DNA of 34,175 bases. Source: Bacteroidia bacterium. GTDB lineage: Bacteria; Bacteroidota; Bacteroidia; Bacteroidales; JAPLDU01. This document shows, one piece after another, positions 1 to 34,175 of this stretch. The stretch's first letter is position 1, and each line of letters starts with the position of its first letter. The stretch spans positions 1-34,175 of the forward strand of contig JAPLDU010000048.1 in NCBI GenBank assembly GCA_026391255.1, given 5' to 3'. The position numbers and the translations under genes were made by a program. A model generated the notes under the pieces. That model was not told the origin of the DNA. It worked only from the letters and a program-made list of their open reading frames with translations, and ran no database searches.

Positions 1-117
1 GAACCATAACCTCCTCATCTTCTCATTCATTAATGGAGATAATAGGTCATATCGCTTGCTTATTAAATTTATATTTCCCATTTTGCAAAGGAAATATATT
101 TTTTTGAAATAACCAAG

Positions 118-342
118 TTATTTCGTTACACTCACTAAGCCTATTATATTAAATAAACTATTTACTGTAAAATAAGGTGATGAAGTAATATCATTCAGTG
201 TACTCCTGAACAGATTAACTGGTTTAAAACCCTCGCAGGTATGGTAGAACTGTTCTTTTAACAATTGTCTTTTCAGAATATGCTCAGATTCTAAAACCTG
301 AATTGCATTTTTAAGAGAGGCAACGGAAGTGATGTCCTGCAT
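118..342 (-). CDS. Small conserved Bacteroidota protein, probably cut short by an in-frame stop
   Basis: Encodes 74 residues (MQDITSVASLKNAIQVLESE...). The N-terminal pattern of 'SVASLKxAIxxLE', then 'LLKEQF', then 'KPVNL' matches my memory of a small Bacteroidota family found beside YtxH and holin-like genes; its function is unknown. The ATG at 342 is 6 bp past the stop of the upstream membrane-protein gene, so the two are probably co-transcribed. The family is usually longer as I recall it. Here translation ends at TAA (118-120), just where a glycine-rich stretch would continue. Reading on in the same frame gives LGYFKKIYF...GNI and stays open to position 1. The gene may therefore carry a nonsense mutation or sequencing error, or may really be this short. 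No signal peptide or enzyme motif is visible. Confidence 0.55.
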   Translation of the reverse strand: MQDITSVASLKNAIQVLESEHILKRQLLKEQFYHTCEGFKPVNLFRSTLNDITSSPYFTVNSLFNIIGLVSVTK

Positions 343-348
343 ATGATT

Positions 349-690
349 TTATTTAAATACCTTTCTGATGAAATAATTGCATATCATTTTTTTAAACCAT
401 TTATGCATGAAAAAATGTACGATAATGCAGGTAATAAAATAAAAAGCAGCTACAATGAAGAATCCCATATATGTTTTGCCAAGAATTTCACCGAGCCAAA
501 ACGCCAGGCCCAGATTGAGAAAGAGCATGAAAGTTAATATTAATATTAATACAACAGAATGAGTGATGACTGAGGAAACAATGTCTGAGGTTTTATCTAA
601 AGTTTTTAGTTTTATTAACTCATAGCCTGATTTACAATAATCAGCAGCCTTTTCAAATAATGATTCTATCAATTTTGTCGTATCTTCCAT
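349..690 (-). CDS. Holin-like small inner-membrane protein (phage holin / Holin-X-like family)
   Basis: A 113-residue protein. It has an amphipathic N-terminal segment (residues 1-40, MEDTTKLIESLFEKAADYCKSG), then two hydrophobic membrane segments, about residues 42-66 (SVITHSVVLILILTFMLFLN region) and 75-95 (GFFIVAAFYFITCIIVHFF), and a basic C-terminus (HKWFKKMICNYFIRKVFK). This layout matches the small two-helix proteins that databases call 'phage holin family protein' in Bacteroidota. They are chromosomal genes, and lysis is not their demonstrated role. It is the middle gene of a three-gene minus-strand set: its start is 20 bp after the YtxH stop and its stop is 6 bp before the next ATG. 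The family call is recognition from pattern; the inner-membrane location is inferred from hydrophobicity. Confidence 0.75.
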   Translation of the reverse strand: MEDTTKLIESLFEKAADYCKSGYELIKLKTLDKTSDIVSSVITHSVVLILILTFMLFLNLGLAFWLGEILGKTYMGFFIVAAFYFITCIIVHFFMHKWFKKMICNYFIRKVFK

Positions 691-710
691 AATTCTTATT
701 TATTAAGATA

Positions 711-1130
711 TCAGGCGACTGAAGTATTCATATTATTTTCAGATTTCTCAGGATTGTTCTTTTTATGCTCAGCTAAATCTGAAATTTCCTGATTCATTTC
801 ATCAATTTTTCCGGAAATACTATCAAGAAATTCATTGAATTTTTCTTTTAAAACATCAACGTATTCTTCTCTCTTTTCAGACATTTTTTTTTGGGCATCG
901 GGACCATTTTCAGCAAAGTCAGAAACTTTTTCCTTTACCTCTTCAAATTTTCCGGAGATATTTTCAAGAAATTCACTGAATGTTTCTTTTAATGCCTGAG
1001 AGTAATCTTCTGCGTTTTCAGATATTTTTCTACGGGTACGCGAACCTTTGTCCGGGGCAAATAATATACCTAACACTGCACCGGCTGCCACACCGGCCAA
1101 CACTCCCAATAATATTTTTCCTGCACTCAT
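711..1130 (-). CDS. YtxH domain-containing protein
   Basis: A 139-residue protein. It starts with a glycine/alanine-rich membrane segment (residues 4-25, ILLGVLAGVAAGAVLGILFA) followed at once by PDKGSRTRRKI, the signature of the YtxH family (the 'LFAPxxGxxxR' motif). The rest is a charged, heptad-like helical region. It holds an internal duplication: residues about 43-74 (YSQALKETFSEFLENISGKF..., ending SDFAE) and about 90-121 (YVDVLKEKFNEFLDSISGKI..., ending SDLAE) align without gaps. YtxH proteins are membrane-anchored and often stress-associated, with no known catalytic activity. It is the first gene of the operon with the holin-like and 74-residue genes. A TATGTTTG box lies about 47 bp upstream of the ATG. 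Confidence 0.85.
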   Translation of the reverse strand: MSAGKILLGVLAGVAAGAVLGILFAPDKGSRTRRKISENAEDYSQALKETFSEFLENISGKFEEVKEKVSDFAENGPDAQKKMSEKREEYVDVLKEKFNEFLDSISGKIDEMNQEISDLAEHKKNNPEKSENNMNTSVA

Positions 1131-1176
1131 AATTTTATATTTTATTGATTGATATTAAACGATTCTTAGGAACAAT

Positions 1177-1184
1177 CAAACATA
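1177..1184 (-). promoter_or_regulatory. Candidate -7 element for the YtxH operon
   Basis: Read on the minus strand this is TATGTTTG, an exact match to the Bacteroidota sigma-ABfr -7 consensus TAnnTTTG. It would put transcription start about 40 nt before the YtxH ATG. No well-spaced -33 TTTG is visible; the nearest is about 14 bp away, which is too short. The surrounding DNA is repetitive, so a chance match is possible. Confidence 0.4.
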
Positions 1185-1334
1185 CGAATATAAATATACA
1201 AATATACGAACATTTGAACATTTGAACTCCCCCTCTGGCTGACGAACAATCGGGTAGACTGCATAAAAGAATTAACCATTTGCTTGTTCGATTGTTTCAG
1301 AGTTCCGGAATTTTGCAATTTGGATTCGAACGTT

Positions 1335-1488
1335 GAGTCCACTCCGATAAGTGGAAATTTTGGACTAAAGTCCTGTATTAAGTTGATTATCAATTACCAC
1401 TACCTTAAGGTAGTGGCAAGTCATATCACTGAAATATAGGGCTTTAGCCAAATTTGTTTCAGAAATAAGTTCTTTTCGGAGTGGACTC
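1335..1488. repeat. REP-like imperfect palindromic element
   Basis: A 154-bp non-coding element bounded by a perfect 13-bp inverted repeat: GAGTCCACTCCGA (1335-1347) and its complement (1476-1488). Inside, AAATTTTGGACTAAAGTCC pairs imperfectly with GGGCTTTAGCCAAATTT. At the centre is a perfect 20-bp palindrome, CCACTACCTTAAGGTAGTGG (1397-1416). The whole element can fold as one long hairpin. I associate this kind of palindrome with Bacteroidota REP sequences mobilised by RAYT (IS200-like) transposases; that link is inference, and no transposase is in the window. Both flanks (about 1283-1334 and 1490-1542) carry similar TTGTTCGATT...GGATTCGAA text, so it sits inside an older repeat. Confidence 0.7.
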
Positions 1489-1558
1489 ATTGTTCGATTA
1501 TTCAATTGTTCCAGAGTTTTGCGTTCTGGATTCGAATGTTCCAATGTTCGTTTGTTCA

Positions 1559-1785
1559 GAAACTGTTTTGAATTTATTAATTTATAAAAATTTTGCCATA
1601 TTTTACTTTTTACCCACCCCTAACCCCTCCCTGCGAGCAAGGAGGGGAACTGAGTTCTACCAATTAATACAAATAACTTAACGGACAATCCCCTCCCTGC
1701 CAGCAGGGAGGGGACGAAGGGGAGGGTAAATAAATTAAAATTATACGTTAATAATCAAACACTTAATTTAATTCAAAACAGTTTC
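1559..1785. mobile_element. MITE-like element, copy A (227 bp)
   Basis: Terminal inverted repeats GAAACTGTTTTGAATT at the left and AATTCAAAACAGTTTC at the right, flanked by the direct repeat TCA (1556-1558 and 1786-1788). The interior has two G/C-rich hairpins. The first is CCCCTCC...GGAGGGG and the second is CCCCTCCCTGC/GCAGGGAGGGG. An outer pairing of CCCACCCCT with the AGGGGAGGGT side encloses both. There is no ORF of its own. It is almost identical to copy B at 6851-7076. The right end lies 6 bp from the stop codon of the outer-membrane protein gene without disrupting it. Confidence 0.8.
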
Positions 1786-1791
1786 TCAAAA

Positions 1792-2325
1792 TTAATGAAT
1801 AGCTAACCCGATCGTCGAAATACCAGTTGATAAGTCAAGAAAAATACCAAGTCTCTGGTTGAAATGGTACTCAGCACCTGCATGTATGTCAAGAAAAAGA
1901 GGGTCCGGAGTATGGTAATAATTTCTGTCGCCATGATAGTTATTATCCCATGAAGTATTTACTATCGCAAACCCCAAAGATCCTGCCAGGTAAAAATCCC
2001 ATTTGGAATCAGCATGGAGTAATTTATCAAAATAATAGCTGCCTTTAACACCCAGCGGTATGATCGTCTCCCGGTAATGATCGCTTCCGTATGAATAAAA
2101 AGTAATAAAAGGAGCCAGTGTAAAATAATTTGCCGCATCGAATTCATAATTGGCAGCAAGCACAGGCATGGAATGTCCTCCGTAATATCCTGAGTATCCC
2201 CCGATGCCCAGACCTAAGTTTAAAGTATTTCCATATTTTTCGACCGAAGCCGTTTTCTGGGCATACAGGTTAAAAAACATAACCGATAGAAAGAACATCA
2301 AAAAAACGAATTTAATTTTCATCAT
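1792..2325 (-). CDS. Outer-membrane beta-barrel protein
   Basis: A 177-residue protein. It has an N-terminal signal peptide (MMKIKFVFLMFFLSVMFFNLYAQ, cleavage likely after AYAQ-type 'LYAQ' at residue 23). The mature part alternates polar and aromatic residues as in a small outer-membrane beta-barrel: GNTLNLGLGIGGYSGYYGG, FTLAPFITFYSYG, PLGVKGSYYFDKLL, WDFYLAGSLGFAI, AGAEYHFNQRLGIFLDLSTG. The 'GAEYHFxxxLGIFLDLSTG' near the C-terminus resembles the final strands of porin-family/OmpA-like eight-stranded barrels of Bacteroidota. Start could be either of the first two Met codons. It is a single gene; its upstream DNA shares two motifs with the region upstream of the 43-residue gene at 3120-3251. 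No ligand can be inferred. Confidence 0.75.
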   Translation of the reverse strand: MMKIKFVFLMFFLSVMFFNLYAQKTASVEKYGNTLNLGLGIGGYSGYYGGHSMPVLAANYEFDAANYFTLAPFITFYSYGSDHYRETIIPLGVKGSYYFDKLLHADSKWDFYLAGSLGFAIVNTSWDNNYHGDRNYYHTPDPLFLDIHAGAEYHFNQRLGIFLDLSTGISTIGLAIH

Positions 2326-2352
2326 AATTTGTTTATTATTTTATTTGAATTA

Positions 2353-2428
2353 TTTCACGAAACAAAAATGTGACCTTAGATTCCGGAATGTTGATAAAAT
2401 TCAGAAATAAGTCACATCGTTCACACAT
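2353..2428 (-). promoter_or_regulatory. Putative promoter and upstream site of the outer-membrane protein gene
   Basis: The 18-mer TTTCACGAAACAAAAATG (2353-2370, plus strand) recurs with one mismatch at 3348-3365. Read on the minus strand it is CATTTTTGTTTCGTGAAA, which contains a near -7 element (cAnnTTTG) about 40 nt before the ATG. A second shared motif, GTCACATCGTTCACACAT (2411-2428), lies 58 bp farther out; its counterpart is at 3408-3425. On the minus strand this second motif reads as a direct repeat, TGTGAA and TGTGAC about 9 bp apart, as expected of an activator site. The function is inference. Confidence 0.45.
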
Positions 2429-2453
2429 TTCCATACCGGAAGAAAAATCATTC

Positions 2454-2744
2454 TTAAAGACTTCTGATGATTGTCTGAATCATTTTAAGTCGTCCGATTG
2501 CCTTGATAAGATTAGATTTATGAGCAGGAATGGTAATGGACTGGCCCGTTACAAGAAAGGTGGATATTCCATCGATTACAATTTCAGCTTTACCTTCAAT
2601 GATTTGAGCACAGGTGTCAAAGGGACTGGTTATTTCTGTCGACTCTTCGTCACTGTCAAATAACAATATGCTGGTATCACCGGTTGGCTTTTTCAGTATC
2701 GTTTTACTGACAACCGAATTTTGAACGTACTCAATTTCATTCAT
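2454..2744 (-). CDS. Cupin-like domain protein
   Basis: A 96-residue protein made of one small beta-barrel domain. The segment PFDTCAQIIEGKAEIVIDG followed by TFLVTGQSITIPAHKSNLIKAIGRLKMIQTIIRS matches the second half of small single-domain cupins (xxGxAEIxIDG...LxxGxxIxxPAxxPHxLxA...FKMLxTxIR). The histidines that bind metal in this family appear replaced: the position before PFD is ITS rather than HT, and the later His is K/N. An enzymatic role is therefore doubtful, and a sensor or binding role is more likely. The gene stands alone. Its upstream DNA is duplicated upstream of the AraC regulator at 5768-6328. Confidence 0.7.
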   Translation of the reverse strand: MNEIEYVQNSVVSKTILKKPTGDTSILLFDSDEESTEITSPFDTCAQIIEGKAEIVIDGISTFLVTGQSITIPAHKSNLIKAIGRLKMIQTIIRSL

Positions 2745-2838
2745 TATATTTCCTGCTTATTATTTTTGAAGTTCAGGTTAATAATCCTCCCTGCCGCAAG
2801 CGGCTCAGAATTAATCCTAAAATGATTAAATAATGTTT

Positions 2839-3035
2839 GTCTTTAAAATAAATGATACTGATTTAAAAACAAGGATCAACGATTTTTGATTTATAAAGTA
2901 CGTATAATCATCTGATTTAATGATAACATCAGAAATCTAATATCGTTGACTTAACGAAGCGATTTCACGAATACCTTAAAAAATAAAAAATAGTTGTGAG
3001 TAATCAATATTCGTCAATTAAAATATTGAACATGA
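2839..3035 (-). promoter_or_regulatory. Upstream regulatory module of the cupin gene (shared with the AraC gene)
   Basis: Positions 2839-2940 align with 6350-6451 over about 100 bp with few mismatches. A second block (3003-3035) aligns with 6461-6493. Both copies carry two CTGATTTAA motifs exactly 54 bp apart (2858 and 2912 here), and both lie just upstream of a minus-strand gene. No clear TAnnTTTG box is visible. The pair of motifs would suit a dimeric or looping regulator such as the AraC protein nearby; that is inference. Confidence 0.55.
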
Positions 3036-3119
3036 CAGACAGACTAAAAAAATAGTCAATAGTCATCAGTTTAATAATCTAGTGCCTGACGCCTGTAAGT
3101 CTATAGTCTATCTGCCTTT

Positions 3120-3251
3120 CTATTTATTGACCAGAAATATTGATTTTGTTTTTTCTGCACGTTTAGCTGCTTTTGCAGCTCTCTTTTCTTTCAGATTCTT
3201 TGCCGGTGCCTTTTTCACTGATTTCTCCTTTCCTTCTTTTTCTTTTGACAT
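3120..3251 (-). CDS. Small lysine/alanine-rich basic protein (43 residues)
   Basis: ATG at 3251-3249, stop TAG at 3122-3120. The protein begins MSKEKEGKEKSVKKAPAKNL and continues with KEKRAAKAAKRAEKT before ending IFLVNK. It is about one-third lysine, has no cysteine or aromatic core apart from one Phe, and is predicted to be a charged disordered or helical peptide. The composition recalls histone H1-like or nucleic-acid-binding tails, but I do not recognise a named family. Support for a real gene: an intact frame, codon usage like the neighbours, and an upstream region (3348-3425) shared with the outer-membrane protein gene. It is easily missed because of its length. Confidence 0.6.
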   Translation of the reverse strand: MSKEKEGKEKSVKKAPAKNLKEKRAAKAAKRAEKTKSIFLVNK

Positions 3252-3283
3252 AATATTCAATGTTAATAATAAGTTAAAATTGT

Positions 3284-3315
3284 TGTTAGTCGTTAGTCGT
3301 CAGTCGTCAGTCGTA
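3284..3315. repeat. Heptamer tandem repeat (AGTCGTY units)
   Basis: Four consecutive units of AGTCGTT/AGTCGTC/AGTCGTC/AGTCGTA just upstream of the 43-residue gene. The reverse-complement type of the same repeat (ACTTACG units) occurs at 3724-3751, so the two arrays face each other around a gene-free stretch. Confidence 0.6.
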
Positions 3316-3347
3316 CTTAATAATTAGTGTTTAAAATGCGAACAGAT

Positions 3348-3425
3348 TTTCACGAAACAAAGATGAATGCATTCATCCAGGAAAGTGTTACACAATTATG
3401 GAAAATAGTTACATTATTCACATAT
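3348..3425 (-). promoter_or_regulatory. Putative promoter and operator of the 43-residue gene
   Basis: TTTCACGAAACAAAGATG (3348-3365) matches the motif upstream of the outer-membrane protein gene in 17 of 18 positions and gives CATCTTTG on the minus strand, a near -7 element. A perfect 16-bp palindrome, GATGAATGCATTCATC (3362-3377), overlaps it in the operator position. The outer motif GTTACATTATTCACATAT (3408-3425) matches 2411-2428 and is 60 bp from the inner motif (58 bp in the other copy). Confidence 0.45.
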
Positions 3426-3723
3426 TTTGTGAATCACGGAAATGTACCACAAGGCAAGCACTTAAGATTGTCTTACTGAAGATTTTCAGTTACTTGGTTC
3501 CGGAAAATGAAAATATTTTGCCATTCCATCCCTCATGACACATATCAAAAATGCTCCCTAAGAAACATTTTCGACCTTATGAATCAATGGCATTAAGATA
3601 AGCAAAGCTCTTACAGAAACAGATATATTCAATGCTTATCAGGGCAGATTGATTCTGTGAAAATCAACAATGAGAAGAACCCCGGACATCAGTTTTCCGT
3701 CAGGATCTGGCTGACCAGATTTA
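3426..3723. other. Gene-free stretch
   Basis: I see no convincing ORF on either strand, no RNA gene and no terminator with a T-run. It lies between the promoter region of the 43-residue gene and the second heptamer array. It includes CACATATTTTGTGAATCACGG near 3419-3439, which looks like part of a palindromic TTCACA...TGTGAA site extending from the motif at 3408-3425. Confidence 0.5.
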
Positions 3724-3751
3724 CTGACTTACGACTTACGACTTACGACTT
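3724..3751. repeat. Heptamer tandem repeat (ACTTACG units)
   Basis: Three to four units of ACTTACG ending 1 bp before the stop codon of the tryptophan-rich protein gene. It is the inverted counterpart of the array at 3284-3315. Confidence 0.6.
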
Positions 3752-5035
3752 TCAATGAGGAGGCGTCTCTTCTGTTTTCTGAGGTGGGTTAGCCTGTTGA
3801 GGTTGTTGTGGTTGCTTTACTTCTTCTTCCTTTTTTGGCGGATTAATATGCTTAGTCGGTTTTACCTGTTTTTGTTGCTTCATTCCTTCATCTTTTTTAG
3901 ATGGAACTGTTTGCTGATTTGGATTAGCTTGCTGTTGCTTCACTCCTTCCACGCCTTTTGATGGATTGGCATGCTGGCCTGGTTTGGCCTGCTGTTGCCT
4001 CACTCCTTCTGCACCTTTAGATGGACTGGCTTGTTGGCTTGGTTTAGCTTGCTGTTGTTGTTTCATTCCTTCCGTCTTTTTGGATGGATTGGCCTTCTGG
4101 CCCGGTTTCACTTGTTGTTGTTTCTCTCCCCCGACCTTATTGGATGGACTTGACAAACGTGGTTGCGAAGCTTTTTGTGCAGCGGGTTGATTTGATTTTT
4201 GCATTTTTATTTCAGCAGCCCTTTGCTCTCTGCTCTTTACCTCTTTCATATTTGCCACTTTGGATGGTGCAGGTTTTGCTCCGGCGGAGGTATTTTTCTG
4301 CACTTTCGGGCGGTATATCTGTAGCTCATTTTTGTTCATGTTCTGACCGGGCTTACCGCTTTCTTTAATTGCAACAGGAGAAATTGGCCTGCCGATATGT
4401 TTTTCCACATCACCTCTTTCAGGACCGGCATTGTATGTTACATCTCGTCCATTTTCAACCCTGGTATTATTTATAACCGTAGAATATTTGATGATGGTAA
4501 CATTGGTCGAGTGATTCACGTAGTAATGATTGATGTTCCTACGTCCGAAATCCCTGTTTCTTACAAATGTCCAATGATCCTCGGGAACATTATAATCATT
4601 GCTATAAGCCATACTGATGCTGACACCAGGCTCTATCGGCGCCCATCCGTAATAATTTGGTGATCTTCTCCAGGTAACCCATCCCGGGCCCCATTCGTTA
4701 TCAGGAACCCACATCGGACCGTATATTGGATCCATGTGCCAGCGACCATAGTGAAAAGGCGCCCATCCCCAACGGTAATTGGAAACCCATGTCCACCCTT
4801 CATCGGTAAATATCCAGTAACCGTTAGTACGGTAAGGAATAAACCCGGGAGCTACATCAGGTAACCAAACATATCCATAATCAGGGTTATCTACCCAGGT
4901 ACCATAAGGACTTAATTCATCATAAAATACCTGGAAATTGACAGCCCCTTCCTGTGCTGAAACTTTTTGCGGTGTAATCCACGATCCTATGCTGATTAAT
5001 AGGAAAAGCGAAATAATTTTACTAAAAGTATTCAT
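3752..5035 (-). CDS. Secreted tryptophan-rich WxxGxW/DUF6600-like envelope protein with Q/P/K repeat tail
   Basis: About 427 residues from the Met at 5035. The signal peptide MNTFSKIISLFLLISIGSW is followed by a site ending VSAQ. A farther upstream start (5068) would overlap the -7 box, so I prefer 5035. The first half has evenly spaced Trp/Tyr/Pro/Gly motifs typical of Bacteroidota DUF6600-like proteins: YGTWVDNPDYGYVWLP, GYWIFTDEGWTWVSNYRWGWAPFHYGRW and MWVPDNEWGPGWVTWRRSPNYYGWAP. The C-terminal third, past VQKNTSAGAKPAPSK, is low complexity: about six 20-residue units of the form K-x-E-G-(M/V)-K-QQQ-x-KP-x-Q-x-NPSK. The tail is basic and probably disordered, perhaps periplasmic and contacting peptidoglycan or another polyanion. 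No enzyme motif is visible. Confidence 0.75.
   Translation of the reverse strand: MNTFSKIISLFLLISIGSWITPQKVSAQEGAVNFQVFYDELSPYGTWVDNPDYGYVWLPDVAPGFIPYRTNGYWIFTDEGWTWVSNYRWGWAPFHYGRWHMDPIYGPMWVPDNEWGPGWVTWRRSPNYYGWAPIEPGVSISMAYSNDYNVPEDHWTFVRNRDFGRRNINHYYVNHSTNVTIIKYSTVINNTRVENGRDVTYNAGPERGDVEKHIGRPISPVAIKESGKPGQNMNKNELQIYRPKVQKNTSAGAKPAPSKVANMKEVKSREQRAAEIKMQKSNQPAAQKASQPRLSSPSNKVGGEKQQQVKPGQKANPSKKTEGMKQQQQAKPSQQASPSKGAEGVRQQQAKPGQHANPSKGVEGVKQQQANPNQQTVPSKKDEGMKQQKQVKPTKHINPPKKEEEVKQPQQPQQANPPQKTEETPPH
3760..4143. repeat. 60-bp tandem repeat inside the tryptophan-rich protein gene
   Basis: About six imperfect 60-bp units encode 20-residue Gln/Lys/Pro repeats. The units begin, in protein order, GEKQQQVKPGQKANPSK, GMKQQQQAKPSQQASPSK, GVRQQQAKPGQHANPSK, GVKQQQANPNQQTVPSK, GMKQQKQVKPTKHINPPK and a degenerate last one. 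Copy number is likely to vary between strains (inference). Confidence 0.7.
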
Positions 5036-5065
5036 AAATTTTATTTTAATGATATTTTTATTCTG

Positions 5066-5073
5066 CAAATATA
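5066..5073 (-). promoter_or_regulatory. -7 promoter element of the tryptophan-rich protein gene
   Basis: Minus-strand TATATTTG is an exact TAnnTTTG match, 31 nt before the ATG at 5035. The -33 region is T-rich (CTTTTAAGAG) rather than a clean TTTG. The TIR element at 5099-5740 begins only 25 bp upstream, so its insertion cut off whatever lay farther out. Confidence 0.5.
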
Positions 5074-5098
5074 AATACTCTTAAAAGAATATTATTAA

Positions 5099-5740
5099 GA
5101 AACTGTTTTGAATTTTTACCGGATGATTTTCTGCATTTTTTTCTTCATACTTTTTGTCGTCACAAAAAGTATGCAAAAAAGACTTAACGAATTGAACTCG
5201 TTCCGTCTCGTTCCTCGACTTCACTCGAACAACAATTCGTTGATAAGGAATTTATTTTTTATGCTTCGCATTCATATTTTATAACAATTGCTTGTAAAAA
5301 AGATTTGATTTTTTCAGCTATCCCAAATTAGTGCAAATCACATCGGGCGACAGGGAAACCGCCTCAGATTAATTTGCGTGGAATTCAAAGAAAATTTGTG
5401 TGCGAAGGAACTGGCAAGCAGCCCACAAGTACCGGCGGAAGATTTATAATTTATGGTAACATGCAAATTCCGGTACGGCTTGGGCTGCGCGTAGACAAAT
5501 TTTCTGTAGAATTCAGCAAATTCATCTGCAGCGGAGATTTTTCTTTGTTACTTTCTTTTGATGGTTGCAAAAGAAAGTAATAATCAGTAATTTAGTATAT
5601 ATTGAAATTATCAATATAAAGAGTAGACCTGCCAGCAGGGATGGGAAAAAAGGGGAGGGTATTAAACACAACTTAATATAATATTAATCAAGCGCATAAG
5701 ACAATATTCTAAACTTTATTATAATATTAACAACAGTTTC
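5099..5740. mobile_element. MITE-like element, copy C (642 bp, with a nested palindromic insert)
   Basis: The left end GAAACTGTTTTGAATTTTT (5099) matches copies A and B for its first 17 bases. The right end AACAACAGTTTC (to 5740) is the inverted counterpart. The direct repeat TAA flanks it (5096-5098 and 5741-5743). Near the right end, CCTGCCAGCAGGGATGGG and GGGGAGGGTA correspond to the G-rich hairpin of copies A and B, so this is a diverged relative. The extra length is explained by the palindromic element at about 5146-5580. It has no transposase ORF. Confidence 0.65.
5146..5580. repeat. Large nested imperfect palindrome with hairpin ends
   Basis: The left edge is a 12-bp hairpin, CATACTTTTTGT-cgtc-ACAAAAAGTATG (5146-5173). 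The right edge is a 13-bp hairpin, TTACTTTCTTTTG (5548-5560) with CAAAAGAAAGTAA (5568-5580). Between them, arm 5359-5435 pairs with arm 5470-5535. Matching blocks are CAGATTAATTTGC with GCAAATTCATCTG, GAATTC with GAATTC, AGAAAATTTGT with ACAAATTTTCT, and GCAGCCCACAAGTACCGG with CCGGTACGGCTTGGGCTGC. The arms keep pairing while carrying differences, as expected of a structured DNA or RNA element. The stretch 5174-5358 holds no gene that I can see. Confidence 0.65.
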
Positions 5741-5767
5741 TAACCAATCTCTGAAATATTATTTCAT

Positions 5768-6328
5768 TCACAAATTGTCAAGCGCAATGCGTCTTTTGTG
5801 CCTGAGCTGCCTGAAAAAGGTGGGCGTTAAGCCTGTGATTTTTCTGAATTGGTTAGATAAATGCGCCACGCTGCTGTAGTTAAGCCTGTAGGATATTTCG
5901 GTAAGATTAAGTTCATCATATATAAGCAGTTCCTTTACGCGTTCAATTTTGTGAAGGATAATGTAATGTTCAATAGTAATCCCTGTTACCTCTGAAAAAA
6001 GGTTGGCAAGATATGTATAGTCATATTTAAGTTTCTCACCGATATAAACAGAATTCTTTGTTTTGGGCATTTCTTCTGAATAATGTATCATCTCAACGAT
6101 GACGCTTTTTACTTTTTCAATCAGGTTGGATTTCCTGTCGTCCATCAGTTCAAGCCCTGATTTCAATAAAGAAGTTTTCAACTGTGCACGCTGTTCAGCG
6201 CTGATATGGCCTTTGACCTCCACCTCTCCTAAATCAACCACTCCATATGACAACCCGAGTCTGTCCAGCTCTGATTTCACCATCATCTTACAGCGGATGG
6301 AAACCATGTATTTAATGTAGAGTTTCAA
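5768..6328 (-). CDS. AraC-family transcriptional regulator (short form)
   Basis: A 186-residue protein. Residues about 1-60 (MKLYIKYMVSIRCKMMVKSELDRLGL, then VVDLGEVEV) look like a small metal-binding-type ferredoxin fold in which the usual MVCxRC motif is MVSIRC, with one Cys lost. Residues about 85-186 are a two-HTH AraC DNA-binding domain: GEKLKYDYTYLANLFSEVTG, then LTEISYRLNYSSVAHLSNQF and RKITGLTPTFFRQLR. The start is a TTG at 6328. It is chosen because it restores the MKLYIKYMV N-terminus I know from this family; the first ATG is at 6307. The upstream region is shared with the cupin gene, so autoregulation and control of that gene are plausible. The inducer is unknown. Confidence 0.85.
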   Translation of the reverse strand: MKLYIKYMVSIRCKMMVKSELDRLGLSYGVVDLGEVEVKGHISAEQRAQLKTSLLKSGLELMDDRKSNLIEKVKSVIVEMIHYSEEMPKTKNSVYIGEKLKYDYTYLANLFSEVTGITIEHYIILHKIERVKELLIYDELNLTEISYRLNYSSVAHLSNQFRKITGLTPTFFRQLRHKRRIALDNL

Positions 6329-6349
6329 GCTATTCTTTCTTATTAGTCT

Positions 6350-6493
6350 GTCTATAAAATCAATGAAACTGATTTAAGAATAAAGATCAGAGACTTTTGA
6401 ATTATGAAGAATGTGTATTCATCTGATTTAATGATAACAACAAAAATCTAAAATGGTCAATTGATATTCATCAATCAAAATATTGAATATTAT
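6350..6493 (-). promoter_or_regulatory. Upstream regulatory module of the AraC gene (shared with the cupin gene)
   Basis: This is the second copy of the module at 2839-3035. It has CTGATTTAA at 6369-6377 and 6423-6431, the same 54-bp spacing. The following block TTGATATTCATCAATCAAAA (from 6461) matches the block at 3003-3035. Its location 22 bp before the start codon fits a promoter/operator region. Confidence 0.55.
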
Positions 6494-6520
6494 GGACAGA
6501 ATCTATTATGGACAGAATCT
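6489..6520. repeat. 16-bp perfect tandem duplication
   Basis: ATTATGGACAGAATCT occurs twice head to tail (6489-6504, 6505-6520), at the outer edge of the AraC upstream module. The corresponding part of the cupin module has a single diverged copy (CATGACAGACAGAC). Confidence 0.7.
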
Positions 6521-6809
6521 AATTAACAATTTTTTTGTCATTCTGTTTAATTCCGAATTTATGTCAACAATATGCAAATTTGAAAGCAGCTAACAATCAG
6601 CTTTTTGTATCCTAATTTACCCTAGCTATTCCTGCTGTCACATTACAACCAGATTCCGTGATTACAATTTTAATATTATTATGCTCATTGAATATCAACT
6701 ATTTAAAAATCCCGGTTGTTCAATCCTAAAAACAAATATAAGCATTTTTTTGATAAAAACAAACGTAGAAAGCTTCCAATATCAATTAAATGATAAATAT
6801 TTTAATATT
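6521..6809. other. AT-rich gene-free stretch
   Basis: No ORF of note, RNA gene or repeat family is visible in this AT-rich DNA between the AraC upstream region and the inverted-repeat/MITE cluster. Confidence 0.5.
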
Positions 6810-7163
6810 TACCACATAGTCACATAGATAACATAGTCAGTAAATACTAAGAAACTGTTTTGAATTTATTAATATTTAAAATCTTGCTATATTTTTAATT
6901 TTACCCACCCCTAACCCCTCCCTGCGAGCAAGGAGGGGAACTGAGTTCTGCCAATTAATACAAATAACTTAGCGGACAATCCCCTCCCTGCCAGCAGGGA
7001 GGGGACGAAGGGGTGGGTACATAAATTAAAATTATACGTTAATAATCAAACACTTAATAAAATTCAAAACAGTTTCTAAGTATTTCTATATATTTCTATG
7101 TATTACAATGTATTTCTATGTATTTCTATGTATTTCTATTTGTGACTATGTGGCTATGTGGTA
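6810..7163. repeat. Inverted repeat enclosing MITE copy B and a 10-bp tandem array
   Basis: The left arm, TACCACATAGTCACATAG and following bases (6810-6835), pairs imperfectly with the right arm CTATTTGTGACTATGTGG... (7136-7163). Between the MITE and the right arm, 7081-7140 is exactly six 10-bp units of TATTTCTATG type, one of them degenerate (TATTACAATG). MITE copy B appears to have inserted into this older palindromic DNA. Confidence 0.6.
6851..7076. mobile_element. MITE-like element, copy B (226 bp)
   Basis: It has the same terminal inverted repeats as copy A and a nearly identical interior, including both G/C-rich hairpins. It is flanked by TAA on both sides (6848-6850, 7077-7079). It differs from copy A mainly in the AT-rich spacer after the left end and by a few single bases (for example GGGGTGGGT here, GGGGAGGGT there). 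No coding capacity. Confidence 0.8.
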
Positions 7164-7206
7164 TATACATATGAAAACAGTGTGTTGTGAAACATGAATC
7201 ATTTTA

Positions 7207-7237
7207 TTGTTTAATCTTTTATTCTTTAATTAATTTG
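7207..7237 (+). promoter_or_regulatory. Candidate promoter of the giant surface-protein gene
   Basis: TTAATTTG (7230-7237) is one mismatch from TAnnTTTG, and TTG at 7207-7209 is 20 bp upstream, in the range for a -33 element. It would give a leader of about 55-60 nt. The AT-rich background makes chance matches likely. Confidence 0.3.
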
Positions 7238-7300
7238 TTCTGAATCGTCCATTTTATTAAACTCTTTCAGAGAAAATAAAAATTATTAAATTTTAATGAT

Positions 7301-10300
7301 ATGAAAACATTGTTACGCCTTTGTATTTCAGTTATTTTAGTAATTGTTATTTCGGTATCGTCCTTCGGACAGTGGCAAGCGGTGAACACACCCTTTAACG
7401 GAGCCAGTGTATGGTTTTTTGCAAGCTATGGTACCAGCATCCTTGCCAGTACTGATGACGGCATTTATCAATCCTCTGATAATGGCATAAGCTGGAGTTA
7501 TTTTGGATTATCAGGTATGGGCCCATATTATATCGCGGTATACGGGACTGATATTTATGCTTCAACCTGGGGAAATGGTTTGCTCAGGTCATCCGATGGC
7601 GGGTCAACCTGGAATCTACTCGCCAATGGAATTAATTCACCTTTCATCAATGGAACAGTCATTAACGGAGCAGATTTGTTTGTGTGTGCTGATGATGGTT
7701 TGTACCGTTCCAGCGACAACGGAAACACTTTCACCCAAATGGATTTGGGAGTCAGTACAGGAGTGACCGATGTTTATATTGACAACTCTACCATTTTAGC
7801 AGCTACATACAATGGCGCCTTTAAATCTGATGATTATGGCGCCACATGGTCACAAATAGATGCCTTTGGTTATATGTGGGTAGATCAGTTTATAAATATA
7901 GGAGGAATACTCTATGTACCTACCTGGGGAGGATATGGTTTATATTATTCAACGGATGGGGGAATGTCATGGATTCCTGTTACAGGTTTCCCCGAATCCT
8001 TATCAAATATCATGTATTCTTATGAAAATTTCAAATTTGTATGTACAAATAGTGGCGTATACATTTCAAAAAATGGAACAGACTGGTTTGAATTTAACGA
8101 CGGGTTGAATGCTGCCTACTACTTAACTGGTATGTATTTTACCAATGATCATATTTTTACCGGAGGAGCTTATTCGGGCTTATGGACGAGATCAATGTCA
8201 GATCTGCAGGCTTCTGCATTAACAAATCCTGCATCGTATATCACCGATCATCAGGCAAACCTGAACGGATCAGTAAATCCAGCCGGAAACGAGACCACTG
8301 TATCATTTGAGTATGGTACAACAACATCCTATGGTTACGAAGAGCTGGCTGCACAAAGCCCTGTGAACGGATTCACCCAGACACCGGTGACCGCAATAAT
8401 TACAAACCTTCAATCTGGCACATTGTATCATTTCAGAATTAAAACTATAAATAACCCCGACACTTTGTTCAGTGCAGACGATACTTTTACTACTAACACA
8501 ACAATATTCGATATCACCGGAATTACCCTGCCCGCATGTGGTTATGGAGGTTTTACCAAATGGGCCGACGTCAATAATGATGGCAGGCCTGATCTGCTGG
8601 TTGCCGGCGGAAATCAAACGGGCGCTAACGCAGTTACAAAACTTTATTTCAATAATGGCAACGGCTCATTTACCCTTTCTGCCCAGCAGTTTCCGGGTGT
8701 TGTTTATGGATCAGCCGCATTTGGCGATTATAACAACGACGGATATCTCGACCTTATTCTCTCAGGTTATGACGATTCAGGTCATAATATTTTAAAAATG
8801 TACAGAAATAACGGCAACGGCACTTTTACTGAAACAAATAATTTTGTAGGATACCGCCGGAGCGATGTGGCCTGGTTCGATTATAACAATGACGGGTATC
8901 TCGATTTTATCGTCTGCGGTTATACAAATACCAGTAAAACAAGCGTTTATAAAAATAATGGAGATGGTACGTTTACCATTCAACCGGATATTCAGATACA
9001 CGGATTATTTGACGGTTCAATATCCATTGCCGATTACGATAAGGACGGATTTGCCGATATCCTGATCTGCGGCTATGACTATTCCTCACCAGCTACGCTG
9101 GTTTACAAGAATGACGGGAATGGCAATTTTATTGAACAGACCAGTATTCTGCTTACAGGAACCTATTATGGCAATGCAGTATGGGGAGATTATAACAACG
9201 ACGGTTATCCCGATATTCTGATAAACGGTATTACACAACCAACTTACGACTACTCGGATTCGTATTCCATTTCAAAAGTATATCTGAATAATGGAAACGG
9301 AAGCTTTACCGAACAAAATATCAACCTGATACCTGCAGGAGGCAAAGATGTAAACACTAAAGGGGTTTCCGCCTGGGTGGATTATGATAACGATGGCTGG
9401 TTAGACATCGCCCTTGCAGGTAATTCCTACAATTCATATTATTACGAAAGTCCTTCGTTCAACCTCTACCATAATAACCACGACAATACCTTCAGCCTGG
9501 TATATGTACCTGAGATACCGCCGATTCTTTCCGGTTCAATGTCTTTTGCCGATTATGATAATGACGGAAAAATGGACCTTGTTTACACAGGTGTTATTGC
9601 TTCCGGAACAGTTTCGGAAATATTCCATAATGAAGCATCTGCAGTAAACACAGTTCCTTCGGTTCCTACCGGATTAAGTACCGTGGTAAATGGCGCAAAT
9701 GTTACTTTTAACTGGAATAAAGCAACAGATACCCAAACACCGGTGGACGGACTGACTTATAACCTGAGATATGGAACCACACCGGGGGGAATTGACAGAA
9801 TTTCACCCTTGTCGGATGAAAACTCCGGTTACAGAAAGGTCATGCAAATGGGTAATGCATTCCAGGATACCAGCATTACCATTAAAAATTACAACAACGG
9901 CACCTGTTACTGGAGTGTTCAGGCATTGGACAATAATTTTGCCGGATCGGGTTTTGCGCCCGAACAATCCCTGGTTTTGGACAGTGTTCCCGTGACTCCT
10001 CCGGCATTATTCCAGTTTCAGCCTAATATCATTATTCCCGGTTTCATTTACAGTAAACTTGCCTGGGGCGAATATAATAACGACAATAACCTTGACCTGC
10101 TGATTGAAGGATCGGCCGGGCAAAATATTGCAGATGACTATTATACTGATATCTACACAAACAATGGCGACGGCACTTTCACGAAAGATATAAATGCAGG
10201 CCTGCTGGGATTGGAAGGCGGTTCGGTGAACTGGGCTGATTTCAACAATGACGGATTGCTTGATATCTTAATTACCGGGTTATCAAAGAATCAGGGTGAT

Positions 10301-13300
10301 AAATCGCTTGTTTACTTTAATAACGGAGATGGCAACTTCACCCTGCAGGCAGAATTGTCAGGGGTCGAAGACGGAGGAGCCGATGTTGGGGATTTCAATA
10401 ACGACGGATATCCTGATATCGTTGTGAATGGCGCTTCGAACAATTTTTACAACCGTATTACGAAAGTTTATATGAACAACAAAAACGGAACATTCACGGA
10501 AATGACCTATGCCAATCTTCCCGGAACCATCACCGGTTGTGTTAAATGGTTTGATTATGATAATGACGGCTATCTTGACCTGATCATTACCGGTGAAAAT
10601 AACCAGTATCAGAATATTTCAAGTATTTACAAGGGATTTGGAAACGGGCACTTTGAGCTTCAGAGTATACCACTTACCACCATGTACTATAATTCCATTG
10701 ACTGCGGGGATTATAATAATGACGGGTACACGGATATATTGATGATTGGCCAGACAGGTTATAATACTTCCGTACTTGCCGGAAAATTGTACAGAAACAA
10801 CGGCAATGGCACATTCAGCGATTCAGGAATTGATATCAACGGTTCATATTTTGGTTCGGGAATTTTCGGCGATGTGAATAACGACGGATGGCTTGATATG
10901 CTGGTGACGAGCGAAATGCCTGATAATACTCATGAAATTGATATTTACCTTAGCAACGGCGATGGAACATTTAACTTGCAGGATCAATTGAACATTCCCG
11001 GCATTTATAATGGATGTGCCGCATTCGGTGATTTTGACAATGACGGGAAACTCGATTTTGCCCTGACCGGTATCACACCGAGCGGCTTATTCACCGGGAT
11101 TTATAAAAATACCACCCCGAATGAAAATATAGTGGCCGGACCACCTTCAATCAGTAATGTTGATATAACCGGACAAAAAGCAACTATCACCTGGACACCG
11201 GGTACTGCAAATACCACCCCTGTTTCAGGGCTCAGTTATAACGTAAGTATCGGTGAGAGCCCGACAACTGTCGAAGGCTTATCACCAATGGCTGATCTCA
11301 GCACCGGTTACCGCAGAGTGGTCAGTACCGGTAATGCCGGATTGCTGACCGGTATCTCTGTAAAAGACCTAAAACCAGGCACCACCTATTACTGCAATGT
11401 CCAGGCAATTGACCATTCGTTTGCCGGTTCACTATTTTCGTCAGCCGGAACTTTCACCACCACGAATGCACCGATTGTACAGACAAAATCTGCAACCGTT
11501 ATGACCACAAATTCTGCAATGCTTCAGGGAATGGTCAATGCAAATGGTTTGCTTACTACCATTTACTTTGAATATGGCATCAATACCGGTTATGGTAATT
11601 CAACTGCAGCAGTTCCTGCCTCGATGTCCGATACGATATTGACCCCGGTGAGTGCAAATATCAGCGGACTATTATCAGGCACGGCCTATCATTTCAGACT
11701 GGTGGCAGAAAATTCAGATGGTTTGGTATATGGTGATGACATGGAATTCAATACCCATATATTTGAAGAAAGCGGGATCAACATACAATCCACAAGGTAT
11801 GGAAGTGTTGAATGGGGAGATGTGAATAACGACGGCTATCCTGACCTTCTGATAACCGGGGCAACCAGCAGCGGTATAAATAGTTTAATTACCAGGCTTT
11901 ACATGAATAACGGGAATGGCACTTTTACCCAGGCCAGTTTCCCTGCTCCCGGTGTACGAAACAGTAGTACCGCATTTGGTGATTACAACAACGATGGCTG
12001 GCTTGATGTACTGGTTATGGGTACTAAATTTGGTATGGGTTCGAATACTATTACTAAAATATACCGGAATAACGGCGATGGGACATTTACTGACAGCAAT
12101 ATCAGTCTCCCGGGATATTCATATGGGGATGTAAAATGGTTTGATTATAACAATGACGGGAATCATGATCTGATCATCAGTGGTTATTCTTCTGGCGGAT
12201 ACGTGACAAAAATATTTAAAAATAACGGAGATGGAACTTTCACCGAACAGACAGGTACTAATATTATAGGGTTGGATTATGCAACAATTGATGTGGCCGA
12301 TTACGACAGAGATGGGTTTACCGATGTACTCATCAGCGGATTGGTCGGTCCCCCTTCTTATACATATATGACCCGTATTTATAAGAATAACGGGGATGGC
12401 AGTTTCACACTTCAGAATACATCTTCGATTGATGGAACCGAAAGGGGAACATCCTCATGGGGAGATTTCAATAACGACGGATATCCTGACATACTGGTCA
12501 ATGGTTGGGATAATGATAACGGAGAATCTGTCACATTAATATATCAGAATATGGGTGATGGAACATTCTCACTTCTTGAGGGAACAAATTTTACCGGTTG
12601 TGCCGATTACAACTGGAAAGGTACTTCAACCTGGGTTGATTTTGATAACGATGGCTGGCTCGATGTTGCTGTTACCGGCGATAACGATACTCCGCCAGAC
12701 TGGAATGATTATCCCACATTTGCCCTGTACTGCAACAATCATGACAATACATTCAGCCTGGTGTCCACTCCTGAAATACAGCCGGCATACGACGGTGTGA
12801 TGTCATTTGCAGATTATGATAATGACGGGAAAATGGATTTTGTTCTTCAGGCTTATGATTTCGACAACAACCCTCAATATACGGCTCATTTATACCGCAA
12901 TATGACCCATATTGCCAATACTGCACCTGTGACTCCTGACGGACTGACCGCATTGAACGTTGGTACCGATATCATCTTCAGCTGGAATAAGGCTTCTGAT
13001 GCAGAAACCCCGCAAAACGGCCTGGGTTATAATCTCAGGGTCGCCGATTTTCCCGGCGGAGCCGACAGGTTATCCCCGATGTCGGATGTTAATGATGGAC
13101 ACCGGCAGGTCGTTCACATTGGAAATGCATCACAGGACACCAGCATTACATTGCATGGATTTACAAACGGTTCTTACTACTGGAGCGTTCAGAGTCTGGA
13201 TAACAATTATGTCGGTTCTGCATTTGCACCTGAACAGTCTCTCAATATACTGCACTGTTCTGTTTTAAATTATTTGCCTGAGAAATGTGTGACTTATATC

Positions 13301-16300
13301 GGGAATTACTCTGACCTGGGAAGCAATGGATCACAAATCCTCACAGACAATACTGATGATGCCAATTCAAACCCGGTAGATATTGGATTTTCTTTCAGTT
13401 TCGATTGCCAGGATTTTACCCAGTTTGTTCTGAATACTAATGGATTTATCAAACTTGGAAATACCAATCCTTCATCTGCTGCTCTATTCCCTCCGGCAGC
13501 AGATAACGGTGGAACGCTTTTTGCAAGCGCCAATCCTGCTGATGCCAACCTGATCATTCCATTTAATTATGACCTGATTGGCAATGCCAATACCGAATAC
13601 CGGGTTTATACCTCAGGAACAGCGCCAAACAGAATTTGTACCATACAGTATAAGAACCTGACGGAAAAAACAACCATTCCTTCTGTTCAGTATGATAATA
13701 TTGAATTTCAGATCAGACTTTATGAAACAACCAATGTGATTGAATTTGTTTATGGTACCTGGACACCTTCACTGAATGCATCTGCTTATAAGGGAGCGGG
13801 CTGCGGATTAAAAGGATCTGATTATACTGTCAACCAGGTACTTGCAGTCAGAAAAAATTCAGGAACTGCCTGGGGAAGTATTACGTTTCAGGCTGGTAAT
13901 TACCCTGCAGGATCTTATGGTTTTAATTTCGGTAATCCTCCGGCACGCCCGGCACCTGAAGTGGGCCGTACTTTCCGTTTTTCACCTCTTTCACCCACCG
14001 ATGCCACAGTGGTTCAGCTTTATGCAATGGGCAAACTTCCTATACCAACCGGAGTACCTAACGATATTACCGGTATCATTAAAAATTCAGGAACGGACAA
14101 TCTGCTGAATTATCCTGTTTACCTGAATATCACCGGTGCAAACACTTATTCAGATACTGCATATATTGACCACCTGGCGCCCAACGAATCCACAAATATC
14201 AGCTTTGCCGGATTTTTCCCTGCTTACCTCGGATGGAACACTGTCAGCATTTCAGTTCCCGATGACGGTTTCAATTATGATAATTCAAAACATTATGGAC
14301 AATGGGTAAATGAAGATACTTATTCATATGCCGACACCACTCCTCCGGGAAATTACAACTGGGGCTTCGGTACCGGTGCCGGGATTTTTCTGGTAAGATA
14401 CAATGTGAACGGAATAAAACGTGTATCACAGGTGCGTGCGAGGATTTCGAATTATGATTTTAATGTCGGCCATACAGTTTATGGAGTCGTTGTCAGTCCT
14501 GATGGCACCATCATCGGGCAATCGGATAATTATGTGATCACTGCCGCAGACAAAGGCCAGTATGTGACTTTTACCATCAATAACCCGCCATTGGTCAGTT
14601 ATGGGGATTTTTATGCCGGAATGGCTCAGACCAGTAACGGATCATCATATTATCCTTTGGTTGTGCAACCCGAAGCCCCTGGACGACCTAATGCATATTA
14701 TGGAACGGGGTTAAGCGGCGGAACAATCAGTATGGTTCAACCCTCTTCAGGAGTGAGATATGTAATTGAAGCATCGGTGACCGAACCTGCAGAACCTGTT
14801 GCAATTCCTGATCAACTCTTATATTGTGCCGGCGACAGCATCTCCGTTTCATTTACCACGCTGATGACCTTCAATCCCGGAAATGAATTTACGCTTGAAT
14901 TGTCTGACCAGTATGGTGATTTCTCCAGCCCTGTGATTCTTGGGACAAGTTCTGAAAGCCCGGTAAAAGAACTCATTCCTGGTAATATCCCTTATGGAAC
15001 AGGTTACAGGGTCAGGATCAATGCATCCGATCCTTCCACTACCGGTATTGATAACGGAGAAGATATTATCATCAATAATCCGGTCTACACTGAAAGCCTA
15101 GATATCCAGGTGCCATTCGAAAGCCTGCTCACGAGTAACAGCCCTGTTTGTGGAAATTACGATCTGTTACTGCAATCACCATTTATCGCTGATGCTCATT
15201 ATTCATGGACAGGTCCGGATGGATTTATTTCCACTGACCAGAATCCTGTTATTCATAATGCCACACTTGTAACCGCAGGTGATTACACTCTTGTGGTCAT
15301 CAAAAATGGCTGCTATTCTGAACCATTTAATATTGATGTTGAAGTTATTCCAGTTATTGTTCCTCAGATTACCGTGAACGGAGGTACAGTGATCTGTCTT
15401 GGGGATTCAGCCGGGCTCAGCGCTGTGACTATCCCGGGGTTCAATTATCAATGGCAGCTTAACGGACAGAATATCGAGGGAGCAACCGGTGCAACATATA
15501 AAGCTTATATGACAGGAAGTTACACAATTACCCTGATTGCATCCTGTGGTAATTTTATTTCTGATGCTGTTCAGATTACTGTAACTGATCCTCTGAACGG
15601 GCTTGGATTCGTTAACCAGCAGGGACTCATTGCTTATTATCCTAACAATGGAAATGCCAATGACGCCTCAGGCAACGGGTTCAATGGAACAGTTAATGGC
15701 TGTTCACTTACCACTGATAAGGATGGCATTCAGAATCATGCGTATTATTACAACTATGGAAATTACATCAATTATGGCACTATGCCGGGCATTTCGTTCG
15801 GTGAAGAACTAACTGTCTGTGCCTGGGTAAATCCTTCCAATTTTTATGAGTATGGCGGCATCGTTACCAAAGGAAGCGGTGGATATGAAGATTTTACACT
15901 GGTCACACAGGACGACCAGAGGTTCCACTTCAGGTCAAATTGGCCAAATAACTGGTACGACATGCCTTCTGCTCCTCATTCTACAGGGCAATGGTATTTT
16001 CTGACCGGTGTATTTGACCATGGAACCGCAAGTATCTATGTGAATGGTGTGCTTGAAAATTCCGGAACATGGGGTATGAGCTCGTTAAGTAACCCTTCCG
16101 ACTCCTGGCTTTCAACCGGTGTTAACCAGCCCGGAAGCTGGGAATATTTTACCGGTACTATTGATGAAGTGAGATTATACAACAGGGTACTGACAAATGA
16201 GGAAATCGGGTTATTATACTCTTCAGCGCCCAATATCGTTGCCGGTGTCAATCCTGTGTGCCTTGGCGGAACACTCCAGCTTTCGGCTCAAACGATTCAG

Positions 16301-19300
16301 GGCGCTTCTTATTCGTGGTCTGGTCCCGAAGGTTTTTCATCCAATGAACAGAATCCCGTGATAACCGGTATGACTGACAACCAGGCAGGCGATTACAATT
16401 TAGTCGTCACTAACAATGGATGCTCTACGCAACCCATGTCCGTTCATGTACAGGTTATCGAACCACCGGTTGTAGATCTCGGGCCAGATCTGACCATATG
16501 CCAGAATTCGGATTATACACTTGATGCCGGAAATGCAGGCAGTACCTTCGTCTGGAACAACGGTTCCACAAACCAGACTCTCACTGTTTCAGATCCGGGT
16601 ACATACTCAGTGACAGTCACCAGTACTTATGGTTGTGTATCATCTGATGAAGTTGTTGTCAATAATCTATCCCCGGTTCTGATCAATCTTCCCGATACGA
16701 TAATAGCGGGTTGCGGTACTGACTCATATATGCTTGATGCAGGTGCAGACTTTACTTCATACTACTGGAATACCGGTGAATATTCTCAAATAAAATATGT
16801 GTATGGAACCGGCATTTATACAGTTACTGTCACTGATCCTGACGGATGTATAGCCAGTAAAACAGTATTTGTGAGCCTGCTTCCCCCAATTGCACAATCC
16901 TCGCAGACAATATGCTACGGCTCATCGACCATCATGTCAATGTCTGACACTTCATTTTCAGTTGCAAGTGATTATTCAGTGAAAGCTACACCTTACTGGT
17001 ATCCGGGATGGGAACAGCCCGGCTTTGATGATAGTTACTGGAATAATGCCATTTATGCAGGATGTACGGGTGTTGTTCCGGGTTCAAACCGGATTTGGTG
17101 CAACCCTTATGGTGGGAATGCCTATTTCAGGAAAAGCTTCAATTTAATGGCTATGCCGGAATCTGCGCCTATCCTGATTACCGCTGATGACGGATTTGAT
17201 CTTTATGTAAACGGATCATTTGTGGGCAGCGGAGGAAGCTGGGGTTATTTCTACCCGTTTGATATATTGCCTTACCTGCATACCGGTGAAAACCTCATAG
17301 CTGCTGACGCAGGAAACAGCTATAGTTGCTACCAGCTTACCTTCAGGGCAGATTTCAATCATGTCGGAATTTATTCATATCTTTGGTCAACCGCTGAAAC
17401 ATCACAGGCAATTAATGTTTCTCCCCTGGTAAATACGAGTTATTATGTGACTGTAAGCGATGGAATCCAGTCATGCACCGACAGCGTTACAGTTAATATT
17501 AATCCTTTGCCCCAGTTATCATTGCAGGATACCATACTGGTAGCTTGCGAAACAGCATCATTTCAGCTTGATGCCGGCGGTGGGTACGATTATTATGCCT
17601 GGAATAACGGTGGGACCGCAGAAACACTCGATGTGCAGGGTTCCGGCAGGTATTCAGTGACGGTTACTGATGAAAACGGATGCAATGGCAGCGACACAAC
17701 TTTTGTCAGTTATATTAACTCATCCATTCTTCAGGATGATATCTGGCTTTGTTCCGGTTCATCAGTACTGATCAATAACACAGGTTTCTCAGCATACCTT
17801 AATCAGAACCAGGCCGGTGTGTACCAATACGATAGTTTTGAAGGCGGGCCGGGCAGTCCGGACGATTGGTTCAGCCGCGATGGAGTAGATCCTGACATTA
17901 CAAACAGTACTTCTTACACAGGAAATTATTCACTTCACATGTCGTCTCCCTGGGGCGGTGATTTCGAAAATGGCAGTTATCTCGAACCCGGTCAGGCATA
18001 TGGATTTTATACAAATGATTATCCCTATATGAGCATGGCGTACAAAATACCTGAAGGAACCATTGTTAATATGCTGGTGTATATTCAAAATTTTGGCAAT
18101 TGGCATTCTATTACGATGAACCAGGGTGAAAGTCCATGTTCCTATCCGAAAATAGCCTCATGGAATGAAGGTGGCGCTTTGATCACGGATAATCAATGGC
18201 ACTTTAAAACTATCAACCTGCGCGACCAGATGAATGACATTCTTGGAACAGGTAATTACTATGTTACTGCAATCATCTGGTACGACGGTGGCTGTGAAAC
18301 ACCGGTCACCGGTGAATTCTGGATTGATGATTTTATGATAACCCGGGAAGCGCCAATAAATCCTAATTCAGTATATTCATTATCCTGGTCAACAGGCGCT
18401 ACGACTTCATCCATTATGGTTTCACCGATTGAAGACAGCACATATTACCTGACTGTTACTGACGGTATCCAGAGTTGCACCGACAGCGTTACTGTCCATA
18501 TAAATCCATTACCGATATTCTCTTTACCTGATACGGTTTATGTTCCCTGTGGTACTTCATCTTATGATTTAAATGCAAGTGAGGGATTTGTAGGTTACCT
18601 GTGGAGCAATAATGCTACTGATGACTCAATCAATATTTTCACATCCGGCACTTATGCGTGTACAGTTACTGACCAGAACGGCTGTATTTCTTCATCACAA
18701 AGCACAATCAGCATTATTCCTCCTTTAATGACTCATGAGCAAACAATCTGCCAGGGCAATAATGCAATGATCTTTTCAAATATAGTAGATGATAACAACC
18801 TGGTTGCTTATTATCCTTTTAACGGAAATGCCATTGATGAAAGCGGAAATGGTCACGATGGTTCGGTATATGGCGCCCAACTGATCTCAGACCGCTTCGG
18901 ACAGTCAAACTCCGCTTATTATTTTAACGGTTCAAGCTATATTGAAACTGCTAATTCAAATGGAATGAATTTCAGCGGGGCATTTACCGCATCTGTCTGG
19001 ATAAATGTAAATTATTATACCGGTGAAAATATAGTAATCATCGGAAAACATTATTGCGGGTATAAAAACGGCTGGTTTATCACACATAATGGAAGCGGGT
19101 TTGCGTTTTACATTGGTGGTTCCAATCAACTTCACACCACCCAGTCTTATATTGATGGAAACTGGCATCATGTGGTTGCAGTTTTTGATGGCTATTATCA
19201 ATATTTATATGTTGACGGGGCGCTTGATAACTACCAACCCACTTCTCCCGAATGGGGCAATAGCGCTCCGGTCAGATTTGGTGTGGCAAACTGTTCTTAC

Positions 19301-22300
19301 TACAGAGGAGGGATCGATGATATAGCAATCTTCAGCAGGGCTTTATCTGCACAGGAAATATCAGAGTTCTATTCCACCAATAATCTTAGCGCTGTGAATT
19401 ACAATTATTCATGGTCAACAGGAGAACAAAACTCGAATATTAATGTATCACCTTCCGAAACTACAACTTATTATGTAACTATAACGGATGGAATGCAAAG
19501 CTGTACTGACAGTTTCACTGTAAATATCAATCCTATCCCTGAACTATCATTGCAGGACACAATACTTGTGCCTTGCGGAACATCATCTTACCAACTTGAT
19601 GCCGGTGATAATTTAGCTTCATATTTATGGAGCACTGGTGAACAGTCATCATCAATCCCGGTTGGTATTTCCGGTACTTACAGTGTGACAGTCAGTAACG
19701 GGTTTGGCTGTACCAGGACAGATTCGAGCATGGTAAGTATTATTCCTCCATTTATTCAGGAAGATACTGCTATATGCACCGGATCTGATGTTTTGCTGGG
19801 ATTAGACGTTCAACAGTTTACCAGCCCGGGAGTAAACAGTTTTAATTTCACATGGTCAACTGCTGAAACTTCTGCAGATATTACTGTTTCTCCCACCGAG
19901 ACAAGCACATATTTTGTAACGATCACTGATGGCATTCAAACCTGTACCGACAGCATCACGGTAAATATCAATCCATTGCCACAGTTATCATTACAGGATA
20001 CTATCCTCGTGCCTTGCGGAACAACATTATTTCAACTTGATGCCGGAGGAGGATACAGTTATTATTCCTGGAATAATGGCGGAACTGCAGAAATGCTTGA
20101 TGTACAGGGTTCCGGCAAGTTTTCGGTGACGGTTACCGATGAAAATGGATGTAAAGGAAGTGACACGACCATGATAAGTTATATCAATTCACCCATTCTT
20201 CAGAATGACCTTTGGATGTGTCCCGGGTCATCTGTACAACTTTCATCTACAGGTTACTTACCTTACACTGACCTGAACCAGGCCGGAGCATATGATTATG
20301 ATAATTTCGAAGGCGGGCCGGGCAGCCCTGACGACTGGACCAGCCGCAACGGAGTAGACCCGGACATCACGAATACTACGTCCTACACAGGAAATTATTC
20401 ACTTCATATGCCATCTCCCTGGGGCCGGGATTTTGAAAGTGGCAGTGGCCTCGAACAGGGACAGCCCTATGGATTTAATACCGATGATTATCCCTACATG
20501 AGCATGGCATACAAAGTACCTCCCGGAACACTTGTAAATATGCTGGTATTAATTCCCGGCTATAGCTGGTGTTCAATCACCATGACACAGGGAGAAACTC
20601 CGTGTACCTATCCTAAAGTTGCCTCATGGAATGAAGGTGGTGATTTAATTGCAGATAATCAATGGCACTTTAAAACCATCAACCTACGCGACCAGATGAA
20701 TGCCATTCTTGGAACAGGCAATTACTATATCACTGCCGTTATCTGGCATACCGGTGGCTGTCTGCCTGGTCCTGCCGGTGAATTCTGGATCGACGATTTT
20801 ATGATCACGCATGACGTGCCGGCTGATCCCAGGTCAGTATATTCATTCTCATGGTCGACAGGTGATACTACAACTTCAGTTAATGTCACACCTGTTGAAA
20901 CTACCACATATTACCTGACGGTATCTGACGGTATGCAGAGTTGCACCGACAGCGCAACTGTTCATGTCAATCCGCAGATTGTGTCATCATTGCCTGATAC
21001 TTTGATTGTACCTTGCGGAGATCATTCCGCAATACTTGATGCGGGAACTGGTAATTATTCTTATCTCTGGAATACCGGAGAAATAACAGAAGCAATAAAT
21101 GCATACAGTACAGGTACTTATAGTGTAACTCTTTCAGATGAAAACGGATGCCAGGGCACACATGAAACATATGTAAGCATTATTCCGGGAATTTTACAGT
21201 CAGATACAGCAATATGCTATGGTTCAGGCATTGAAATTGGAATAATCCCGGATAACACATCGGCATATTATCCTTTCAATGGTAATGCAAACGATCAGAG
21301 TGGAAATGGTAATGATGGAACTGTTTATGGCGCTTCACTGACTAATGATCGTTTTAACAACCAAAATTCTGCATATAGTTTCAGCGGTAATGGTGATTAT
21401 ATATTAGTTGCAGATCCTGTTCCTGCTGATTTGCAGATACAGAATGAAATTACTCTTTCGGCCTGGATTTTCGTTACTGATATTCCTTACGGTGATCTCG
21501 GTTTGATAGCAGGAAGCCAATATGATGGAACCGGGTCAGGTGCAAGTATTTTCTTCGATGGACGTACAAGTCCTGATGGTCAGCCATCACCTCCCGGCCA
21601 CATTCATTTCCAGATCGGAAATGGTTCCTGGCACACTACCAATTCAAATTCAACCGTTCCTTTAAATCAGTGGGTATTAATTACTGCCACAAGAAAAGCA
21701 AATGAGAACGGGAAAATCTATTATAACGGGGTTTTACAACCTTCCAACAGTGCACCCTGGAATGGTGAAATAACTTATTATGGTTCATGGTTAGCAATAG
21801 GACGGCAAAAAGATCTTTATCGTCCGTTTAATGGAATGATCGACGAAGTAAGAATATACAACCGTGCTCTTTCTCAGCAGGAAATTCTGTCACTTTATAA
21901 TTATGACGGTATTTATTCATACAACTGGTCAACCGGCGAAACCAGTGCATCTGTTATGCAATCGCCACATGAAAATACCACCTATTATGTCACGGTTACC
22001 GACGGAACCCAGACTTGTTCCGATAGCGTAACTGTTCATGTTAACACCATCCCAGAAATAAACCTCGGGGTGAACCTTACAAATTGCAATAATAGCCCAA
22101 TGACCCTCGATGCAGGCAACCCCGGAGCAAATTTCCTCTGGAACGATGGCTCCACCGGGCAGACGCTCGGAATTACAGGATCAGGAACATATTCTGTAAC
22201 CGTTTCAAATAATAACTGTTCAGCATCCGGTGAAGTATCCGTCATTTATTACCCGCCGCTCAGCGTTGACCTTGGCAATGATACCACTCTTTATACCGGA

Positions 22301-25300
22301 AATTCAATAATACTCGATGCCGGCCCGGGAGGCGAAGATTATTTGTGGTCAACCGGTGAGACTACACAAAGCATTGTGGCTTCAACAACCGGAACTTATT
22401 CTGTAACCGTTACGAATCCTTGCGGCAGCGAGTCTGACGAAATTAATGTGACCGTGATAAATCCTCCATTGATTGAAGTACATCCTTCATCAATTACTGC
22501 AATTCTGAATTACGGGGAACCCGGCTCGCAAACCTTCACCATAATTAATTCAGGTAATGATAACCTGTCGTTTGATATTACAGATATTCCATGGTGGTTT
22601 GGTTTATCGCAGACTAACGGAATCATTGCCCCCGGCAATTTTGAAGAAATAACCGTCAGTTTTGCCAACACCCTGCCCGGTAGTGATTACTACGATTTGC
22701 TGAACATCTATTCCAATGATCCTGCCAACCCTCTTATAAACCTGCCGGTGTACCTCACCGTTTACCAGCCTTTGATGTACGTGACGCCAACTGATATCAA
22801 CTTCGGAACGGTAGTTAAAAACTTTACTTCTTCCATAAATGTATCGCTGGTAAATAATGGAAATGCTGATATTACCGTGAACAGTATAACAACCATGGCG
22901 CCTTTCTCAGTCGGTTCATTTGATGCGGTAGTTCATGCAGGAACAACCATGAATGTTGCGGTAAACTTTACTCCAACTGCTACAGTAATTTATCACAAAA
23001 CACTGAGCATCAGTACATCGTTTGGAAACTTCAGTGTTGACCTGCATGGAACAGGACAGAACCCTGCGCCGGGCTGGTCTTTCTCATTCACTGATCATAA
23101 CTTTGGATATACCGATACTGCCACGGGTGCTACAACATTGCTGACAATTAACAATACAGGCAATGTACCGGTGAACATCACCAATGTAGTATCAAGCAGC
23201 CCGCATTTCACAATTTCGGAAACTGCATTTACCATACCTGTCGGTAGCAACCACAATGTCCAGATCGGGTTCAATCCCAATGCCCTCATCAGTTATTCAG
23301 GAGTACTTAATTTCTCTTCAAATAATTGCGGAACAAAGCTGGTCACTCTTGAAGGGATCGGTATGATGCTTACTCCGCCACCGCAACTAACCTATGATGA
23401 TTCCATTCCATTCAATGGCTCTGATGGAGTTGCCCCAACGGTCGGGCCGACTTCACAGCACTTTGAGTATTCAGTTATTTACACCGATCCGGACAATAAT
23501 CCGCCGATGGCCGGCTATCCGAAAATAGGGATTGATGTGAATGGCGACGGCGATTTCCTCGATTCAGGTGAAGGGTGGATCACCATGTCTGAGACCGATG
23601 CTTCGGATCACAATTACATTGATGGTAAAAAATATGTATATTATACCACTTTCCCTGCTTCACCCTATTATGCTTATAGTTATAAAGCTTATAATCAGTT
23701 TGGCGATGCTGCCATAGGCGAAGCCACACAATACCGCAGCGGTCCGCTGGTAAGCAATAATATGCTTGATCTTCTCATCTATGCCAATGATATCACATTC
23801 TCAGACCCTACACCTGCCATCGGACAGGAAATCACCATCTATGCCAACGTACATGATTATTCTGATTATCCGGCCGATACACCTTTCGTCGTGCAGTTCT
23901 GGGCTGAAGACACCCTGATAGGTGAGCAGACCGTCAATTATCTTGGCGCGCATTCATCCATTATTCTTCAAATGAATCATACCTTTACCTGGCCTGAGTT
24001 CTACCCGATCAAAGTAATAGTTGATGCCACCAATGTTCTCACTGAAGATAATGAATTCAATAATTTTGCCATCCGGCCTATCATTGCCGGTGAATTCTCC
24101 GTTCCAGGCTCTATTTCAGTAACAGCTAACATTTCACCGGAAGTAAGCTATTATCATGTCGGAGAACCGCCACCACTTATGCATTATCATGGCCATGCCG
24201 ATTATGTCGGGTCGTTTGATTCTGAGACCCAAGTATCAGGTGCAGAAGTGACTTTGACATATATTGAAGCCGGTTTAACATTGACCACATTCACCAATTC
24301 CAACGGCGATTTTGATTTTTATTTTTACACTGATACACCGCCTGAAGGCGATACAGCAATTTATCATGCACAATCCACCGTTACCGATTATACCCTGACC
24401 TCAACCACAGGATTGGCTCATTGGAAAGTGATCACATCGCCACCGGCACCTAAGCATCCAGACCTCAATGTATTTCACTGGGTTTACTCCTGTTGCTGGG
24501 AGCCGGCAATTTCATGGACCGATTCCTGCATACTGGCAGGTGAACCGATTGAGGTCACCGCATCAGTTTGGAATTCCGGTGATTCTGTTGCTTATAATGT
24601 AAAGTTCTATGGTTATAAAGATAATGTGACTGACACTGCTTTTGTTGTATATTATGATACCCTTTACCCGGGAGAAGGAAGAACCGAGCAATTCACCGTT
24701 ACATTTGATTCTGCAGGAAATCACTCAGTAGGAGTTTTTGCCGACCCGGAAAACACCATTGCAGAATCGAATGAAGGCAATAACCAGACAAGTATCAGCC
24801 GTAAGATTTACAACACGGATGTTGATCTCTCACCCGGTATTCCTGGTTTAAATAATGGCATCTGGATTTCTAAAGTCGATCCCCTGGAAGGAGAAAATGT
24901 AATGTTGAGCCTAAGTACAACTAATTCGCTATGCAATATAGCCGGAGCATCAACAGGCCGCCTGTATGATGTGTTCAATGGCGATTCAACACTGATCGAA
25001 GAACTGCAATATCCACTGATCGGACCAATGGACAATGTTACACGGTATATATACAATTATTCTTTCGACAGCGTCGGCGATCATACCCTTGTTGGCATCG
25101 TGGATTATTATAACCAGGTAATTGAAAATGACGAAACTAACAACACAGGGACATTGGTGGTTCATGTTAAACCACGTATCCCCGACCTGACATTTTCAAC
25201 ATTCCCGGGTAATGTAGATGAGTCACTCAATATTTCAGCATCTGATGTAAATGTGGGCGATGAGATTAACTTTTCTGCCGGTATTCAGAATTACGGTACA

Positions 25301-28300
25301 GGCGATGCTGAAAACTTCTTTGTCAGGTTTTATTTAGATAACGTACCTTTAGGAAGCCCCGTTCTTATTCCTTTACTCCAGGCACATCAATCCGTGACCC
25401 TGATTTCAGACCCATGGACTATCCTGCCTTGCGGACATAAACTAAGAGTGACAATAGACGAAGAAAACCTGGTTTCAGAACTGAATGAAGATAATAATGA
25501 AGCAAAAAAGGATAACCTCGGAGTCGACCTGAAACCGGTAGATCCGGGAGGCAGCGGTTGGGCAAATACTCCCATCTTCGTTGGTACAACTGTCTATAAT
25601 CTGGGTGCTTTTCAGGCTGATTCCGTTACTGTGTATTATTATTGTTCAAACTGCGATCCATTAGATTCTAACCTTCTCTTAGGTTACGATGTTTTACCTC
25701 ACGTCCCTGCACAGGGATATACCTGGTCACGTATCGTTCATACGTTTACCGAATCAAAAATATACAACATACATGTCTATGTGGACAGCACGCTTTACTG
25801 TGAAATCAAAACATCAAACAACTCTGAGGACGGTCATGTTGGGATTATGCATGAACTACCCGACCTGGTAATCTACTCCTATCAGATTTCACCAACTGAA
25901 CTGAACCCCGACCCGGGTGAAGACGTCAGCATCTATTCTTCCTTTAATAATACCAGCAATGTTGCGTCAGGACCGTTTAAAGTCCAGTTCAAAGTGGACA
26001 GCAACCCGATTGGTGATATCATTGATGTGCCAAACTTAGGCCCGCATGGAGACACAACGGTTGCCTGTTCCCAAAACTGGTCGTCGCTGTTAATCGGGCC
26101 TCATATTATCAGGGTCTTCCTCGATACAGAAAACCAGGTTAATGAAAGTAGTGAACTGAATAATGAAGCAAGCAGGGCTATCATTGTCGGCGACGCACCA
26201 GATATGAAGTTCGCCAACGTAGATGGCCTGGTATTATCCAATGATACTCCGGCAATCGGTGATTGGATTACCATTACAGTCCGTATTAAAGATATCGGGG
26301 GTGCGGATGGTGCGGCAACTGTGAACTTCTATTATGTAAATGCCAGCGATAGCATTCTGATACAAACAAACCAGTTCACATTACATAATCATGATTCGAT
26401 GGATATTACTTTCCCCTGGCAGGCTGCCAGTACATTCGGAAAAATTACCGGTGTTATATCAGGTTGTACACCCACAGAATTCAATCTTTATAATAATACG
26501 ATCGATAAGTTTTTCGGAACTCCTTTAATTGCAATGACCGCACAGGTTGTCGGCTCATCGCTTAACATTTGCGGCAGTGGCTCAACTCAGATATTGGCTA
26601 TTCCGGCAGGAGGAACCGGTTCATATACTGTCACCTGGACATCCGATCCTCCGGGATTGAATTATACCGGGACATCTCTCACTGTTTCTCCAACCTTTAC
26701 CACCACCTATATCGCCACCATTACTGACGGATATTATACCCAGACCTATTCAACCGTTGTCGCTGTCAATTCTATCATGACTGTTGCCTTTGGAGGACTA
26801 TCTGATCTTTACTGTGCTAACGGTCAGCCGTCACTGCTCATTCCAAATCCCTCTGGAGGAGTATTTAACGGTCCGGGAATAAATGGTTACTATTTTGATC
26901 CTTCAATTGCAGGTCCCGGATACCATGCCATTACTTATAATTACTCGGATCCGAACGGTTGCAACGGAACTGTCATCAATCATACCACCGTGGTTGCAGT
27001 TCCCGAATTCACACTTGATCATGCCAATGCTACCTGCAACGGAAGCTCTGACGGTTCTGTCATGCTTCAATTGACCAATTCAGGTGAAACAACTGAAATC
27101 CTGTGGTCAAATGGTATGTCTGATCAAAATATGAATGGACTGGTCGCCGGAATTTATACGGTGACTGTAACTTTCGATGATCTGTGCAGCAGCACCGGCT
27201 CGGCAGAAATCATGCAACCGGAACCACTTGCTATTTCTTCCACAGTAACAGGTATTTCAGCTACCGGTATGAATGATGGCTCAATTGACCTGACCGTTAG
27301 CGGAGGAACTTCTCCCTATTCCTTTTATTGGTCGGACGGCTCACTTACCGGGGATATTGAAAACCTCCAGGCAGGAACCTATTCAGTTACTGTGACTGAT
27401 GCAATTAACTGCCAGGCTTTTGCCGTCTACACGGTATATGTCATCACCTCTCAGACCATTCAAATGGTGACTGGATGGAACCTGTATTCCACTTATATTG
27501 ATCCTGTCGATCCAGGTATTAATGCCGTACTTTCACCCGTCATCAGTCAGGTGATCATTGCCAAAAATGACGACGGACTGGTATTCTGGCCTTTATACGG
27601 GGTTGATTATATCGGGAACGTGAAAACCGGAAAAGCATATTACATCAAAATGTCAACTAACCAGGCATTAACAATCACTGGTGCACTTATTATTCCTGAA
27701 CTAACGCCATTGAACCTGCGCCAGAACTGGAGTTATACCGGCTACCTGCGCGAAACACCGGCAAGCATTGCAGCGCTTCTGAGCAATATCATCAGCCATG
27801 TTGTGATTGTGACAGATGGAGGAGGTAATGTTTTCTGGCCATCATGGGGTCTGAACCATATCGGGAATATGAATCCTGGCCTCGGTTATCATTTCATGAT
27901 GTCATCTCCTGATATCCTGATTTATCCGCCTGATAATACCAATATTGCAAAATCATACATTGATGTCCCAACGAATAAATATTATACCGGGACAATCAAT
28001 ACCGGAAACTATATGATACTTGGTATTCCTGGCAGTGCATGGCAAACGGGAGATGGTACTATCAGACTTAATCAGGGTGATGAGATTGGTGTTTTCGATG
28101 AATCTGGTAATTTGATTGGTTCCTCAGTCTATAATAGTGAGAATACTGCAATAACTCTATGGGGCGATGATATCACTACTCAGGAAAAGGATGGTATGGC
28201 TGACGGGGAAAAGTTCACCATCAGGGTCTGGCAGCAGGCAACACCAGGCAATTATAGTGAAACCGAGACAGAACTTAAGGTGGCTGAATGGAAACAAGGC

Positions 28301-28630
28301 AATGACCAGTTCAGCACAGACCAGGTTGCCATTGTAGAAAAATTTGCTTCATCTGAAATTACCTCACCCGTTTCATGCCTATACCAGAATATTCCTAACC
28401 CATTCCGGGATGAAACGCACATCACCTTCTACCTGCCTGAAAATTGTGATATGGAACTGTCAGTTTATAACGTACTGGGAGAAAAGATCACAACCCTGGT
28501 GTCAGGAAATTTACCGGCCGGAGACCATACATATTACATGAATGGAAAAGACCTGCCTTCGGGAACCTATTTCTACAGATTAATTACCCCCAAAGCAAGC
28601 ATTACCAAGGCAATGAACATCGTTAAATAG
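7301..28630 (+). CDS. Giant multidomain secreted surface protein with T9SS type A sorting domain (7109 residues)
   Basis: Signal peptide at residues 1-24 (ends SSFGQ). Domains by approximate residue: 25-300 Asp-box repeats (SxDxGxxW, five seen); 305-400 Fn3-like; 401-785, 903-1280 and 1487-1875 three blocks of seven FG-GAP/VCBS units (DxNNDGxxD, calcium-binding type), with Fn3-like domains between and after; 1986-2230 and 2230-2500 beta-sandwich segments; 2500-5150 Ig/PKD-like array with LamG-like domains at 2776-2975, 3831-4027 and 4652-4867, a galactose-binding-like domain near 3200-3355 and two 'FEGGPGSPDDW' domains at 3508-3685 and 4327-4505; 5155-5357 two ASH/HYDIN-like domains; 5489-6411 about six or seven CARDB-like repeats; 6567-6717 two SprB repeats; 6720-7020 a module shared with the adhesin at 30403-31449; 7026-7109 sorting domain (PNPF...YNVLGEKI...LPSGTYFYRL). 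It probably crosses the outer membrane by T9SS and is anchored outside as an adhesin or glycan binder. No catalytic domain is recognised. The frame is intact throughout. Confidence 0.93.
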   Translation: MKTLLRLCISVILVIVISVSSFGQWQAVNTPFNGASVWFFASYGTSILASTDDGIYQSSDNGISWSYFGLSGMGPYYIAVYGTDIYASTWGNGLLRSSDGGSTWNLLANGINSPFINGTVINGADLFVCADDGLYRSSDNGNTFTQMDLGVSTGVTDVYIDNSTILAATYNGAFKSDDYGATWSQIDAFGYMWVDQFINIGGILYVPTWGGYGLYYSTDGGMSWIPVTGFPESLSNIMYSYENFKFVCTNSGVYISKNGTDWFEFNDGLNAAYYLTGMYFTNDHIFTGGAYSGLWTRSMSDLQASALTNPASYITDHQANLNGSVNPAGNETTVSFEYGTTTSYGYEELAAQSPVNGFTQTPVTAIITNLQSGTLYHFRIKTINNPDTLFSADDTFTTNTTIFDITGITLPACGYGGFTKWADVNNDGRPDLLVAGGNQTGANAVTKLYFNNGNGSFTLSAQQFPGVVYGSAAFGDYNNDGYLDLILSGYDDSGHNILKMYRNNGNGTFTETNNFVGYRRSDVAWFDYNNDGYLDFIVCGYTNTSKTSVYKNNGDGTFTIQPDIQIHGLFDGSISIADYDKDGFADILICGYDYSSPATLVYKNDGNGNFIEQTSILLTGTYYGNAVWGDYNNDGYPDILINGITQPTYDYSDSYSISKVYLNNGNGSFTEQNINLIPAGGKDVNTKGVSAWVDYDNDGWLDIALAGNSYNSYYYESPSFNLYHNNHDNTFSLVYVPEIPPILSGSMSFADYDNDGKMDLVYTGVIASGTVSEIFHNEASAVNTVPSVPTGLSTVVNGANVTFNWNKATDTQTPVDGLTYNLRYGTTPGGIDRISPLSDENSGYRKVMQMGNAFQDTSITIKNYNNGTCYWSVQALDNNFAGSGFAPEQSLVLDSVPVTPPALFQFQPNIIIPGFIYSKLAWGEYNNDNNLDLLIEGSAGQNIADDYYTDIYTNNGDGTFTKDINAGLLGLEGGSVNWADFNNDGLLDILITGLSKNQGDKSLVYFNNGDGNFTLQAELSGVEDGGADVGDFNNDGYPDIVVNGASNNFYNRITKVYMNNKNGTFTEMTYANLPGTITGCVKWFDYDNDGYLDLIITGENNQYQNISSIYKGFGNGHFELQSIPLTTMYYNSIDCGDYNNDGYTDILMIGQTGYNTSVLAGKLYRNNGNGTFSDSGIDINGSYFGSGIFGDVNNDGWLDMLVTSEMPDNTHEIDIYLSNGDGTFNLQDQLNIPGIYNGCAAFGDFDNDGKLDFALTGITPSGLFTGIYKNTTPNENIVAGPPSISNVDITGQKATITWTPGTANTTPVSGLSYNVSIGESPTTVEGLSPMADLSTGYRRVVSTGNAGLLTGISVKDLKPGTTYYCNVQAIDHSFAGSLFSSAGTFTTTNAPIVQTKSATVMTTNSAMLQGMVNANGLLTTIYFEYGINTGYGNSTAAVPASMSDTILTPVSANISGLLSGTAYHFRLVAENSDGLVYGDDMEFNTHIFEESGINIQSTRYGSVEWGDVNNDGYPDLLITGATSSGINSLITRLYMNNGNGTFTQASFPAPGVRNSSTAFGDYNNDGWLDVLVMGTKFGMGSNTITKIYRNNGDGTFTDSNISLPGYSYGDVKWFDYNNDGNHDLIISGYSSGGYVTKIFKNNGDGTFTEQTGTNIIGLDYATIDVADYDRDGFTDVLISGLVGPPSYTYMTRIYKNNGDGSFTLQNTSSIDGTERGTSSWGDFNNDGYPDILVNGWDNDNGESVTLIYQNMGDGTFSLLEGTNFTGCADYNWKGTSTWVDFDNDGWLDVAVTGDNDTPPDWNDYPTFALYCNNHDNTFSLVSTPEIQPAYDGVMSFADYDNDGKMDFVLQAYDFDNNPQYTAHLYRNMTHIANTAPVTPDGLTALNVGTDIIFSWNKASDAETPQNGLGYNLRVADFPGGADRLSPMSDVNDGHRQVVHIGNASQDTSITLHGFTNGSYYWSVQSLDNNYVGSAFAPEQSLNILHCSVLNYLPEKCVTYIGNYSDLGSNGSQILTDNTDDANSNPVDIGFSFSFDCQDFTQFVLNTNGFIKLGNTNPSSAALFPPAADNGGTLFASANPADANLIIPFNYDLIGNANTEYRVYTSGTAPNRICTIQYKNLTEKTTIPSVQYDNIEFQIRLYETTNVIEFVYGTWTPSLNASAYKGAGCGLKGSDYTVNQVLAVRKNSGTAWGSITFQAGNYPAGSYGFNFGNPPARPAPEVGRTFRFSPLSPTDATVVQLYAMGKLPIPTGVPNDITGIIKNSGTDNLLNYPVYLNITGANTYSDTAYIDHLAPNESTNISFAGFFPAYLGWNTVSISVPDDGFNYDNSKHYGQWVNEDTYSYADTTPPGNYNWGFGTGAGIFLVRYNVNGIKRVSQVRARISNYDFNVGHTVYGVVVSPDGTIIGQSDNYVITAADKGQYVTFTINNPPLVSYGDFYAGMAQTSNGSSYYPLVVQPEAPGRPNAYYGTGLSGGTISMVQPSSGVRYVIEASVTEPAEPVAIPDQLLYCAGDSISVSFTTLMTFNPGNEFTLELSDQYGDFSSPVILGTSSESPVKELIPGNIPYGTGYRVRINASDPSTTGIDNGEDIIINNPVYTESLDIQVPFESLLTSNSPVCGNYDLLLQSPFIADAHYSWTGPDGFISTDQNPVIHNATLVTAGDYTLVVIKNGCYSEPFNIDVEVIPVIVPQITVNGGTVICLGDSAGLSAVTIPGFNYQWQLNGQNIEGATGATYKAYMTGSYTITLIASCGNFISDAVQITVTDPLNGLGFVNQQGLIAYYPNNGNANDASGNGFNGTVNGCSLTTDKDGIQNHAYYYNYGNYINYGTMPGISFGEELTVCAWVNPSNFYEYGGIVTKGSGGYEDFTLVTQDDQRFHFRSNWPNNWYDMPSAPHSTGQWYFLTGVFDHGTASIYVNGVLENSGTWGMSSLSNPSDSWLSTGVNQPGSWEYFTGTIDEVRLYNRVLTNEEIGLLYSSAPNIVAGVNPVCLGGTLQLSAQTIQGASYSWSGPEGFSSNEQNPVITGMTDNQAGDYNLVVTNNGCSTQPMSVHVQVIEPPVVDLGPDLTICQNSDYTLDAGNAGSTFVWNNGSTNQTLTVSDPGTYSVTVTSTYGCVSSDEVVVNNLSPVLINLPDTIIAGCGTDSYMLDAGADFTSYYWNTGEYSQIKYVYGTGIYTVTVTDPDGCIASKTVFVSLLPPIAQSSQTICYGSSTIMSMSDTSFSVASDYSVKATPYWYPGWEQPGFDDSYWNNAIYAGCTGVVPGSNRIWCNPYGGNAYFRKSFNLMAMPESAPILITADDGFDLYVNGSFVGSGGSWGYFYPFDILPYLHTGENLIAADAGNSYSCYQLTFRADFNHVGIYSYLWSTAETSQAINVSPLVNTSYYVTVSDGIQSCTDSVTVNINPLPQLSLQDTILVACETASFQLDAGGGYDYYAWNNGGTAETLDVQGSGRYSVTVTDENGCNGSDTTFVSYINSSILQDDIWLCSGSSVLINNTGFSAYLNQNQAGVYQYDSFEGGPGSPDDWFSRDGVDPDITNSTSYTGNYSLHMSSPWGGDFENGSYLEPGQAYGFYTNDYPYMSMAYKIPEGTIVNMLVYIQNFGNWHSITMNQGESPCSYPKIASWNEGGALITDNQWHFKTINLRDQMNDILGTGNYYVTAIIWYDGGCETPVTGEFWIDDFMITREAPINPNSVYSLSWSTGATTSSIMVSPIEDSTYYLTVTDGIQSCTDSVTVHINPLPIFSLPDTVYVPCGTSSYDLNASEGFVGYLWSNNATDDSINIFTSGTYACTVTDQNGCISSSQSTISIIPPLMTHEQTICQGNNAMIFSNIVDDNNLVAYYPFNGNAIDESGNGHDGSVYGAQLISDRFGQSNSAYYFNGSSYIETANSNGMNFSGAFTASVWINVNYYTGENIVIIGKHYCGYKNGWFITHNGSGFAFYIGGSNQLHTTQSYIDGNWHHVVAVFDGYYQYLYVDGALDNYQPTSPEWGNSAPVRFGVANCSYYRGGIDDIAIFSRALSAQEISEFYSTNNLSAVNYNYSWSTGEQNSNINVSPSETTTYYVTITDGMQSCTDSFTVNINPIPELSLQDTILVPCGTSSYQLDAGDNLASYLWSTGEQSSSIPVGISGTYSVTVSNGFGCTRTDSSMVSIIPPFIQEDTAICTGSDVLLGLDVQQFTSPGVNSFNFTWSTAETSADITVSPTETSTYFVTITDGIQTCTDSITVNINPLPQLSLQDTILVPCGTTLFQLDAGGGYSYYSWNNGGTAEMLDVQGSGKFSVTVTDENGCKGSDTTMISYINSPILQNDLWMCPGSSVQLSSTGYLPYTDLNQAGAYDYDNFEGGPGSPDDWTSRNGVDPDITNTTSYTGNYSLHMPSPWGRDFESGSGLEQGQPYGFNTDDYPYMSMAYKVPPGTLVNMLVLIPGYSWCSITMTQGETPCTYPKVASWNEGGDLIADNQWHFKTINLRDQMNAILGTGNYYITAVIWHTGGCLPGPAGEFWIDDFMITHDVPADPRSVYSFSWSTGDTTTSVNVTPVETTTYYLTVSDGMQSCTDSATVHVNPQIVSSLPDTLIVPCGDHSAILDAGTGNYSYLWNTGEITEAINAYSTGTYSVTLSDENGCQGTHETYVSIIPGILQSDTAICYGSGIEIGIIPDNTSAYYPFNGNANDQSGNGNDGTVYGASLTNDRFNNQNSAYSFSGNGDYILVADPVPADLQIQNEITLSAWIFVTDIPYGDLGLIAGSQYDGTGSGASIFFDGRTSPDGQPSPPGHIHFQIGNGSWHTTNSNSTVPLNQWVLITATRKANENGKIYYNGVLQPSNSAPWNGEITYYGSWLAIGRQKDLYRPFNGMIDEVRIYNRALSQQEILSLYNYDGIYSYNWSTGETSASVMQSPHENTTYYVTVTDGTQTCSDSVTVHVNTIPEINLGVNLTNCNNSPMTLDAGNPGANFLWNDGSTGQTLGITGSGTYSVTVSNNNCSASGEVSVIYYPPLSVDLGNDTTLYTGNSIILDAGPGGEDYLWSTGETTQSIVASTTGTYSVTVTNPCGSESDEINVTVINPPLIEVHPSSITAILNYGEPGSQTFTIINSGNDNLSFDITDIPWWFGLSQTNGIIAPGNFEEITVSFANTLPGSDYYDLLNIYSNDPANPLINLPVYLTVYQPLMYVTPTDINFGTVVKNFTSSINVSLVNNGNADITVNSITTMAPFSVGSFDAVVHAGTTMNVAVNFTPTATVIYHKTLSISTSFGNFSVDLHGTGQNPAPGWSFSFTDHNFGYTDTATGATTLLTINNTGNVPVNITNVVSSSPHFTISETAFTIPVGSNHNVQIGFNPNALISYSGVLNFSSNNCGTKLVTLEGIGMMLTPPPQLTYDDSIPFNGSDGVAPTVGPTSQHFEYSVIYTDPDNNPPMAGYPKIGIDVNGDGDFLDSGEGWITMSETDASDHNYIDGKKYVYYTTFPASPYYAYSYKAYNQFGDAAIGEATQYRSGPLVSNNMLDLLIYANDITFSDPTPAIGQEITIYANVHDYSDYPADTPFVVQFWAEDTLIGEQTVNYLGAHSSIILQMNHTFTWPEFYPIKVIVDATNVLTEDNEFNNFAIRPIIAGEFSVPGSISVTANISPEVSYYHVGEPPPLMHYHGHADYVGSFDSETQVSGAEVTLTYIEAGLTLTTFTNSNGDFDFYFYTDTPPEGDTAIYHAQSTVTDYTLTSTTGLAHWKVITSPPAPKHPDLNVFHWVYSCCWEPAISWTDSCILAGEPIEVTASVWNSGDSVAYNVKFYGYKDNVTDTAFVVYYDTLYPGEGRTEQFTVTFDSAGNHSVGVFADPENTIAESNEGNNQTSISRKIYNTDVDLSPGIPGLNNGIWISKVDPLEGENVMLSLSTTNSLCNIAGASTGRLYDVFNGDSTLIEELQYPLIGPMDNVTRYIYNYSFDSVGDHTLVGIVDYYNQVIENDETNNTGTLVVHVKPRIPDLTFSTFPGNVDESLNISASDVNVGDEINFSAGIQNYGTGDAENFFVRFYLDNVPLGSPVLIPLLQAHQSVTLISDPWTILPCGHKLRVTIDEENLVSELNEDNNEAKKDNLGVDLKPVDPGGSGWANTPIFVGTTVYNLGAFQADSVTVYYYCSNCDPLDSNLLLGYDVLPHVPAQGYTWSRIVHTFTESKIYNIHVYVDSTLYCEIKTSNNSEDGHVGIMHELPDLVIYSYQISPTELNPDPGEDVSIYSSFNNTSNVASGPFKVQFKVDSNPIGDIIDVPNLGPHGDTTVACSQNWSSLLIGPHIIRVFLDTENQVNESSELNNEASRAIIVGDAPDMKFANVDGLVLSNDTPAIGDWITITVRIKDIGGADGAATVNFYYVNASDSILIQTNQFTLHNHDSMDITFPWQAASTFGKITGVISGCTPTEFNLYNNTIDKFFGTPLIAMTAQVVGSSLNICGSGSTQILAIPAGGTGSYTVTWTSDPPGLNYTGTSLTVSPTFTTTYIATITDGYYTQTYSTVVAVNSIMTVAFGGLSDLYCANGQPSLLIPNPSGGVFNGPGINGYYFDPSIAGPGYHAITYNYSDPNGCNGTVINHTTVVAVPEFTLDHANATCNGSSDGSVMLQLTNSGETTEILWSNGMSDQNMNGLVAGIYTVTVTFDDLCSSTGSAEIMQPEPLAISSTVTGISATGMNDGSIDLTVSGGTSPYSFYWSDGSLTGDIENLQAGTYSVTVTDAINCQAFAVYTVYVITSQTIQMVTGWNLYSTYIDPVDPGINAVLSPVISQVIIAKNDDGLVFWPLYGVDYIGNVKTGKAYYIKMSTNQALTITGALIIPELTPLNLRQNWSYTGYLRETPASIAALLSNIISHVVIVTDGGGNVFWPSWGLNHIGNMNPGLGYHFMMSSPDILIYPPDNTNIAKSYIDVPTNKYYTGTINTGNYMILGIPGSAWQTGDGTIRLNQGDEIGVFDESGNLIGSSVYNSENTAITLWGDDITTQEKDGMADGEKFTIRVWQQATPGNYSETETELKVAEWKQGNDQFSTDQVAIVEKFASSEITSPVSCLYQNIPNPFRDETHITFYLPENCDMELSVYNVLGEKITTLVSGNLPAGDHTYYMNGKDLPSGTYFYRLITPKASITKAMNIVK
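8503..9640 (+). repeat. FG-GAP block 1: seven propeller units
   Basis: Seven calcium-binding-type motifs are visible in order: DVNNDGRPD, DYNNDGYLD, DYNNDGYLD, DYDKDGFAD, DYNNDGYPD, DYDNDGWLD and DYDNDGKMD. Seven units would close one integrin-like beta-propeller. Fn3-like domains sit on both sides. Confidence 0.8.
10006..11130 (+). repeat. FG-GAP block 2: seven propeller units
   Basis: Seven motifs: EYNNDNNLD (the weakest, with Glu for Asp and no Gly), DFNNDGLLD, DFNNDGYPD, DYDNDGYLD, DYNNDGYTD, DVNNDGWLD and DFDNDGKLD. An Fn3-like domain follows. Confidence 0.8.
11758..12910 (+). repeat. FG-GAP block 3: seven propeller units
   Basis: Seven motifs: DVNNDGYPD, DYNNDGWLD, DYNNDGNHD, DYDRDGFTD, DFNNDGYPD, DFDNDGWLD and DYDNDGKMD. 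It resembles block 1 most closely, including the long sixth unit that ends in NNHDNTFSLV. Flanking Fn3-like domains also pair with those of block 1, pointing to duplication of a whole Fn3-propeller-Fn3 cassette (about 8200-10000 and 11470-13250). Confidence 0.8.
17483..18540 (+). repeat. Internal duplication, copy 1 (Ig + FEGGPGSPDDW domain)
   Basis: About 1.06 kb closely matching 19950-21010 at both protein and DNA level. Examples are GAAGGCGGGCCGGGCAG and AATCAATGGCACTTTAAAAC in both. The two copies start about 2.47 kb apart. Confidence 0.8.
19950..21010 (+). repeat. Internal duplication, copy 2 (Ig + FEGGPGSPDDW domain)
   Basis: This is the counterpart of 17483-18540. Stretches such as INLRDQMNxILGTGNYY and GEFWIDDFMIT are nearly unchanged, with synonymous differences at DNA level, so the duplication is fairly recent but not brand new. 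Confidence 0.8.
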
Positions 28631-28640
28631 AATGATTCCC

Positions 28641-28677
28641 AAGCCCCCTCCGGTATCCGTGAGGGGGCTTCTTTTTT
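28641..28677 (+). terminator. Rho-independent terminator of the giant gene
   Basis: Perfect 10-bp stem AAGCCCCCTC (28641-28650) and GAGGGGGCTT (28661-28670), a 10-nt loop, then CTTTTTT. It starts 10 bp after the stop codon. Confidence 0.9.
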
Positions 28678-28782
28678 AAAACGAGGTGAATAAGTTACAT
28701 CTCATTTTTCAACTTCATTTAAATAGTAATTTTTTGTTCGACTGAAAATTCTCATTTCACTTCGTTCCGTAAATCTTGTCAC

Positions 28783-28822
28783 AAATAAAAAAGCCACCTA
28801 CATTTTCATCTCGTAAGTGGCT
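28783..28822 (-). terminator. Orphan minus-strand terminator
   Basis: Read on the minus strand, AGCCACTTAC pairs with GTAGGTGGCT around an 11-nt loop (one mismatch), followed by TTTTTTATTTG. No minus-strand gene ends here; the only candidate upstream is the tRNA-3'-end-like fragment at 28831-28855. Confidence 0.65.
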
Positions 28823-28830
28823 CATTCTCT

Positions 28831-28855
28831 TGTGATCCCGGTGGGATTCAAAATC
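28831..28855 (-). other. tRNA 3'-end-like fragment, candidate attachment site
   Basis: Minus-strand text TTTGAATCCCACCGGGATCACA resembles a tRNA T-arm plus acceptor 3' strand (usual form TTCGAATCCC...GGGATCA). It lies directly upstream of the orphan terminator, as a tRNA 3' end would. The DNA farther upstream on that strand (28856-28925) does not look like the rest of a tRNA. With a tyrosine recombinase about 170 bp away, an att remnant is a reasonable inference. Confidence 0.45.
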
Positions 28856-28960
28856 ATACTTTTTATTACAACTAATTTCTTCTATTTACACTATAAATTA
28901 GCTATATACTTATATTATAGATGTAATTCAAAATAATAAAATTACTCCTGAATTAAAAAT

Positions 28961-28984
28961 AGTTTCAGTAAAAGTTTCAGTAAA
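28961..28984 (+). repeat. 12-bp tandem repeat before the recombinase gene
   Basis: AGTTTCAGTAAA occurs twice head to tail (28961-28972, 28973-28984). It could be a binding site for the recombinase or for a regulator; the second copy overlaps the -33 region of the gene's likely promoter. Confidence 0.55.
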
Positions 28985-29004
28985 TATTTAAAATGCTATT
29001 TTTG
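28975..29004 (+). promoter_or_regulatory. Promoter of the tyrosine recombinase gene
   Basis: TATTTTTG (28997-29004) is an exact TAnnTTTG -7 element, with TTTC (28975-28978) 18 bp upstream as the -33 element. Transcription would start about 12-15 nt before the ATG at 29023, so the upstream in-frame ATG at 28993 cannot be the start. Confidence 0.55.
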
Positions 29005-29022
29005 CATCAAATATTTTATGAC

Positions 29023-30246
29023 ATGAAAACAACATTTAACCTGGAATTAAATTCCAAACCAAAATCAAATGGTTTTCACGACATCTTATTAAGGGTAACC
29101 CATAAGCAAAAGCATAAACGTTACTCCCTCAATGTTTCCGTAAAAGCCACCAATTTTAACAAGAAAGCTAAATTTGGATCCTGGATAAGAAGTACTGATT
29201 TAGAGCATAAGAGCAAGAACGAATTTTTAAAAATAAAGATACAGGAAGCCGAAGAAGTCTACAGGGAACTGGAAAAAGACAACAATGACACAAGTTCGGT
29301 TGTTGTCATTAAACTGCTGAAACAGGATAAAAACCTGAATTTTTTCCCCTTTGCTGATAAGATTTATGACCAGTTTTTTGCTACCGGAAATATTGGTACA
29401 GCAAGAAGGATTAAGTCCAATGTAAAGAAACTGCGTGACTATACCAAAAACGAACTGCTGTTTACCGACATTAATCCAGCCTTTTTAGATGATTATGAGC
29501 AACATCTTAAAACCAGTTATCATAACTCCCAAAACACCGTACATGCTAATCTGCGCACTATCAAGGCAATTTTTCGTAAGGCAGTACGGAATAATATAAT
29601 TGGTATGGAAAAGGATCCATTTTATAAGTATGAATTGAAACCCGGACACCCGGTCAGGGATAAACTTGACCTTGAGGAAATAAAAAAAATTGAAGAACTT
29701 ATTATTAAGCCCGACTCATTTTTATGGCATTGCCGTAATTATTTTCTCTTTAGCTTTTATTGTGCCGGTATAAGGGCAGGAGATATTATGGAGTTACGAT
29801 GGTCAAATATCAGGGATGGCAGGTTGGTTTACACCATGGGGAAAACCGGCAGTCATCATAGCATCAAATTAATACCACAGGCTCAGGTCATTTTAGGTTA
29901 TTATCAAAAAAGTGATTGTTTGCCTGATGATTACATCTTTCCAATCCTGAATACCAAATTTGACCTCTCCGACCCCAGATTGCTGTTCAGCCAGAAATCA
30001 TCAAAACTTGCCATGATCAACGGGGTTTTAAAGGAATTAGCCAGACAGATAAATACAAGTAAAAGAATTTCGTTCCATATCAGTCGGCATTCATTTGCTT
30101 CCATCTCCAAAGACAAGAACATCTCCGTTGAAAAGATCAGCGAATTGCTCGGCCATAACGATATCAAGACTACCAAAACCTATCTGAAAGGATTCTCAAA
30201 TACTGAACTGGACAATACCATGTCACAAATATTTAATGAGAAATGA
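29023..30246 (+). CDS. Tyrosine recombinase / site-specific integrase (Bacteroidota type)
   Basis: 407 residues from the Met at 29023. An N-terminal arm-binding-type segment (MKTTFNLELNSKPKSNG...RYSLNVSVKATNFN) is followed by a SAM-like core-binding domain (about 105-205: FADKIYDQF...TARRIKSNVKKLRDY...NTVHANLRTIKAIFRKAV). The catalytic domain (about 220-395) has all active-site residues: R251 (CAGIRAGDIMELRW), K274 (GKTGSHHSIKL), H352 and R355 (HISRHSFAS), H378 (LLGHNDIKTT) and nucleophile Y387 (TKTYLKG). It should be active in strand exchange by a 3'-phosphotyrosine intermediate. Length and layout match integrases of Bacteroidota integrative elements. No excisionase, mobilisation or phage gene is in view, so its cargo is unclear. 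The adjacent att-like fragment fits its role. Confidence 0.92.
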   Translation: MKTTFNLELNSKPKSNGFHDILLRVTHKQKHKRYSLNVSVKATNFNKKAKFGSWIRSTDLEHKSKNEFLKIKIQEAEEVYRELEKDNNDTSSVVVIKLLKQDKNLNFFPFADKIYDQFFATGNIGTARRIKSNVKKLRDYTKNELLFTDINPAFLDDYEQHLKTSYHNSQNTVHANLRTIKAIFRKAVRNNIIGMEKDPFYKYELKPGHPVRDKLDLEEIKKIEELIIKPDSFLWHCRNYFLFSFYCAGIRAGDIMELRWSNIRDGRLVYTMGKTGSHHSIKLIPQAQVILGYYQKSDCLPDDYIFPILNTKFDLSDPRLLFSQKSSKLAMINGVLKELARQINTSKRISFHISRHSFASISKDKNISVEKISELLGHNDIKTTKTYLKGFSNTELDNTMSQIFNEK

Positions 30247-30292
30247 GTAGGAACCAGAGGAATTGCCAATAACATTCTTACTCCAAAATTGA

Positions 30293-30335
30293 GAAACAGC
30301 CACATATAAAATAATTATTAGTGGCTGTTTCATTA
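30293..30335. terminator. Bidirectional terminator between convergent genes
   Basis: An 11-bp perfect stem, GAAACAGCCAC (30293-30303) and GTGGCTGTTTC (30321-30331), with a 17-nt AT-rich loop. The T-tracts are short on both sides. Its place between the recombinase and the converging adhesin gene supports the call. Confidence 0.55.
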
Positions 30336-30402
30336 GACCTATAAGTAATCATACAATTTCAAAATTTACCATGCTATTTAGGGCAGGTAAAAGATAACCA
30401 GG

Positions 30403-31449
30403 TCACTTCGATATATTCATCGCCTTTGTTTCCGTATAATTATTGGCTTTCAGCTTGTAAAAATAAACTCCTGATGAATAGTCATCAGAGTAAAACCGGA
30501 ATGAATGTTTTCCGGAAGGAAGACTTCCGTTGCAAAGTATTGCAATTTTTTCTCCAATAGCATTGAAAACAGTAAGTTCTGCATCATTATTCGTTGGAAG
30601 ATTGAAACCGATTTCGGTAAATCCATTGAACGGATTAGGTATATTTTGGAATAATTCGGGGTGTGTTGCAGAAAACATTTCTGCCTTACAGGCTATACTT
30701 ATTCCATTTGGCTGGTAATATCCATTTCCTTCGACCCATTCGGTAATATTGACTAATTCGACTTCACTGGTTTGTTTATTCCAAAACTTAATAATGAATG
30801 ATTCACCTGTATTCAAACCATCTTTTTCGGGTGTCGATTCATCATCACCCCAAATTGTAATTGCTGTAAAATCACTGTCAACAATTGCTGAACCAACCAA
30901 CAAATCATTAGAATCAAACACACCAATTTCACCATCCAATATGTCTAATTCATCATTTATTATTCCTAAAGTCATATTATTGCCGGTATTCAATGGTTTA
31001 CCAAAATGTTGTGGTTCCGGTATTATTACTTCTGACTTTTCAATATTCAGTGAATTGGCAGGATATATAAGAATGCATAAAGCATTTGTTTTGATCTGGT
31101 AACCTTTGCCCGGCTGCATGTTGCCAATATTGTTCACTAAATACTGAGGCCAATAAATATTACCGTCTCCGTCTTTCATAATGATCACGTTGCTCACGAC
31201 ACTGTTCATCAGTGTTATCACTGAGGCGGGAGTTTCACGCAAATACCCGAGAATACTCCATCCGGATGGAATAGTCACCGGAGTTATTTCAGGAATGATC
31301 ACAGAACCTGATATTTCTAGAGTCTGGGATGATAACATTTTAACCTGGTATCCGTCACCAATTAATATATTACCAATATTGTTCACATAATATTGAGGCC
31401 AGAAGATATTTCCGTTACCATCTTTTATAATAATTACCTGGGAGATCAC
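30403..31449 (-). CDS. C-terminal fragment of T9SS adhesin (split gene, 3' part)
   Basis: A 348-codon ORF whose only upstream start is a GTG overlapping the TGA of the preceding ORF (GTGA, 31449-31446). It begins inside a conserved domain: VISQVIIIKDGNGNIFWP lines up with VISQVIIAKNDDGLVFWP in the giant protein, whose domain starts about 30 residues earlier. The following parts also match the giant protein: a second VVSNVIIMKDGDGNIYWP repeat, a 'GEIGVFDSNDLLVG...WGDDESTPEKDG' module and a T9SS type A sorting domain (FQNIPNPFNGFTEIGF...FNAIGEKIAIL...SSGVYFYKL). There is no signal peptide, so on its own it would stay in the cytoplasm. It is most likely the broken-off end of the gene at 31446-34175; a coupled second cistron is less likely. 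Confidence 0.75.
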   Translation of the reverse strand: MISQVIIIKDGNGNIFWPQYYVNNIGNILIGDGYQVKMLSSQTLEISGSVIIPEITPVTIPSGWSILGYLRETPASVITLMNSVVSNVIIMKDGDGNIYWPQYLVNNIGNMQPGKGYQIKTNALCILIYPANSLNIEKSEVIIPEPQHFGKPLNTGNNMTLGIINDELDILDGEIGVFDSNDLLVGSAIVDSDFTAITIWGDDESTPEKDGLNTGESFIIKFWNKQTSEVELVNITEWVEGNGYYQPNGISIACKAEMFSATHPELFQNIPNPFNGFTEIGFNLPTNNDAELTVFNAIGEKIAILCNGSLPSGKHSFRFYSDDYSSGVYFYKLKANNYTETKAMNISK

Positions 31450-34175
31450 TGGGTTAGTGAAACTCCATTTGATTGATAATACCCGGTATCAGGCATGACA
31501 GGAGGTTGAATATAACTTGCATATGCATTATAATATAATCCTGAGGATGCTTCCCATATTTTCCATTTGAAAGATTCACCTGCAGAAAATCCTTCTTTTG
31601 AGGGAGTTTGCGGATCATCGCCCCATGCAGTGACAGTATTATTTAATCCCCTCCAGATCATATATCCACCACAAGACAAGCTATCACCGGACTCATAAAA
31701 CACACCCAGATAATCACCAACTGAAATTGGAGCACCATTAATAGTAATACTAGTATTTGATGTCACTAAAATAGTATGATTCACTCCTGTATTGATGTAC
31801 TGCCAGTCAGGCGCATTGCAAGGCAGGTAAATGAATTTATTTGATTTGCAGTTGTTATAATCAGTCACAGTAATAAAATAATTACCGCCTGCGACATTTT
31901 CAATGTTCCCGGATGTTGCACCATCTGACCAGTTAAAGGTATAAGGAGATATTCCTCCGCTCACTGATGCATTAAGAGAACCATTATTTAACCCGCACAC
32001 GGGAATATTGCCAATGTTTGTTGTTACAGAAAGGATGGCGGGTTGTAAAATAACTTGTGAAATCGTGGTTGAACAGAAATTATTATCTATCAATGTGACA
32101 GTATAGGTTCCTGTGACTGCATTATTCAGATTTTGTGTAGTCGATCCATTCGACCACAAATAGGTATAAGGTGTTGTGCCTCCTAAAACTGTTAAACCAA
32201 TCGATCCATTTGATAATCCATTACAGGTAACATTGCTGACTGTTGCAGTAGCTGATATTGCCATTGAAGGCTGAGTCAGTGCAAAGCTCATTGTTCCGTT
32301 ACAATTATTGGCATCAGTTACAGTCAGTAAATAAGTCCCTGCAAAAAGTCCGGTTCTGTTCTGAGTTAAAATTCCATTACCCCAATTGTAGGTATAAGGT
32401 GCTGTACCTCCGGAAGTAATGGCATTAATTATACCGGTTGAATCTCCGTGACATTTAACATTAATCATTGTTGCGTTTATACTGATATTATTAGGTTGGG
32501 TTATATTCCAGGTCGCAGTTTTTATACATGATTTGTTGTCAGTGATGGTTACTGAATAAAATCCAGCAGGTTCATCGCTCAAACCCTGTGTAGTTGATCC
32601 ATTCGACCAAAGATATGTATAAGGATAAGTACCTCCGGATGCTAATAAGGTAGCATTACCATTGGAAAATCCATAACATGATATAGTACTTCCGGTTATT
32701 GTTGCTGTAATTGGTTCAGATGGCTGATTAATTGTAAAACTTGCCGTGTTTGAACAAAAATTTTCATCAAATACTGACACTGTATATGTTCCTGCAGCAA
32801 GATTTGGTTGAGTCTGGTTATCTGTACCTTCGTCCCATACGAAAGAATAGGGTGTCGTGCTACCTGAAACAATCAAATCAATTTCACCGGTAGATTCTCC
32901 ATAACAATTTGCATTGGTAACTATTCCGGAGATATTTATTTGTGAGGGTTGATTAATTGTCCCGGATGCAATTGTTGTACAGGAATGATCATCTGTAATT
33001 GTCACAGTATATGTTCCTGCAGATATATTGTTTAGATTATGTGTGGTCAATCCATTTGACCAGAAATAACTATAAGGCATTTTCCCTCCCGAGACGGCCA
33101 GAATAACTGAACCATCCGATAATCCGAAACAGGTAGCATCTATTACCGATGCTGTGGCTGAAAGAGCAGCAAGCGGTTGATTTACCGTGAAGTTTGCTGT
33201 TCCAGAATTACTATTAGTATCTGTAACAGTCACAGCATATAAACCTGCCGACAGACCAGAACGATTTTGTGCAGTTACTCCTCCACCCCAGTTGAATGAA
33301 TAAGGTGAAAGACCACCTGAAATGATCAGATTAATTCCACCTGTCGATTCTCCATAACAATTTACATTAGTAACTGTACCGGTAATACTGAACTGTGAAG
33401 ATTGACTGATTGTATCGGATACTGACACAATGCATGAATTATTGTCTATTATAATTACAGTGTAAACACCTGCGGAAATATTTTCCAGATTCTGTGAAGT
33501 TGAACCATTCGACCAGAAAAAATTAAATGGGGAGGTTCCTCCCGAAACTTCTAAGTTAATTGAACCATCCAGGCCATTGCCTGTAGCATCATTGCCCTCC
33601 GGTGTAGCTGAAAGCTCTTCCACAGGTTGAGTGACCGTGAAGTCTGATGTTTTAATACAATTATTGGCATCTGTTACAATAACGGAATACAAACCGGCAA
33701 CCATGTCTGCCCTGTTCTTTGAAGTTACTTCATCGCTCCAGTTGTAAGAATAAGGTGCCGTACCTCCGGTAACAAAAAGATTAATTGCACCTGTCGATTC
33801 TCCATAACAGCTTACATTTAATACTGTTCCGGTTATATTGATCTGTGAAGGCTGGGTTATGGTCCTGGATAGTATTCTTGTACATGAATAATTATCTGTT
33901 ATAGTTACCGTATAAGTACCAGCGGGTATATTAATCAGATTTTGTGTGGTCGATCCATCCGACCATAAATAAAAATAAGAAGAAGTCCCTCCTGAAACAG
34001 ATAATATAACTGAACCATTTGATAATCCATTACAGGTGACATTTACTCTCGTTGCAGTAGCTGAAAGAGCCGCAAACGGTTGAGTAATGGCAAAGCTTGA
34101 TGTTCCATTACAACTATTGGCATCGGTCACAGTCACTGTATATGTCCCGGCCATCAGGTTAGCTCTGTTACAACC
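31446..34175 (-). CDS. SprB-repeat cell-surface adhesin, partial (N-terminus beyond the right edge, 3' end lost)
   Basis: The frame is open to position 34175, so the true start and signal peptide lie outside the window. It shows ten full SprB repeats and part of an eleventh, each about 77 residues, of the form C-x-G-x-S-x-G...SGGTxPYxYxWSNGxTTxNLxxxxAGTYTVTxTDxxxC...QP. They alternate between two types (CNGLSNGS-like and CYGESTG-like). After them comes a 'GAPISVGDYLGVFY...WGDDPQTPSKEGFSAGESFKWKIW' module, then the frame stops at TGA (31448-31446) after GVSLTQ. SprB is the mobile gliding adhesin of Flavobacterium johnsoniae; here only the repeat family is shared, so gliding is not implied. The sorting domain needed for export is in the next ORF, in the -1 frame. 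Confidence 0.85.
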   Translation of the reverse strand, partial: GCNRANLMAGTYTVTVTDANSCNGTSSFAITQPFAALSATATRVNVTCNGLSNGSVILSVSGGTSSYFYLWSDGSTTQNLINIPAGTYTVTITDNYSCTRILSRTITQPSQINITGTVLNVSCYGESTGAINLFVTGGTAPYSYNWSDEVTSKNRADMVAGLYSVIVTDANNCIKTSDFTVTQPVEELSATPEGNDATGNGLDGSINLEVSGGTSPFNFFWSNGSTSQNLENISAGVYTVIIIDNNSCIVSVSDTISQSSQFSITGTVTNVNCYGESTGGINLIISGGLSPYSFNWGGGVTAQNRSGLSAGLYAVTVTDTNSNSGTANFTVNQPLAALSATASVIDATCFGLSDGSVILAVSGGKMPYSYFWSNGLTTHNLNNISAGTYTVTITDDHSCTTIASGTINQPSQINISGIVTNANCYGESTGEIDLIVSGSTTPYSFVWDEGTDNQTQPNLAAGTYTVSVFDENFCSNTASFTINQPSEPITATITGSTISCYGFSNGNATLLASGGTYPYTYLWSNGSTTQGLSDEPAGFYSVTITDNKSCIKTATWNITQPNNISINATMINVKCHGDSTGIINAITSGGTAPYTYNWGNGILTQNRTGLFAGTYLLTVTDANNCNGTMSFALTQPSMAISATATVSNVTCNGLSNGSIGLTVLGGTTPYTYLWSNGSTTQNLNNAVTGTYTVTLIDNNFCSTTISQVILQPAILSVTTNIGNIPVCGLNNGSLNASVSGGISPYTFNWSDGATSGNIENVAGGNYFITVTDYNNCKSNKFIYLPCNAPDWQYINTGVNHTILVTSNTSITINGAPISVGDYLGVFYESGDSLSCGGYMIWRGLNNTVTAWGDDPQTPSKEGFSAGESFKWKIWEASSGLYYNAYASYIQPPVMPDTGYYQSNGVSLTQ

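Follow-up and report, generated by a model that had tools for sequence, protein, structure and literature searches.

The region described here is very probably the stalk part of a giant adhesin secreted by the T9SS, in which Ig-like domains alternate and one kind of them is split around binding-type guests. An Ig-like domain whose sequence is interrupted by a second domain is present in the 7109-residue predicted surface protein encoded in the window (the whole stretch of 34,175 nucleotides that was analysed): the host occurs six times, and five of the copies contain a guest of ~140–220 residues, placed between a first half of two strands (xCxGS..L) and a second half of four (WST..CTDS). Such a six-copy repeat with guests between the halves had been proposed from the DNA alone, and the present analysis confirmed it, with all six units located (Table 1). 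The rest of the protein consists of FG-GAP repeats, an un-nested LamG (residues 2827–2969, Pfam), Ig-like units, HYDIN-type Ig, CARDB, a SprB repeat, and a T9SS tail (Por_Secre_tail, 3.4e-09, above the cut-off) that marks it as T9SS cargo. When the full-length protein was scanned against Pfam in three pieces, no RTX family was listed at E 0.01, i.e., the features of RTX adhesins (RTX repeats, type I secretion signal) were not recovered. As one LamG stands un-nested in this chain, nesting is not required for display.

Table 1. Features of the giant predicted surface protein and of its six host copies (window positions, strand, and basis of the assignment)
Feature	Position	Strand	Basis
Giant predicted surface protein, 7109 aa	7301..28630	+	uninterrupted reading frame, 7109 codons
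Copy 1 host, first half (..TICYGSSTIMS..)	16883..16945	+	sequence, profile completion
Copy 1 guest, GH2 sugar-binding-like (weak match)	16946..17365	+	
Copy 1 host, second half (YSYLWST..CTDSVTVNINP)	17369..17512	+	
Copy 2 host, first half (..WLCSGSSVL..)	17723..17785	+	sequence, profile completion
Copy 2 guest, FEGGPGSPDDW domain, no known family	17786..18367	+	
Copy 2 host, second half	18368..18514	+	
Copy 3 host, first half (..TICQGNNAM..)	18722..18784	+	sequence, profile completion
Copy 3 guest, Laminin_G_3	18785..19393	+	Pfam
Copy 3 host, second half	19394..19537	+	
Copy 4, host without guest domain, 25 residues Cys-Trp	19748..19981	+	sequence, AlphaFold2 model
Copy 5 host, first half (..WMCPGSSVQLS..)	20192..20254	+	profile completion, AlphaFold2 model
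Copy 5 guest, FEGGPGSPDDW domain (model pLDDT <50)	20255..20833	+	
Copy 5 host, second half	20834..20977	+	with the first half, model range aligns to one solved domain
Copy 6 host, first half (..AICYGSGIEIG..)	21188..21250	+	profile completion, AlphaFold2 model
Copy 6 guest, Laminin_G_3, ConA-like fold in model	21251..21907	+	Pfam, AlphaFold2 model
Copy 6 host, second half	21908..22048	+	sequence, AlphaFold2 model
T9SS C-terminal sorting domain (Por_Secre_tail)	28394..28612	+	Pfam profile match

In copies 1–6, the first-half Cys lies at residues 3205, 3484, 3817, 4159, 4307, and 4639 and the Trp of WST at residues 3362, 3696, 4038, 4185, 4518, and 4876, with Cys-to-Trp spacings of 156, 211, 220, 25, 210, and 236 residues, respectively. 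The original prediction gave the first half as ICxGS, which holds for the IC of four of the six copies, while copies 2 and 5 have LC or MC. It also took copy 4 for an empty host: a guest domain is indeed absent and only a linker joins the halves, but the host is not bare, as this linker is longer than that of every one of 37 distinct contiguous hosts found in other genomes. Taken together, the window protein and its C88 paralogue from the same genome have 12 nested copies, all with both Cys; overall, both are kept in 27 of 34 nested copies (one or both missing in the other 7).

The guests of copies 3 and 6 are Laminin_G_3 domains (1.8e-45, two stretches), and the model of the copy 6 guest has a ConA-like fold (Z 20.4 in the structure search). 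The copy 1 guest matches the GH2 sugar-binding domain below the cut-off (0.0028), while its counterpart in the C88 paralogue lies above it (1.1e-7). Another guest of this paralogue is a C-type lectin (PF00059, 5e-16, above the cut-off), one of two such guests matched by this profile (the other at 7e-18). No Pfam match was obtained for the FEGG guest of copies 2 and 5, nor an NCBIfam match for that of copy 2. FEGG had no match at E 1e-5 in the order's other 392 genomes, and a pattern scan of a genome-contig collection yielded one relative, on an archaeal contig.

The search for the same host with other guests, suggested together with the original prediction, was productive. Reading of the sequences gave a count of 34 nested copies, with guests of six kinds (LamG, C-type lectin, CHRD, GH2-N-like, and two unnamed) in 13 genomes of nine families, i.e., 12 genomes besides the own one; 19 of the guests are LamG, 8 C-type lectin, and 2 GH2-N-like. 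The nested arrangement thus appears, judged by sequence, to occur in further families of this bacterial class as well. Nested C-type lectins had matches at 1e-12 in 6 of 393 genomes, and the GH2-N-like nested unit was full length in the own genome only, with partial matches among 373 others. Partial C-type lectin matches in three genomes (G335, G157, G163) and the matches in G219 and G121 were left out of the count, as were many low-gain ones among 40 second-half-only matches, which resemble ordinary SprB-like or Ig repeats. Guest-like gaps in L065 and L059 turned out to be other Ig domains, and the nested-LamG profile matches of L071 and L131 are un-nested LamG domains followed by an intact Ig, so a match range alone does not prove nesting. 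A search of genome-contig and viral-contig collections with the host alignment, limited to one peptide pattern per scan, found no relative.

It is unlikely that the fold is nested but the guests are mere spacers or structural fillers with no role in binding. Such a role would suit the FEGG, DFEN, and CHRD guests, for which we know of no binding function. However, 29 of the 34 guests are members of, or similar to, families of lectin-like or sugar-binding domains, and the split hosts of RTX adhesins, in the parts of the reports available to us, carry proven glycan-binding domains (PMC12077191, PMC10865825).

An even less probable reading is one of plain tandem domains, in which CxGS would belong to the end of the Ig before it, or to a linker, while WST would stand as a short separate domain. 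It would fit the shortness of the first halves (~20 residues) and the un-nested LamG followed by an intact Ig in L071 and L131, but contiguous hosts elsewhere hold both halves at only 16–22 residues from Cys to Trp. A host profile was built from the 37 contiguous hosts and tested by shuffling the first halves and by sliding through the guest. The first half, rather than any piece of the guest, was the best completion of the profile in all five nested window copies, which speaks against tandem domains; the same held for 6 of 8 copies carried by two further proteins from the own genome. The spliced hosts of the five nested copies together reached 288.0 bits, whereas 500 sets of shuffled first halves gave at most 263.2 bits; hence, the host halves are not paired by chance. 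In copy 6, 15 of 500 shuffles were as good as the real first half. Completion failed in the paralogue copies k3 (473 of 500 shuffles equal) and k4 (42 of 500), a weakness that favours the tandem reading, and in copies k1, k2, and k5 the score of the unshifted first half was equalled by 1, 9, and 5 guest pieces, respectively. An earlier control with random pieces of the own protein (1–9 of 200 pieces as good for the six window copies, 0–183 of 200 for eight others) was weak because the protein is rich in Ig first halves, and was superseded by the shuffles and the slide.

Structure prediction, called for by the original prediction, was run with AlphaFold2 as two models covering copies 4, 5, and 6. 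Mean pLDDT was 76.1 for model 1 (the best of five models, ranging down to 51.9) and 68.7 for model 2, with FEGG below 50; the alignment of model 2 included ten contiguous arrays, which possibly favoured the outcome, while that of model 1 included none. Split hosts show the same strands as their intact neighbours, but broken as 2+4: the WST segment has four strands, whereas intact neighbours and copy 4 have six. The preceding Ig domain is already six-stranded without the CxGS segment, which speaks against the assignment of CxGS to that domain, named as a possible refutation in the original prediction. A PKD/Ig-like domain of 6fg9_B (mouse SORCS2) aligned with model 2 (Z 7.5, 2.3 Å, 74 residues, model range 216..481) from the first half of copy 5 to the end of its second half, spanning the guest at 243–435. 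The matches listed for model 1 lay nearly all over the LamG part. Profile completion, the 2+4 strands, and the 6fg9_B alignment across the guest, with models of moderate confidence, support the claim that the guest is inserted in one loop of one Ig-like host.

In the split-host stalk that we favour, the chain would leave the host through the loop between strands 2 and 3, after two strands have been laid down; a complete binding-type guest would then fold, and the chain would re-enter to add the last four strands. The conserved Cys of the two halves may form a disulphide that holds the host together across the guest, as suggested by residue conservation, and the guests would project sideways off the stalk. 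If the LamG, C-type lectin, and GH2-N-like guests bind glycans, as seems probable, the chain would offer several different binding sites on an unbroken stalk.

Cassette duplication, also part of the original prediction, held for FEGG, as copies 2 and 5 share 81% DNA identity in the guest, 79% in the preceding Ig, and 83% in the second half. It did not hold for LamG or for the FEGG-LamG order as one duplicated block: the LamG guests of copies 3 and 6 share 39% protein identity, and copy 3 is closest to a paralogue copy (47%). Recent duplication thus looks confined to the FEGG cassette. Host similarity was independent of guest kind, both in second halves (55% for the same guest vs. 57% for different guests, 3542 of 5000 permutations as large) and in first halves (27% vs. 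24%, 907 of 5000). When LamG guests were compared with hosts by Mantel tests, r was 0.50 (25 of 720) in first halves and −0.11 (468 of 720) in second halves. Three further candidates were rejected: copy 4 as what remains after loss of a C-type lectin (its first half resembles the paralogue's lectin copy at 42%, but copy 6 at 46%), a retroelement varying the C-type lectins (the own genome gave no match to RVT_1), and an invertible element beside the nearby integrase (a search of 24000–34175 for inverted repeats of at least 25 bases, seed 12, yielded none). That the pattern is an assembly artefact of a repetitive gene in an incomplete genome is highly improbable: the genome consists of 161 contigs and the two frames of the C88 paralogue meet at a run of unread bases, but the window protein is a single open frame, its copies are diverged rather than identical, and the arrangement recurs in the 12 other genomes.

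A split Ig-like domain with a ligand-binding guest is already published for RTX adhesins. The available parts of these reports describe 'split Ig-like domains' that project ligand-binding domains in Vibrio FrhA, Aeromonas AhLap, and Marinomonas MpIBP, with two Ig-like split hosts in AhLap (PMC12077191, PMC10865825). Like these, the window protein is a giant adhesin-type chain with a putative ligand-binding guest between the parts of a discontinuous Ig-like domain. It differs in the secretion route (T9SS vs. RTX/type I), in the break point (after the second strand in both models vs. after the first strand in 9CSE), in the guests, and in their number per chain (five here and seven across the paralogue's two frames, with guest-free host copies alongside, vs. 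the two split hosts of AhLap).

Pfam named none of the window hosts, guest-free copy 4 included. Ig_7 (PF19081), the CHU_C-associated Ig-like domain, matched the contiguous host array of the relative L055 (2.7e-18) and L123 just under the cut-off, while none was listed at 0.1 for L124, L075, and the copy 4 stretch or at 0.01 in the window region; the host is therefore at best an outlying member of Ig_7. The best structural match of the Ig chain was 9flu_A, the grappling-hook protein GhpA of Aureispira, presumably of the same phylum as the window organism (Z 9.8, 278 residues aligned), but at an rmsd of 10.1 Å over several domains. In the literature, searched largely without subscription journals, no description was found of Ig domains from T9SS proteins or Bacteroidota with nested guests; the available part of PMC11674741 says nothing about nesting, and the word 'nested' is absent from the main text, as available, of PMC8286594, a study in which the many adhesive domains located mid-protein in Bacteroidetes fibrillar adhesins were called surprising.

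A broader proposal, offered tentatively and with somewhat less than even confidence, is that a stalk Ig common in Bacteroidota offers, in its strand 2–3 loop, a general docking point, which unrelated binding domains entered many times across the class and where they assort independently of the host copies, making the chain a mixed receptor array; FEGG would then be a new binding domain suited to nesting, with a second occurrence within a giant archaeal protein whose Ig-like repeat is unrelated. The finding extends the split-domain principle to another secretion system and another break point, and the presence of three guest kinds at a single loop within the same chain, with a guest-free copy adjoining, provides a natural test of domain nesting. 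It may also offer a reading of the mid-protein adhesive domains of Bacteroidetes adhesins, as far as these are described in the available text (PMC8286594), and gives a rule for spotting unknown binding domains such as FEGG or DFEN: inspect the gap between the halves of an Ig-like stalk domain.

The giant protein, a single frame of 7109 residues, carries Pfam FG-GAP repeats, fn3, Laminin_G_3, HYDIN-type Ig, CARDB and SprB repeat domains as well as a Por_Secre_tail. Between residues 3120 and 5060 an intact Ig-like domain (DTI..CGTS..LDAG..YLWSTG..GTYSVTVTD..GC) alternates with a second Ig-like unit, the host, the two parts of which mostly lie far apart. A profile consisting of the second half, the intact Ig and the first half was built on the six copies; its consecutive matches are separated by 144, 197, 207, 12, 196 and 223 residues ahead of copies 1 to 6. 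Two of the protein's Laminin_G_3 (LamG) domains detected with Pfam fall within this region, and one outside it does not look nested from its sequence context. The genome is fragmented (4.08 Mb in 161 contigs) and holds at least 150 T9SS tail matches (150 of 150 candidates scored). At the same point, gaps of 138–217 residues also occur in a paralogue on contig C88 that is read in two frames, and they contain a GH2 sugar-binding-like (GH2-N-like) domain, four LamG, one FEGGPGSPDDW (FEGG) domain and a C-type lectin; in a 1000-aa protein on contig C66 a single nested LamG precedes copies whose gaps are 5–7 residues long, and several further proteins of this genome have copies with gaps of about 5–12 residues. 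Among the 59 other genomes treated as relatives, none comes from the same family. Loci of relatives provided 37 distinct contiguous hosts, in which the Cys-to-Trp spacing is 16–22 residues vs. 25 in copy 4, where the guest is absent; given this longer spacing, copy 4 may be, as a guess, a host after guest loss.

These 37 hosts, none from the own genome though located using the window's profile, made up a host profile against which each second half was scored together with every 21-residue piece of the joined first half and guest. In all five nested window copies the top-scoring piece began one residue into the expected first-half place, and pieces past the first half never matched the best score (5/5). 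The same place was best in six of eight copies in the C88 and C66 proteins (k3 and k4 failed), while in k1, k2 and k5 there were 1, 9 and 5 guest pieces scoring at or above the unshifted first half. Out of 500 shuffled first halves, 0, 1, 2, 0 and 15 reached the true score for copies 1, 2, 3, 5 and 6, two did so for copy 4, and 9, 16, 473, 42, 13, 0, 0 and 1 for k1–k7 and the C66 copy, respectively. Summed over the five nested window copies, the score was 288.0 bits vs. a maximum of 263.2 over 500 shuffled sums.

Two AlphaFold2 models agree with the proposal that both halves build one sandwich: in the split hosts (copies 5 and 6) the first half supplies two strands and the second half four, vs. 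six when intact. Model 1 (copy 6 with both neighbours; 15-sequence alignment without contiguous hosts) places TAIC and IEIG before the guest and SYNW, SVMQ, TTYYVTVT and TCSDSVTVHVN after it, with six strands in each intact neighbour. Model 2 (copies 4 and 5 plus flanking domains; alignment of 14 sequences, 10 of which are contiguous arrays) gives copy 4 six strands (TAIC, VLLG, NFTW, DITV, STYFVTIT, TCTDSITVNIN) and copy 5 the same pattern broken 2+4, with confident host halves (block means 78–92, guest edge 56) and an FEGG guest of confidence below 50. Compared with solved structures, model 2 matched 6fg9_B over 74 residues at 2.3 Å within the model range 216..481, a segment reaching from the first half of copy 5 across the guest to where its second half ends; intact domains matched over 73–75 residues (e.g., 1iil_G at 71..149). 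This is strong but indirect support for one domain across the guest, as the comparison gives alignment end points only. The guest of copy 6 is modelled as ConA-like, its four best matches being AbnA entries (Z 20.4–19.9, 94/97 to 312–314). The copy 6 LamG model also resembles clostridial neurotoxin binding domains and copy 3 has a Toxin_R_bind_N match, a likeness ascribed to the shared ConA-like fold, as Laminin_G_3 is much stronger (1.8e-45); nothing indicative of a toxin was observed.

Features of the window and of other loci
Feature	Location	Strand	Observation
Giant protein	window 7301-28630		single frame
LamG outside host region	window 15779-16207		residues 2827-2969; flanked by complete Ig-like domains
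Copy 3 LamG	window 18824-19345		also Pfam Toxin_R_bind_N, 2.5e-06
Tyrosine recombinase	window 28993-30246	+	immediately 3' of giant gene; Arm-DNA-bind_5, SAM-like, Phage_integrase
SprB-repeat frame	within window 30403-34175	-	902 aa from ATG, open at window end; 4-base overlap with T9SS-tail frame
T9SS-tail frame	within window 30403-34175	-	start within domain resembling giant protein's C-terminus
Own-genome locus L118	end of contig C50		another GH2-N-like guest behind first-half-like segment, truncated by contig end
Archaeal protein, locus L099	360-7562		2401-aa frame open to contig end; FEGG relative and second guest-like block at about residues 1800-1990
G206 protein, locus L123	2468-8239		stretch between two hosts, about residues 585-830; no Pfam match at 0.1

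Other guests in the same host, a check suggested with the original prediction, were found elsewhere. A nested-LamG profile gave full-length matches in several families among 393 genomes of the order, and among 375 genomes of the phylum it added a further two families belonging to the class; loci L071 and L131 were dropped as un-nested on sequence reading. C-type lectins lie between both host halves in genomes G206 and G054 (four in one G054 frame), and a CHRD domain is nested in G353 (PF07452, 5.9e-24). The 1924-aa G206 protein has three hosts, with DFEN (an unnamed guest kind), LamG and C-type lectin, and a C-terminal CHU_C T9SS signal; its stretch between two hosts reads like a beta-propeller. 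The 34 nested copies listed (19 LamG, 8 C-type lectin, 3 FEGG, 2 GH2-N-like, 1 CHRD, 1 DFEN) come from the own genome plus 12 more, which represent eight additional families; they were picked by eye from fetched loci (best matches only), then measured, and are not a census. Of these copies, 27 have both Cys, among them 12 of 12 in the window protein and C88 paralogue; one G054 protein lacks the first in all four nested copies. The name of the host family is uncertain due to uneven Ig_7 matches among contiguous hosts: L055 is above the cut-off, L123 just below it, and Ig_7 is not among the Pfam matches for L124, L075 and the copy 4 stretch.

The FEGG guest had no match in Pfam, nor copy 2 in NCBIfam, and at E 1e-5 no relative turned up among the order's 392 other genomes. 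A pattern scan retrieved a single relative (46% identity), in the giant archaeal protein. Its host parts scored 17.6 and 13.4 bits, 21.3 joined (4/500 second-part shuffles as good), which is no more than suggestive of insertion in an Ig-like repeat, here of another kind and with another insertion point; the second block (8.8, 6.5, joined 15.4 bits; 2/500 shuffles equal) apparently also lies inside an Ig-like repeat.

Of the proposed cassette duplications, that of FEGG held and that of LamG did not. Between copies 2 and 5, DNA identity is 81% for the guest, 79% for the Ig ahead of the host and 83% for the host's second half, so the cassette of Ig, split host and FEGG guest was probably duplicated, whereas the LamG of copies 3 and 6 share 39% protein identity, vs. 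47% between copy 3 and a C88 LamG. Second halves of 11 copies (GH2-N-like, FEGG, LamG) are 57% identical between different guests and 55% with the same guest. Such independence of guest kind would fit exchange of guests among hosts, as well as homogenisation of hosts by gene conversion.

In the part of the window that includes the recombinase gene (24000–34175), no inverted repeats ≥ 25 bases were found. The two overlapping minus-strand frames may be one gene split by a frameshift, judging from where the T9SS-tail frame starts.

Published work on RTX adhesins describes split Ig-like domains from which ligand-binding domains protrude; guests of this type bind fucosylated glycans there (PMC12077191, PMC10865825). 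A survey of fibrillar adhesins places many Bacteroidetes adhesive domains mid-protein (PMC8286594). The literature searched (most subscription journals lay outside its scope) held no report of nested guests in T9SS proteins or Bacteroidota. The window host works like the RTX split domain, but its protein is not an RTX adhesin and it is broken after the second strand instead of the first; thus, the principle is known, while the T9SS setting and the second-strand break differ from the published RTX cases. The giant chain is most likely a long adhesin exported by T9SS, with Ig-like units as stalk and guests as predicted binding heads; fold families and the RTX adhesins point to glycans as putative ligands. 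Two host Cys, one close to strand two and one at the last strand, could pair as a staple across the guest. With a head held in a loop the stalk ends would stay free, and heads could thus be placed anywhere along the stalk.
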